DNA of 64,000 nucleotides from Gracilariopsis chorda. Lineage: Eukaryota; Rhodophyta; Florideophyceae; Gracilariales; Gracilariaceae. Numbering within the stretch: the stretch's first letter is position 1; the number at the start of each line of letters is the position of its first letter. This document shows positions 1-64,000 of this stretch, piece by piece. The stretch spans positions 218,785-282,784 of the forward strand of contig NBIV01000090.1 of the NCBI GenBank assembly GCA_003194525.1. The letters are read 5' to 3'. The notes below the pieces were generated by a model. The model saw only the letters and a program-made list of their open reading frames with translations, made no database searches and had not been told where the DNA came from. The position numbers and the translations under genes are program-made.

Positions 1-582
1 CTCTTGCGCAACGTCTATTCCGCTCTGGCTGCGCCCAATCTCGCACATTACCGCCTTGGTTGTTGCCGCCACCTACAGCGTCGCACTATCAACACTGCTA
101 GAATTCCTCAAACTTCCTCGGAAAGTGAATCGAGTGGGTACTTGAACTAATCCGAAGGGTATTAATAACACCGTATAACCGGTTCAGCTGGGTTGAGCTT
201 AGCAGATTCTCGGAGAGCGGGTGTCTCATCGTTCAGCCCGGACTACGTCGTGGTTAGTGATAGCAGAGAAACTCTTGCCGAGCAAGCATCCGCAAGGAAC
301 TAGAGGAGGTTTACTGGTGAAAACACATCATCCACTGTTAGTAACCTCTCCTGGACGTTCCGTAAAAACGTGCGCACCTCGGTCTGGTTTGTGCAGAACT
401 TTTCAAGTTGCAGCAAATCACAACTCACCAGGAGAGTCTAACCCGGAGTCAGAAGTCTGACCTATAGGGCCCTCGGAGATATCATGGTCTGCCAGTGTCC
501 CTGCCAAGAAGAGTCCCTCGCCAGATAGGGGACCGGTGAAGATAATAAATCACTACTCTCCCCTCTCACAGCCAGTGTCCTA
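1..582. mobile_element. Leader/LTR-side remnant of a decayed Copia element
   Basis: No gene is seen here. From about position 125 the sequence resembles 27525-28020, which leads into the gag of another decayed Copia element. Both share the order 'ggtacttgaa', 'taaccgg', 'agctggg' and a downstream 'caccaggagagt'-like block. I read it as the untranslated leader (perhaps with part of the 5' LTR) of the element whose gag follows at 583. The left end lies outside the window, so no LTR boundary can be given. Confidence 0.45.
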
Positions 583-1221
583 GTGATGTATGGGGATCGA
601 GTTACAGATACAAGGCGCAGCATCCTCTTGCAAGGGAATGCCGACTACTTTAATTGGCGGATATACGTTCACGACTTGATGCAAGCCTCGCAAGTGCTCT
701 TCGTGCTTATTCAAGAGCGACCCCTAGAGGGACAAAGTACCGCCCGAGCTGCTCGAAAGCGCTGGGACGATGCCGATAGGAAAGCACGTTCTATTATCGT
801 GCAAACCTTAGGCACCGGACGCATCGTCGTTGTCTCCTACCTACTAGAACGAGAACATTGCACCTGACTAGAGGTATGGAAGAAGTTGTAATCGACATAT
901 AAGAAGGACAACATCCAGTCGAAGATGAACCTTCGTCTACTTCAAAAAGGTATGATATTCCATGATGGTGACGACATACCGAAGCACCTACACGACATGG
1001 AAACCATCTTCTTAGAGATTGCATGCTTATTAAATCGACTACTTGATCTTAAACGCACCGCTTGCCTACTGAGAACGCTCCCCGACTCTCTAATGGCGAT
1101 TGATCTCCTAACTAACGCCAATAACACAAGGAACAAGATCAGGTCGTTTCCCTCGTACTTTCTGAAATGGACAGACGAAAGCATCGCAAGTCCGCAACTA
1201 CCTCTGGGGCACAAGAGGTAA
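583..1221 (+). pseudogene. Copia gag fragment (UBN2/DUF4219-like), broken
   Basis: Structural Gag polyprotein of a Ty1/Copia retrotransposon, which would form cytoplasmic virus-like particles. One frame runs 583-1221 with two internal stops (TGA near 865, TAA near 890). The signs are the N-terminal block NADYFNWRIYVHDL, the DADRKARS block and the LLRTLPDSLMAI block. All recur in the gag at 28022 (SADYYKWRIYVRDI, NADRKSRS, LLRTLPDSLMAI). After 1221 the similarity stops; zinc knuckle, protease, integrase and RT are absent, so this is a truncated copy. The start is the first ATG upstream of the shared block. The family assignment rests on motif memory and on the paralogue in this window. Confidence 0.6.
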
Positions 1222-3133
1222 CCTCGGACACATTCGCGCCGAATGCAGAGTTAAAAGACCGATTTACTGTGCAAAAAAACCGACATCCGAAACGCAGAAG
1301 AAATCGCTTCCCCAGGAGAAACAAGAACAGAAAGCAATGAAGAGCACGCCCCTGCAGAGAGTTGTCTGGGGATTCTAATATATTTCCCGGTTGCACCGGC
1401 GATTCATGTATGTTCATACATAGCTTTTTCCTAGACAGGTGGCGCCATTTGTGAGTTCCGGTTGGCCCAGCACGTCGGAAGTACATGTGTAGCATGAAAT
1501 GATTGTGGCACTTTTGAGCAAGGATAGATAGGCGACGGATGGTAATGATACATCCATTTATTTATCCATTTGTTTAGTCAATACAGTAGGGAAGCTACAC
1601 CACTTAGCGCGCCGGCCTCGCGACCGTCGCGTCAGTAGGCCTTCCTAAACAAGGCTTCCTCCTCTAAGGATCTTGGCTCGGACCTCTTGCGCCTTCAGCA
1701 GTACTCAAGTCCTCCTCGGAGGGATACCCCGTTTCCTGCAGACTGCTCAACCCCCTTGCTTTCCAAGTAACTTATCTTAGAGATATTACCCATTGTTTAT
1801 GGTTTCGTTCGTGTATACGGTCTATTATTCGGCACTGCCCAACTCTCCGGACCAACTTCCGTGACTTCTTGTCGTTCCCCTATCTCAGCTTTTTTCCTTT
1901 GTTCCTCTTCACTTCCCCATTTATTTCGTGTAGCTCCCGCTATCCGCGGCTCATACCGATACTTTTCGTGTGTCTGCCACCATGTGAACATATTTTCCCT
2001 CGTTGGATTGGTACAATACAGTAGCTGGGTTCATCACCCTCCTTCCTGCGCTTGTCGCGACGGATGACCTCTGCTTACCACTGACTCCGTTGTGTCATCC
2101 CTGGAAGGGTTCTTCAACTTGTAGTAGAATATTACGTTCTTTGGTCAACTGGGGTAGTAGTCTAGTAGGGGGTAGTAGCGGCAGAGAGCCAACCACTGGG
2201 GTGACAATCCACTGGGTCTACTAGTGACGCGGGCACCAACTGGCAGCGAGGCGCGATGGGCGGGCGCTATCTCAAGTACCTACAGGTCGGGAGAATGGTA
2301 GCGATGGCTTGGAGGCCTTTGGAGTTCTACTGGCTGCATATGGCTGCAAGAAGACGGTGAGAATGCTTTTCTTTACACTTCAGAGATCGGCGGCACTCGA
2401 GCCAGCCTATATGGCTGGCGAGGCGCTCTGACCTCTGGACACTATCCTAACAAATTAAATAAAATTAGCTACATAATAAAACCTATGGCCACAGTGCCTT
2501 GGCACTCGCAATGTCCCCTCGTATCTCCTGCATAGGCACCCAGCTTAGACACGTGGAATATGATGGCCAGTATTGTTCTGACCTCTGCCAACCCAGCCCC
2601 ATGGTTACCTCACCACTGCATCTGCCCAATGGTCATTCTCCTACAGAACTAAGTTGACGTCGTGAGAGGAAGATCCCGAATATCTTCGTGGTGTTTCCGT
2701 TGGCAGGCAGTACACTATAAGCAAGGACAATGGAACTCAAGCAGTCCTGAACGAATGCCAAACCGAAACAATAGCCAATGACATAACATTATCCAAGGTC
2801 CGAGAGGTTTTGCGGCAGTTGCTAAGACTTTGTCCTGCTTCTTTGATAGCAAAGTCAACATATGGCTCGAATTGGGTGCGACACATATCTTTGTCAACGT
2901 CAGTGTTCTCGGAATGCTAGATAGAGGTGCTAGATCGCAAGTTTCTTAGGCAAAAGCTCAAAATACTACGAAAATGATAGATTCTGCTAGTTTCCGGCGC
3001 TTGCCAAGTAAAAAAAAACCTTTTTTGGAATTCACACTTCCATATCTTACAGAGACCTGCCTCACCTGCACTGCGCATCGCTAGTTTCAAGTTTGGGGCA
3101 AGTCCATTCTCCACTAAAAGCTAGATACAGATC
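1222..3133. other. No gene recognised
   Basis: Only short overlapping ORFs without recognisable motifs. Some stretches (1590-1770, 2130-2290) look like LTR or leader debris, but I found no paired copy in the window to prove it. Confidence 0.4.
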
Positions 3134-3174
3134 TCGAAATGGCGCTGGCCGCGCAGCAGCCAGCGCCATTTCGA
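3134..3174. repeat. Perfect 15-bp inverted repeat (hairpin)
   Basis: TCGAAATGGCGCTGG at 3134-3148 and its exact complement at 3160-3174, separated by 11 bases (CCGCGCAGCAG). It lies about 200 bases beyond the 3' end of the minus-strand ORF at 3374-4060. It could be a transcript-end hairpin or a relic element terminus. Confidence 0.8.
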
Positions 3175-3373
3175 GCCCCCAACCAAAACTACCATTTTTA
3201 TTTCCATCTTTTGAATTTAAAACTTCATACTGCCCTAGTTTGACTTCCAACTCATCCTCAGGAACTCATCGGGGGAGCTCTCTCGGTTCTCATACACCCG
3301 ACGCACCGCCCATCAGGTTCCAATACCGCCCATTCCGTCGTCCTAACAGCCTCAACGACACTCCTAAACATCA

Positions 3374-4060
3374 CTAGCCTTCTTCTCCCTCTTCCCCCTT
3401 TCCATGCCTCCTCTTCAACAGACTCTTAACCTCCAATCCTTCTTCGTCCTTCTCCTCCAACCTCATTTTCACGCCCCCTCTACCTCCAGGAGTAACCGGA
3501 GACCCACTCCCGACAGCACCTCTCACCCCACCTTCCCCTCCACCTCCATACATCTTGTTCCGCATATCCTCGACTAGATGCACAGCCCTGTTTACCAGTA
3601 AAAGCCGCTTCTCCAACTCCAAAATCCATCCTCGCAACTCCTCATTCTCCTTCCACACCCTCCCCAGCTCCTCTCTCACACACACCACAACCCCATCGAC
3701 GTGCTGCTCTGCCCACACCCCAGCCTCCCTCACCCTCCGGCGCAACTCAGCCACAACACCCATTGGCACTCCTTCCTCCGACGCACTCAGAACCATCCAT
3801 CCCAACTCCACGACAATCTCCTCAATACACTCATCCAAACGCTCCTTAAGCCCTCCCTCAGCGCTCCTCAATAGTTCCTTCACATCGCAGCAGAACCCAT
3901 CCATTCGTCTCCTTCCACCTCCCCCTACCCCTCCTCCTCGACCACCCTCGCCCGCACCTCCCTCCCCACCATCCCCTCCCATCATCGTCCCAACCCTAAG
4001 CTCACTGACCGAAAATTGCAAATAGTATTCATGGTGCTTGTGGATGTTCTCAAATGACAT
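3374..4060 (-). CDS. Hypothetical Gly-rich/helical protein, 228 aa
   Basis: I do not recognise this protein. The ORF starts with ATG at 4060 and runs 228 codons. After about 25 residues there is a Gly/Arg-rich linker (residues 28-52), then a helical, Leu/Glu/Val-rich region (residues 55-165) with heptad-like spacing that may form a coiled coil. The tail is Gly-rich then basic/acidic. No signal peptide or membrane segment is evident. It is downstream of and co-oriented with the ParB/2OG-oxygenase gene, so it may be part of the same element. The opposite strand is also open here because of biased composition, so coding is not assured. Confidence 0.35.
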   Translation of the reverse strand: MSFENIHKHHEYYLQFSVSELRVGTMMGGDGGEGGAGEGGRGGGVGGGGRRRMDGFCCDVKELLRSAEGGLKERLDECIEEIVVELGWMVLSASEEGVPMGVVAELRRRVREAGVWAEQHVDGVVVCVREELGRVWKENEELRGWILELEKRLLLVNRAVHLVEDMRNKMYGGGGEGGVRGAVGSGSPVTPGGRGGVKMRLEEKDEEGLEVKSLLKRRHGKGEEGEEG

Positions 4061-4726
4061 GAATCTTCAAGAGTCGTGAATGAATGTTCAAGAGTCGTGA
4101 ATGAATTTTCAAAAGTCGATAATGAATTTCCCACCTCTTCACTTGAACCAACTTCGTCACTGCTTAAATGCACAGCTTATCATCTTCTCATTTGCTCACC
4201 CCTTGTCCTTCCCAACACAAAAAACAATATTTTGAACCTCTACACGATAATGCCTTCACCCTCTTCACTCTTCTTCATACATCAAGCACGCCACAATGCA
4301 TTCATGTATGAAAAGAACCAGTACTTTCTATATCAACAGAATGGACAATCGCGGTATTTGGCTATAACAACGGGATCCTTCACACCTGTACAATCACCTT
4401 CAATTCTCATACATAATCCCATACTCAATTTTACATCCATTCGTGTTTCATATCAGCTGCCCCTTCATTCTCCCCTCCAATACACCCATCCCAAGTTTCT
4501 TCTCATACTTGTAGACCTTTTATTATGGAATATAACAAAGCGAAATCTTTGTAGACATCATCCCTTCATTATTACGCATCATTCGAATGAAGCCGCATAA
4601 AAAGTAATCCCCATCGTAGTAAACCTCTCCCACTCACTATAAACGTTCACTATAAACATTCATTATAAAGATCAAAAAGCAATCACCAGATTTAACAAAC
4701 ATATATCACTAGTTTACTTATCATTA
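4061..4726. repeat. AT-rich spacer with two minisatellites
   Basis: At about 4065-4130 a unit like 'ttcaagagtcgtgaatgaa' is repeated three times with drift. At about 4635-4670 a unit like 'cactataaacgtt' is repeated three times. A 174-codon plus-strand frame crosses 4076-4600 but has no recognisable features. Confidence 0.5.
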
Positions 4727-5008
4727 TCAATCGCTTTCATCTTCCTCACCTATCAGACCCTCTGCTCCTTTAGGAACCATTTCACCCTCATCGTCATCCT
4801 CCTGTTCATAATCTCCATCATTGTTCATTTCCGCTGGTTTCAGTATATTCTCATCGTCCTCCTCATCCGACGGGTTCTCACCTTCGGCTTCTTGCATAAC
4901 TACATCTCTATCGTCAGCTTCATCTCCCCCCTCCTCTTCCCCTCCTCCCACCTCACATAAATCGCCACGGTCCTCTTCATCATTAAAAAAGGGAGGGCGA
5001 AAACCACT
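4727..5008 (-). pseudogene. Acidic C-terminal tail, in frame after the oxygenase stop
   Basis: The same reading frame as the 2OG oxygenase continues past its TAA (5009-5011) for about 93 codons to 4727. It encodes an extremely acidic Asp/Glu/Gly-rich stretch. Either the TAA is the real end and this is 3' UTR, or it is another nonsense mutation in a longer protein with an acidic tail. The first is simpler. The second fits the other in-frame stops in this gene. Confidence 0.35.
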
Positions 5009-6115
5009 TTACCTATGCACCGCATCCGGAAGATTGTATCCCTCAGGTACAAAGTACATATGGTATCGCATACAATAGCCTTTCGCTAATCCATCATTGT
5101 ACCCAGCCCCAGCATGAAATACATCCCCTCTTCCAATGAACAGAGAAAACGGTGGAACTCTGAACTTCCGAACCATCATAAAAGCCGAAAGCTCTTTCAA
5201 GTTACCCCGTGTCATTGTTAGAGTATGTGACCGTTCACAAACCCAAATCATGAACTCATCCGATCCCGATGCCATTGCAATATACCCCGGGTTCACATTT
5301 CTCATCCTGTCATTCTCCGTCAAACCCCTGAAATCCGTGTGTAGCACCTGCCTCCGACAATCCTCTCCAGTACAAAGAATACGGCCACCCATGTGAGGGG
5401 CATACATCGTTCCACCTTCACAAAACCCGAGAGCCGCTGCAATCTGACCGAGCCTTGCATCCAACATGGCTCTCTTTCGAGCAAGAACAGCACCATTTTC
5501 AAGCTCCTCAATTCTGTCCGCAATCCCTCGTTTGGTTGTGATGAAACGCCCCACCGCCTTGATACCATTCTTAACATCCTTTACCCCTCCTTCATTGATG
5601 ATCATATTCCAGAAAACACGATTCGCTTCGTTCGTGAGATCCGGTTGCGAAACAAAGTCGCGTTCGAAGAAGTCCATCAGTTCTCCTATCACATCTTCGT
5701 CCATTCGCAGTCTCCTCTTCGAAGCCTCACTCGCCATGCCTTCATCTGTCCCGAAATTCTCCAGCACACAAAACCCTCTCTCCGACAGCCCCACTCTCTT
5801 CTTCGCGAAGTAAACACAAGCCAAGTCCTCTCTCTCTAAAGCGGCCATCCATAACGCTTCCTCTTCATTCGATGCCGTTCCTGATGACGGCATCTTCACG
5901 CCCAGCACTGCAAGTGTCGTAGTACCCATCTCTTTGTGCATGTTGCGCGATGCACGCCAGTACAGAGCATGATGAACCATTCGGAAGTCATCAGGTGATA
6001 GGCACTCTGCCCGATGGTGCTTCCTCAGATTTATCCTCTGCATCCATGTATGAGAATGCTTCACTGCATTTCCGCTTGCAGGCCACTCACTCGGCAACGA
6101 GTATACCAGGTCCAC
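5009..6115 (-). pseudogene. 2-oxoglutarate/Fe(II) dioxygenase-like domain (element-borne)
   Basis: Predicted non-heme iron dioxygenase with a double-stranded beta-helix core. The C-terminal half shows the HxD...H...R signature: LHTDF (HTD codons at 5333-5341), GDVFHAGAGY (His codon at 5114-5116) and CMRYHMYF, where Arg would bind 2OG. The spacing of about 75 residues between HTD and the distal His fits the superfamily. Substrates in this fold include methylated bases (AlkB, TET/JBP), proteins and small molecules; the substrate here is unknown. The 368-codon frame opens with GTG directly after a TGA (6116-6118) and is in phase with the upstream ParB-like ORF. I therefore read it as the C-terminal part of one interrupted gene (8602-5009). 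An acidic tail may follow. Oxygenase assignment is fairly secure from motifs; a DNA-demethylase role is inference from context. Confidence 0.6.
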
Positions 6116-8602
6116 TCAAGACATGTCCGCTCCCATAGCCAGCTCTCCTGGCGTACGTAAGCCAGCTGGACGCTTGTCAGGATTCTTCTCGCCAAAGCTG
6201 CCTGAAGTTTGCTGCTTCTCTGCCTCGTCTTCCTCATCATCCACAAAGTTCTCCTGAGCTTCATCCTCGCTTGACTCGAGCACAATGATCTCCTGTGATG
6301 TCAACCACCTCTTCAAATCTCTCCCTTCCATACTACGCAGCACCTCCACCACCTTCTTTGAGGTACCAAAGCCAGGTCGCTTCACACCAGGTGCAGTCGG
6401 CTTACGATTCGATCGTCTCTGCCTCTTCACCGGTGGCTCAAAATCAACTGACTCTTCATCTTCATCTTCGTCCAGGATCTCCACTTTACGCTTCTTTGGT
6501 ATTCGCTTACTTCTTCGAGCCTCCTGGTCAGCGTTTGGAGGCTCCTGAGCAGCTTCCTCATTCAAACCAAGCAACGCAATCACGTCTACATCGGCCGCAG
6601 AGGGAGCAGCAGCAGTAGCATCCTGTCCCTGCATGCCCTGCAAAGCGCTGGACAACGTCCTACGAACCTCTTTCACCTTATTACTCACTCTGAACTCCAG
6701 TGAACTGCGTTTCCCTTTCGAATACCACTTCCCCAGACGAGGTATGATATACTTTGACACAGTGTGGTCAGAATAGCCGATGGTAACCGTGGTATTCATC
6801 ACTTCCTGTACATTCTTTTTCTCCTTCATGGACCTCCCCAGCTCACTGCAAATGTCATACGTTCTAGAAGCGCAGTCGAAGAAGTACTTTCGGAAATCCT
6901 CAAACGGTCCCATCTTCACAGTGGCCGCCGACCTCACTCCAACATGTGCCTGTACACATTGGATAGTAAAACAAAACTTATCCCCTGACATTCCAAGCAG
7001 AACACCACTAGAAACATGAGTGATTCTAATTTGAGGCGTCTCCTGCCACACCACATCAAAGAACTCTAACAGACCGGGATTACGCGCAAACTTCAGAGCA
7101 AGAGCAGAATGGCAATTGAAATGACGTATCTTGCCTTCTTTCCCCTTCGTCTCACTGCTCCACAACACCCCCGTGATTTGGCTTGGTTTAAGCTTCGACA
7201 ATTCATACCCATCCTGCTCTACGCCATTACGAATAAACGAAACAGCAGTGTGAATCTTATCTGCGAAGGACATCACCAGAACATTGGAGCTCAAACCATT
7301 CAACGTCTTCCCCAGCCACAACACCTCATTCAATGTCATTCTCCGGCCGTCGTTCCGTTCCAAAGCGTGACGTTCAAACCAGCATTAATCCGTGCCCATC
7401 TCGCACCATCCTGCTCGAGGCCCAGTAGAACAATCAGTCGATGGAAGCCGTCCACCAAAACCACAGGAACAATCAAACGCCCACTCGCATCAATAGCGTC
7501 ACGAACCGGCACATCCTCCAACCGGGCCACCGCAATCGACCCAAGAGAAGGGAGCCATCCAAATTTCCTCAGTTTGTTCGAAGTATCTCGAAGATGTTTG
7601 TCATTCTTCGAACGAACCATATTCTTCGGAAATCGAATGTTGTGGATATCGATTAGGCAATTGTGCTAGTCATAATCCTCTCGATTGATGTCTAGGACCC
7701 CCAAACTGTCATCTACCTCTTCTGAAGGAACAGCATCACCGTCATCATATAAAACCCTCTCCTTCGGATCAAGATCGTTCTTGGAGAGTACAGGCACCTC
7801 TATGACGTCATCATCGGAGCTTGCTCCGACTTCAGGGCCTCCTCGGTTTCCAGAGCCGCCCGCGAGAGCACCTGATGTTCCTCCACCGCTCTGACGGGTT
7901 TTCACCGGAGCCTCTCCACCGCTCTCAAGGCTCTTCACCGGCGCTTTGGTCACCAAAATGCTTGATGGTGTACCAGCAACAGCGGGAAGGCGCTTGACTT
8001 GTCTTGCAGTGGTCCTGGAAGCTGTACGTCTGTGGACATTCTTCAAATTTGCTCCTGACTGCGGTGGAACCGACTCATTCCCCTCTCCGCCTTCATTTTT
8101 GACACTCATCATTGCAGTGTCCCATGCATATAAACCCGCTGAAACTATCTCCTTCAAAGTTGCGGGCGGTTCCTCGGGACCCCCAAAAACATAAAGGTAC
8201 TTCTCATTTTGGTATGACGAAATATTTGTCTTAAAGATAACTCCCCAGTCCTCTCCAGGTCTCTGCGTAGAGGACAGGGGATGGTTATGTAGAGAACGAC
8301 AGAGTCTCGTCCCCGGCCCCACCAGCAACCCCCACACCGCGCAATTTCGCCTCTCCTACATTCACCTTTGCATCATTACTTCCAACTCGTACGAACAGAT
8401 TGACCTCCGCATCGCCCTTAAGCACCTGACCCGTATTGCCCCCAATTGATGGCTCAGGGTGGCTGGCAGTTCGGGTGGCGCCCCGGTTCTTCGCTTTGCC
8501 TCGCCTGGTCGGCATGTCGATAACACGTCTCTTCGGCGAAACAGGCTTCCACGGAGTCCGTTTCCGTGATGGCGCGTTTATCTTATTCCCAGTGCAATCC
8601 AT
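6116..8602 (-). pseudogene. ParB-like (Srx/ParB nuclease fold) gene, broken
   Basis: N-terminal and middle part of the gene that continues into the oxygenase. From the ATG at 8602 it has a basic, disordered N-terminus (to about 8290) and a Ser/Gly-rich linker (8337-7670). Then comes a ParB N-terminal-like domain (about 7665-7340). It shows the usual order: IDIHNIRFPKNMVRS, a Leu-rich helix, KFGWLPSLGSIAVARL, and the key DGxHR-type motif VDGFHRL (DGFHR codons at 7438-7452). About 400 residues without recognised domains follow, ending in a Lys/Arg- and Glu-rich linker with NLS-like KRIPKKRK. Damage: a frameshift near 8300, an in-frame TAG at 7666-7668, a frameshift near 7350 and a TGA at 6116-6118. 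ParB-like domains bind or cut DNA, and in phages they are often linked to DNA methyltransferases, as here. Confidence 0.55.
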
Positions 8603-8665
8603 GGCTGAGTACTTCAAAGGTCGCGCTTGCGTTTTCTTGGCACCCGCTGACGTCGAATGCTCCCT

Positions 8666-8985
8666 TGATCACGTATGCTTGGTTCCAAAGAGATGGACGT
8701 AAGAACTATATATCGTTTTCAAGACGTTTCATGACATCCATTGTCGTCAACGTAGCATCTCAGCAATTCCCCTCCCAATTAGTTGCATTGCAAAAAGAAT
8801 TTGATAATTTTTTGGTCGAGGACCATGATCCGAGGTGTCGTGGTCCTCCATCGCGAACATGATGGAGTGCCAGGACGCGAAATTTTAATTAAGATTCATG
8901 CCTGGCGCTCCATCGTGTTCGCGATGGAGCACCATGCCACCTCGGACCACGGTCCTCGACCCAAAATGAAGAGAATCATAATCCG
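8666..8985. repeat. Direct repeat copy 1 with 53-bp inverted arms
   Basis: First of two diverged copies offset by 487 bases. Inside it the arm at 8814-8866 pairs with 8909-8961 (47 of 53 positions by eye), around a 42-base loop containing 'ttttaattaa'. Arms begin GGTCGAGGACC and end CGATGGA-like. It could be an old MITE or a palindromic control element. Confidence 0.75.
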
Positions 8986-9152
8986 TGGCAACCAAGTCAA
9001 AAGCGACTTGCGCATTCTTCGCAACCGCATTCGTTGCGTCGGTTTGGGCGATTGAACACTTCTCTTGAACCCGAAGAACAACTTTTTCTTGTTAAACAAA
9101 GCACCGGAGTGGTCGTCTCCAACAGTGTTACCCCTTTCCTTTGAAGCCCCCG

Positions 9153-9473
9153 TGATCACGCCTGCTTGGTTCCAAAGAGATGGACGTAAGCACTATATAT
9201 CGTTTTCAAGACGTTTCGTGACATCCATCCGTCGTCATCGTAGCATCCCTGCAATTCCCCTCCCAATTACTTGCATTGCAAAAAAACTTTGATAATTTTT
9301 TGGTCGAGGACCATGGTCCGAGGTGTCGCGGTGCTCCATCGCGAACACGATGGAGCGCCAGGCATGAATTTTAATTAAACGTTCGCGTCCTGGGGCCCCA
9401 TCGTGTTCGCGATGGAGCACCATGACACCTCGGACCACGGTCCTCGACCCAAAACGAAGAGATACATAATCCG
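9153..9473. repeat. Direct repeat copy 2 with 53-bp inverted arms
   Basis: Second copy, from 'tgatcacgcctgcttggttc' to 'cataatccg'. Its inverted arms lie at 9302-9354 and 9397-9449, again around 'ttttaattaa'. The spacing of both copies and the 487-base offset are regular, so this is a tandem duplication of the whole unit. It ends 22 bases before the ATG of the methyltransferase gene. Confidence 0.75.
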
Positions 9474-9494
9474 AAGGAAACAGGTTCATTCAAG

Positions 9495-11757
9495 ATGAAC
9501 GGAACCGGAGAAGAGCTTATTGATGCTTATCTTGCAGTTCGTGATAACTACGCAGCGACGAGGCAAAATGTGGATGAGCCGAGAAGTTTAAGCACACCGA
9601 CTTTGTGGAGTTCGCGGTACAAAGTTGCAACGTTCATGACTCTGCCAAGAAAATGTTTCTCACTCTCATCGGACCGGATTAAATCTCGTATTCGGACTCC
9701 GAGCTCCATAACATGTCTTTCAGAGGCCCTCCACGTCAACTCTATCTTATGGCAAGAGTGGTGCACGTAAAGGACCGTGAAGAAGACAGGCGTGTAAGGG
9801 ACTTTTGGGAGGTTTATTGTAAAAGGGAAGGGCTTAAAGGAATTCCCCGTAACGTGTTGCTATCCCTCTTTTGCAAGTCCCGTGTTCTGGGAGCAACCAA
9901 GAAATCTTCCGCTTTCCACACGGATCCTTGCACCGACTTTGAAATGGTCACTGGGTTGTCTATGGTGCAACAGATTGCCGTGGATAAGAAAGGAAGTGGT
10001 AGGAAGAGGAAAAGGGCATGGCAGCTAAGAAGTTCTCTAAAGTGAGTTTGTCGGACATGACACAGAGTCAGAGAGTCGGGTATGGTGTGCAGCTGGTGAC
10101 CAGGGCTTGGGATTGTTTCGCCCAATTTCTCGGGTTTCCCAACGTTGAGGTTATGATCTTGCCTTACATTCGACTCGACTATATCAGTGTAGTCTTCACC
10201 GATATCGCACAACGCTCCATAGGCTTCCAACACAAAGATTGTTCCAAACAGTTTGTGGAGGAGAAGAACGTCACCACCGTAGAAGAAAACGTTACCAAAT
10301 GGGCATGGAATCTGCCGGACCCAGTGGATACAGCGCTTAGCCTTTGTGCCAAAGAATACCTTGGTGACCTTTCTAATGTGGTGGTACAAGAGAAACTGTT
10401 CGACATCTCTGCTCCCAGCAAATGCGATGCCCTCAAGAGGTTCATCATCACGAGAACGAGACTTTTCCCTCTGCGGTTTGAGAGCTTTAGTGAATCTCTT
10501 GTCACTACGGTTCAAGAGGCCATTAAGCCTCTGAAGCTCATTGCATTGCATGGAAGCAATGTCAAAGTTCATCAAGCTGTGAAACCAGAGCCCGCAGAAG
10601 ACGTTGAGATCATTATAGAGCCGGTAGAAACTGGTACGGCTGGTGGTGGTAACGAACGTGCTGAGCGTGTGGAAGGTGGTGATCAGGGTGAGTTGGAAGA
10701 AGTGGAAGATATAGAGATGGTAGAGGATGCGGAACGTGGTACTGCGGAACGTGGTACTACACCAAAGGCCACTGAAGGACTGCAGACAACAGCTTTGTCG
10801 CAGAACTTATCGTATGATGTCGAAGGCACGGGGATTCGTGCACCACCGTACCCTACGACTTTGGATGATGCGATAGCTTACACGTATTGTGAGAAGGAGA
10901 TGTCCCGCAACTTCCGTTTCCACAACTGCAAGTTCGAAAATCTCATCGAAGTTGACGACAACAAGTCTGGCGAAAGCGAGGTATCTATTGAAGGAAGGGT
11001 ACAGTTCCTGCTTTCCGATCCACCATATGGGACTCGTTCTGAGCGTCGTTTGGAGAACAGCGAACACGATATTATGACAGAGTAGGGCATGAGCAGGTCA
11101 GCGAGGAGGTCGTCAAAGCTTCTACGTCCTGGTGGACATATTATACAGTTGTGCTCATGGGATCAGGTACCGTTGTGGCGGGATGTGCTACGGAAAGTTA
11201 CCTACATGGATGACTCTGATACGATGCGTTACTCCTTTTTCGTCGACGAGCAGCCCCTCCATTTCGTACGGTCTTTAGGTAATACGACGGGTAACGTTGG
11301 GAGAAGAAGTTGTCGGTTGCACCAGACGACAGAATACGCTGTACATGATGTTCGTTCTGGAGTTCCTTATGCACAACAGCACCGGGTGGTCAACTATGAG
11401 AACTTCAATTATGTTGCTTCACGATACCCAGCGTATCATGCAATCATGGATCAGGTGCCGCCGATGTCAAATAGTGAGATGCTCATGTGGTCTGTGAAAA
11501 ACCCGGATGGGAAGTATACGAGGAAGAGGGTGCGACCGGAACAGAAGTGTAGGGCACGGTTGAAAGAGCTGATTTGCAGGTTAAGTCAGCCAGGAGACCT
11601 CGTGGTCGACATTTTTGCCGGAACGTTCTCGACAGCGATGGCGTACATGGAACTGCCCAAGCATCGGAAGTTTGTGGGGTGTGAACTGGACAAAGCTTGC
11701 TTTGAACACGCCAGGCATGCCACTATTGTTCGCTTCGCTTCCATAATACGGGAATGA
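9495..11757 (+). pseudogene. Beta-class DNA amino-methyltransferase (N6-A/N4-C), broken
   Basis: AdoMet-dependent DNA methyltransferase that would methylate the exocyclic amino group of adenine or cytosine. Catalytic motif IV is SDPPYG (DPPY codons 11017-11028). It is followed by LLRPGGHIIQLCS (motif V/VI region). Near the C-terminus comes the AdoMet-binding motif I/X region GDLVVDIFAGTFSTAMAY...FVGCELD (from about 11590). The order IV first, I last is that of the beta class (PF01555-like). The first 500 codons (9495-11000) are unrecognised, with an acidic linker near 10660-10740. Damage: two frameshifts (around 9720-9770 and 10018-10045) and a TAG at 11083-11085 just after the catalytic motif. 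Divergent from the ParB/oxygenase gene and 36 bases upstream of the SET-like ORF. Such enzymes are bacterial/phage-like and rare in eukaryotes. Confidence 0.65.
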
Positions 11758-11793
11758 CACACGGATATTGAGAAGAGCCAGAAGCTTCGAAAG

Positions 11794-12449
11794 ATGGCCC
11801 ATTGTGTTTCCTCTGCATTCCCAATGGGAAGAAGCAGGCACACCGTGTTATGGAGGGCTGTCGACGGATTTCCACCGTACCAAATTCTTCCCCCACACCT
11901 TGTCGACTTTCTCTCCACTTTGTGGCAAAATGAAATTCTAGGGAAGTTGGGAAGGAAGAAAGCTATAGATGGATGGCCGAAGGAGCTGCAGGGAAGAATG
12001 AATCTGGAGAACATGAAGTCTCTATTGGCAATGGAGGCTGTGCAATATGGGTTGCGAGTGGGCAAGTTTACTATTCGTCACGAAAAGGCTGGTGTTGGAG
12101 TGTTTGCAACTCGTCGAATTGCTGCAGGTGAGGTAGTGTGCTATTTCTAGGGACATTTGTTTATCATGATCTTTCGAATTGGAAAGAAGTGTACAAGATC
12201 TACGGGGAGGGAGTCATGGGTGTGACGAAGGATCGCTTCCGGAAGTATGCAGTGGAGATAGAAGTCTACGGTCAACAGTTCCAATCACTTCCGCATCGAA
12301 AACAGCTGACGAATTGGCATGGAAAACAACCAAACCCCATTTTATGGGTGGTTCCTGGCCCTTTTTGTATTGCGGGGTATATCAACGATCCAAAGTACGT
12401 GGAACGGGATAAAAAATTAGATGCCATGGTGGATGGCCTCTTGAAATAA
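11794..12449 (+). pseudogene. SET-domain-like protein (lysine methyltransferase fold), broken
   Basis: Short protein of about 215 residues resembling SET lysine methyltransferases. It shows GVGVFATRRIAAGEVV (from 12091), the classic SET-N opening, then LFLGTFVYHD in the next frame. Near the end comes GYINDPKY (about 12375), at the place of the fINHSCxPN motif but degenerate: His and Cys are not conserved. ORF 1 (11794-12150) stops by a -1 frameshift near 12135; ORF 2 (12138-12449) continues. It follows the DNA methyltransferase by 36 bases on the same strand. Histone is the usual substrate; with the H-C motif altered the target or activity is uncertain. Fold assignment is moderate, function inferred. 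Confidence 0.5.
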
Positions 12450-12905
12450 AGGGAGGCTAATGTGCGAATGAAACGGACACCGGGAGTGGGACGAACACCA
12501 GGGGGAATAACGGACTACAAACTTATTCAGATGGTGGCTACAGCCCACATAAAGCAAGGAGAGGAACTCTTCGCCAGATAGGGTGATGTTTCTGACTAAC
12601 AAACCCATTTGAATGTGGAGGATGGAATGATAGTCATTGATTAGTTCTTTGTTATAAACCTTTCTCCACAGCTTGGCTAAAGGATGTCGTTTATTATGTG
12701 AACGGATGTATAGTACTAACTTAGGACAATATTACTTTTCAGTAGGGATAGGAGATACAAAGCGATATAGATGTGACACAGAAACGTCCATTTTCGGTAC
12801 CACTGAGGATTGTATTTTCAAGATTTCACAAAAAGCAAAGATTTTTGTGCGCATCGGGTGGCAAGATTTTCCCAGAAAACACACGACGTGCGCCAACCCA
12901 GAGCG
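12450..12905. other. No gene recognised
   Basis: Spacer between the SET-like gene and the long unknown gene. Frame 3 is open from 12810, so the true 5' end of the next gene may lie here, but I see no in-frame ATG. Confidence 0.4.
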
Positions 12906-15142
12906 TCACCAGCCACTTGCGCAAGAGTTTTGACTCCAAGAATCGCGCCGAAGGGAAAGAAGCAAGGCCCAGGAAGGGGTAGTGCGGCGAGTGCGGCTAA
13001 GACGCGGCGAAAGGCTATTGAGGAGCGAACCACGAGTGGAACGAAAGCGAAATCATGTGTTCCCAGGAGTGGAATATCGGGGAGGTGGTGAGGAGAAGGT
13101 GCTTCGAAGAGAGGGGGAAGAGGTGGGGCAAAGAAGGTCGGATCCCAGCGCACGACGAGTGAGAATTTGAAGGCTGATGCCCATGCAAATATAGCAGGCG
13201 GGAGAGATTCGGTTCGGGGACAGCGATCTATGCCTGGGTCGGGTGGTAGAGTGGAGGGTAAAAAAGGGTTGGTTGTTCGGAGAACGGAAGAGGTAACAGA
13301 TCAGGGAGGGTTGAAAGGAAATGCGCCGGTCGAAGACCGAACTAAGGATGAAGATATGCCCGGAAGGAAACAAATAGAAGAGGCAGGTGGGCTGAAGAGA
13401 GGTGGGGCCCCAAGTGGAAACCGAGATGTAGGAGAGGTAAATGTCTCTTTGGTACTCAGTGATGGGGACGAAGAGGATCACATTGTGAAGGAGAGATGGA
13501 CGAGAGATATGATAAACGAAGGAGTGGGACGCCGCTCTAATTTAAAGGAAACGCGAGAAGTGGAAGAAGTGGTCAGAGCGACGGATGGAATACAGGAAGC
13601 ATCGAAAAGCGGAGACCGTACAAGCACACTCGTGCAGACGCAAAAGGTCCAAATGGCTGAAAACTTGGAAAGTGATAGAGGAAGCAGAACGCCACAGACT
13701 CTGGAAGGCATGCGAGAGAGAAAATGAATTGTTCATCGGTCGCCAAGTGAACCTGCTGACGAGCGAAGCCTGCCTGTCAATGTTTTTGGAGATGCAGGAA
13801 TTGACGACATCGGTATGATTTCTTGGTCTTCGTTAGTTGAGAGGGTCAATATATTGAGGGCAGAACTCGGACAGATCAAAGGGGACCACTGCAGCCTAAA
13901 GATGTCGCTGAAGCTGACCCAAGAGGAACTGAAGTGTATGAGAGAAGAGATGAGCGAGAAGAATATATTGATAGATAGCTTACGGGAATGGATGAAGGTG
14001 GGAAAAGGGGAGAGAAAGGGATCTGGAGGTGAAAATGGCTTGAGAGAGCGTAGGAAGTACGTAGTTGATGTGCAAGAGAGTTTTTATGGGTTTGCCAGGG
14101 TAATATATGATAGGTTGTTGTACTATGCGAAGGTGGAGGTATCGGAGTTTTGTTTTACTTCGGAGGGTGTGGAAAGAAACTGGAAGAATCGATGCAAAGT
14201 ATTGGGGAAGGGAAGAGAGTGGAGTGTGTTTGTCGTCGGTGGAAAGGAAATTATGCCTCGATGTCCGTTTGAGATCGCGTCTCAGATGAAGTCGTACACG
14301 CCTTCGTCGCAAGGAGGAAGTAATGACCAATTGAAGTACTTGGTTGGCGTTGAGATTGAGGGGGAGAGATGGCAGTCGATTAGTGATGCGGGTAGGAAGG
14401 ATCAATGCGTGCGGGAGGTTGTTGCGGACAGGTGTTTGAGGCCACATATGAAGCAGAATTTGAGTGATGTGATTGGAATTCGGAAGCGTGCGGCACCGGA
14501 CAAAATGCTTTCGTTGCTTAGATATGACTTGATCGCCAGACGTGTGAGACCACGAGAGGGGATGGGGCTAGACATTGAGTTGAAAAAGCAGTTAGAAGAA
14601 GCAAATACGTAGTTCAAGGGGGATGGGGAGGCAAAGAGCGGTAGTTTATGTTCTTGGAGGATGAGAACAATCGAGGATCTTACGTATTCTGGATTTCAGG
14701 TTGCTGGCCGGCTGAGGGAGTTTAGTGAAGAGGACATGTACTTCAAGAATGGGGCTGCGGTGGAAGTGTTGGAAGAACTCATGGGATATGAGGTGGGGAC
14801 GGAAAGGGAGGGAAAGATGGAGTACGTTGATGGGACAGTGATGCATTTGGCTCGTTTGGATGCGTGGATTGGATTTGTTTTGACAGCAATAGACACAGAC
14901 ATGGGGCTTGGAGGAAAACGGCAGTTGTTACTTTCTAGTTGTACGGGAAGTATCTTCGGTTTGCTGCGGAGAAAATACTTGGGGTGGCGTGGGAGAGGGT
15001 GAGAGAACTACATCATGAAGAATTGGAGAATGAAAGTTGCGATGACGGTGACCCGCGTTTTATAGCTAGGAATGAGAGTAGAGAAGCGAAGGTAGCGCTG
15101 TGGATACCTCCGAAACGGAAGATTGCGGAGATGGCGCGCTGA
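12906..15142 (+). pseudogene. Long unrecognised gene: basic disordered N-terminus, coiled coil, globular C-terminus
   Basis: I do not recognise the family. One frame stays readable from about 12810 to 14940, interrupted only by TGA (13089), TGA (13725) and TAG (14610). It then shifts frame near 14940 and ends with TGA at 15140. The N-terminal third (to 13580) is Lys/Arg/Gly-rich and likely disordered. About 13815-13990 has heptad-like helices (LVERVNILRAELGQI; LTQEELKCMREEM). The rest (14060-15142) has the balanced composition of a folded domain, with short conserved-looking blocks such as ESFYGFARVIYDRLLYYAK and RCPFEIASQMKSYTP. Orientation and spacing suggest it belongs to the same plus-strand gene set as the MTase and SET-like genes. 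Its end overlaps the convergent transposase ORF by 130 bases. No start codon can be chosen with confidence. Confidence 0.45.
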
Positions 15143-16458
15143 ATGAGGGCAATTCTTGTTTCGCGTGGGATTTTGGAGGACGAATGTGGGATGGAGCATC
15201 CGTCGTCGGGGGAGGAAGAGGGGGAGAAGATAGTTGGGAGGTATCCAAGTAGGGTGAGGTTTTGGGAGACACACTTTCGGTGGAATGCGTCGGAGATGTT
15301 GAGAAGGGTGATGTGAAGGGGGTAGGAGGTGATGGAGGAGCCTTTGAGTGAGGTTACAGACGTATCGGAGTATAACTGGACGAGACCGACGAATGATTCC
15401 ATACCGGTTGTTTCGGGGGTGTGCCAGACGATATCATTGATGTGGCACTGCGTGATGGCCTGTTTAAAGACAGGAACGACTTTGTTTCAGAAGGCTGCGG
15501 CCATAGGATGGGCGAAGGCGGGGGTTGAAGAAGAGTAAGGTGAAGATTGGGAAACGCGTTGTAAGAAGATGTTGTTGAAGTGTGCGAGAGCGATGTGTTG
15601 CTTCAGGACGTCTATGGTGCCTTTTTGGAAGAGAGTTGCGGAGAAGGAGTTGTGCTCGTCGGAGATTGTGAGAGGGAGAAAACTGGTGGAGTTGATACGC
15701 CCCTTGACGAGGTGTTCTTGGAGTGCGAGGCACTGCTTTGCGGAGGAGATGGATTTCTGGAAGGATGACCTGGAGACGTCTGGGTGGTTGAGAAGGGAGA
15801 TGAGTTCGTCGGCTTTGTGTGTGCTGGAAGAGGAAGCGATGGAGGAGATGCAGAGGACGATTTGCTCGAAATGGGGGTTGTTGAGGAGAGGGCAGGGGGA
15901 TTGGGACGAGGTATGGGGAGGTGGGTTTGAGGAGGAGACTGAACAGAGGGCGTGACTTGCCATGTGGTGTGCGTCTTGTGTTTTGAGGGAAAGGGAGGCC
16001 TGTTGCATGTGATAGGGTTCATCTTCGGCGAGGGGGACGTGGTCGGAGGGGCGGTGTGAGGGAGTGGGAGGAGGAATGATGGAGAGGTTTGGAACGGATT
16101 TTCGTCGCTTGGTCCTTGGAGGGAACTGGACGGGAGCGTTGGCGGAGGAGGAAGAGCGTTTGTCGGGGGTGAGTCGATGAGGGCACTTGCGTTGGTGACT
16201 CTGGAGAGAGAACGCGGTGCGGCCATAGAAGGTACAACGGGGATGGCAACAGGGTATCATGGCGTGGAAAGGAGAACGGAGAACGGGATGCTTGGAAACA
16301 GAAAAGGGAGGGTGGTGGCGGAGTGGGATATCGGGGAGCGTAATATTATGGCGCACGTAGATGAGGTGGTGCACGTGATGCAGAGCGTCTTTTCGCAGGG
16401 CGTGGGGTAGAGCATGCGATGCAGGGAGCAGGTCGGGCAACGGGGGATAGAAAGCCAA
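15013..16458 (-). pseudogene. Plavaka/KDZ-like transposase, N-terminal half
   Basis: N-terminal and central part of a large DDE-type DNA transposase. A C2HC zinc finger lies near the start (CCHPRC...LQSHQRKC, residues about 70-95), followed by a Ser/Pro-rich linker and a helical block. After an in-frame TGA (15487-15489) the same frame gives LVQLYSDTSVTSLKG...YPLHITLLNISDAFHRK...LLGYLPTI. This matches the pattern 'ysDkT.ls..g.k..yPvyltlgNi...iRrk...llgylP' of Plavaka-type transposases; the first catalytic Asp would be in YSD. The frame ends at 15013 and the rest of the DDE domain is missing or overwritten. KDZ elements in fungi carry TET/JBP genes, which makes its position next to the modification genes notable. 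Family name is from motif memory. Confidence 0.5.
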
Positions 16459-16971
16459 AGCTATTTGGTTATGTAGACGCTATGTATCTATTCTATCTAT
16501 TCTATTTTGCTATTTGAAAGGGCACTCGCTCAGGAACAGTAAGATTTGGATTCCATGTGCACCTGAGAGGGTAGGTATTAGCGGAGTCTGGCGCTAGTTT
16601 TACTTCCAAAGAAACTGGGAAATGTGTAGTATACTGCTAGTCTTTTTTCCCAAGCAAACTAGCTCTGTGCTATGTATGGAATTATTTTTAGAAATTTGAT
16701 TCATTCAAAATTGGGTTTGAAGAGTCGTTATTCGTTCATTTTAATTCTTTGCCTTTTGAATGCCAAACTAGTATAACGAGAACACCGACGATGTCATGTA
16801 GTCCACGTCCATGTACTGGGAGGGTCGTTTGAAATATCTTTCCAGCAGGGAAGACGTCAGACATCTACGCAGTCTTACCTTTCGAATCAAAACCTGTCAC
16901 TCTCCACGGAGATGTATGTGAAGTGCTTGTACAGTTGGATTGATGCGAACATGCCTGAACTCAAAGAGTTT
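16459..16971. other. No gene recognised
   Basis: AT-rich spacer between the transposase start (16458) and the Helitron remnant. No repeats or ORFs of note. Confidence 0.4.
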
Positions 16972-18514
16972 CTATGCAGCTTCAACCGCGCCCACCACTC
17001 TCGCTCTCATATACGCCCTGATCTCATGTTGAAGCATGTCGCTCTGTGCACCTGATTGGATTTCCTTTCGACTTGATACAACGAAATCTTGTTCTTTGGC
17101 ACTCTTGAAAGCCCCATTCATCAGGTATGTTACAGTGCTGCCACCTTGGGTTCTTTCAACACAGATGTGAGCCCTGTACTTCATTTTGAGATCTGGATTG
17201 TACGGAACCACTTTCAAACCTTCTGTCCTTCTTCATCTGGTAGGTCACTCGGTTTGTGTACTCATTTATCGTTTTTTCAGCCATAATTTCTTGTCGATCA
17301 TACCAAAAGTGGCAACTTCCGTCAGAGATCCGACCACGGCAATATGGAGAGTGTCTTTGCATATTCAATTTCTTGACCAATTTTTGGAGTTCATGCTCTT
17401 CAGGCGAGTCACCCCGAGGCAGTTCGGCTTTGATCAAAGTGTCAATGATCTCAGGATCTTCAATTACACCCCCCTCCCACCAAAGAGGAATGTGATCATG
17501 TAGAGTATTTCTCTCCTGGAACTCAACTTTAGCGGCACTCCCAATGCAGTTCAAGCCAAAGAGCTGTTCTGAATTATTCTGTAGATTATTCATGATTGAA
17601 TTTCCATGCTGGTTGTACACTCTTTCAATAAGATCTGGCCTATCAAAGGACGGCTTCTGTCTCACGGAAAAAAATGCTCCAGTTTTGTCATTGTCCATAC
17701 TAAGCCCTTTCATCTCTTCCCGCCATAATTTCATTGTGAATGTGACGAAAAGCGTCGGGGAGCCCAGTCGAACGACCATTGCTTGCACATCCAGTCGTTT
17801 TTTTCTCCAGTACGCCAGAGAGTTTTTGTGATTACCTGGAAGGAAGAGTTTACCGGGAGGGCCAATCTCATCTGTTCCGGTATGGGTTCCAGCCCGCAGC
17901 TCACTTTCTTCAACCATTCTCATCTGTTCTGTTTCCAGGTAGCGAAGTCTCAAGTCTGCAATGTTTGCGCTAGAACGAAGCAACCATTGCTGAAGAAGAG
18001 TTCCAGGGTTCAGCAGCACATTATAGGTGTACAGTCTTCGCTTATAGTGTTTTGCCCATATTAGGCTCCTGTCGTCTCGGTTTTTTGCATCCCTTGATGA
18101 AATACATGTTTCTGTATCATACGGGGCATGAATCTCACCGTAAGCGTAGAGCAGTAGTAAAGCCCCTTTCTCAGCCTTCATTGAATCAAGCTTTAAACGC
18201 TGGTATTTGACAACTCGACATCGAAGATTTCCGTTTGACATGTGATGGGATTCTTTTCCCCCTACCAGCTGGGAAACTGGGGCTTCCGACCCGAAAAGTC
18301 TACTTGGCTCTACGACGAAAGCTCTCATTGCAAGAGGTCTGCCTCGGCTGTCTTCTGGTACGGATGCTGCACCGGAGCTCACCTCGATTCGGCCTTCATG
18401 GGTACCTTGATAATTCCGGACAACTATTCCTTCATGGACAGCGTCTGCAGACCTGTCCAGAGTAGACTCGCCCACGTTTGATCTCCTCCGAACAACTTTG
18501 TCTGGTTTGAACAA
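16972..18514 (-). pseudogene. Helitron Rep (HUH) domain fragment
   Basis: Rolling-circle Rep endonuclease part of a Helitron polyprotein (Helitron_like_N). From 18514: an N-terminal region, then LLQQWLLRSSANIADLRLRY, GNHKNSLAYWRKKRLD and the GSPTLFVTFTM block. These match the canonical 'fqqy..D.ya.ie..rL', 'GSpR.m...y.Da' and 'G.PdlFiTfTcNP' blocks. The metal-binding HUH motif is visible as LHDHIPLWW (H-D-H). After a frameshift near 17200 the next frame gives VVPYNPDLKMKYRAHICVE and EIRAYMRARVVGAVEA, matching 'vvPyNp.ll..y..HinvE' and 'dEi..y...RyvsasEa'. The Tyr motif region is degenerate and the SF1 helicase is absent, so this is a truncated copy. Possible further N-terminal remains reach to about 18990 in other frames. 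Confidence 0.75.
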
Positions 18515-19781
18515 AACATTCTATATCTCTGTAGGACAATATCTGGTCTTGGTTGCAAGAGATCGTATAATTTTGGAACCAAGTATCGAATATTCGGTTT
18601 AGACACCATTCTTCTCGTGAAAGAAGAAGAATAATCACGTGAGTTAAGACTGGGAGGACCTTCCGATCACAAATATTTGTAGCGCATGTCCTGGCCTGGA
18701 GCAGAAAGAGACAAATTGCCTTGAAATCGAAGAAATGACGGACCTCCACTCTGAACGTGCTTCATACACATGAATGTGATAACGATTGCAAATAACACAT
18801 TTAAGTGTGTTGATAGCGTTTGAAAAGAACGTAAGCGATATATGTCTTCAAGTTGAGAATTGATATGCACTCGTCTGAAAGAAACTCCAAGCGATCTGGA
18901 GCTTTTATATCCATAGCATGTTCCTTCAGTCTCTGCAGTAAGCATAACTGCACCATAATACTTGCACATAAGAATACGAAGCATGCACCCCAAATCTTTG
19001 AGAAGACATCAAGTTGCTCGATGGCTCTTTGCACCGCACGTCCCACAACACACTGGAAGTGTGCCAGTGATTAATTGGTAATCCGGATATGAAGAGCTCG
19101 GACGTGCGAGACCTTGAAGAATGTTTTCTGCCGTTGCATCCAAGAGATATTTTGCTCCATAGTGAATGCCTTAATGAGGTCTCCCAGCGAACTGCATAAC
19201 CATCCTATCTCGTTCCTTTTGAATGCCGGAAGAATGAGAGGAGTTCAAGTAAATCTTTCAGGGTTATGAAGTTCCATAAAATTTTGGAGAAGCTCAGTTC
19301 TAGTTCCTAAGAACGCCTGCGCAAGTTCATCGGTTATGTCTCTATGATGCACGGGCTATATATTTTCTCTTGAACGACGGCCTGCTCCTGACCGGCGTCC
19401 ACCACGTCGTGATGGCGGTCGATGCGAAGAAGAACTCATGTCGGACTGTGGGAACCGGAGAGAGATTGAAAGATTTGGTGATCACCTTTCGATGGAACAT
19501 GTACCTTCTCCGCCCTTTAAGTAGAGAACTGGTGTTGGACATTAGTTTCCCGCATGAAATATTATACTTATTTTCTTCATTGTCTCATGATGTTCCTGAC
19601 ACCAGCAGTACATTGATAATTTACATTCGTATTACTTTACTAAGTACATATGCATTGCATTCTTATTCAGTATTGGTTTCAGGCGTTAATAAATATCGAG
19701 TACGAATTTACCTACCTATGAAACGTATAGTTGATTCCTATTCTTGTTTTAGGGTTCGGCGTTTGTATAACTGTTGGGGCA
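18515..19781. other. No intact gene; possible Helitron N-terminal debris
   Basis: Short minus-strand frames between 18424 and 19046 sit directly upstream of the Helitron Rep and may be its scrambled N-terminus, but no motif is secure. A 142-codon plus frame at 19370-19798 shows no recognisable feature. Confidence 0.3.
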
Positions 19782-19985
19782 ACGTATGCACTAAATAGAT
19801 TAAAACTATTTTTTTTTAGAAGGGCATACGTTTGCAGTACTGCGCAGCCTACGTATGCACTAAATAGATTACAACTATTTTTTTAGAAGGGTATGCGTTT
19901 GCCGTACTGTGCAGCCTACGTATGCACTACGTAAACTATAACTATTTTGGTTAGAAGGGTATACGTAGGTTGTACTGCACGTTAT
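19782..19985. repeat. Three tandem repeats of 67-69 bp
   Basis: Units start at 19782, 19851 and 19918 with 'acgtatgcacta'. They share 'actattttttttagaagggtat'-like cores and end in 'gtactgcgcagcct'. The third unit is the most diverged. Each unit also contains 'catacg/cgtatg' pairs that can fold back. Confidence 0.8.
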
Positions 19986-20154
19986 TTATTTTGTTGTTTG
20001 AATAGGATAAGTTTCTATTTTGCCTATTGTCTAATTTGCTGACGATTGTGTACTTAAGCTAGAATGTACTCTAAACTTGCAGAAAACTTTTCTCCAAGCA
20101 ACCACCTAGGACTTATTTCACTCTACTTCTTCGTTTCAATTATCGTCTAAAGCC

Positions 20155-20543
20155 ATGGCCGATATGTCTCAAACAGAGGTTCGCTACCTACAACTATGAC
20201 GTTTGCGCGACCATATGGAAGCTATTCTACCGCACTTGTGCACATTATTGGAAAAATTGTGCATAATACAGGCTGCATTGAAGCATATTGATGTGCACCG
20301 TGGCAATTTGAATTGGTTTTTTTGCAAGACATTTTGAGCTCCGTTGGCCCGAAGATCGACACCGAGTATAGGGAATTGGGAGACTACCGCCTGATTAGAC
20401 GCAGCAAGGATTTGCCTGTTCGTTGGCCTTCAGAGATACACATGTGTGAGACGAGTTCGACGGGGCTGATAGAAGTTGAAGCTGTCGAGAGTGACAGATC
20501 TTACACGTGCTTGACCGATTCGCACCAGTGGCAAATCGTTTGA
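20155..20543 (+). pseudogene. Small unrecognised broken ORF
   Basis: Starting at the ATG at 20155, the frame encodes a short helical protein (VRYLQL, HMEAILPHLCTLLEKL). It has one TGA near 20197, then a -1 shift in the T-run near 20315, and continues to 20543 (ILSSVGPKIDTEYRELGDYRLIRR). About 130 residues if mended. I recognise no family, and it may be chance. Confidence 0.3.
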
Positions 20544-20643
20544 CTACCATTGGCTAGTCGTTTGCAGGGAAATAAATGTGTGTTTATTGATGAATTGTAA
20601 GGGGTCAACTTGCTCGTTGTCAGAACAATCCTTAGGTAGGTTA

Positions 20644-22525
20644 GACAAGTGAAAACGGCCTTCGGCCGTGGGCGGCGCTGCGCGCCGCGTGGTTTTTGTA
20701 GCTTTGTGTATTTCGTATTGTTTGGAGGCTCTCCGAGCACTTTCCTCGCTTGCGCTCGCGAAAGCGCTCGTAGAACCACGGGGCGCCGCGGCGCCTAGAG
20801 TATGTGGAGCCATTAGGGTTTGTGTTTAGGTATCTAAGTTGACTGCAGTGCCAGCCAATGATGAGAAAGCACGACACGTTGCTTTGTGTAACTGGGTGGC
20901 ACTGCAGTCATTATGGGAGTGCCAGCCAGTAAGCAGGAAGCTTTGCTGCTGCTGCTGCTGCTGCTGAATTTTTTAAATGGTAGAGAGGCGTTGCGCCAAA
21001 TGGGCGATTTGCATGCGCAAATGGGGGCGTGCAAAGCGAATTTGTGGCGCAACGCCTCCCGTCAGTCAACAACACCCCCCTCATACATGTGTAAATCATT
21101 AAGAGTGGGGTGTTGAGACAAGTAGAAACGGCCTTCGGCCGTGGGCGGCGCTGCGTGCCGCGTTGTTTTTGTAGCTTTGTGTATTCAGTAGCGTTCGGAG
21201 GCTCTCCGAGCACGTTGCTCGCTTGCGCTCGCAAGAGCGCCCGTAGAACCACGGGGCGCCGCGGCGCCTAGAGTATGTGGAGCCGTTACGGTTTTTGTTT
21301 AGGTGGCTAAATTGACTGCAGTGCCAGCCAATGATGAGAAAGCGCCACACGTTGCTTTGTGTAACTGGATGGCACTGCAGTCATTACGGGAGTGCGAGCC
21401 AGTAAGCAGGAAGCTTTGCTGCTGCTGCTGCTGCTGAAGTTTTTAAATGGTAGGGAGGCGTTGCGCCAAATGGGCGATTTGCATGCGCAAATGGGGGCGT
21501 GCAAAGCGAATTTGTGGCGCAACGCCTCCCGTCAGTCAACAACACCCCCCTCATACATGTGTAAATCATTAAGAGTGGGGTGTTGAGACAAGTAGAAACG
21601 GCCTTCGGCCGTGGGCGGCGCTGCGTGCCGCGTTGTTTTTGTAGCTTTGTGTATTCAGTAGCGTTCGGAGGCTCTCCGAGCACGTTGCTCGCTTGCACTC
21701 GCAAGAGCGCCCGTAGAACCACGGGGCGCCGCGGCGCCTAGAGTATGTGGAGCCGTTACGGTTTTTGTTTAGGTGGCTAAATTGACTGCAGTGCCAGCCA
21801 ATGATGAGAAAGCGCCACACGTTGCTTTGTGTAACTGGATGGCACTGCAGTCATTACGGGAGTGCGAGCCAGTAAGCAGGAAGCTTTGCTGCTGCTGCTG
21901 CTGCTGAAGTTTTTAAATGGTAGGGAGGCGTTGCGCCAAATGGGCGATTTGCATCGGCAAACGGGGGCGTGCAAGACGAATTTGTGGCGCAACGCCTCCA
22001 TTCAATCAAAAACACCCCCCTCATAGAGGAACAAATACTTATAATGGAGAGACAAGTGGAAACGGCCTTCGGCCGTGGGCGGCGCTGCGCGCCGCGTTGG
22101 TTTTGTAGCTTTGTGTATTTAGTAGCGTTCGGAGGCTCTCCGAGCACTTTGCTCGCTTGCGCTCGCAATAGCGCTCATAGAACCACGGAGCACCGCGGGG
22201 CTGAGAGTATGTGGAGCCGTAGGTGTTTGTGTTTAGGTGCTAAAATTGACTGCAGTGCCAGCCAATGATGAGAAAGCGCGACACGTTGCTTTTTGTAACT
22301 GGGTGGCACTGCAGTCATTATGGGAGTGCCAACCAGTAAGCAGGAAGCTTTGCTGCTGCTGCTGCTGCTGAATTTTTTAAGTGGTAGGGAGTCGTTGCGC
22401 CAAATGGCAGTTTTGCAAGCGCGTATAGGGGCATACAGGGCGGTTTATTGGCGCACCGCCTCCCGTCAATCAAAAACACCCCCCTCATACATGTGTAAAT
22501 CATTAAGAGTGGGGTGTTGAGATTG
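20644..22525. repeat. Tandem array: four ~470-bp units rich in inverted repeats
   Basis: Units begin at about 20644, 21115, 21585 and 22049 (periods 471, 470, 464, then about 477). Each has, in order: a GC palindrome 'cggccttcggccg'; 'ggcgctgcgcgccgcg'; a 'ctcgcttgcgctcgc' block; 'ggcgccgcggcgcc'. Then come a pair GACTGCAGTGCC...GGCACTGCAGTC, a CTG microsatellite (7, 6, 6, 6 copies), a pair GTTGCGCCA...TGGCGCAAC, and AACACCCC...GGGGTGTT. The second and third units are nearly identical, so amplification is recent. Open frames through the units look like by-products of the repeat. Confidence 0.9.
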
Positions 22526-22806
22526 AAAAGCTATGGTGTCGTCTAACCATATTCGTTGCGTGCTTTTCTTGGAAGAAGGATTTCTAAAAACGATACTGAC
22601 TTTACTTGCCGGGAAATGGTTAGAAATTACATGTTTGTAGAATGCTGACAAAATAGCTACAATTAAGTAAAATACTTCTTATTTGTCTTTTAGAATACTG
22701 TGCACTTCTTTATGATGCTTTATCTACTACACATTGTTGCCACTGTTTTATTGTGTATGTCAATAAAAGTGTCTCTAAGTACGCATTTAAAAACGAAAAG
22801 AATGGT
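22526..22806. other. Spacer, no gene
   Basis: AT-rich DNA between the tandem array and the 3' end of the DDE transposase. It may include the 3' flank or terminus of that element. Confidence 0.4.
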
Positions 22807-23695
22807 TTAATCTCGAAATACCGACTCCCCGTAAAACATCGAAAGAAAAACAATATCCAAAACCGCAAAAGAGCAATAATTGGGCCTTAAAATGTTGTGG
22901 CGATACCTATGGCTCAACACAATAAACATTTTCATTCTCGAGTTCAAGCATTCGTGTTTAGCCCGTTGCCGAGTGAAAACATGCCTAGATTGTGGCGCAA
23001 TATCACCTTTGTTCAAACAAACATCATCTTGATACCTTTGAGCACAAAAAACTCTTTTATTTTCAATTAATCTCTGCTTAAGGTCTTGTCTGAAAATCCA
23101 AAGGTCTGTATGACAACCGCAGGGAAAAGGTCCAGTAGCGATCGAAATATCAATTTCGTTCCGAATTTCAGCTGATTTAAATTTCTGTGAGTACCACTTC
23201 TTTCTAAAATACTGTGGTTCATTAATCGCAAAATCCACTCCGTCAATAGAAATGTAGACCCAAGGCATTTCCGATTCGAATAAAATGCAATTGCTCAATT
23301 CCCTCTTGGAAAAAAATGGTTAGTACACACAAATGTATAAGAAAAAGTAGAAAGGTCTCAATGCTTACTATACGTAAATTGGATATTGCTTCTATAATCT
23401 TTCATGCCCATTTTTGAAAGGGTTTTCATCTGCTCCTACAATCTTTGCGTGTACATGCTCACAAGAGTATTGCTTCAAAAAACGGAAGGCCCCAAAGAAG
23501 ATGTTTTAGCTTTACTGTCCCATCTACAACTGGCACAATATCTTTCCAAATCTTGCTGCAAATTAACGGTGAAGCCCCAAGAAAAGATCGATAGGTGCGC
23601 TGTAATACACAAGAGCTTTTAGTAGAAAAGTTTGGAATGATGGCTTCTGCTTCAAGAACGAAGTCAAAGCCTGAAAAGAAGGTTATATTCGACAT
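22807..23695 (-). pseudogene. PIF/Harbinger-like DDE transposase (DDE_Tnp_4 type)
   Basis: DNA transposase of the DDE superfamily. From 23695: an N-terminal helical region with FLGASPLICSKIWK and HLLWGL, then GADENPF. After the intron comes MPWVYISIDGVDFAINEP, carrying the first catalytic Asp, then KFKSAEIRNEID, GPFPCG, RYQDDVC (second Asp region) and AKHECLNSRMKMFIVLSHRYRH (third acidic residue, Glu). This is the pattern of the 'sidG.df.i.EP...RhE..N.R.k.f..l...frH' branch. A frameshift in the A-run near 23420 and a TGA just after it break exon 1. A 64-base spliceosomal-type intron lies at 23305-23368. The divergent ORF at 24876 is the likely accessory gene. Confidence 0.65.
23305..23368 (-). 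other. Predicted spliceosomal intron in the DDE transposase
   Basis: On the minus strand: donor GTAAGC at 23368, branch-point sequence TACTAAC, pyrimidine run 'attttttttcc' and acceptor AAG (AG at 23305-23306; a second AG two bases on is possible). Splicing joins ...ISNLRI-type exon 1 sequence to the block leading into MPWVYISIDG. A perfect TACTAAC fits the strict branch points known from some red algae. Confidence 0.55.
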
Positions 23696-24875
23696 AGTAC
23701 AGAGAACAAGAAGATTTGCAACTGTTTCTTCTCAAAAGGAAGGCAATACTTTGAGACTATTGCTTTTTATTTTTTTTGTCAAAGATCTACAATTTTAGAT
23801 CTACTCCCTGATGATTGTACAATGCGTTAAAAATCTTACTTACAGCGAAGATAATCATTTCTCTGTGTAATTTATATATGTTTCCCAAACAAAATTTGAA
23901 TTGAAAGTCATTTGCCTTACTAAATCGAATCTGTTACCATATACGTGGCCTTATACACAGCTTACTGTTTACCTTGGTACAAATGCGAACAATTCAAAAT
24001 ATCAGGAAAGTATGGACATAACAGCCCGACTATGTATTTATTCACTGTCAAGAATAGTGTGACATAATTCGATATCACAAGTTCAAAACTTACAAACCCC
24101 TACATTAGAAAATTTGATAATAGTCGTAGTTGACTTCGCCCTGTAGCACCTTAACGCTGTTCGAGGTGTTCTACAACACACTTTGCCCACCTAGTTTCCC
24201 AAAGTGGTGGTCATAACACTACCAGACGCGTACGGCTTTCAGAAACGGGCCGACATGGTTGCCGCAGTAATCCCTACAACATAGCAGATTAACTTTGGAA
24301 AATGAGTTCTACAATTTCTTATTCTGCACTGCAAAAGAGCAGCAATATTTCTATAAAACAGAAATATTTCTTGTCTTTTTCTTTGTTACGAAGTAAACTG
24401 GTGCCAAATAATATGATTCAAACTGCGTCTTCTTAAAAAGTATATAGAACTAAACTGCTTTGGTGAAGATGAGGAGAGTTGAATGATATTGTCCATAGAT
24501 AGAGCAAGGATAATTTCTATACAAACAGAAATGTTGCAAAAAAGAGTCGCAATGTTCACGAGTAAATAGTAAACTTGGTGTGAACTTGTACTAAACAGAT
24601 TTAAAATACGTATCACACTTTCCTCTACTGACGACAGCGTTACTGTGCCCGGTAAGTCAGTAACTTGTGACGTCAAATACATGAATGTGAATTGCATGAG
24701 TCATAAACTTACGTATGTCATCGAGGCAACAATGAATTGTAGTCAACTGAGATATCCGTACTATTGATGTGCTAAGCTGTAAAAAAAATTATTTCTTAGT
24801 GTAGATAGCTTCTGTAACTCTGGCGAATGTCGGAGAACGACATGGTGTATAAATTACAAGCTTCTCAAGTGTTTT
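23696..24875. other. Divergent intergenic region of the Harbinger-like element
   Basis: AT-rich, no gene. It separates the minus-strand transposase from the plus-strand accessory ORF and should hold their promoters. A 103-codon minus frame at 24386-24697 has no recognisable features. Confidence 0.35.
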
Positions 24876-25713
24876 ATGCTATTTGATTGGCAAACTCGTA
24901 TCGCCTATCATGGTTCTTTGTGCAATCACGAAGATGCAGACCCCCGCTTAGCAAAGCATTCAAGAGCCGTTAAATTACTAACCGCAATGTTTAAGAACAA
25001 CGAACTCACCGAAACAGAGATTCCAGCAGTCGTATGGAATTCCCATGAAGCATTTCGCGCCCACCGTTTGCCTGCCGTTTGGGAAGTAGTTTAGGCAGGT
25101 TAAATGCAAGTTTCTGGAAACACAGTAAGGTATAATTTTATTTCAGCCACTGCTTCTGAACATTTACAAGATGCTGACACACTTTGTACGCCTAAGACCA
25201 CCTTAACTTAAACGCGGTCTACAGTAGATCCAGTAGCATTCACGGAGATGCGCACGATGATTCCAATTCTATCGATGATAACGAGCTTGAAGCTGTTGGG
25301 AAAGATCTAACGTCAGATGAAGAACAAGATCAAGATAAAAGCGGATGTTTTGATATATCTTTTCATCCGTTTTATCTCATTTCTGAGTGGCAGGAACCTC
25401 ACACTACGAATAAGCGGTGTATTGCTCGGTTCATTTGCCATCTGGCGTACGAAAAGAAGATTTTGCTTCACAAGTAATTGATTCTGGTCAATATTTAGAA
25501 CTTGTTACTAATTGGCCAACAGCTTTGAAAAACGTGCATCATCCTCACTTGAAGTATTTGCGGACTGGAAATCATAGTTTCTATAGTTCTTTTCATCCTG
25601 AGTACATGGGATTTGAGTCTACGTTGAAGCGACGTCGTTCAAATCAAACCAGTGAGGTAACCTCTACTTTTCGGATAAAATTGCCGACAGTAGTGGAGAC
25701 AGCTTTACAGTAA
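24876..25713 (+). pseudogene. Accessory ORF of the Harbinger-like element, broken
   Basis: Two readable blocks on the plus strand. The first, 24876-25094 (RIAYHGSLCNHEDADPRL...WNSHEAFRAHRL), ends at a stop. The second begins after an acidic stretch near 25250-25340 (DEEQDQD) and reaches 25713. It contains HLPSGVRKEDF, DSGQYLELVTNWPTAL and a C-terminal FRIKLPTVVE. The block 'lPSGV..ed....v...G..l.l...WP..l' recurs, as I recall, in proteins encoded next to this type of algal transposase. Its function is not established; in Harbinger elements the second protein brings the transposase to DNA. A frameshift near 25420 separates the blocks. Head-to-head with the transposase. Confidence 0.4.
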
Positions 25714-26681
25714 TACAATTTATCTTGGGCTGACGAAACAAGGATAGTTTACATTCGTCTCAAAGCTCATGCTGAGCAATATTCTAACCTTGGTAAGCAT
25801 CTTCAAGACTTTGAACTGTTAGAAGAGTAAAATCTGTAATTCATTCGCTGAAAAACTATTGAATCAGAAATAACCGCGAAATGTTTTAAAACATATCTAG
25901 TTTTTGTTTATATTGCGCTATGTCCTTTGATTTATGTTTGTGTGAGTACACCATGGGTCTTCCTTTTTTTGTGGTATAGTACTTGTAGGCAATTCTTATA
26001 TTGCGTATTGGCGAACTGTTAAATATTTGAGCAAAGGAACCCTTTCAGAAGATATCTACCATTTCTTTTTTAAAATATATTGATACCAGTTTGAACTACT
26101 TTTTAATTGTTGATGAGAGCAATAGAGAATCGAACGTAATCAATATTAGGTCGAAGACTATTATTATCAACAATATCTTTGCAAACACGACAAGAATGCA
26201 AATTCCCACATCTCCTGGGGAAAGACAAAGGGGCGAGGAATAAATGGGAGGGGCAACAAGTGGGCGGCGGAGCGAACACGTGGAGGAGGTAACAAGCGAA
26301 AACGGGTGTGTGCACTCAGTGCAGTGGACTCTGTGCAGTCGTTGCATGAGTATAACTGTGCTGTACAATTGTCCGTTAGCAGATCATACATCCAATTTTA
26401 TCTGCGGCTATATTGACGCTGGACGCATTTTATTCGTGCGGCAGTGAGGGCAACGTGTCCAACTGGCATGATTGCCCCTTTCAATGCTTGAAAATCGAAA
26501 CGCAGAGTATCATAGGGCCCTCATTGTTCAAAATCTGTGCCCCCTAAAAATATCTAAGAAACCCAACCTCTAAACCACCTGCACCAGGTGGGTACATATG
26601 GGGTTCAGAAAACTTACCCCTAAATACACCTAGGAAACTGAAAGATTCACGACCCACAAAAGAGGGTACAGGACGCCAAAA
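25714..26681. other. No gene recognised
   Basis: AT-rich DNA, then a short GC-richer stretch (26200-26450) with overlapping small ORFs. I found no termini for the Harbinger-like element here. Confidence 0.35.
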
Positions 26682-26800
26682 AATATACCGGTTTTGAGAG
26701 GTAGAATTAGAGAGAGTTGCATTGCAATTCTCTCAATTGCAATATACCGGTTTTGAGAGGTAGAATGAGAGAGAGTTGCATTGCAATTCTCTCAATTGCA
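26682..26800. repeat. 60-bp tandem duplication at the LTR edge
   Basis: The sequence 'atataccggttttgagagg' plus the following 40 bases occurs twice (about 26682-26741 and 26742-26800). Each copy holds an imperfect palindrome 'gagttgcattgcaattctc'. The second copy runs into the LTR-like U3. Confidence 0.75.
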
Positions 26801-26935
26801 ATGCAACTCTGAATTGAGATTGCATTGGGTACTTTTCTTCAACTAAGCTTACAAATAATTAAAAGAGAGAGTCTATAAAGGGGCGGCTGGCGGTGCAGTC
26901 TGTGCCTTCTGCCAGACACACACTTCGTCTCATGG
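26754..26935 (+). mobile_element. 5' LTR U3-like segment of the decayed Copia element
   Basis: About 180 bases are shared with 33165-33345: 'gagttgcatt', 'ctctcaatt', 'gagattgcatt', 'ggtac', then the TATA-like box 'agtctataaaggggcgg' and 'cgcagtctgtg'. The sequence begins with TG in both copies. Homology ends near 26935, so the R/U5 part differs from the downstream copy. Confidence 0.6.
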
Positions 26936-28021
26936 TCGCATCGCTCAACCATCCCTCGACCGCAACGCCGAAACCGATCCCTGTCTCGAATCCCCCCCCT
27001 CTTTCTTACCCCCCTGACTGCCACTCCGAAGCTTTCTCTCCCTACATCAACCACGTACCCCTCCCCTGATCGTAGCCCCGCAAAGCACCCCTCATTTACT
27101 TCAACTGCTCCAGAGACTGCGGAATTCATTCCGGCACCTCAGGTCTACAGGGTATACTTGGTCGTTACTACAACTTTAAAGGAAATCTGGTTTATTCGCT
27201 TTCTCTTCTTTGGACAAACGCATGCACTGTGGACGATACTATCCGTTATTTCGTTCCAGCAACTCACTGTTGGCTGTTTCTTTACATTGACAAACGACAC
27301 GTCGTGAACCAATATTGGAGTCACACACTGCACTACAGCGACGGAAAACAGGGTAACGAGTCAACAACTACTCAGCTTTCACCCCCTACTGCAAGAAAGT
27401 TTATCTTTTCCAAAGACGTTTGTGTCTGCAACCCCCGCCATTACAAAATCTTCATTTACTTGGAAATTCAACCTCCATTTTCGTGTTATCAACCTAAGGC
27501 CGAACAGCTCGCAAGCTGAGTACCAAGACGAGAATGGATTGGGCACTTGAATTAATCGTCAGGATTTGATATCACACCGGATAACCGGCTGAGCTGGGGT
27601 GTGCTCTGTCTGCCTTTGGTGACAAGGTATGTCGTCGTTCGGCCCGAACTGCTCAATAAGCCTCTTTCCTTACTAACCAACAAAGCGGTGCTCCAGTATT
27701 GCAAAGAACTAGAAGGGGTCAACTGGTGAAAACTTATCTTCAGTTAGCAACCTGCCTTGGACGTTCCATAGAGACTAAACACATCTCGCTCTTTTTTAAG
27801 CAGAGCTTGGCAGGCTGCAGAATGTCGTGACTCACCGGGAGAGAGTAACCCGGGTCCAGAGGCCAATCCTCTAGGGTAACGGAGGTAGTTTCTCCTGTCA
27901 GTGCGACCGAACAAAAGAAAACTCCAAAAAGGAACCTCGCTAGCTAGAAGTCGAGCTGTCTATCAAAAGAAACCTCGCTAAACAGAGGTCATCACTCTCC
28001 TTTCACTCTTAACCCAAAAAC
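26936..28021. mobile_element. R/U5 and leader of the decayed Copia element
   Basis: No gene. From about 27525 it resembles the leader at 125-580. I could not recognise a primer-binding site or fix the 3' end of the LTR. Confidence 0.4.
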
Positions 28022-28710
28022 ATGAGTGGAAGTAGAGAACAAGGCAAGAGAACAATCCCACGCCTTAAGGGGTCCGCGGACTATTACAAATGGAGAATAT
28101 ATGTTCGAGACATAAGGAATGCTGACCAAATTCTCTTTGTATTAACGGATGCCTGCCCATTGGAAAGTTAGAGCTCTGCCCAAGCTCGCCGCTGATTTGA
28201 CAACGCGGATAGAAAATCAAGATCACATATTATGCAGAACCTTGGTATTCAGCCAATTGTTGCCGTGGAAGAACTTCTTGAAAGACCACAATGTTCCACA
28301 TTAAACGTTTGGACCAAGCTTGAGACTACTTACAAAAAGGACAAAATTCAAACGAAAAAGAATCTTCGACAACGTCTCAACATTCTTGTGTTCAAGGATG
28401 ACGGGAACATTCTCGAACATCTCCAAGATATGTAAACAATATTCCTTGAGCTTGCTCGTCTCGGAGATCCAATAAACGACAAGGATCCAACAGCGTTCTT
28501 ATTGCGAACCTTACCAGACTCATTAATGGCAATCACATTACTGGCAGATGCCATTTTCATGGAGCATGGCCAGGTGGTCTCGTTGATAAGATCTCAAATG
28601 TATCGCCGCAAACACCATGATTCCACTAGTACCATCATACCGGTGGTATACAAAGTGGTTCCCAATACCCCCATATGGTCGCGTGGAAGTCCAAAACTGC
28701 AATCCTAAAG
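28022..28710 (+). pseudogene. Copia gag, broken
   Basis: Gag polyprotein relic. ATG at 28022; SADYYKWRIYVRDI, NADRKSRSHIMQNLG, LNVWTKLETTYKKDK, NILEHLQDM and LLRTLPDSLMAI are the conserved blocks of UBN2-type Gag. Several stops interrupt it (near 28169, 28191 and 28434). It is the paralogue of the fragment at 583-1221, sharing the same block order. The pol relic follows. Confidence 0.65.
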
Positions 28711-28939
28711 CCGCGTCGGAGATCCACAACGGTTTGCTGCTGGGATTGCGGATAACCATTCCCTATCAGATCTGACTGTCGTTGGAGAAAACAATCCAAA
28801 CCAAACGAGGATTACCGGAAACGATCTTCAAATTGAATGCGTAATAGCAACTTATGATCGAAGGAATGAGACTCCAACGGAAAAAAATTCCAGCAAGCCC
28901 AACCCCGATAGACAGAATACCGAACCTCTTGGGTTGGCT

Positions 28940-31321
28940 GCTATAACACATCCACAACTATCTGCTCACGAACATGAGGCAGTTACATGGCTGGAATGCG
29001 ACGCCAGTCATGTTTTTGTTAACGATAGAGCCCTCTTCTGGGATTATAAAGCCGTGGAGAATCAATCAGTGGGTACATACGACAGAGACTCTGAGATAAG
29101 GGGGACAGGAACTATCATGCTTCTTTTGGGAGATTGAATCTCTTTACCTGCAAAACACACTCCATCATTTGATTGCGATCTCGTCTCTCTATCATTACTT
29201 CCAGATTATGCTACTGTCACATTCAGTTGGGATAATACCTTTACCGTGTTTATCATAAAGGGTTCTCGAAACCAAGCACTGCTCCACCAATGCACAGCGA
29301 AGAACGGACTTTATCCACTACCAAACCTAATCCCTCCGCTTCACGCTCAGGCCAGTTTTATAGCATTTAAAGATACAGCCAAAGACTGGCACGAAAAACT
29401 AGATATCTTGGAAAAGACCGAATACTCTCCACCGTCCACCAGTTTAACGGTGTACCCGATCTCTCGCAATCCGATGTTCAAAGCATCCATTGCACACCAA
29501 CCCTAGAAGCAGGACCGAGACGAGCTCCACTAGAACGATTGTCATCCTTAGCAACTTCCCCACTGGAGCTCACGCATACAGACCTAACTGGTCCCATCAC
29601 CCCACCGTCATTACAAGGATCAAAGTACATGCAGGTACTCTTTGATGACGCCCCAAGAGCATCGTCGATTTAATTCCTATCGACTAAATCACAGTTCTTC
29701 GTCTCCATAAAGTGGTACAAGGCTCTCGCTGAAAAGGAACAGCCAAGGAACCGTCTTTATTGCGTTCGCCTTGACGGAGCGGGTGAGAATAAAGCGAAGG
29801 AATTCGTCACTTATGCATTGAAAAACGGAATAATCTTTGAATAAACACCACCTTAAGCCCAAGACTCGAACGACGCAGCTGAAGAAATCATCCAACATTT
29901 GTGGAAGACGGCTCGAACATTTCTCTACACATCCAAACTACCTCTACAGATTTGGGAAGAAGCCATAACGCATGCAAATTAGATACAGAACCGCCTACCA
30001 AAGTCCAGAATCGGCATGAAGGTCCCTTACACGGAATGGTTTGGTAATAAGCCCAAGTTCTCCACTCTACTAAAGCTTGGACAAGAAATTCATGCGTATA
30101 TCTATCGATCTGATACTGCACCGAACAAGGACTTACTACCTCGATCTGTGAAGGGACACTTCGCTGGAATGCAAAGCACTCAGACGACATACAGAGTTTA
30201 CATCCCATCCATCGAGAAGGTGATCATGGTCAGGCAAGAAGATTTCACGGTATCAAAGGACTCTCCACCATCCATCAACACGCTACTTGACTTCTCGTCC
30301 TTGAGCCGGACAGAAGCTGAGAATTGGCTCGATGAAAAAGTAGAAGAGTACCATGACGCCGCTTTTTTGCACTGCGTAGTTGCACTGCTTAGTTGCACAC
30401 TCTCGCTCGAAAGATGAAAACGACTCCTTTAAGGTACCGAATAGCTTAGAGGAAGCAAGAAATATTACAGAATGGGCAGAAGCAATCAACATCGAATACG
30501 ATGCTCTCGTTGAAAAAAAGAACTTGGAGACTCATTGACAGGAACGTAGGAATGAAACCCCTTCTATTCCTGTGGACGTGTAACGGGAAATATATAAATA
30601 ATTCCTCCGGAAATTCGTCCCTACATGCAAAAACCATACTTGGAATACGATGCTGACAATCTGTACGCACCTGTGGCTCGGCTGGAAACATTCCGACTAG
30701 CTTTGGCCAAGGCAGCGGCACAGAAACTGCTTTTGGAGACAATGGATATAAGCAACGCTTACCTTTACGGTGACCTAGAAGAACCGTTGATAATAGAGCA
30801 ACCCCAGAATGCCTACGGCTCTTTTTATTTTCCTGGTAAAGTTTGCTTACTGTTTAAATTAATTTAAGGTGCAAAGCAAGTGGGAAAATTTGGGGATATC
30901 TCTTGCACACAGAGGTAGTTCGACGGGGATTTAAGCAGTCGAAGACGGACAGTAGACTGTACATTTACAGGTCAGGAAATGGCACAATAATTATTGTCGA
31001 CTTTGTATATGACATTCTGACTCTGTCCGATTCAAAGTCTCTCCTGGAAGACTTTAAGGCTGAAATTAGGAAACTGTTTCAAGTAAAACTTCTTGGTGAG
31101 GCCAAGTCTTTCATTGTTCTGGAACTAAAAAGAGATAATAACGGCATTTGTGCAAGCCAAGAGAGGTATGTGGAAAATCTACTTCTAGAATACAATCTCT
31201 GCAATGCGAACCCAGAAAAGACTCCAGCACCGCCACCTTGCACTGTCTAAGCGAGAGTTCATATTGAAACAAATCTTACATCATTGATTCATGCAAAGTA
31301 CCGTAAACTGGTTGATCACCT
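28940..31321 (+). pseudogene. Copia pol (protease, integrase, RT), decayed
   Basis: Relic of the Pol polyprotein, read in pieces. Protease remains: WLECDASHVFVNDRALF (28990), where D-[SG lost]-ASH stands for the usual DSGASH. GAG-pre-integrase: KNGLYPLPN and DTAKDWHEKL. Integrase: LELTHTDLTGPI, VRLDGAGENKAKEF and a C-terminal WFGNKPKFSTL...GQEIHAYIY block. RT: DNLYAPVARLETFRLALA, ETMDISNAYLYGDL and FVYDILTL (degenerate YVDD), up to NPEKTPAPP. Many stops and shifts. The reading is then broken at 31322 by a nested 914-bp insertion and resumes at 32236. Confidence 0.75.
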
Positions 31322-32235
31322 TGTAGAGCAAAACCCTCTGAAGAGAGTTCGCTTACCAGATGTCCGGGGTCCGTGCTCTATGGAGGTGAACACAGCGGAA
31401 GAGCCCTCTGCCCGTACTCAGTGTGGTGCACTCCGGGTGTAAGACCGGAGACGGTTACTGGATATACCTGCAGAGGTGAGGGACCAAGGGATAGTAAGAC
31501 CAACAGGGAATTGGGGAAAACCCGGAAAAGAGATAGGGAAAAGGGGTACCGTAGGACGGTGAACGCTCGTGGGAAAGCACAACCCAGAGCGGAGCCGCGG
31601 ACCGTGCAACAAGCGGTGACAGGTCCGTAGGCGGAGCGACAACGATAAGGAACAACGAAATAATACCCTATACAGGGGCGGAAACCGATCACAGTCTCAG
31701 GACAATCCGTACTTCCGGATGATAAGTAGAACCAATAGATGGAGCTTCCTACATGACCCTGAGGGGTAGACGCACCAAAACTAACCGTGGTTACCCTCCG
31801 CAAGGAGTAGTGAACCTACGTAGGTGGATACGACTATAGCCCGGCCTTCGGGAGGAAGACGCGACTCAGTTACCTTTTACTGTAGGGGAGGTCGGTTGAG
31901 GCCAACCTCACCTAAGTAGGTTCTACTGAAATAAACTAAGACAATTAATTAATATGGTGTACACCTTACGAGGTCCATACACGTGGTCAACCCACCTGCA
32001 GGGTGCCTCGCACGGCTGTGCCACCAACATCCACCTGCCAGGTGTCCACAAAGTACAGTATAACACCTGTACCCAGGTCCAATGCCCGATTCACCGGTGA
32101 AGGTACCCATTATCGACTGTGCCAAATCAACCCAAAACAGGGGGTACTTCATAACCATAGCCACGTCACCTTACGGGGTAATACATTCTATATGAATGTC
32201 TTCACCACCGATACTATCGGTTCCATTGCTCCACA
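31322..32235. mobile_element. Nested insertion, 914 bp, solo-LTR-like (TG...CA)
   Basis: Begins TGTAGAGC and ends CTCCACA. It is flanked by the 5-bp direct repeat CACCT (31317-31321 and 32236-32240). Removing the insert and one CACCT restores the frame of the host pol: ...YRKLVDHL joins MYLAVASRPDI, the normal Copia sequence. Ends, target duplication and lack of an internal coding region fit a solo LTR from another family. No internal direct repeat was seen that would make it a short full element. Confidence 0.8.
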
Positions 32236-32925
32236 CACCTGATGTACTTGGCAGTGGCATCGAGGCCTGATATTATGTTCGTGGTATCAATCTTGGAGAG
32301 ATAGGTACAAAAAGATTGTCATAAGCACCTCGCACTGGCAAGACGCGTCTTAATATACTTGAAACGAACAAAGAACCTTTTTCTCTACTTCAAATCGGAA
32401 AGTCGTGCTCTTATGGAAGCATTCTGTGATGCTGACTGGGCTGTTTGTCGCAAAACTATAAAAAATACAACCAGCATACTAGTGAAGGTGAAGGATGGAC
32501 CCGTATTATGGACGACGAAGAAGCAAACAATCATTGCTTTGTCTTCTGGAGAAACTGAATAAATTGCTCTCTCGTATTTTAGGAAGCTGCTAACGTGGTT
32601 ACGAAGATTGTTTTGGGACCTTAAAAATGCTACTATTCTTGAAGATGAACCGAATATCATGTACCCGATTTGTATTGGTACAGACAACTCCACTGCAAAT
32701 TCTATTGTGAAAACGTTCAAGACTTCTCAAAGGAACAAACAAATTGCACTGAAGTTCCATCATGATGGGGAGCTTGTAAAGTCTGGGGTCCTAAGTATTT
32801 CGCAGATACAAAGAGATGTTCAATTAGCAGAAATTACTACGAAAGCTGTTTATCAAGACCATTTATATAAGCTTTCTATTGTTTGCAGTTTGATATATTT
32901 TCTTTTTACGAAATTTCTAATCTAG
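32236..32925 (+). pseudogene. Copia pol C-terminus (RT end and RNase H), decayed
   Basis: Continuation of the interrupted pol: MYLAVASRPDIMFVVS, then HLALARRVLIYLKRTKNLFLYF, then RNase H remains ALMEAFCDADWA, TTKKQTIIALSSGETE, a later DNSTANSI block and KHIALKFHH-like residues. These follow the usual Copia order. Stops interrupt it near 32300 and 32560. The reading ends at 32925, about 240 bases before the downstream LTR-like segment. Confidence 0.7.
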
Positions 32926-33164
32926 GGTTTTCCATTTTTTGTGTTGTGAATGTTTACAGAACTTATGGAAAATTATCTTAAGAAAACCAAAGTGAGCAAA
33001 GACTATACCTTTTCCCATTGTACACAGATGTTTACGTACTGGGTTTTTACTGGGGCAAAACGTTTGTAACGGTAGCCGTTAATCTACAAAACTTTAGCAT
33101 AGTTATAAACTTTTATTCTCTTTTTCCAACGCAAAACATTAAGAGTTGTTTGCGAAGGATGGTG

Positions 33165-33345
33165 TGAGAGGTGAAATTAGAAAGAGTTGCATTGAAATTC
33201 TCTCAATTACAATGCAACTCGGAAATGAGATTGCATTTGGTACTTTCCTTAAATTAGACTTACAAGTAATTAGAAGATAGAGTCTATAAAGGGGCGGCCG
33301 GCGGCGCAGTCTGTGCTTTCTTCCTGCCTCACACTTTGTCTCACC
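33165..33345 (+). mobile_element. 3' LTR U3-like segment of the decayed Copia element
   Basis: Matches 26754-26935, including 'gagtctataaaggggcgg'. A purine stretch 'gcgaaggatgg' just precedes it and could be the old polypurine tract. After about 33345 the sequence no longer matches the upstream copy, so this LTR is truncated, recombined or hit by another insertion. Confidence 0.55.
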
Positions 33346-34397
33346 ATTGCTCCCTTCGGCCTGGCCCGGCAGCGGGAAGAGAAGGAGCGAGGACCTGAAA
33401 ACAATAAAAAGGGCCGATGGGAACGGACCGGCCCTGGGGAGGAGGACAGAGCCACAGAGCTCACGTTGAGTCTCCTCTCGCTCCCCTCTAGTTTTGGCCT
33501 TCGCCTGCGCTCCCGTTCCCGAATGTCCACGAACGCGCCATTGCGCCATTGTAGTGTCTTGTTTGTCCAAGATACCGGCGCAAGGCACCTGCGCTATGCG
33601 TTCGCACTATAAGGCTTCTCCCCAGCGCCTGCGGTCAGAATTTATACCATACGTACTTACGTACATATTCGAGATTAAACTAATATTTTAAGGAAATAGT
33701 AAGAACACTGACCTCTACGAAAGGCCACACATATTAGACTACTGCACAAGCAACGAGATCGAGCGGGACGACGAAGCATGTGTCGAGCTCCAATCATGAA
33801 ATGCATCAACACCAAACGCGAGGCGATTGGGCCATCCTGGAGTCCCGAGATTGTTCGCAAATTCTATACTCTCGTAAATTGGTTGTGAATTTGCTGACAT
33901 CACATGATCAAGTCCCGGTGCCGGCTTTTTGGTTAGGGGTTAGAATGCTGTCGTTGTCCTTACTATCACTTCACCCTTCGCGCGCTGCAATGGTTTGGGA
34001 GTGCCATATCTCGGACTGCTGAATGCTTTCTTTAAAGCGTCGCTATAGGATGGAACGGAATTGCAAGGGTACATGTCCATTTCTTGAACCGTGGAGGTGA
34101 AAGATATTTGTCGCCCTAGAAAAGCTGACCTCTCTTCACTCTCGAGACGGAGACTAGTAGACTCGACTCGATGTTGGTTGGCGTGCATCCACCTGCATGT
34201 CGCATGTGGCTGTCAGCAGATAAGGTACTTAAGGCACACTGTCAAACGGGAGCACAAAAAGTGAATCGATTGCGCTGCTATTCAGATCCAACTGGCCTTC
34301 AATTCTCACTTGGAGAGTCATCAGTCGTTGAAGTTGTGTGAGTCGAGGTCAGGCAAGCACGTCAATCTACTCTGTAGTGAATCAAATTTATGTCAAC
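33346..34397. other. GC-richer spacer and upstream region of the secreted-protein gene
   Basis: 33346-33620 is GC-rich with open frames on both strands but no recognisable protein. 33650-34397 contains no gene and must include the promoter and 5' leader of the gene at 34398. No clear TATA box seen. Confidence 0.35.
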
Positions 34398-35138
34398 ATG
34401 AAGGTGCTAACAACGGCGTTAGTACTTTTGAGCGTGGTGTACTTGGCCACAGCGAAAAGCGGAGTGAACCCATGTCACGGTGACAAAGATAAGTACGGGG
34501 TTGGGGTGACATGCACGGGCGTACGAATACCAGGTGAGATGTGCAACCAATGCAAACTGAAACCACATCTTCCCGACGGTCAATTTGCGGACTGTGCGTC
34601 GATCTACGACTTGGACGACCCTGCATGTCGGGATCAACTGCGGATCTACGCGCAGGAAAACAAGCATTGTGACCCGCAACGAGTAGCACAGGTTCAGGAT
34701 ATGGGCAAGTACAGCAATCGATTGGCGTTGGATTACTTTGTGTATTCGGTTTGTGAGGAGTGCTGCGACTGCATTCCGCGCGGGGCCAGCGCGAACCAAT
34801 ATCAGCAACGACTTGAACAAGGAACGCTTGGAAATGCGTACAGGGGAAACTGTCCGGCGCATGCGCACTACGATATTTGTCGGGTGTTCCCCAACATCAA
34901 GTACACGATGAAGGCCGGGGTCGAGGATGACACGCATGAAGACTGGCCGAAGATCTGCTGGCATATTGGAAAATGGATCTTCTCCAGAGACGGTCGCAAC
35001 TGGCTGTATAAGTCGAATGTGAATATGGACTGGAGAATTGCTAGGTTCTTGGAGAACTTTTGGGATGATGTGGGGTGTTGGCGACAGACTATCTGGACGG
35101 AGTGCACGGGTTTGGAAGGTGATCAGGGTCGTTTGTGA
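34398..35138 (+). CDS. Cysteine-rich secreted protein, 246 aa
   Basis: The protein has a classic signal peptide (MKVLTTALVLLSVVYLATA, cleavage after about residue 19) and a mature part with about 16 cysteines. These include MCNQCK and the cluster VCEECCDC, so it is probably extracellular and disulfide-bonded. The C-terminal half is Trp-rich (KICWHIGKWIF, GRNWLY, DVGCWRQTIW). No membrane anchor. The family is not recognised; it has the look of a lineage-specific algal cell-wall or matrix protein. Start: the ATG at 34398 gives the signal peptide directly; no ATG lies in frame further upstream in the open stretch. It is a single exon, convergent with the membrane-protein gene at 35471-36151. Confidence 0.8.
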   Translation: MKVLTTALVLLSVVYLATAKSGVNPCHGDKDKYGVGVTCTGVRIPGEMCNQCKLKPHLPDGQFADCASIYDLDDPACRDQLRIYAQENKHCDPQRVAQVQDMGKYSNRLALDYFVYSVCEECCDCIPRGASANQYQQRLEQGTLGNAYRGNCPAHAHYDICRVFPNIKYTMKAGVEDDTHEDWPKICWHIGKWIFSRDGRNWLYKSNVNMDWRIARFLENFWDDVGCWRQTIWTECTGLEGDQGRL

Positions 35139-35470
35139 GACTATGATGTGGGTGGCCATATGGAATAGGGAATGTAGTAGGTACGTTGGGTCTGTTAGCT
35201 TGTTGGGGTTGCCGGGTTATGGGTTAAACCGCTAACCCTTTTTACAAGTTATATAACGTGTAGCGGAGACGAAGAGGACTTTTTGACAGTGCGCAGGTGG
35301 TTGTAAAGGAACAAGTTGTTCGAAGGCACAAAGACTTTTCGTCTGAAAGCCGAAGAACGAGCTCGAGTTGAGGGTGGAATATGTGTCCCGTTGGTACTGA
35401 AGGGTAAACGGGACATGAGCACATGAGCACATGAGCACATCACGGAAAGCGCAAGTCGGTATCTAGAAAG
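35139..35470. other. Convergent 3' flanks; short ATGAGCAC repeats
   Basis: No gene. Near 35415-35440 the octamer 'atgagcac' is repeated three times. The 3' ends of the flanking convergent genes lie here. Confidence 0.5.
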
Positions 35471-36151
35471 TCATACGATGTGTTCGGGCTGCAGTGGCGT
35501 TCCATTCGTCTGCTCGCAGTCCGTCGGTGACGGTGACGACGTCTTGGCGTCACCCCCCGTAGCGCGTAACAAATGATCCACCCTGACGCGAACAAGCTGT
35601 CGTGCCACGTGCGTTCCCACGCCCGCCACAAACCCAAGCACATTCAGTACGACGGAGAGCGCGGACAGAGACAGCAACCACGCCAGAGCCCCGAGCACGG
35701 ACGGAATTGCTGGTAAAAACACAGCCACAATCATACTATATCTCATCAAGCGCGAACAAATCGCGCGCAACCCGTGTTCACAAAGCGACTCACCGCTGTC
35801 GGAAAGCAACGCATCACTTTCCGCAGCTCCTTCACCGACACAGCGTTCGTCTTCGTCGCAGCCGTTGCGTCGCAGTTGCTCGCGAAGACGACTGTGCACG
35901 TGCGCGAGCAAGATGCACATCGGTAGTGAAATTGAAAGTGATACGAGCGAAACAGTGCCAATAACTGGTGGTGAAAGCGCCAATTGCGCAGCGCCAATCG
36001 ATGACACAAGCGCGCAAACAAGTACGAGAGCGCCCGCCCCGCCAAACAGTCCGTCGCAGAACGCCCCCAACGTGATCCGCGCCGCCGCGATGCGACGCCG
36101 TTCTAGTTGCACCGTCATTGCGTCAGTCGGAGAACGAAACAGCCGTCTCAT
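35471..36151 (-). CDS. Hypothetical four-helix membrane protein, 226 aa
   Basis: Intronless ORF from ATG 36151 to TAG near 35471. Two hydrophobic hairpins: residues about 26-80 (ITLGAFCDGLFGGAGALVLV, then IGTVSLVSLSISLPMCILLA) and about 140-190 (MIVAVFLPAIPSVLGALAWL, then VVLNVLGFVAGVG). They are joined by a polar loop with Arg-rich and Asp/Glu-rich stretches. N- and C-termini are polar. I do not recognise the family; the 'DGLFGGAGALVLV' helix recalls VIT1/CCC1 transporters only weakly. It is transcribed divergently from the alpha-galactosidase, with 394 bases between the ATGs, so the two may share a control region. Confidence 0.65.
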   Translation of the reverse strand: MRRLFRSPTDAMTVQLERRRIAAARITLGAFCDGLFGGAGALVLVCALVSSIGAAQLALSPPVIGTVSLVSLSISLPMCILLAHVHSRLREQLRRNGCDEDERCVGEGAAESDALLSDSGESLCEHGLRAICSRLMRYSMIVAVFLPAIPSVLGALAWLLSLSALSVVLNVLGFVAGVGTHVARQLVRVRVDHLLRATGGDAKTSSPSPTDCEQTNGTPLQPEHIV

Positions 36152-36545
36152 TCACACACACCAGCACTAGCCACTGCGGCACAACGGTAATCCCAAGGGT
36201 TGGCTATCCTACCAACGGTACCGTTGGCAGCGCAAACTACCGAGTCGGTACTACCGACGGTAGAGTTCGCAATCTGCCGCTTGCACTGTAAGTCTACCCT
36301 GTACAGTATAGCTCCAAGCTCAACATCACTCGCCACCGATGCCTCCTGTCCACGGTGGTCCACTTTGAATACGTAGCCGATTCATTGGCTGCTCCACACG
36401 TACCAAGTTCTTGACCGACGCGTGTCTATTCGTAACGCGTTGGTCAAGATACTCCCGGTGGTCCACCTCATCTACACGTCGACTTCGGCTCTTCTTCTCC
36501 GTCGAACGCTTACCGTTTCTCCCATATCCCGAGCCGTATCGCGAC
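36152..36545. promoter_or_regulatory. Divergent promoter region with KpnI-centred palindromes
   Basis: 394 bases between the ATGs of the membrane protein and the alpha-galactosidase. It contains the perfect 16-bp palindrome CCAACGGTACCGTTGG (36212-36227) and GTCGGTACTACCGAC (36245-36259). The AACGGTACCGTT core recurs elsewhere in the host-gene part of the window, so it may be a transcription-factor site. Confidence 0.5.
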
Positions 36546-38948
36546 ATGGCGCCGCGCCAGCCACCGCTGTCCGACGTCTCCTTCCTCGCTCACACGCGCA
36601 CATTCCTCATCCGTGCCCCCTCGTGGACCTACGCCTTCCGCGTCGACGACGCCCGACAGCTCGAGCATCTCTACTGGGGTCCACCTCTCACTCATCCACA
36701 AGATGATCTTTCCTACCTCCTTCTCAACCACAGCCCCGTCTCATACGACCAACAACACACCATATCTGCTCAAAACCCCTCCCAACAACTTCCCGCTTTC
36801 CCCCCGGCCGAGCCGCTCGACCCCGCCCGTCTAGGCGCCAACACACGCATGTTTGAATTCGTTTGTCACAACGGCTCCGACTTTCGTACCCCGTCTTTCA
36901 TTCCGTTCTTCCCTGATTCAGGCTCCTCTCTCGCCCAGTTCAAGTACCATTCGCACAAGATTCTCCCTGGCAAGCCGCCGATGCTCTCCGGACTACCCGC
37001 GCTTTACACCGAGCATCACCAAGAAGCTACAACTTTGGTCGTCATTCTTACCGATCCTCCATCCGCCCTTCAACTCCATCTTCACTATACCCTCTTTCGG
37101 TCCTTGGGCATTCTCACTCGACATACGAGGCTGTACAATAACACACCGTCTTCACAATCCTTTACTGTGACCATCCATCGTCTCATGTCCGCTACCGTCG
37201 ACTTTGAGACCGAGCAGAACTTCCATATCACCCACTTCGAAGGCGGTTGGGGTAGGGAGCGTCAACCCGTAACCGAACCCGTCACAATGGGCATCAAGTC
37301 AATTCACTCCATTCGAGGCGCCTCGTCCCATCAACTCAATCCGCACGTCATTCTCCAGCCGCGCCAACCCGCCTCCGAAACCGCAGGCGAGTGTTTCGCA
37401 TTCACCTTCATCTACTCCGGCTCCTTTCTCATCACCTGTGAGAAGAATGAGTACGGCCGCGTTCGACTTCACGTCGGACTGCACCCGCAAAACTTCTCGT
37501 GGCATCTTGCCAACTCGCCCGACCAAAACGTGTTCTGTACACCGGAGGTCGTCTTGTCATATTCCTCGTCCGGTTTGGGTCCACTGTCACGAACGTTACA
37601 TCGTGCCTTTCGAGAACGCCTTGTGCCGAAGCAATGGAGATATCATATCCCCCCCGTTCTCATCAATACCTGGGAAGCGGTGTATTTCGATGTCACCCAT
37701 GAAAACGCTCTCCAACTTGCGAAAAAGGCCGCACGCTCCGGCGTCCAACTTCTGGTTGTTGATGACGGTTGGTTTGCTCGTCGAAGTAACCCCCAAGCCG
37801 GCCTTGGTGATTGGAAAGCATGCTCCACCAAATTTCCGAACGGACTTGCGGCTCTCGCTAATGACCTTCGTCAAATTGATATGCAACTCGGCCTGTGGGT
37901 CGAACCTGAAATGGTTTCTGTGCAAAGTGACCTCTATAAAGCGCACCCGGATTGGTGCATCAGTGTTCCGCATCGCGAACGAACCACGGGCCGATTTCAA
38001 CTCGTGCTTGATCTCACGCGATCTGAAGTGCGCGATTATATCGTCAATATTCTCTCACAACTGTTGCGAAGCGCCAACATCTCGTACTTCAAATGGGACA
38101 TGAACCGCTTTCTCACCGAGGTGTACTCGACTCAATGGCCACCAGAACGGCAGGGGGAGATGTGGCATCGGTACATTCTCGGTTTGTATCAAGTGCTCCG
38201 CTGCATCAGTGCAGCGTTTCCCGATGTGCTTATCGAAAGTTGTGCCGGTGGTGGCGGCCGATTTGATGCTGGAATGCTCGCTTTCACGCCGCAGATATGG
38301 GCTTCAGATAACAGCGATGCCGTCTGGCGCACCAAGATTCAACATGGTACTTCAATGGCGTATCCTCCGAGTGCTATAGGCGCACACGTCTCCTTCGTTC
38401 CAAATCATCAAACCATGCGCTGGGCGCCGCTTAAAACGCGCGCCGCCGTCGCTATGTGCGGAACCTTTGGGCTTGAACTCGACGCGCGTATCTGGAGCGA
38501 TGAACAGATTGAGGAAATGGCACAGATTATCCGCGTCCGAAATCGCGTGGCTCCCTTAGTGGCCAGAGGAGATTTGTACCGACTTTGTTCTCCTTTCGAA
38601 GGTCAACTCGGCGCCTGGATGTTCGTGTCGCAGGATTGTCGGATTGCGTTTGTGGTGGCCGTTTGTGTTGCCAAGGAGGTTGGTGCGCTTTTGCCCAGAT
38701 TGAGATTACAGGGACTTTGCGAAGACTTTGTGTATGAGGTGACTGAATTACTCGGTGGAACGGCTGTGGTACGAAACCTTGATAGCGGGGAGCTGGTGAG
38801 GTGCACCAAGGAATCTGAGCCGCGCAAAATGTCGGGAAATGTGTTGCACAGTGCTGGACTTGTGCTTCAAATGCAATTTGAGACCGACTGTGCCGTATTC
38901 TTCCTCTCTGCGGTAAATGGTTACGACGCACAAGACTGGTGCCAGTAG
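36546..38948 (+). CDS. Alpha-galactosidase, glycoside hydrolase family 36, 800 aa
   Basis: Retaining alpha-galactosidase that releases terminal alpha-galactose. An N-terminal beta-rich domain (to about residue 330) precedes the (beta/alpha)8 barrel: DDGWF (D406-D407), LWVEPEMV, FKWDMNR with the nucleophile Asp518, and WASDNSDA with the acid/base Asp588. These are 70 residues apart, as in bacterial GH36 enzymes. GGGGRFD and the C-terminal beta domain follow. Length fits the family. Start: the ATG at 36546 is the first ATG of the frame; the upstream open part has only TTG. There is no signal peptide, so it is probably cytosolic or plastidial. In red algae the obvious substrate is floridoside (2-O-alpha-galactosylglycerol) or galactosyl oligosaccharides; this role is inferred. 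Single exon, ending in TAG. Confidence 0.92.
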   Translation: MAPRQPPLSDVSFLAHTRTFLIRAPSWTYAFRVDDARQLEHLYWGPPLTHPQDDLSYLLLNHSPVSYDQQHTISAQNPSQQLPAFPPAEPLDPARLGANTRMFEFVCHNGSDFRTPSFIPFFPDSGSSLAQFKYHSHKILPGKPPMLSGLPALYTEHHQEATTLVVILTDPPSALQLHLHYTLFRSLGILTRHTRLYNNTPSSQSFTVTIHRLMSATVDFETEQNFHITHFEGGWGRERQPVTEPVTMGIKSIHSIRGASSHQLNPHVILQPRQPASETAGECFAFTFIYSGSFLITCEKNEYGRVRLHVGLHPQNFSWHLANSPDQNVFCTPEVVLSYSSSGLGPLSRTLHRAFRERLVPKQWRYHIPPVLINTWEAVYFDVTHENALQLAKKAARSGVQLLVVDDGWFARRSNPQAGLGDWKACSTKFPNGLAALANDLRQIDMQLGLWVEPEMVSVQSDLYKAHPDWCISVPHRERTTGRFQLVLDLTRSEVRDYIVNILSQLLRSANISYFKWDMNRFLTEVYSTQWPPERQGEMWHRYILGLYQVLRCISAAFPDVLIESCAGGGGRFDAGMLAFTPQIWASDNSDAVWRTKIQHGTSMAYPPSAIGAHVSFVPNHQTMRWAPLKTRAAVAMCGTFGLELDARIWSDEQIEEMAQIIRVRNRVAPLVARGDLYRLCSPFEGQLGAWMFVSQDCRIAFVVAVCVAKEVGALLPRLRLQGLCEDFVYEVTELLGGTAVVRNLDSGELVRCTKESEPRKMSGNVLHSAGLVLQMQFETDCAVFFLSAVNGYDAQDWCQ

Positions 38949-39619
38949 GTAGTAGTAACTTAGAGCAGAGGTATTGAATCCTTCAGCACGGTTTCACAAC
39001 CTATTCAGTAGTATGGTGTGGGATACGCCGACAAAGCTTCGTGTGCCTTTGCTCTCAAGATGGACCTTTGAGGAAGCTGTGCCATTCCATCATGGGGCTG
39101 CGAAAGGGGTTTTTATGAGCAGAGAAAGAAATGTGTCCGTTCGTCCCCGTCGTTAGCAGAGTGACCAGTATCGTCCACCTGAAGTGCGGCAATTGGCGAA
39201 TCTTGTGTCAGCAAACACCTTAAAGTTTAGCCATGGAACAAGGGTGCGGACGCGGGCGCTGCGGCCCTGTCCACACCCCTGGTCTACGGCCTTGAAGTTC
39301 AAGACTTGACCGTGTTGATCTATCCAAGCGAAGCGGGAAGGCTACCAGTGTACCGTTGGTACCAACGGTACCAACGGTACACTGGTTATCGTACAATAGG
39401 CGTCGCCTACTAGGCGAGTGTGAACGGATGATGCGTCATGTACTACCGTCTGACAGTGTAATGCGCCCCGTTAGTACAGTTGGTAACTTATACATGTACA
39501 GTTGTGAAAACACGTACAAGTCCGACGCTGACAAAGAAGGAATGACGTATAACATCTACATGACACGTCCGCCGCTGACAGACTTTAGTATCCCAAGGGT
39601 CGCGTAGTATCCCTATATA
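38949..39619. other. 3' flank of the alpha-galactosidase; no gene
   Basis: No convincing gene. It includes the long palindrome at 39344-39386 and ends in the TATA-like 'ccctatataaatag' at which the Copia element inserted. Confidence 0.5.
39344..39386. repeat. Perfect 20-bp inverted repeat with 3-base spacer
   Basis: ACCAGTGTACCGTTGGTACC at 39344-39363, then AAC, then its exact complement at 39367-39386. The arms themselves contain the palindrome ACCGTTGGTACCAACGGT. It is related to the palindromes at 36212 and 47703. Confidence 0.9.
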
Positions 39620-39624
39620 AATAG
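39620..39624. repeat. Target-site duplication AATAG (left)
   Basis: AATAG directly before the LTR, matching 44850-44854 on the other side of the element. It is the end of a TATATAAATAG string. Confidence 0.9.
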
Positions 39625-39922
39625 TGTGGATTGTGTGGACGTCATGTCAATTACGTGGGACGATATGTAATCTGGGGAAACTGTAGAAAGCACAATTGCT
39701 CGGAGTCCGCCCGCTTTTCCTCTGGCCCTCTCCTTTCTTTACTCTGCGCATCTCCGCTCCTCTTATAACACTCGCCCGCGCCCTTTCTCTTCTTCGCATA
39801 AGAGTCTCTTCCCTGACCTTTCACGTTGTCAGTTGGCGCGACGTGATATGTCTAATTCGGATGTGCGCTCTTGTTCAATTACAATGCCGTGTAACAATTC
39901 GACACGTACGCAACTTATCACA
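39625..39922 (-). repeat. 3' LTR of the Copia element, 298 bp
   Basis: Plus-strand ends TGTGGATTG...CTTATCACA, i.e. TG...CA in either sense. It appears identical to 44552-44849. On the minus strand a TATA-like GTTATAAGAGG provides the promoter. Confidence 0.95.
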
Positions 39923-39930
39923 CTCCCCTC
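39923..39930 (-). other. Polypurine tract
   Basis: Minus-strand GAGGGGAG immediately upstream of the 3' LTR. This is the normal position of the plus-strand DNA primer in LTR elements. Confidence 0.85.
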
Positions 39931-40028
39931 AGTTGACTTGATCTCTGGTCAACTCTTGCTTACGTCTTTCAATACTGGTGACACAGTTCGTGGTCGCAAA
40001 TACGAATACATTGTAGTTAAGTCTTGTT

Positions 40029-43000
40029 CTATATCCAATTTCTGCTATCAACTGCCTTCTCTGGATCAGAGTCGTTTCTCCACAAACCGGTGTGACAAAC
40101 CTGGCCAATTCTCCTTTGGATATCGTAGTTTCGTTTTGTCAAGCCGTCAGCAAGGTTGCGACTGCCTTGGATCCACATCAGCTTGTCCAGTTCCCCGCAT
40201 TCAAAACTGTTACGGATTCGTTGTACCGTGGGTCTGAGGCGGTATTCGTGTCCTTCGTGCAATGTAGTGATAGTGTCCCACAGTGCCTTGGAGTCCACTA
40301 CGATTTCGTGTGTTAACGAGCACTTTCTGAATATAGAGTTTAGCGCGTTCTTCAGGGAGTATCCTCGATCATCTGCGAAAGCACACGCCAAGACCTCTGC
40401 TCCGTACGCTGAATAGGATATTCTCTTCTGCTTGTGGCTGGACGAATCTATGGTATGGAAGAGAGTTCTGTATGCAGTGCAAATCTTTAGTCCTTGTAAC
40501 ATTCCGGACTGTCCGTATTCCCTGTCCTTTCCTGAATGTGAAGCATCTGAGAATGTAGTGATTGATACAGTTCGTACATCTGACGGGCTGGGGAAATGGA
40601 GGATGGGTTTCATGCGGAGTAGTTCGGAGACTGATGTGTTTGCGTCGATAAGATCCTGTACTTTCAAGTGAGCAATTCGCTGCTGCATCAGTGAGGCGAT
40701 AAGAGATGCTTGCGGCATTACGGCATTCCCGAGGTATAGCAACGTTCCTGCTAGGGATCGGAACATTTTCATCTCGTTCATGGTCACTGTGGCGTGGATT
40801 TCCTTTCGTCTTTTCCGATCGAGGTGTATCAGTTTCAGCCTTCTCATGTATCTATTCATTGACATCGTTATCGATCCTTTCTTATCCTGTTCTATTTCGC
40901 AACCGCTGAATAGGATTTTCTGATCGATTACTGCTTTTCCTATTACGAACCTCTTGCCTATGCTTGTGATGAATTGATTCGCGTTCTCGGTGGTTCCAGC
41001 AATGAGGAAGTCATCGGTAAGTTTTGCAATGATGAGTATGATCTTATCTTCCCTGCGCTTGACGTATAGTTGTCCAATACCCAGAATGCGCTCCAGTCCT
41101 CCCTGTGTGAGCATCCAGTTTTCCACTACCTTCATCCACTGTCTCCCGGCCTCGACGATGCCATAAGGGAGCTTTGTAAGCTTCCATATTATGCCTCGCG
41201 TTCCATTCCATTCTCTCGGAGGGCGGACGAATATATCTCTCCTGATCGGACCGCTCTGAAGGTAGGCGCCTGTGATGTCGATGGCTGCAAGCCTAAAGCC
41301 TAAGAAAGTGGTAAGTGAAAGAAGAAGTCGTATGATGTCTAGTTGGACCGTAGCTGAGTCTTTACGGATTTCGTCTTTTTCCTTATCCCTGTTCCCGTGT
41401 GGCACTATCCTGGCCTTCATCATGCGCTCGCCTTCCTCATCTGTCTTCACTTTATATACGACATGGGATGTTATTACGTTCGCGTTTCTTTCTACTTCAT
41501 TCTCTGGTATCGGTGTGTATGCTTCTGCCCAGTTGTTATCGTGTTCTTTTTCAAACGCGTCGTCGAGAACCCATGGTGGTGCGAATGAGAGGTCATTCCT
41601 GTTAACCTGTTTACTTCCGATATGATCGTATATGTTCGTCAATACTCTCTGCTTTTCGGATCTGAGTTGTCTCTCGTTTGGTATTTCTCCCTGTCGTATT
41701 CTTTCGGCGCTGTGTATACCGATGTCTCGGTGCTCGGATTTTTCGTCGGTCTTACGTGAGGATATCAGGTTATTATTCATCGGAAGCATCGCTTGTGCTT
41801 GGCTGCTTGTCGAGTTTTCTTCCCTTCCCTCTGCTTCCGGTGATTCATTGTCATATACAAGGGCGTTCTCCAACGTGTCTTGCATCAGTTCGGCTGCCAG
41901 AGGGTTCTCTGGTACTAGTCGTATGTCTTCATATGCAATCTTCATTGGCTTGCCCTGTCTTGCCTTCCTCGCTACAACGTAATGCTCCCTGGGATCAATT
42001 ACTTCGGCTTCCGTCCAATACGAGGTCCCGCGTGATGGTCTGATATAAGTGTATATCCGTCTTCCCTGAGGTAACATGTGAGCGGTGGTGGTTATCGGGG
42101 ATCGTGTCTTCAGAAGTCTGTGTATCGCTCTTGTTGCTACCTGTTCCTTATGTGCATAGAGGATTTCTTGAGAGATGACCTTGGTTGGTATTCCAAGCAG
42201 TGACGGGCTGTATCCTTTCACCAGTTCGAAGGAGCTGAGGATGGTGGAGCCGGAGAATATATTCGACAGAAAAGTGGCCCTGGCGAGGATTGTGTGATGG
42301 TCGTCCTGTGATCGTTCTTTGTTGATCTTCTCGATGATTCTCTTGATTGATTGGTTTTTCCGTTCGACTATCCCTAATTTGTTATGCCTTCTGGCTGGTC
42401 GTGGTCGGTAGAGAATATTGTGGCTTATGCAGAATGCCCTGAGAGCTGGGGAGTTGTATTCGTCATCTGCTGACAATCTTAATGGGCACCCGTGTCGGCA
42501 GATCCATATTGATTCTATTTCCTTTAAAATGGTAACTGCGGATCTGTTGTTTACGACGGCTGTCTCTGAGTATCCCGTGCCTGTGTCCGTGATATGAATC
42601 ACGGTCCGTTGCTCGTTATTGATCTTGATGAAGAAGAAGTCGATCTGCACTTCTTGGTTGAATTGTTCGTTCACATGTGTCAGCGATATTTTCCTGGTTC
42701 GTGGTGGTTGTCCGGATTGGGCACATATATCGCATGCCTCTGATGTTGTTTCGATGGCTCGTTTGAGTTGTTCATCAAGAACTCCCGCGTCTCTACATAT
42801 GCTCATTATTTCGTCCGCTGGTGCATGCGTGTATTTGTGGATCCGTTTCGCAAGTGTCTTCATGGCTCGTGTGTGGTTCGGGTTAGAGCTATTTAGCAAC
42901 ATCTTTGATATCTTCACTGTGCTTGGTTGTGGTACGATGAGAAGTCTCAATCGTTTATCGCACTCGGTGGTGTCTATGTATGTTGGTAGGATGCGAGGTC

Positions 43001-43376
43001 CTCTGTCTTCGGGTCTTTCGATGATTATTCTTCGGTATGCCCCCCTGTTAATCGTATCTGCGTATTGTTTGATGTCGAGCCCGATGATAAGTGGGTCGTC
43101 GCCGGCAGTCAGGTCGAATGTTAGTGCCAAGGGTCTGGCTACTTCGTCATTGATAGTCAAGGTCCAAGAGCATTTGATTGGTTTAGCGTTCACGCCGTTT
43201 GGACCCCATCCTTGTAAGTATTCTTCTCGTGGTGGATCTAAGTTTAGTTGTATCCCAAGGATGTCACAGATGCGTGTGGCGGTGACTATACCGCCGGTTG
43301 ATGTTGGTGCCCCTTCATCTAAGATTGGATTAGGATCTGGTTGGAGCTCACCGATCCTACTTACTGAAAATATTGC
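40029..43376 (-). CDS. Copia Pol: protease, integrase, reverse transcriptase, RNase H
   Basis: The frame is open from 43376 to 40029, about 1115 codons, with no stop. Protease: LDEGAPTS (D-E-G, a variant of D[ST]G) and PLIIGLDI. Integrase: HHCC finger (IHKYTH...CDIC), then core Asp in VQIDFFFI, Asp in LSADDEYNS and Glu in KLGIVERKNQ. RT: RIVPHGN, IDITGAYLQ and LTDDFLIAG (T-D-D in place of YVDD). RNase H: FSDASHSG, YGAEVLACAF and VVDSKALWD. It is reached from Gag by a -1 shift within the 16-base overlap 43376-43361, which contains TTTT. It has no ATG of its own near the start, which fits expression as a Gag-Pol fusion. Confidence 0.9.
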   Translation of the reverse strand, partial: AIFSVSRIGELQPDPNPILDEGAPTSTGGIVTATRICDILGIQLNLDPPREEYLQGWGPNGVNAKPIKCSWTLTINDEVARPLALTFDLTAGDDPLIIGLDIKQYADTINRGAYRRIIIERPEDRGPRILPTYIDTTECDKRLRLLIVPQPSTVKISKMLLNSSNPNHTRAMKTLAKRIHKYTHAPADEIMSICRDAGVLDEQLKRAIETTSEACDICAQSGQPPRTRKISLTHVNEQFNQEVQIDFFFIKINNEQRTVIHITDTGTGYSETAVVNNRSAVTILKEIESIWICRHGCPLRLSADDEYNSPALRAFCISHNILYRPRPARRHNKLGIVERKNQSIKRIIEKINKERSQDDHHTILARATFLSNIFSGSTILSSFELVKGYSPSLLGIPTKVISQEILYAHKEQVATRAIHRLLKTRSPITTTAHMLPQGRRIYTYIRPSRGTSYWTEAEVIDPREHYVVARKARQGKPMKIAYEDIRLVPENPLAAELMQDTLENALVYDNESPEAEGREENSTSSQAQAMLPMNNNLISSRKTDEKSEHRDIGIHSAERIRQGEIPNERQLRSEKQRVLTNIYDHIGSKQVNRNDLSFAPPWVLDDAFEKEHDNNWAEAYTPIPENEVERNANVITSHVVYKVKTDEEGERMMKARIVPHGNRDKEKDEIRKDSATVQLDIIRLLLSLTTFLGFRLAAIDITGAYLQSGPIRRDIFVRPPREWNGTRGIIWKLTKLPYGIVEAGRQWMKVVENWMLTQGGLERILGIGQLYVKRREDKIILIIAKLTDDFLIAGTTENANQFITSIGKRFVIGKAVIDQKILFSGCEIEQDKKGSITMSMNRYMRRLKLIHLDRKRRKEIHATVTMNEMKMFRSLAGTLLYLGNAVMPQASLIASLMQQRIAHLKVQDLIDANTSVSELLRMKPILHFPSPSDVRTVSITTFSDASHSGKDREYGQSGMLQGLKICTAYRTLFHTIDSSSHKQKRISYSAYGAEVLACAFADDRGYSLKNALNSIFRKCSLTHEIVVDSKALWDTITTLHEGHEYRLRPTVQRIRNSFECGELDKLMWIQGSRNLADGLTKRNYDIQRRIGQVCHTGLWRNDSDPEKAVDSRNWI

Positions 43377-44572
43377 TTATGTTCTGGTTTCGGATCTTCG
43401 CCTCTGCCCGTATCATCCTGTTCTTCATTTGACTTATGCTTTTTATTCCACTGCTGTTCTTCCGATCCGTTGTTCGGTCTTTTTCTGTTCAGTGGATGCA
43501 TCTCGCATTTGCGATCTTTCCATTGATGATCTGGCTTACCGCATGCCCAACAATTCCCTTTCTTACGGAATGGTCCTCGTTTCTGATTGAATCCGAATGT
43601 CTGGTATCCCCTTCCGGTTATCATGGTCTTGACGATTTTTCCGTCTTCTCCTGAATCGGTCGTCGCATTGCTATATTCTTGGTACTCTGTCTGCAGATCC
43701 TTGATAGCTGTTACTGCATCCTTAAGACGAATGAAACATTCCTATGATTTCTCGGTCATGGAAAACTTGTGCGGGCTCAATATGTTGTTGATGGTTCGTT
43801 GGCAATCTCTGACTTCTTGAAAGTTAAGTATGTCGGATACGGTTCGCTGGGTCGTGTTATTATCTGAGTCAACTTGTTGAGTAGTGAGGTCTGTTATCTT
43901 CACTAGGATCTCCTTCAACATACTGAGTTTCGTTGCTGATATCGTGTGGTAATTTTCGGTAGAACTGGGGTTGACCCTTGCGGCGGCGATTAGGGTAGAG
44001 ACTACGTTATTGAACGTAACCGTTGGAAGGTTCGCATTTTCCAATAGTACCATTGCAAAGGTCTGACTGTCTTGACCGTCTTCTCTTCCTCCGGATAGGT
44101 TTAAGTATGCTTGTGCGTTGCCGTAAAACCGGTCGGCATATGTACTGAAACTTTCCTTGTCTCCTTTCACGCAGTTGTGAATTACTCTGATCATCTTAAC
44201 CTTACGCCTGACGGAGTCTGATACCGAATCTTTCGCTACCAAGTGGATGATTTTCTCCAACTCCTCGAGTCGTTCGTTGTTTGGTGTATTGTTTTTTGTT
44301 CGCAAGCAGATCTCTCCCGCATCGACGGATCTGTTCACGAGTTGTTGATGTCCATAGTTCATGCAAGAGTAGAGTGTTAGACACAATGTGTTGGCTACAC
44401 CCTTGGCTCGGTTGTGTCCTCCTTCTGCATAGTCGACAACCCGTTTCGCCCAAATTCTCACGCTTTGCCGCCATAAGTACTTGTCGGTCGTAGATTCCAG
44501 TCGAGGTGGTTCGAGGAGGTTTGTTGGTGATTGTTGCGCTGGGCCCATAACTGTGGATTGTGTGGACGTCAT
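43361..44572 (-). CDS. Copia Gag with zinc knuckle; one in-frame TAG
   Basis: Capsid/nucleocapsid protein. The frame runs from ATG 44572 (last bases of the LTR) or ATG 44548 (inside the primer-binding site) to TAA 43361. Capsid-like part: LWRQSVRIWAKRVVDYA and KMIRVIHNCVKGDKESF. A TAG at 43742-43744 interrupts it. The same frame continues through LKDAVTAIKDLQTEYQEY to a zinc knuckle CWACGKPDHQWKDRKC, spaced CX2CX4HX6C instead of the usual CX2CX4HX4C, and a basic tail. The stop is either a fresh mutation or a regulated readthrough codon separating capsid from nucleocapsid. Pol follows by a -1 shift. Confidence 0.8.
44538..44551 (-). other. Primer-binding site for a tRNA-iMet 5' half-molecule
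   Basis: Minus-strand GTTATGGGCCCAGC begins directly after the 5' LTR. It is the exact complement of GCUGGGCCCAUAAC, the anticodon-stem/loop part of eukaryotic initiator tRNA. Drosophila copia uses the same arrangement, priming from a tRNA-iMet cut in the anticodon loop (about 39 nt). The complement of the anticodon, ATG, is in frame with Gag. Confidence 0.85.
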
Positions 44573-44849
44573 GTCAATTACGTGGGACGATATGTAATCT
44601 GGGGAAACTGTAGAAAGCACAATTGCTCGGAGTCCGCCCGCTTTTCCTCTGGCCCTCTCCTTTCTTTACTCTGCGCATCTCCGCTCCTCTTATAACACTC
44701 GCCCGCGCCCTTTCTCTTCTTCGCATAAGAGTCTCTTCCCTGACCTTTCACGTTGTCAGTTGGCGCGACGTGATATGTCTAATTCGGATGTGCGCTCTTG
44801 TTCAATTACAATGCCGTGTAACAATTCGACACGTACGCAACTTATCACA
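44552..44849 (-). repeat. 5' LTR of the Copia element, 298 bp
   Basis: Same sequence as 39625-39922. The minus-strand TATA-like GTTATAAGAGG near 44697-44687 puts transcription start around 44660, before both Gag ATGs. Confidence 0.95.
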
Positions 44850-44854
44850 AATAG
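44850..44854. repeat. Target-site duplication AATAG (right)
   Basis: Copy of 39620-39624, directly after the 5' LTR. Confidence 0.9.
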
Positions 44855-45170
44855 AGCCTCATCCCCCAGGAGACCGAGACGGGCTCACGGCAGATTTCTA
44901 TGCCGAATACAGTATCGTTGCTTGTGAGAGAGGCCCCCTCCATCGCGCAAACATGAACTTCTCACATATGTCAGAAGCCCATGCGGCAACAGTGCCTTTG
45001 CACTAACTATGTCTACTGTACAAGACAAGACGAGACTATCTACAAGGCTACAACGCCTAAACACATGAACCGTGGCCTCGAGACCTTTGTCTCATGTCTT
45101 GTGTCTGCCTTATTCTCTGTCGCATGATGAAGCGAGTCAAGACGCAGTCCGTGTCTTTAGATGCTCCGTC

Positions 45171-46556
45171 ATGTTCGCGCTTCCGCGATCGAGGCAAGGC
45201 GCTCCACCACCATCGCCGCCATCCTTCCAGTCGCCTCTGCGCCATCGTTACCTGCTGATCCTTTTCGTATGCGTTTCCTTGCTGATTCCGTCGGTATACC
45301 TCGTTCGCCGTCGACGGTTCTCCTCTGCGCTATCACCTATCTTCGATCCCTCTGCCTTCCTCGCCTCAGATTCCGTGCTACGGTCGTACCAGACATGGCA
45401 CGCCGCCCAGCGCAGCTGTATGCGCAACAATTCTTGCTCTCCGCCTCTGCTTATCTGGCAGTGTCCCCGGCACAAGATGTCCGCCTGCGCCGGGCTGGGA
45501 GACCGAGTGCGTGGCATTCAGTTCGCTTTGCTTTTGGCCGTTGCCACGCAAAGAGTGTTCCTGCTCGACTGGCCGTCCGATCCATTCCCAATTCATATCG
45601 CGTCACGGCCGTCACAGATTGACTGGACCATGCCTGCGCACATGTCTCGTCGTGAAGCACATCTTTTTCTCAGCTGGTACTCTTGTTGGAAGTCTTTGCC
45701 CTGTGCAGTTCCCAAGAATCATCGCTTCCCGAGTTTGAGCTATCTCCCAATGCAAACAAAGCACTCTTTGGTGTCTGGACTACTCTCTTTTGAAACACCG
45801 CCGACTGTTAACATCTTGCGACACGATCTGCGGGCCATCTGGCGGCCATACAAAGTCATTCGCATCGCAGAGCGATTGGGATACACAGCTGTTCAGGCCC
45901 TATTAGATAATCAACGATTGCAACCGTACCTTGGTGAACTATCGCAATATTCGAAACGCGACGTCAAACGACTTCTCACGCAGATGATTTTCTACCCATC
46001 CGAATCGGTCTCAGAGCGAATGCATCGGTTTGGTCTGCAGCAAGCGCCTTACGTTGGCGTACATGTCCGTAGTGGCGAGGACTTTGGTGAAAGTGACCAT
46101 CGATTCGACCTCGTTAAAAGCAATTTGACTACAGCGTCGTTACAGATACTGCGATGTGTGACATCAGCTTTCCAAAACAACACTCTCCCACTGAACAGCA
46201 CATCGGATCGAGTACTAGACATGTACGTCGCTTCTGATTCCAAGACGCTTAAAGTTCTGATGGCACAACATGCCAAACGGTTTAATGTGCGAGTGCACTC
46301 GTTATCCAGTACGGCCATGCACCTTGCAGTGAATCGTAGGGAAGGAGTTCGATCTGTTGAAGGATGGCGTGAGATGTTCCGAAACGTGTTTGTAGACTTG
46401 TTCATGTTGTCGAAGAGTGTTGCTCTGTTCACTACAGGCTCTGGCTTCAGTGATGCGGCGTGGTCGTTATCGGAAAATACGCCTTTCTTTCGTATTGAGC
46501 TTGACAAGCGCAACCCCGATGCCAATTGCAACCTCAAACGGATTTATGAGCGATGA
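45171..46556 (+). CDS. Fucosyltransferase-like type II membrane protein, 461 aa
   Basis: Predicted Golgi glycosyltransferase. A short basic N-terminus is followed by one membrane anchor (about residues 27-44, YLLILFVCVSLLIPSVYLV) and a lumenal catalytic part. CAGLGDRVRG (about residue 107) resembles the N-terminal GxGDR loop and GVHVRSGED (residues 296-304) the basic 'HxRRGD' nucleotide-sugar motif of the GT-B fucosyltransferase superfamily (FUT8/NodZ/POFUT-like). The C-terminal DLFMLSKSVALFTTGSGFSD matches their third motif, the acidic 'D...l......gt.gS.fs'. Donor would be GDP-fucose; the acceptor is unknown. Start: ATG 45171 is the first ATG of the frame (upstream part opens with GTG) and places the anchor correctly. 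Intronless. The Copia element inserted about 320 bases upstream. Confidence 0.75.
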   Translation: MFALPRSRQGAPPPSPPSFQSPLRHRYLLILFVCVSLLIPSVYLVRRRRFSSALSPIFDPSAFLASDSVLRSYQTWHAAQRSCMRNNSCSPPLLIWQCPRHKMSACAGLGDRVRGIQFALLLAVATQRVFLLDWPSDPFPIHIASRPSQIDWTMPAHMSRREAHLFLSWYSCWKSLPCAVPKNHRFPSLSYLPMQTKHSLVSGLLSFETPPTVNILRHDLRAIWRPYKVIRIAERLGYTAVQALLDNQRLQPYLGELSQYSKRDVKRLLTQMIFYPSESVSERMHRFGLQQAPYVGVHVRSGEDFGESDHRFDLVKSNLTTASLQILRCVTSAFQNNTLPLNSTSDRVLDMYVASDSKTLKVLMAQHAKRFNVRVHSLSSTAMHLAVNRREGVRSVEGWREMFRNVFVDLFMLSKSVALFTTGSGFSDAAWSLSENTPFFRIELDKRNPDANCNLKRIYER

Positions 46557-47173
46557 AGCACCGTCAATAGCCCCTTTTCTCGTGAGACCTCTAATCGGAA
46601 GTGCGGATTACACTACTACCGATTATTGCACCGAACTGCCAGGGGTATTTAGTGAGAGGATATCTCAGCGGTCCATGCCACGGTTATCCCACTCCACCGA
46701 TGATGATATCATTCGTTACAACCTTGATTACGACATCGGTAATGTGGGAGCTCACTACAAGTATCGCTGGACAAGCTTTTTGTAGCCCAGTCGTCTCACA
46801 GGTTGTGGGCCCTCATCGCTGCCGCTCTGGTAGTCTACACAGTTCTATTCTCACCAGTCGCCATTGCCTCTGCTCCGCACTTTCCGTCGCTCAAAGCCAC
46901 ACCGATCACCTGGGAGTATTACACGTCTACACTACCAATACACCTACATATCTACACATCTACACATCTACACAACACGTCGTCAAAACGTTACATACGC
47001 TTCGCTTTGGCTCCACCAAGTTTGACCGGGGAGTGTGGGAGCTCACTACAAGCTGATTCGTTCATTCAAACTCGGTTCCCCCTACGCTCGTGGAAGTTCA
47101 CTACAAGTATCGCTGGACAAGCTCGCATCAGCGTCTGGCCGGACACTTTTGTAGCCCAGTCGTCTCACAGGTA
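46557..47173. repeat. 3' flank with a duplicated segment
   Basis: 46744-46803 and 47091-47172 share 'tcactacaagtatcgctgg', 'acaagct' and 'ttttgtagcccagtcgtctc'. The second copy has about 24 extra internal bases. A third partial copy ('gtgtgggagctcactacaag') lies at about 47034. No gene is recognised. Confidence 0.7.
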
Positions 47174-50100
47174 AAGGACCTTTTATTTCGATATCTTTCT
47201 TTTTATGCTTTTCTCAAGCACTCCGGCGCTGCGATTGGCCAAAGTCGAGAAACAGTGCGATAAGCCCGTTATATCGAAATACTCGGGCAACTAGTTGTCA
47301 CTCAAAACGTAACCCTCACTCATTCGTCGGTATACCGTGGGGCATCGCGATATACTTACGCCCGTTGGGGCAGTGCTTGCATAAATATTGCCAACCGCAA
47401 TACTCTTTTATAGCGCCTCCCTCAACCTTGTGGCGCAAAATTGGCGCGTATTTGAAAGAACCGTAATAGTAGAAGCTAGGGACATGATGAACGCACGCCA
47501 AGACCTGTCAAAGCTCGCCAAAATCTTTATATGCTGCCCGGCAGCATTCTGTTTAAACAGAAGGCATCATAGCGCATCGTTTTCACACGGGAATGCTGAA
47601 TTAAAACCGAGAAAGAAAGTTGAGTTCTCAACTTCATGGTGCCCACTTCTGTTTAGTGCCACTACTTCCGGTTTATACGAAGGGACACTATATCGTGGTA
47701 CAAACGGTACCGTTGACGTTTGGTCCCCACTGTAGATAACTCATCCGTATACAAAGTGCATACAAGTGCAAATGGTGTGGTCCCATAACAATAGCAGAAA
47801 GTTTAAGCTTACTGCTGATCATTCTCAAGATCGTCATGTGTGTTGTTCCCACGGAAACCTAAAAGTTTATTCTCAACTTCGAATTCGGTCGAGGTCCCTA
47901 GTCGATATTCCGAGACAGTACTGACGCAAATTTTGTTCATATCCACTCTGTCTCTCTCACATTAAGTTGCGTGTTAACGAACTATATATCAATAGATGAT
48001 CTGTCTCCTGTTGCAACACTATTGCTATAGTTTGTGTTAGAATGATTTATGAACACTAGTTCTGCACTACAGAAGTTGGTTGGGGTTTTTCATCTTGGCT
48101 GCGTGGTATCATTATATTTTTCTTTGCCGTAACTTTTGATGCCCCCAATGGCGATTTGGGCTGTGTTATCCTCTGCTCTTGGTCTTGGAGAGATCAAGAC
48201 AATACAAAGGCTAATGAAATTTCGACTTTGGAGTTCTACCATGACGACGGAATCAGCGTAGCGCAACAAAAGAGGACGGCACAATAATCTCTGATGATCT
48301 GTTCGCTCATCAGAGTCTTGCCTTTATTTGGGCGCTTAAGTACGCAGCTGTGCTAAGCTACGGGCCCCTTGGTCAGTGGCTTTGCTAAGCCACCTGACCG
48401 TTAGTATTGAACGTACAAGTAATGTCTAATTCGGATCTGACAAGCTAGTCTGACGCCATGCTACTGGGCTGTCTTGGCAATGACGTCGGTGCCTGATAAC
48501 ACTCGCACTATAGAAAATGCAGAAGATGATCAGAGGACAAAGGGAAATACAAAGGAATTTACTTCGACGTAGGGAAAAGAGGGCCCGCGGAACGAGAAGT
48601 GCCCAACACAAAGCTTGTTTTGCCTTTTCGTTTGATCCGTTGGATGTGATGTTGATCTCTCTTGGGGACCCTATTGCGAGTCCATTTCACTTCTTATACT
48701 CACCGAGAGGGAACACAGGCACAACCCGTGAAGGCGGATCAGCTTGTGCCCACATAGTTTCTCCATCTGCCTCCTTTCTCCTCACGACGAGTTGCTGCTG
48801 TTTCGCAAGCAGACACGGCATCTGTTCTGGCCTCAAATGGCCCCAAATAGTGTTAACGGGTTTTGTTGCGGATATTGCGTGGGGATCTGAAGAAAGTGCA
48901 TGTTGCTAGCCGATTCTACAACCCGAAATTGCCGAGAGCAAAGGGGAAAGAGACGGTAATATGCCACCAATGCTTCTGAGCGGTGAAAACGCAATACACG
49001 CAATCCGCCCTGTCTTGGTGTGCCCCTTAGCAGGCGTTCTCTAACTAAGGGAATAGCAGAGAAAGGCATAAAAATGCGAGACGCGCCAGAACAAAACTTA
49101 TACGTAATCCGGTCTTCCCGCAAAAGTTTAACACTGATCTGCTGTGTTGCGGGATATTGGATAGTGAGCGTAACACGGCTGCTGCAAGGTGAGAGTACGC
49201 AGTAATCATCTGCTATATTCCGGTGATGGAGATTTAGATCAGTGGTTCGGGGCAGACAGGGTCTTGCTTGGTCATGCTGTGGCCACGGTTTTTTTGCCTA
49301 TTGGCAAGTTTCTTTTTCTTCGAACATCGTCTTTTGGCTGTTGACGATAGAACACTTACCTTATTGGATTAGAATCTACCATGCTTTCAGTATTAGTATT
49401 GTCCGCTCATAAGCATTTATACATACATAAGTTCGAGTTGCAATAGGTGATCTCAGAAAGATGTATGGCGACGATGGCTCACCTTTGGGATCTTGTTGTT
49501 GTTTCCGGGCCGTGATTTTTAATTCCGAATTCACCGTCAGGCTTTTTCATAGTTCTCCCTATCCTACAACAATTAAAACTTACTATAGTTGTGAACCTTC
49601 ACCACTTTTACAGATCTGCATCTCAAACTCCCAGTTTGGATGCGGCAAGAAGGCTACCATCAGGATGTACTATGATGCCGCGTGCTCTCCCACTGCCTTG
49701 TGCTGTAGCTGATGCTGCTTGCCGTCATTGCAGCTTTTCGGCACTTAACGTACTGACTTTCGTTCGTTACCACGTGCCGTCGCTCAAAGCGTCTCAGTAA
49801 GAAGACATTTGTTGTTGGGCTCCTTTGCTGCCGTCGCAGATTTGGAAAAGTTGCGGCATCTTGGCTGCGCCCACATCTAATCAGCATACACGCCTCCGGC
49901 TCCTCAGCTCTTTCAAAGGAACCTCCCTTCCATTCCGTCTTGCATGGCTTCTATACATTTCTTTGCGTACGGCTCTATGCCATGCTGTAGGGAACTGAGG
50001 GGAGTGGCAGTGGCAGGACTCGATCCCGGCGTCACGACCTTCTGTACAAAGTACTCGCATTGGTTATCAGCTGATCTGTGGCCGCTCATGTGCTTGCCCA

Positions 50101-51094
50101 GGGTACATGGCTCTGGGTGTTGAAGTACTGATAATGTCTTCGATCTTCAACTCGCTGATACTACGCTTACACTTCATTGATTCCATGACAATGATCGCAT
50201 TGGGAGCTACCAAACGTAGATATGCTATGTGTATCTGTGGCAGCACTGGCGCCATAATGCATGTCATTCAGTGCGTTAGCGCCTCCGTCACGGCCATGAA
50301 CACGAAGCGCGAGCTACAGGTTGCAGACGCCGTGCTCTTCTTTGTTGTTATTTTTTTGTTTATTTTAAGAGCTGAGACGCTTAGGTTGGTCTCTATAGTT
50401 CAACCTGTTATAGATTATGGTTGTAAGACACTCCATATAACAGAACTGACTCGACTCCTTGTTCTTTCAAATCAAGAAAAGAGAGTTTGGCCTGTCATTT
50501 TATACTGCTGAGAACATGTTCGAGAGAGTCCTGCGGAGTATTGGATTTCAACATCAGCTGGTTCAATAGGATTGCTCTATAGAAGCTCCTAAACGCTTGT
50601 ACAGCGTTCTGGACCAAAGAGATTCTAGATGTTTCGGAGAACATTCTAAAGGTTTCTCCATCACAACTTACTACAAGATAAGACTTCTCTGATACGAAGG
50701 CTAAGTTCCCGAAAGCCTCAATTGCTAATCTATTGACGGAAGTTTTGCAGACCACTACGGGGGCAACGCATGTGCCTTTGGGCCCACAGTTCCAGGCGGG
50801 CTACGACCGCTTCGGCGCGCCAATTCTGGTTAACATTGAAACATAGCAGAGACCTAAATTGGATGTCGAAGAATATCGATACGTTTTCGCTCATAAATAC
50901 CATGTAATAGAAAAGGCACCTATATTAGGATTGTTTTGTTTATCACTATCTCTCAAGAAGTAAATTACCCATCGAGCTGCAGCATCTGTAATCGAACAAC
51001 CTGCATCCCTAGCGATGTCTTATCATCAATTTGTAAGGCGTGCTTATCCTGTGCTCACCCATCAAGAGCCACGTGCAGAGCACAGCTGGCGCGA
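47174..51094. other. Intergenic region, no gene recognised
   Basis: Several ORFs of 80-134 codons (47388-47735, 48517-48909, 50107-50511) lack recognisable domains and have no consistent features. 47703-47714 is the palindrome AACGGTACCGTT. A 15-base match to the Copia LTR ('tgtctaattcggat') near 48422 may be an old LTR scrap. Confidence 0.4.
48371..48399. repeat. Hairpin: 12-13 bp arms, 4-base loop
   Basis: GGTCAGTGGCTT (48371-48382), loop TGCT, then AAGCCACCTGACC (48387-48399), pairing with a single bulge. It could be a terminator or small-RNA hairpin; no other support. Confidence 0.6.
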
Positions 51095-51781
51095 TTACGC
51101 TTCCACAAGAGCGAAACGTGTATGGTGCTGGGCACGGATAATCTGCACAGTGCCGACAGCAGTGGCGGCACATCCATTCTGAGTTCCAGGACTGATCGTA
51201 GATGAGAGTACAGCGCCAGAAATGAGAGCTTGGTCGGACTTCTTGCGTAAGAACACCTTGAGCGTAGCATCACCTTCGTTCTCGCTTCCGTGCCATCCGG
51301 CAAAGGCCGCGACTGAGGTAGATCCGGAGAGCTGATACTCTTCGAAAGCTTCCATCACATCAATAGTAATGGTTTCTTTACCACCGGAGCTCACATCATC
51401 TCCACTGAACGCAATATAGTCCTTGTCTGGGCTGCAGCGGAAGCCAACATTCGCGTCCAAGAAGCGAGTGCTCGTGTCCAAATCGGACTGGGTAGAGGAC
51501 CACGAGTATTCAACAACGAATTCCAATTGTGGCAAGTTGGTATTTGCGATGATGAAAGAGTTTTGGGGCATCTTGCAGATAAATCCAGTTCGGTTGTAGG
51601 CCGGAGGAGAGCAGCTCTCTACGGCGCAAACACCCCTGGTGACGGCAAGGCTGCATTCGCGCTGGGACATGGGACGGTTGGCGTTACATCTGTTCGGGCA
51701 CATGTCAACCGTCTGAATGGCGAATGCCGTTGCTGCGAGAGCAAAGAAAAGAGAAACGATGGTTTTCATGGCTGATGTCAT
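51095..51781 (-). CDS. Secreted protein, 228 aa (member 1 of an inverted pair)
   Basis: I do not recognise the family. Signal peptide MKTIVSLFFALAATAFA (starting at the second Met, 51769; a first Met at 51781 is also possible), then a Cys-rich segment (MCPNRC, REC, VCAVESC, FICK). A beta-rich body follows: LEFVVEYSWSSTQSDLDTS, TRFLDANVGFRC, DYIAFSGDD, VFLRRKSD-like and a final IIRAQHHTR. No membrane anchor, so it is likely extracellular. A paralogue lies at 55556-56217 in the opposite direction, with the same block order. A TATA-like CTATTTAAAC lies about 85 bases upstream on the coding strand. Single exon. Confidence 0.8.
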   Translation of the reverse strand: MTSAMKTIVSLFFALAATAFAIQTVDMCPNRCNANRPMSQRECSLAVTRGVCAVESCSPPAYNRTGFICKMPQNSFIIANTNLPQLEFVVEYSWSSTQSDLDTSTRFLDANVGFRCSPDKDYIAFSGDDVSSGGKETITIDVMEAFEEYQLSGSTSVAAFAGWHGSENEGDATLKVFLRKKSDQALISGAVLSSTISPGTQNGCAATAVGTVQIIRAQHHTRFALVEA

Positions 51782-54086
51782 TGTATGTTAAGATGAAGAA
51801 TGTAGAAAGGTTTCACGGTGGGTGTGGTAGGCTAGGAAGAGTTGCTGTCGGTGAGTTCGAGTTTAAATAGGATGCTTCGAGTTCTCGTTTCAGATTTCTT
51901 GTGAGGAGGGGGAAGAACTGTTCAAATCAGATGTTTTTATGGTGGACATGTTGCTGACAATGATGAACGGATGATATGGGAAATACGTTTATAAACATGG
52001 CATTCAAAGAGATGAAGATTACATGCAAATCTCACTTTTGATCAAGACGTACAACGAGAAAATGACAACGACGCTCTCTATACTCTCATCTTTTGTTTGT
52101 TCAGTCTCTCGAAATTAATTTGAAGATGCTTGGTCGCAATGCAAAGTTCAGAATAGAACCCAGTGACAGAGCATAGTGATGACGCCTATGAGTTCAAAAT
52201 GACATAGATCTTTCCATTCACTGTTTACTTCTGGTTGTGTAGCTGAAGGCAGAGAGGAGGGAAGGAGGAGTGGTTCTGTATTGGACAATGATAGGAGATC
52301 CATCACATGATTTGGCTTGGTTGTAAATAATGACCATTGAGAGATGCTCGCATCGGACGCTAGTGTGCTTACGGCACTCTCGTAGACTTTTATTGATCCG
52401 AAATCTAAGAATGTTGTTTTGCATTTCCACGTCACAAGCGGGATTGCAATTTTTCCTACGCTACCAAGGGAAAGGGAAAAGATCACCGTTACCGACGCTA
52501 ATCTGACATAGCTGGGATCAAGAGATTGTGCTTGTCACGCAAAACTCATTAAACAGCCTTGTCCGCAGCTACGTTTTGAAAGAGCCTAACCCTTAACCCT
52601 CCTATCCTCCCGCCCACAGTGGGTTCAAGGCTTTTAGCCTCCCGAATCGTGCCGCTTACGTGCGAAACCGCCTCCATGAGACGGACACAGGGAGGAGAAA
52701 ACAATGCGTGTTTGGGAAGCCTAGCCTAAGCGGCACTCGTAAGCCGTATAACGTATGCACATATCGAGACAAACTACATACAGGTAACACCCTCTGTCAG
52801 TGAAAGAGAAACTTGGTGGAAGTTCATTTCCACTGCCTCTTCAATTTGAAAGGGTCTGTGCGTTGGGAATCTTGGCAAATTAAACCTGATGCAAGCATGT
52901 CAGGTTTTATGGACTCGATGCTCCTATGCCTGACACCGTCGTCTATGCCAGAAGCGTGCCTTTGGTATCCTTGAACTTGAGATCTGCGCGCCACCTTTGT
53001 TGGCGAACGCACTGAAAGATAAGATCGTATGCGTTTTAAGAGGACAAGGTCCGCCTCGTCTGGAAACAATCGGCTTTGAAGTTACAGTCCGGTTACACGT
53101 AACGTCTGCTCGTAGCCCTGTGCAGTATACAACAATCTTTTGAACTGACCTTGATGTTGGGCGCTTGTAGTGCCAGGACAACGTGTCTCCAAAGAAGTAT
53201 TTGTGTGCGTTCACACACCTAAAGGCTTTGGGAATGACAACACATCATGTCCGCAGCAGAAAACCATAACACATGCAGCGTCATACTAAAATGTTTGGGG
53301 CACATTATCCAACGTCCAAGAGAACTTCTTTGTGTTTCTTGTTAGGGATATTCGCCCTTCCGAGGACTGTGAAAGCCAACTGGTTTCCGTGAAGAGGCAT
53401 TTGCTTCAAATGAACTAAAACCATGAACAACAGCGGTTTTATGCTTGTATACCTCTGTTTATTCGTGCACCTGCAAAGAGCCTTTTGTAGCAAGTTTAGA
53501 CTGTGTTGCTCTTGGAATACTTGATCCACTAAGAACCTAAGAGAAGCAACTGACTTCTTGTCGCCCTGTGCTTGTTTTATACACCTTAAAATTCCTTGAC
53601 GCAGTAAAACACGAAATGCGTCGGTGTTTGAAATCAAAGCCCCAGAAGATATATATCTACCAGTGAAAGCCAGCAAAATGGCATACTGCTTGATTGTTAC
53701 CCCGTACGATGGCGATGTGGAAAAGAACTACATCGTATTTTTTCCACGATGACAACAAGATAAGAATTAGGCGCAATGGTGCTGAAATAAATGGACAGAA
53801 CACATATTTCGTCTTACACGGGCCTGCTTCATCAGAAGGATATAATAACACATTCGTTGATGCAAAAAAAGTGTTTCTTCCGAGCACATCTTACTCGGAA
53901 CCACAGTACAAAGAGTAACGTTAGTATGCCGAGTTTCCCAAGAGAACTAAATTCCACGTAGCCATTACGCATGAAACTCCTATGCACCGCCCTGTCGATC
54001 TATAAAAGCCCTTTGCATCAGAGGTGGTGTTGGTAATGGCTTCAAAGGCACTGTGGATGTAGAATGCCCTACAGTGTGCTTGGGAG
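51782..54086. other. Intergenic region, no gene recognised
   Basis: Promoter of the gene at 51781, then 2 kb of DNA with only short unsupported ORFs. 52640-52760 contains 'gtgccgcttacg' and 'aagcggcactcgtaag', an imperfect inverted pair. Confidence 0.4.
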
Positions 54087-55345
54087 GTGAGTAGATTGTT
54101 CTGTCCATCCTTTTGAGTCTTCTTCTTCTTTATTTTGGGTTCAATATGTCTGATTACGGCCTATTGATAGAGGTTTTTTCCTTTTTATGAGAAAAACCTC
54201 TCTCTCCTAAGAAAGGCTAACACCTTCTGTGGCCACTGGCGGACTATCTCCGCCAAAGTCTTACCTTTTCTCTCTGCTGCGGCAGGAAGCTCGCATCTCC
54301 TAGAATCTGTCCGCTTAGGACAACGAAGCACTTAGTGTTCAGCGCTGTTGGTAGCGTGCGTGTTACAGTCACATTGTGATGGTTTCCCTCCTATGGAGCT
54401 TGCAACAGGGTGAAGCTTCGGCGTGTGTCCTACATAGATCTGAAACAGTGTGACTTCTGCTTTCCGTGGCGATATGATGCTTTGTAGTTCTTCTGGGACA
54501 TCATTGATCAAAGGCTTGGCTCTAGAGCCAGTCATTATTCGTGTCTTGGCGTCCTCAAAGTAGACCAGTACTCTGAATTGATCTTTCAAAGGAGTTCTCA
54601 AACCTTGCTTTGCAAGGCTATCCACCCGTTCATTCTGCGGAAGGCCGCAATGCCCGGGTCTCCAAACGATATCAACAAAACAGCCTCTTTTGTCGGTGAT
54701 GGAACTTAGTATTCGTGAAACAGTTTGTAACGAAGAGGGTTGCTGTCGAAGCGAGCTCTGCAATCCATCTACCATACTTTTGGAGTCCGTTGCCAATCTG
54801 ATTCGTCCTTTCCATCCTTCTTCACATCTTTGCAAAACATTTTCAAGCGCGTGTTTTGCAGCGGTGACTTCTGCTGTGAACGAGGACACTTCCACTCCAG
54901 CCGGGAGTGTGGCATGTTCTTGTTCAGTACTGTTCTCGTCCCACGAGATAGTGTAGGCTGCAGCTCCTACCTTCTTTGGAAAAAGGAGCTGGTATCCCAA
55001 TTTATGCCCGTCTGCATCTAGTATGATCTGGGAATCCAGATAGTAGTAAGCCATGACAAATTCATCATCATAGTATACTACCATGTCTGGCATTCGGCGA
55101 TGCCATTCATAAAACTGGCGGCACTGAGGGTGTGCTGTCATAGATCTGACAAACTTCCTAGCGCTGTCTGTAAACCATCCATCCGTCCACTCTACCGCAA
55201 TTCGAGATTCCGTGTTCTCTGGTTGTCCTGATGGCTCTCCTACCGAGCCATCGCTCCATATTTCGCATTTTGCTGGCTGTAGTGCGCTCAGCAGTGCTTG
55301 CGCTGCCCTTTTGAGTCAAAAGAATGGACAGAACAATCTACTCAC
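54087..55345. mobile_element. LINE 3' end framed by 33-bp inverted repeats
   Basis: Left arm 54087-54119 (GTGAGTAGATTGTTCTGTCC...) and right arm 55313-55345 are inverted copies with 31 of 33 matches. The 1.2 kb between them is almost entirely the RNase H/C-terminal coding sequence of a non-LTR retrotransposon. No target duplication was found outside the arms. Confidence 0.7.
54186..55315 (-). pseudogene. Non-LTR retrotransposon RNase H domain and C-terminus
   Basis: Type I RNase H, which removes RNA from RNA-DNA hybrids. All active-site residues can be seen: Asp in EIWSDGSVGEP (about 55240), Glu in FTAEVTAAKHALE, Asp in LATDSKSMVDGL, His in WRPGHCGLPQ and Asp in NERVDSLAKQG. The C-terminal part has EVTLFQIYVGHTP and a CxC...NSAEH region. 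After a TAA at 54332 it continues in frame as VLRCPKRTDSRR, the usual LINE 'C.C...eT..H.l..Cp' tail. The frame opens only at 55315, at the inner edge of the right inverted repeat; RT and endonuclease are missing. An ATG exists at 55141 but would omit the first active-site Asp. Confidence 0.7.
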
Positions 55346-55555
55346 TGTGCACAAGGAACCCCCTGAGTCAAAGGTTTTGACTCAGAATGTTCCTTTTGCA
55401 CTCAAATATCTCCTTCGCCATGTACGAAAAGCATGAGGAAGAAGACCGATTTCCATATAAAAGAGAGGCTGCAAGGTGGTTTCGGTGTTCACTCAAGCCA
55501 TCAGCCCACTCATTCGCCTCTATAACTCTCCAAACTGCTCCCTATCCAAACAGAA

Positions 55556-56217
55556 ATGCGCTGCTACTTTGTCTTCTTCCTTCTGGCATCGGTCGTTCCG
55601 ATCCTTGCCCAGCACGCTACCAACGACGTTTGCCCCAACCGTTGCAACACTGGTCGTACCCCGATCGCGAATGTAACCACCCGGTCACTCGTTCAGTTTG
55701 CGCCGTGGAGGAATGTGAAAACAACGGATATTCTTGCTCCATGCCAGGAAACTCGTTCATGATCTCCAACAACCAGCTACCTCTTCTCGAGTTTGTCATT
55801 GAATACACCTGGTCTCCGGAGCAGCGCGACCTGGACACAAGCACACGTTTCTTGGACGGCAACGTCGGTTTCAGATGCACTGGTCCGAATGACTACTTGG
55901 ACTTTGGTGGTGACAATACCAGTAACGGTGAAACTGAAGTTGTCGTGATCGACGTAGAGAAGGCGCGCCAGGACAGTAAGTGGGAGGACTCTACTGCCAT
56001 CATTTCCAATGCGGGATGGTTTGCATCTGACAACCAGGGTGGAGCTCAGATGAGGGTGTACCTTCGCAGAAAGAGCGACGGCGGCCTCGCTGAAGAAGCT
56101 TCGGTTTCCGACCGCATTAACCCCGGAACTCAGAGCAACTGCTCTTCGCACAAGGTCGCTGCGGTGAAGATTATCCGCGGAAGCATGCACACCCGCGTGA
56201 CGCTTGAGAAAGCCTAA
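55556..56217 (+). pseudogene. Secreted protein paralogue (member 2), -1 frameshift
   Basis: Second member of the pair. ATG 55556 gives a signal peptide (MRCYFVFFLLASVVPILA) and VCPNRCN. The frame must then shift by -1 in or near the CCCC run at about 55661-55664 to reach the long downstream frame: SVCAVEEC, LLEFVIEYTWSPEQRDLDTS, TRFLDGNVGFRC, VYLRRKSDGG, IIRGSMHTR. That frame runs to TAA 56217. Everything else is well conserved with the gene at 51095-51781, so this is a young lesion, a sequencing error or a real shift site. A TATA-like CATATAAAAG lies about 100 bases upstream of the ATG. Confidence 0.7.
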
Positions 56218-57752
56218 CGTAATACCTTAGTCATGGTATACATTTAATGTTGGACAAAGGATCTCCTCCAGACTTCAGCTTGCATCCCCTCAATGTAGCA
56301 GGTGGAGAGATAAGGCAATAAAAATTAAGATGTAAAGCGATGAGCTTTCTAGAACAGCATGTGTGCGGTTGCTTGGCTGATGAGCCACATAGATTATCTT
56401 CTTTCTTCTTCAGTTACGTTTCACAGAAATCCCCTTCGCAGACAAAGACCTGTAGGGTCCGATAGCGGTGTTGGAAATTGTTTTGTCTGTATCTTCGCAA
56501 TGGTTGAGATATATAAGCAAAACAAAGCGTTCAAGGTAGTAGGGCAGTACAAAACGCCTCAAGACGTGAGCGCTATGGGCAGCCATGGAAAGAGGGTGAC
56601 GGTTTGCGATAACTGTTGAGTGGACGCGTATGCCGCCTGCAGCTTACAACGTGGCATGTAAACGATGCTAGCCTCTCGAAACGCCTCCGCACAAATCTCA
56701 TGATTCGTATTCTTCCTTTAAGCTTGTAGCTACATCGGCTAAGCCTGAAGTAGCATACACATTTTGTCAGCACCCTCCGTGATAAGCGTTACAAACACTT
56801 TACTTTTAGCACGTAGACATATCTGCTATTAGACAGTCGATACCTGCAGATACCCTACATAAATCCTTCATTAGAGTCCACTAGGGCTCTAATGTAAATA
56901 ATTAGTGCAGAGAAAGGTATTGAACCATCGAAACCTTCACACTTATGCAAAATGTGCCATATAGCCCCCACAAAAATCCACCTGCGATTTAAACATTGTT
57001 CGCAGACGAAGAATAAGTCGGATATCGATACTATTAGATGAGATTCAATCTAATCCGTTGAATGTGACTAACTTCTGTTTGATCATGTGTGATATAGTTA
57101 CTAAATGGGATAGATGAGTACCATTGGTACCGTTTACACTAAGAACACTTTGCTGTCAAACCTATCCACTGCACATCTTCTGAAAACACGAATACCCATT
57201 TTTTAAAAGATAGATACCGGTGAGTTCACTGGATGCATTTCTACGTAGCTCAAGCTTTTTAAAGCTGCTTCGTTCAGTACCTTACTGTCGGTGGCTGTAA
57301 CAAAAGAAGCAAATCTATGAAATACGAGTTAGATACCGAAGAAACTCATTTGCGGGTTTGTGTTTTCAGGCATGCCGATTCCAGTAACATGAAAGCACGA
57401 GATGCCAAGCTTGGTTCTTTGGTTGTAAGGTTGTGAAGCTTTAGACCGATAACGATACATATAAAATCCCATAAAAACTAATCCTACGGAAGAGTGGCCA
57501 TTTATTTGACGTAAATAAGGTTGGTGTACCGTTACATACGTCTAAAGTCGATGTAACACAATTCAGAAAACTAAGGAAAACTCATATAATGAGTAGCACT
57601 AATTCATGGAGTATCAACCTTATAGATCTAGGATCTTCACTAAGTCCGCCAAAGAAGCGTTGCTCCACATGTTTCCTTCCTCAAATCAAGGCTTTAAATC
57701 CTAAAAGAGTCCAGCGGCGACAAACGAGGGCCTATTTTTACAACCTCCCGTC
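56218..57752. other. Intergenic region, no gene recognised
   Basis: 3' flank of the secreted-protein gene and AT-rich DNA. A weak relative of the GGTACC palindromes is at about 57121 ('ttggtaccgttt'). Confidence 0.4.
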
Positions 57753-59618
57753 ATGGCGTCTTCTTCTTCTTCTCCTTGCAAGGCCAGGACCACAATCACG
57801 CTATCAATATCTTTTCTGACATCCGGAAACCAGCGACTTTCTGCTTCTGCGTCTGCCTCCTTCCCGGAGATGAATCCTTAGTCAAAGAACCCGCTCCCGG
57901 GCGCTTCCGCACCAGCGGCGCCATCTGCATCCGCGTCTGCGTCTCACTCGCCTGCTGCTTCGGGGTAATACTCGTGTTTCAGGTCTGCTCTCCTGCCTCA
58001 GGGTTCCGCTGCGTATCCTGGTTTGGTGGCTTCTGCTGTCGCTGCGGACAGTCATCTTTCTCAGAAACTGAATCCCGACGTCTTGGCGTGGAACTTCGTG
58101 CAAGCGATGCCATTTGCATCGAACCCTCTGGGTTGGATATCGAATGAGTACCTTTAGAGGTGGAATCTGCTGTTGGATCCTGGCATTTAATGCCGTTCAG
58201 AATGGTTTCACCCGACATCAGTAGACGATAAAGAATTGATCAACTCCTATGTAGAGGATCGCATGCTCCCTCGTGGGATTTTTGGCGAAACAGTATAATC
58301 ACCAGATTGGAAGGCACGTATTGCCATCGAACCGCAGATGTTATACCGCGGGGGCGGAGAACCTTTTGGATCAGACCCTAGCCGGGATGGCGAAAATGGG
58401 TTACCAACGCATGGAGAGGACTCGCAATGAGCATGTAGTGCCCCCGTTGTACGGGTTCGACGTTTCGCACTTCCGAACGTACAAAGAGGGCTCCTATGGA
58501 GCCCCTTTGGCCCCGTTCTTTGAACAGGAGTTCCGCGGGTTAGAACACGTGATCAAGCCAAACATTCTCCTGTGGGGTCGTTCCATACATAGAACAGAGT
58601 TCTGATACCTTCAGAGGTCAAGCAAGCAGTATCATTTCGACCGAAGGGTGCGCTTTGAGCGGTGAGCGAGATCCCGACACGGGTACTTGATTTTCTACCC
58701 CCATGTGGAGATTGAACGAATCCGTTATACTGCGAAGCCTTATAGTTACGTTCGCTTTCTGCCTAGGGGAGCAAAGTTGAGTTCCCCCATGGAGGTTTTG
58801 CCGAGCTTTCCTCCTGCCTCTACTATATGGGGTCACACCTCCTCAAGGATCATCACTCCGGTTACTGGTGCCTTGTGGCAGCCGAATGGGGAGCCTGCGT
58901 TGCCGCGCAGCCCCTATGGGAAGTTTATGACCATTTCAGGGTATGGTACATCCCACCTCTCTTGAGGGTCATCATACGGCGTCTCGATCTATACCCAGCG
59001 TTGAGGTCCAAAGCCAATGTAGCTGACTTGAACGTAATCTTGACAGTCATAGACTGAGTGCGGTGGGATCAGGTGCCTGTGGCGAACAAAACCGAGATGG
59101 ATAGTTCCGTTTCCGGATACGACCGATCTCCGGGGTGTAATGATCCGCATTCCGGCAACTGGGTGTGGTGTGACTCCTATGAGAGTGCTCTTATCACTCG
59201 AGCTCATGCCCTTTCCGTGAGGGATGTCCCGTGTACGGTGCCGATTGGCCACCCCACGGGGTTCGTCTATGCCGAGGACTACGAATACGAGCCTCTAATT
59301 GACTTGGGCGATCCCACCTTGGATAAAGAAGCCAATCCCCTCGACAGGGTGCTTAACACGGGGGCAATTCCACCAGCTTTTGGTGACGCTGATATTTCCG
59401 GTTCCAGGCCAACAGGCCCGGGAGAGTGGAATTTGGACACTCCGCAAGGTAGCGGGTTAACACCGCAACCAGCGAGCATTCGCCAGGGTCTCCTTGGGGA
59501 GAGAATCCCGATTCCTCCGGGCATGACTGACATGAACCAGATGCTGGCCTTTGTGGCGAGCTACCAGAAGTCTCAGAGAAATGGCGGTGGGCCAGGTTCT
59601 TCTTCAGGCTTTCCGTAG
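57753..59618 (+). pseudogene. Gag-like retroelement gene, heavily nonsense-mutated
   Basis: From ATG 57753 a Ser/Ala-rich N-terminus is followed by a readable but repeatedly interrupted frame: KLNPDVLAWNFVQAMPFASNPLGWISNEYL and DDKELINSYVEDRMLPRGIFGE. It shifts to VVPPLYGFDVSHFRTYKEGSYG and back to an unbroken last part, 59058-59618, ending PPGMTDMNQMLAFVASYQKSQ and a Gly/Ser tail. At least six stops are present. Composition, the tail and a degenerate zinc knuckle downstream suggest a Gag polyprotein, but I recognise no specific family. Confidence 0.4.
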
Positions 59619-61616
59619 TCTCGATTGTGGGTTGTAACCCAATTTGGTTAGTCTCTTTCCTTAGTATCTGAGAAAACCTAAGATGTGTACTTTTTCTCAT
59701 CTAGTCCTTCTTCTTCTTATTTTTCTCAATACTCTTCGAGGTTCCATTCCTTTTTCTCTTGTCCGCTTCGTGGTTTCTTTCGTATTTCGATTTCTTCTAA
59801 ACCGTAATTGGTAGTGTACGAGCTCCCGTTTTCTCGGTGCGAACCGAGAATCGTAATCAATTTCCCTCCTCTTATCTACTTGAGATACTCCTTCCAACTG
59901 TACTCTTTCGAGTTTCACAACCCTTGCACTTAGGTCACGTTCATACGCATCCGTTGAGGGATTACCCAACCTGCGCATCATCCAGGTTTGAAGTTAGAGC
60001 CCTCCGAGTTCTTCTGGGATAAGAGAGAATCTTAGACCTCAAAAGGTGAGCGATGGGTTCTATAGTATCCTCCTCGGGAGAGTAACCGTACACTGGACCT
60101 GATAGCGTATCTCCACGTCCGGGGTTTGGACATGACGCACCATGCGGTCTATCCACGAACTCCTGAGAGTGTACTTCGGGTTCCAAGGTCTCCTGGCCCA
60201 TGTTTGACGGTTGTTTCCCCTTGAGGGTGCTAATCAAAGAATGGAAACGCTTCAGAGAGGTCTGACCTTCTTCTCTTCAAGATTTGCCACCCTTCGGGTT
60301 CCGCGAGAGCCGTCGTGCCGACGAAGTTACTTTAGCCGACACCAGAGTCAACATGTCCTCGGAGTGGGTACTTCTGAAAGCGGAGGTAACCCCGATCGTG
60401 GCCGGTATTACAAGGACCGTGACAACCTAAGAACCACGACTTGGCAGCTTCTTGATTCCCGGTTGGGTTGAGCTGTTTTCGTCAACCTGAACCGTTGCGA
60501 CGATGGAACTTCGCGCTGTGCTACCTGTGCCAGGTGACGGGTCACCTGGACAAGAGGATTCGGGAACCTCATTGGCTAGGAGCCAGAACCTGTGTGCCAC
60601 AAATTTGGATATGCACCTCCATTGGGGTGACCGTTTCTAGAATGGGCCGCAGAGCGGAGGACACCCGTAAGCGCGGTTTTTGAATGACCTGCAACCGCCT
60701 TGCGCCGGGGTCTTGCTGATATCTCCCACCAAGAACAGTGTCTGTTCACTAGGGGGGTGGCGCCGCATAGTCTTCTTTTCACAGGGTTCGAACCCTTTTC
60801 TTCTCTTTCCTAAGATTTCCAAAGTGCCTCCCTCCGGAGTTTTGTGAATCCCAAAACCACAGGGCGATCCATGCCTGGTCAATGTCTTTGTAGGATTTCC
60901 TCTGCATGCGGGTCAGCACTACCGGCTTGGTCCGGTCGGCCGAGACCTGCTTCGGTTACACGGTTTGCGAACCCCGCTGCGGGTGTCCAGTGCCTTGGAA
61001 ACATTCCCGAATCGGGACCGACATTTTCAACTGCGTCTTTCCTAGTAATGGTACTATCTTGATTACTGACTGCATCGTCAAACCGTGCTGTGGGAGCGTT
61101 GAGCACCCGCTGCGCGGTATACATTCGGCCCTTAATTCGACAACTTCCCTAATTTTGGCGGAGCACCTCCACCAAAACATAAACAACTCCAGAACCAATA
61201 GAATAATTCTATTCCTCATACTTCCACTACATTCGGAACACAATCAACATTGAACCAATTACGTTTCGACACAAACGACGTTTTACTTCATGTAAAACCA
61301 CAGAGCAAACAAAGTGGCTCTAGGAGCCTGCGAATTGATGGTTTCAAATAGCGACAAGAAATATGCGGCCGTTTCATTGGTGACCTTTTCAGTGAACGGC
61401 AGTCACACCATACCACCATATGACTCTTCCTCGCTATCCGGAGCAACAACTCCGCCAACACGACCCAAAAGCGCAGTGCGCGCCTCGGCGCCCTGCGTCG
61501 TAGCCTTTGCTCAACGCATGCGCAGCCTCTGTTGACGAGACTCAGTCAAACAACTACGACGAATACGACGTTGTGCAGCGAGCTGTACGAGACGTTCGAC
61601 ATCGCGTTTTGGTTCC
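59619..61616. mobile_element. Retroelement debris with a degenerate zinc knuckle
   Basis: At about 60520 the plus strand reads CYLCQVTGHLDKRI, a CX2CX4HX4C knuckle whose last Cys is Ile, in a short frame 60468-60683. It fits the nucleocapsid part of the gag-like gene upstream. The rest shows no recognisable protein. Confidence 0.4.
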
Positions 61617-62983
61617 TTATAAGCCGCGGCTTGTCTTTTGCTCTTTCGTCACGCTTCTTGTTCCTTTGCTTTTCAAGACGTTTTTCAAAGCCTCTATAAC
61701 GGCTACGGACGTGACATGGGAACCTGCGCTCGTATCAATTCGGACATGCCCGCTCTCTTGCACAATGGCATCACGGAGTAAGGTACGGTGTTGTCTCTCC
61801 AAAGCCGCTACAAGAGCGTTCATGCTGACGCCTGACTGTTCTTCTTTGCTTGCGCTTGTCACATGTTTCTCTAGAGGCTGGATATTTGGCCCCAAAAGTT
61901 CAGCATCCCATATGCCGGCCTTATGGAATCCGGAACTGATATTTGTGGATTTATGGGAGCTACAGTATGCGTTATGGATGCACTGCCCAACATCAAAGGC
62001 ATTCAACAGTGTCTTTTGCCATGCGGCCTTGTGCAGTTCATTGTGCAGAAAAGACTTGTATGAACTAAACACAGACACTTCCGAAGGCTGGGGTGGCATG
62101 TGATGTGTGTGCAGGAAGAGCAATGAAAACAACATTATTTTCCTTGAAGAACGTCAATTTCTTGTATTGAATATGTGATCCATAGCCATCGAGAAGCAGC
62201 ATTACATTTTGGTTATTGACCCGCAGGTGTGCTGTCTCGTCCACAAATAATTGAGCCTATGAAAACAAAATGTCCGTATCAACCCCTGGAGGGTTTCGCT
62301 GAAATAGATAACAGGGAGGTAAGATGGAGTGAAGTGATTTTTTCCTACCCCGGATGTTTCGATAGTGTGGAAGTGTTCCGGGAAAAACAGTCACCGGTTT
62401 GTACGCCTTTCCACATGCCTTCACAACTTACATGACAATGACACGATCTAAGTTCCCTTTGTGCTCAAAGCTTTTTGCGACAGACGCACTTCAGCTTCTC
62501 CAATGCCTTTCCGCAAGCTACGCCCTTTCATGTTCTCGAAGGATGCACCAGATTGGTCGGTGTTAAATATGAACTGAGGCTCATTAATATTGAATCGATT
62601 CATCGCAGCAGAGACTCTTGCAATATGCTGCGCTAAGCTATTCCCAGTCATGGCGTTAACCCTCTCTTGTATTCCATAAGATTTACTGGCAGTACCGCCA
62701 GATTGTTGCATCGTGTAAATCGGGTTATCCAATTCTTCGAGGGTCTGTTATTCAAAAACTGGACTTGGACCTGACGTTGCTTTGGCAACATGATAATGAA
62801 CTGTTGTACTAGATCACGAACGCCATTCTTGGTTAAAGGTGTGTTGTTTTCTGCGTAGTATTTAATAGCTTCTGCAATAGTGACTTCTTCCTGAGACATC
62901 AGAACAGTAGGGCGACCACATGTATTGAGTTTGAGTTGGACATCGGAGGCTTGAATTGGTTGTGCGTTTGGATTTTGAGTCAT
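61617..62983 (-). pseudogene. Pogo/CENP-B-like transposase (Tc1/mariner superfamily), broken
   Basis: From 62983: a HTH region (EEVTIAEAIKYYAENNTPLT; RPSKNWITRFTRC). After a frameshift comes the start of the DDE_1 domain (FIFNTDQSGASF, first Asp). The sequence near 62220-62150 reads VMLLLDGYGSHI (second Asp) and LPAHTSHAT. After another shift VSVFSSYKSFLHNEL and a jerky-like C-terminus (AWQKTLL...NISSGFHKAGIW) follow. The block order is that of Pogo/Tigger transposases, cut-and-paste enzymes acting at TA targets. At least three frameshifts. I did not find terminal repeats. Confidence 0.7.
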
Positions 62984-63477
62984 CCATTAGGCAAAGGCGC
63001 GGCGTAGTTGACCTACGGGAATGCAATGAGTATCAGAAAGTACCTTCCAAAAGTGTTTCGTTGTAAATCTTTCGTATATTACAGATTGTATAACAACCGG
63101 TTGGGTTTCCAAGACGTGGTTGTGGGCGCAGCATTGGTCAAGTCTTGAGACTACAAGAGAGCAAATTGCGCTGAGTACTCGCCGTTGAAATATGGAAAGC
63201 GCACGCTTTTCAAATACGCACTTAGGTATGATGATGGACGTCTAGTTCGGAGAGCAAACGAGATGCATTGCTCGGCACCATATACATTTTCCATCATGAT
63301 GAAGGAATCATTGCAAATCGCGGGAAGAACGGCGTTGTCAGTTTTGGGTTTTTTGCCCAATTTAGGCCTGAACGTATATATACAGAATCCGTTTAACGGT
63401 TGTGAGAAAGAGGCCCATCAGTGGGTAGACCGGGCGACGCCGGAACCACAGTCTTATTTCCGTGCTCCTCCCCCTCC
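62984..63477. other. No gene recognised
   Basis: Spacer between the Pogo-like relic and the Gypsy integrase end; may include the 5' end of the Pogo element. Confidence 0.35.
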
Positions 63478-63998
63478 TCAGGCGGAGCCACGGGGGTGTA
63501 CAACCTTGGGTGTGGGAGTAATTTTGTTAGAGATATTTGGCTTAGTCCTTGAGCGGTTAGTCTCAGTGTCATGAGTATACAAAGATTTTTGTAGATATGT
63601 TCGTCCCCGATCTGAGTGCGGCAGAATCCCGGGCCGCGATTCAGTTTTTTCCGCACCGTGCAATTCATCCTGTGTAGGTTCCCCTAAATGTGTTGTAAAT
63701 GATGTCAAGACTTCCTGGTTTAAGTTTGGCACTCTAGCGACTTGATCGCGTGAGATCTGCTTGTGGCGGTTTCGATATCCAGTACAACTGTGTCTTGGGA
63801 GACAAAAACCACATGGTATGGTCCTTCCACGATCAGAGATAGCTTATGGCTGCCTTTCTTTTCGGGGTTATAATACTCTTTTCGGAGGAACACCCAGTCG
63901 ATAGCCTGCACTCGGGGTAGGGGTCGGCGAACCTTACTATCGAGATTCCGCTTATAATCGAGTTGGGCTTTCTCCATAGCCTTTCGAGCTAACAGCAC
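63478..63998 (-). pseudogene. Ty3/Gypsy integrase C-terminus, partial
   Basis: The frame enters from the right edge of the window. MEKAQLDYKRNLDSKVR, IDWVFLRKEYYNPEKKGSHKL and VEGPYHVV form the C-terminal GPY/F domain typical of Ty3/Gypsy integrases. After a frameshift near 63725 the next frame continues with VARVPNLNQEVLT and a polar tail to 63478. The catalytic core and the rest of Pol lie outside the window. Strand agrees with an element extending to the right. Confidence 0.75.
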
Positions 63999-64000
63999 TA

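Follow-up and report, generated by a model that had tools for sequence, protein, structure and literature searches.

What is the cluster of broken reading frames at positions 4727–12449 of a contig from the red alga Gracilariopsis chorda: one mobile element equipped to modify DNA and chromatin, or a chance gathering of domain-like fragments? A first-pass annotation of the window (the whole 64,000-nt stretch of NBIV01000090.1 that was analysed) had noted, within 7.7 kb, ParB-like, 2OG/Fe(II)-oxygenase-like, DNA methyltransferase (MTase) and SET-like fragments, divergently arranged, and had read them as a decayed mobile element. Genome-wide comparison upholds the mobile element and its divergent cargo of an amino-MTase and a SET domain, plus ParB and 2OG regions by motif: the stretch is one decayed copy of a multicopy transposon family. 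The four fragments lie in the places and orientation claimed for them (the MTase by PF01555, the ParB-like and 2OG-like regions by motif, SET as found in copy C550), yet they make up two proteins, ParB–2OG and MTase–SET. They belong to one DNA transposon of 13.9 kb, larger than had been supposed, which also contains a Plavaka transposase in truncated form, overlooked before, and a gene coding for a protein of 821 aa. The features of the window copy are as follows.

2898–16790, no strand: whole transposon copy, internally deleted, 13,893 bp (shared homology borders and termini)
2898–2920, plus: left terminal inverted repeat (CGTCAGTGTTCTCGGAATGCTAG), 23 bp
3374–4003, minus: remnant of the gene for a 276-aa glycine-rich protein (BLASTN: C550 79%, C204 74%, C37 80%)
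4004–4582, minus: 5' end and upstream part of the 417-aa membrane-protein ORF, its body deleted in the window copy (BLASTN)
4727–8587, minus: ParB-like and 2OG-like gene, disrupted by frameshifts and in-frame stop codons (tblastn, C550 protein)
5012–6097, minus: 2OG-Fe(II)-oxygenase-like region (motif triad; profile searches without support)
7282–7669, minus: ParB/sulfiredoxin-like region with VDGFHR (motif and conservation; profile searches without support)
8809–8966, no strand: palindrome 1, arms of ~66 nt, spacer of ~26 nt
9297–9454, no strand: palindrome 2 of the divergent promoter
9480–12641, plus: MTase–SET fusion gene, broken (tblastn, C332 protein)
10999–11712, plus: beta-class amino-MTase domain (PF01555, E=1.7e-11, one stop inside)
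12085–12641, plus: SET domain (PF00856 in the C550 homologue)
12870–15124, plus: gene for a protein of 821 aa lacking any known domain (tblastn, aa 23–770)
15118–16416, minus: 5' part (aa 1–435) of the Plavaka transposase gene, remainder deleted (tblastn; PF18759)
16768–16790, minus: right terminal inverted repeat

The left homology border of the window copy is common to copies C1, C7, C286 and C204, the right border to C286 and C550. The family pattern of the 23-bp terminal repeat has 286 matches in the genome as compared to 1 for a reversed-pattern control, and a 2-bp target duplication, judged by eye, accompanies 8 of 11 paired elements, consistent with terminal repeats of Plavaka type and duplications of 2–3 bp; at the window copy, C134 and C286 no target-site duplication was seen. 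A 422-aa piece matches 109 times across the genome and an MTase–SET piece 81 times, which together with domain dN/dS of 0.10–0.23 argues that the fragments are not a product of chance. The host genome thus holds multicopy units of fixed gene order with common termini, the pattern that the first-pass annotation had proposed to look for, and the outcome that would have spoken against it, separate single-copy loci, was not seen there. The descriptions "decayed" and "all broken" are apt for the window copy, but not for the family: over most stretches, identity among the young copies that were compared exceeds 99%, and open frames encode the intact ParB–2OG homologue of 1417 aa (C550, C204) and the intact MTase–SET homologue of 1065 aa (C332, C53, C745, C241).

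Regarding its class, the element is a Plavaka-group (CACTA/EnSpm-like) DNA transposon, the transposase being truncated in the window copy. PF18759 (Plavaka transposase) is detected in young copy C550 with E=2e-21, above the curated cut-off, and in the window copy at 15232–15522 with E=4e-4, below it; genome-wide it gives 114 matches, 110 over the cut-off and the window's own among those below, and it matched none of 14 control genomes. A CPRC motif was seen when the traits of Plavaka (CMCT) DNA transposons were checked. Curated cut-offs are passed by MTase, SET and Plavaka in C550, and by the MTase alone in the window. As to the remaining genes, the 821-aa protein has no Pfam family at E≤1, and window 4112–4582 aligns (BLASTN) with C204 131238–131728, where the 417-aa ORF encodes a conserved multi-pass membrane protein recognizable by its hydrophobic segments. 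The element holds six genes, of which this is the one for a membrane protein.

For the MTase–SET protein, a tblastn search with the C332 homologue recovers aa 24–1065 in four window pieces and carries the SET homology to ~12641, past the end at 12449 set previously. DPPY (within 11014–11037) precedes an AdoMet motif (within 11605–11637), and PF01555 scores above its cut-off both in the window (11086–11757, E=9e-11) and in C550 (E=1.5e-11). The DPPY presumably points to N6-adenine as the target. PF00856 is found in C550 with E=2e-5 (25.3 bits against a cut-off of 22.4) and in the broken SET piece of the window with E=0.058 (14.3 bits, below cut-off); the usual NH motif of SET domains is ND in the element's protein. 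SET lies directly downstream of 98 of 150 MTase matches. The bacterial beta-class amino-MTases CcrM, DpnA and RsrI likewise combine PF01555 with a DPPY ahead of the AdoMet motif, to which the element's enzyme adds a long N-terminal extension and the C-terminal SET fusion. A scan of prokaryotic species genomes with the MTase alignment found no relative.

The 1417-aa protein is probably a ParB-like region joined to an oxygenase-like region, as its motifs suggest. Residues 58–1417 of the C550 protein are recovered by tblastn in three window pieces; VDGFHR (7438–7455) lies in the region that we take to resemble ParB/sulfiredoxin, and LHTDFR (5327–5344), HAGAGY (5099–5116) and RYHMY (5054–5068) in the 2OG-like region. 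The HxD, H, R triad is invariant in five sequences of three families and lost in some decayed copies, and C1 retains a 1062-aa open frame, yet has QTD instead of HTD. Given that a triad of the HxD..H..R type arises in 964 of 20,000 shuffles of the invariant residues (4.8%), the likeness is no more than suggestive. Domain searches, which supported the MTase and SET assignments, failed for the oxygenase and ParB profiles. Pfam at E≤10 returned no family for six ParB–2OG pieces and, for five aligned relatives, DUF5523 (0.037) and CTK3_C (2.6), each in one of the five; PHROGs matched one unnamed family at 0.2, and searches of PDB sequences gave either nothing or, in one case, a TetR regulator at 0.55. 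Neither PF02195 (ParB N-terminal domain), the likeness to which is one of motif, nor PF12851 (TET/JBP) had a genome-wide match at E≤10; phage tblastn with the ParB and 2OG pieces gave matches at E≥3 alone, and IMG/VR scans with the corresponding alignments found no relatives. Single-sequence AlphaFold models for the two regions as they stand in the window, ParB and 2OG (pLDDT 38.5 and 33.1), were too poor for use.

The genes keep a fixed arrangement. An MTase match lies within 10 kb of 49 of the 73 ParB–2OG matches and within 12 kb of 73 of the 114 Plavaka matches (~4% expected in each case; several matches are fragments of one copy), and the neighbouring pairs are divergent for ParB–2OG/MTase (49/49) and convergent for MTase/Plavaka (72/73). 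Palindromes in the divergent promoter vary in number among copies, and their cores have 118 and 99 genomic matches as compared to 0 for controls; all 99 matches of the old-type core fall within 5 kb of a ParB–2OG or MTase match. A nested dyad within the palindromes reads GGTCCGTGGACC in young copies and GGACCGTGGTCC in several old ones; the A/T swap was considered as a compensatory change and dropped because many arms of the old subfamily carry GGTCCGTGGTCC, which breaks the dyad. Between the two subfamilies dN/dS is 0.10–0.15 for ParB, 0.10–0.19 for the 2OG regions, 0.14–0.17 for the MTase, 0.14–0.23 for SET, 0.20–0.35 for the transposase core and 0.11–0.40 for linkers and N-terminal parts, values that amount to effectively a single comparison, given the common ancestry of the old copies and a dS that in part approaches saturation.

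The analysis establishes how the element is built, how many copies there are, which genes they carry and in what order, that the family amplified recently, that its cargo domains are under purifying selection and that palindromes lie in the shared promoter. We consider it somewhat probable that the element is a self-targeted anti-silencing system, that is, a Plavaka-group transposon with conserved genes acting on its own chromatin. The cut-and-paste transposase would act on the 23-bp terminal repeats, yielding the 2-bp target duplications. The ParB-like protein would recognise the palindromes and bring its oxygenase-like half to the element, where the target of oxidation would be a repressive methyl mark, be it 5mC or some other; the MTase–SET protein would write DNA N-methylation and a histone-lysine methyl mark; and both proteins jointly may keep the element expressed or out of reach of silencing. 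The window copy is a dead derivative. Bacterial ParB spreads along DNA, and a more specific version, which we regard as distinctly improbable, has the ParB-like protein loading at the promoter palindromes as parS-like sites near the element's middle and spreading to carry the oxygenase along the entire transposon, with MTase–SET coupling both methylations and with palindrome sequence and number setting which family is recognised.

Alternatively, the enzymes could be passengers or serve to manipulate the host, altering its chromatin or aiding excision repair or replication; the conserved multi-pass membrane protein fits poorly with pure self-marking, although the shared-promoter palindromes, the restriction of the old-type core to the vicinity of element genes and the fixed gene order suggest self-recognition and leave this unlikely. 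Quite improbable, in our view, is that the palindromes are terminators, sources of hairpin RNA or recombination scars, the ParB and 2OG likeness an accident and MTase–SET the sole epigenetic cargo: ParB and 2OG are assigned by motif and GGTCCGTGGTCC disrupts the dyad in many old-subfamily arms, but triad and DGxHR are conserved across families and the palindromes survive not only in the two subfamilies but also in a relative of 44% identity. Nucleases occur among ParB-fold domains, and the best PADLOC relatives of the MTase are type II restriction-modification MTases, as would suit an addiction system in which a ParB-like nuclease attacks DNA lacking the modification while genomes bearing the element are shielded by the MTase; we hold this very unlikely, the 1417-aa protein having no PADLOC family at E≤0.1 and both oxygenase and SET being out of place in such a system. 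Least credible is that the element is an endogenous virus, or a giant repeat derived from one. In favour are its six genes, one of them for a membrane protein, the similarity, below threshold, between the middle piece of the window and phage capsid family PF17236 (E=0.099), and the Plavaka-flanked giant repeats reported in Amoebidium (PMC11244446). Against it, none of the scanned ORFs gave a capsid, polymerase or packaging family above threshold, IMG/VR scans gave six loci matching within the MTase part and no further relative, and a DNA transposon is what the Plavaka transposase, the short terminal repeats and the duplications of 2 bp would lead one to expect.

Transposons carrying one epigenetic enzyme are already known, and the self-targeted reading has clear analogies among them. 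Kojima 2025 (PMC12730594) presents TET/JBP-encoding Plavaka and other fungal DNA transposons, for which escape from silencing is proposed. The element shares with PlavakaA the Plavaka transposase, terminal inverted repeats and 2-bp duplications, and with the fungal group an oxygenase(-like) cargo gene and the proposed escape; it differs in its termini (CGTCGGTG..CACCGACG, matching neither TGT..ACA of PlavakaA nor CATCA..TGATG of PlavakaB), in an oxygenase-like region unrecognised as TET/JBP and joined to a ParB-like region, and in adding the MTase–SET fusion, membrane protein and palindromes. SET domains are likewise borne by HarbingerS and oomycete MuDR (cited in PMC12730594), whose transposases are of different superfamilies; the SET domain of the present element, by comparison, forms a fusion with a DNA amino-MTase. 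As reported in PMC5735166, Arabidopsis VANC binds repeated motifs in the non-coding DNA of its own VANDAL transposon, removing methylation. Both systems pair a transposon-encoded factor with repeated non-coding sites differing between related elements; VANC targets are short tandem-repeat motifs with binding and demethylation demonstrated, whereas the element has long palindromes and enzyme domains known from sequence. The Amoebidium repeats are also Plavaka-linked and multigene in a non-fungal eukaryote, but they carry many tyrosine-recombinase genes, and the excerpted account (PMC11244446) describes no MTase–SET/ParB–2OG set; no report of that combination was found in these sources. If the self-targeted reading is true, mobile DNA in the host lineage evolved its own system for writing, and probably erasing, marks.

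Lastly, the family includes incomplete copies. In none of those compared was every gene seen intact: C550 has a frameshift in MTase–SET, ParB–2OG is broken in C332 and missing from C53, and of the 114 Plavaka matches 41 lack an MTase match at a distance of up to 12 kb, including C28, C125, C190 and C320, which have ParB–2OG. A 7-kb derivative (the copy compared, C37, is too similar to young copies for judging selection) retains the MTase and has been amplified without the SET end and most of ParB–2OG, which argues that not every part is needed in cis. Since near-identical copies with and without set parts share one nucleus, the family would, if the proposal holds, provide a natural test of the role of DNA N6-adenine (or N4-cytosine) methylation in a eukaryotic genome.

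The ParB-like, 2OG dioxygenase, methyltransferase (MTase) and SET fragments, which the first-pass annotation had placed divergently in a decayed mobile element, are all found in the window (C90:218785-282784; assembly of 91.3 Mb in 1081 contigs), and the element is a transposon. Homology of the window copy to other copies starts at window positions 2894-2898 and stops at 16790/16791, with a 23-bp inverted repeat at both borders. That the element is multicopy and has common termini is borne out by 286 matches to the 23-bp repeat pattern, compared to 1 for the reversed control, and by the matches across the genome to a 422-aa segment from the minus-strand gene (at least 109) and to a 542-aa segment of MTase-SET (at least 81), fragments counted in. 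A 2-bp duplication, counted by eye, flanks 8 of the 11 paired elements of which the two ends were read (TA in five, TT in two, CA in one); it is absent at C134, C286 and the window copy (here and below, C numbers denote contigs of the assembly and the copies they carry). The paired termini of C1, C7 and C114 lie 15.8 kb apart, and a length of ∼18.3 kb is inferred for the young subfamily of near-identical copies, as pieced together from the overlapping copies C204 and C550.

The domain identities proposed earlier are upheld in part. PF01555 matches the MTase half in the window (E=9e-11), and SET, weak in the broken window piece (E=0.058), exceeds the curated cut-off in young copy C550; ParB and 2OG are identified by motif only. 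Both cargo genes of the window copy contain stops or frameshifts, most of its membrane-protein gene is gone, and its transposase is missing past residue 435. The gene layout was taken from the young copies C550, C204, C332 and C53, and reads in order:

First, minus strand: 276-aa protein
Second, minus strand: membrane protein
Third, minus strand: ParB/2OG protein (ParB-2OG), 1417 aa
Fourth, plus strand, opposite direction: MTase-SET protein, 1065 aa
Fifth, plus strand: 821-aa protein
Sixth, minus strand: Plavaka transposase (PF18759, E=2e-21), with an open frame of 1138 aa in C550 and of as much as 1160 aa in other copies

None of the copies examined has every gene intact. The 1417-aa frame is open in C204, where the MTase is broken and the contig end cuts the copy off; the 1065-aa frame is open in C332, where ParB-2OG is broken, and in C53, which is without ParB-2OG; in C550, MTase-SET is frameshifted and the membrane-protein frame broken. 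The membrane protein, with ∼5 hydrophobic segments, has 107 genome matches; 15 of these cover the whole 416-aa query at 98-100% identity, and 14 of the 15 are stop-free. Distant forms (∼33% identity) neighbour ParB-2OG in other families as well, in C131 and in C28, there with the relative strand reversed. This multi-pass protein (positions 4040-5290 of locus L013) is kept as transposon cargo across families.

Short repeat pieces excepted, the BLASTN stretches of C332, C37 and C53 are 99.0-100% identical to C550, and the old subfamily, window copy included, shows 71-79% DNA identity to it. Pieces at just 79-83% in tblastn within young copies (the end of ParB-2OG in C332, the MTase in C204) are put down to a putative frameshift effect. 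C37 and further copies with a 608-aa open frame constitute a 7-kb deletion derivative that retains the MTase, lacks the final 52 residues of MTase-SET and keeps the first 96 residues alone of ParB-2OG; locus L072 (C37:52450-59800) represents this amplified form, its MTase frame open and the SET end and nearly all of ParB-2OG lost.

The same gene order recurs across copies, as judged from counts of matches rather than elements, with pieces of one copy included (e.g., two each in C22, C135 and C220). The genome holds 150 matches to PF01555, 114 to PF18759 and 132 to PF00856 (E<=0.1), and a query from the C263 relative, which shares 44% of 936 aligned residues with C550, yields 73 ParB-2OG matches at identities down to 29%, among them long open frames in C172 (1349 aa) and C539 (1369 aa, one stop within the match). 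An MTase match lies within 10 kb of 49 of these 73, divergent in every case; within 12 kb of 73 of the 114 Plavaka matches (∼4% by chance) there is an MTase match, convergent in 72; and a Plavaka match lies within 20 kb of 32 of the 73 ParB-2OG matches, in the expected arrangement in 31. The exceptions are C23 and C37. Behind 98 of the 150 MTase matches, a SET match in the same orientation follows at no more than 1.7 kb; the 13 strongest SET matches fall outside these 98 and look like host genes. Matches lacking a partner (41 Plavaka, 24 ParB-2OG, 52 MTase) come from contig ends, decay, thresholds or genuine absence, and C28, C125, C190 and C320 have ParB-2OG and Plavaka with no MTase match within 12 kb. 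A series of long open frames adjoins the C263 relative (locus L020, C263:95901-105800).

HTD, H and R of the 2OG-like region are identical in all five aligned sequences (window, C550, C172, C179, C125), which represent three families (window/C550 and C179/C125 each forming a group); shuffling of the 107 invariant residues produced such a triad in 964 of 20000 trials. Sequence searches of Pfam, PHROGs and PDB gave no oxygenase match for this region, and Tet_JBP and ParB_N had 0 matches genome-wide at E<=10. In the ParB-like stretch, DGxHR is retained in the C550, C172 and C263 lines and lost in C274 and C347; HTD is changed in C1, C39, C274 and C332 (the last by frameshift alignment), and DPPY in C263, C204 and C7.

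Selection on the cargo was assessed by Nei-Gojobori dN/dS of the C550 or C332 proteins against old-subfamily copies, stops and gaps excluded, comparisons within the young lineage being too shallow for such a reading. The ratios are 0.10-0.15 for the ParB region (9 copies), 0.10-0.19 for the two 2OG regions (8 copies; missing in C286), 0.14-0.17 for MTase and 0.14-0.23 for SET (4 copies each), 0.20-0.35 for the Plavaka core (4 copies) and 0.11-0.40 for the remaining cargo parts, at a dS of ∼0.5-1.9 among the old copies; the set is in effect one deep comparison because the old copies have one common ancestry. The sole usable value against C263 is 0.21 for 2OG, all else being saturated. The estimates show constraint on the ParB, 2OG, MTase and SET domains at least as strong as that on the transposase core.

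In C550 and C204, the stretch that separates the divergent genes carries two 86-bp palindromes whose 43-nt arms are perfect or nearly so; in C550 the two lie 236 bp apart. One whole and one partial palindrome are present in C332 and in C53, and a single one in C37. The window copy has two of ∼158 bp, 488 bp apart; C1, C7 and C286 have a single palindrome, and in the C263 relative there are four, which differ in sequence. The palindrome cores have 118 (young) and 99 (old) matches genome-wide, with 0 for both controls, and each of the 99 old-core matches, the set on which proximity was tested, has a ParB-2OG or MTase match no more than 5 kb away. The gene set, the selection and the palindromes of the promoter are consistent with an element in control of its own chromatin: MTase-SET as putative writer of N-methylation on DNA and of methylation on histones, ParB-2OG as an eraser that probably acts by oxidation and in part would recognise DNA. 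We infer that the 1417-aa protein binds the palindromes.

According to a review (PMC8566409), TE methylation in the red seaweed Gracilariopsis chorda is associated with small RNAs. Kojima 2025 (PMC12730594) covers fungal Plavaka encoding TET and cites SET-encoding transposons. No earlier report of an MTase-SET or ParB-2OG transposon was found in open-access full text, algal-genome literature included; novelty is provisional because the literature was open-access only and the comparison was made without proteins of other organisms.

Just beyond the element's right end lies a Helitron_like_N ORF (window 17159-18520, E=4e-18), followed at 20642-22650 by tandem units of ∼470 bp, the longest part in four copies; related sequence also adjoins the C204 element copy. 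An open 859-aa GH36 alpha-galactosidase-like gene at 36369-38945 is probably a host gene. The retrotransposon at 39625-44849, with identical 298-bp direct repeats (39625-39922 and 44552-44849), looks very recent; from RVT_2 within its 1115-aa open frame, we take it to be of Ty1/copia type.
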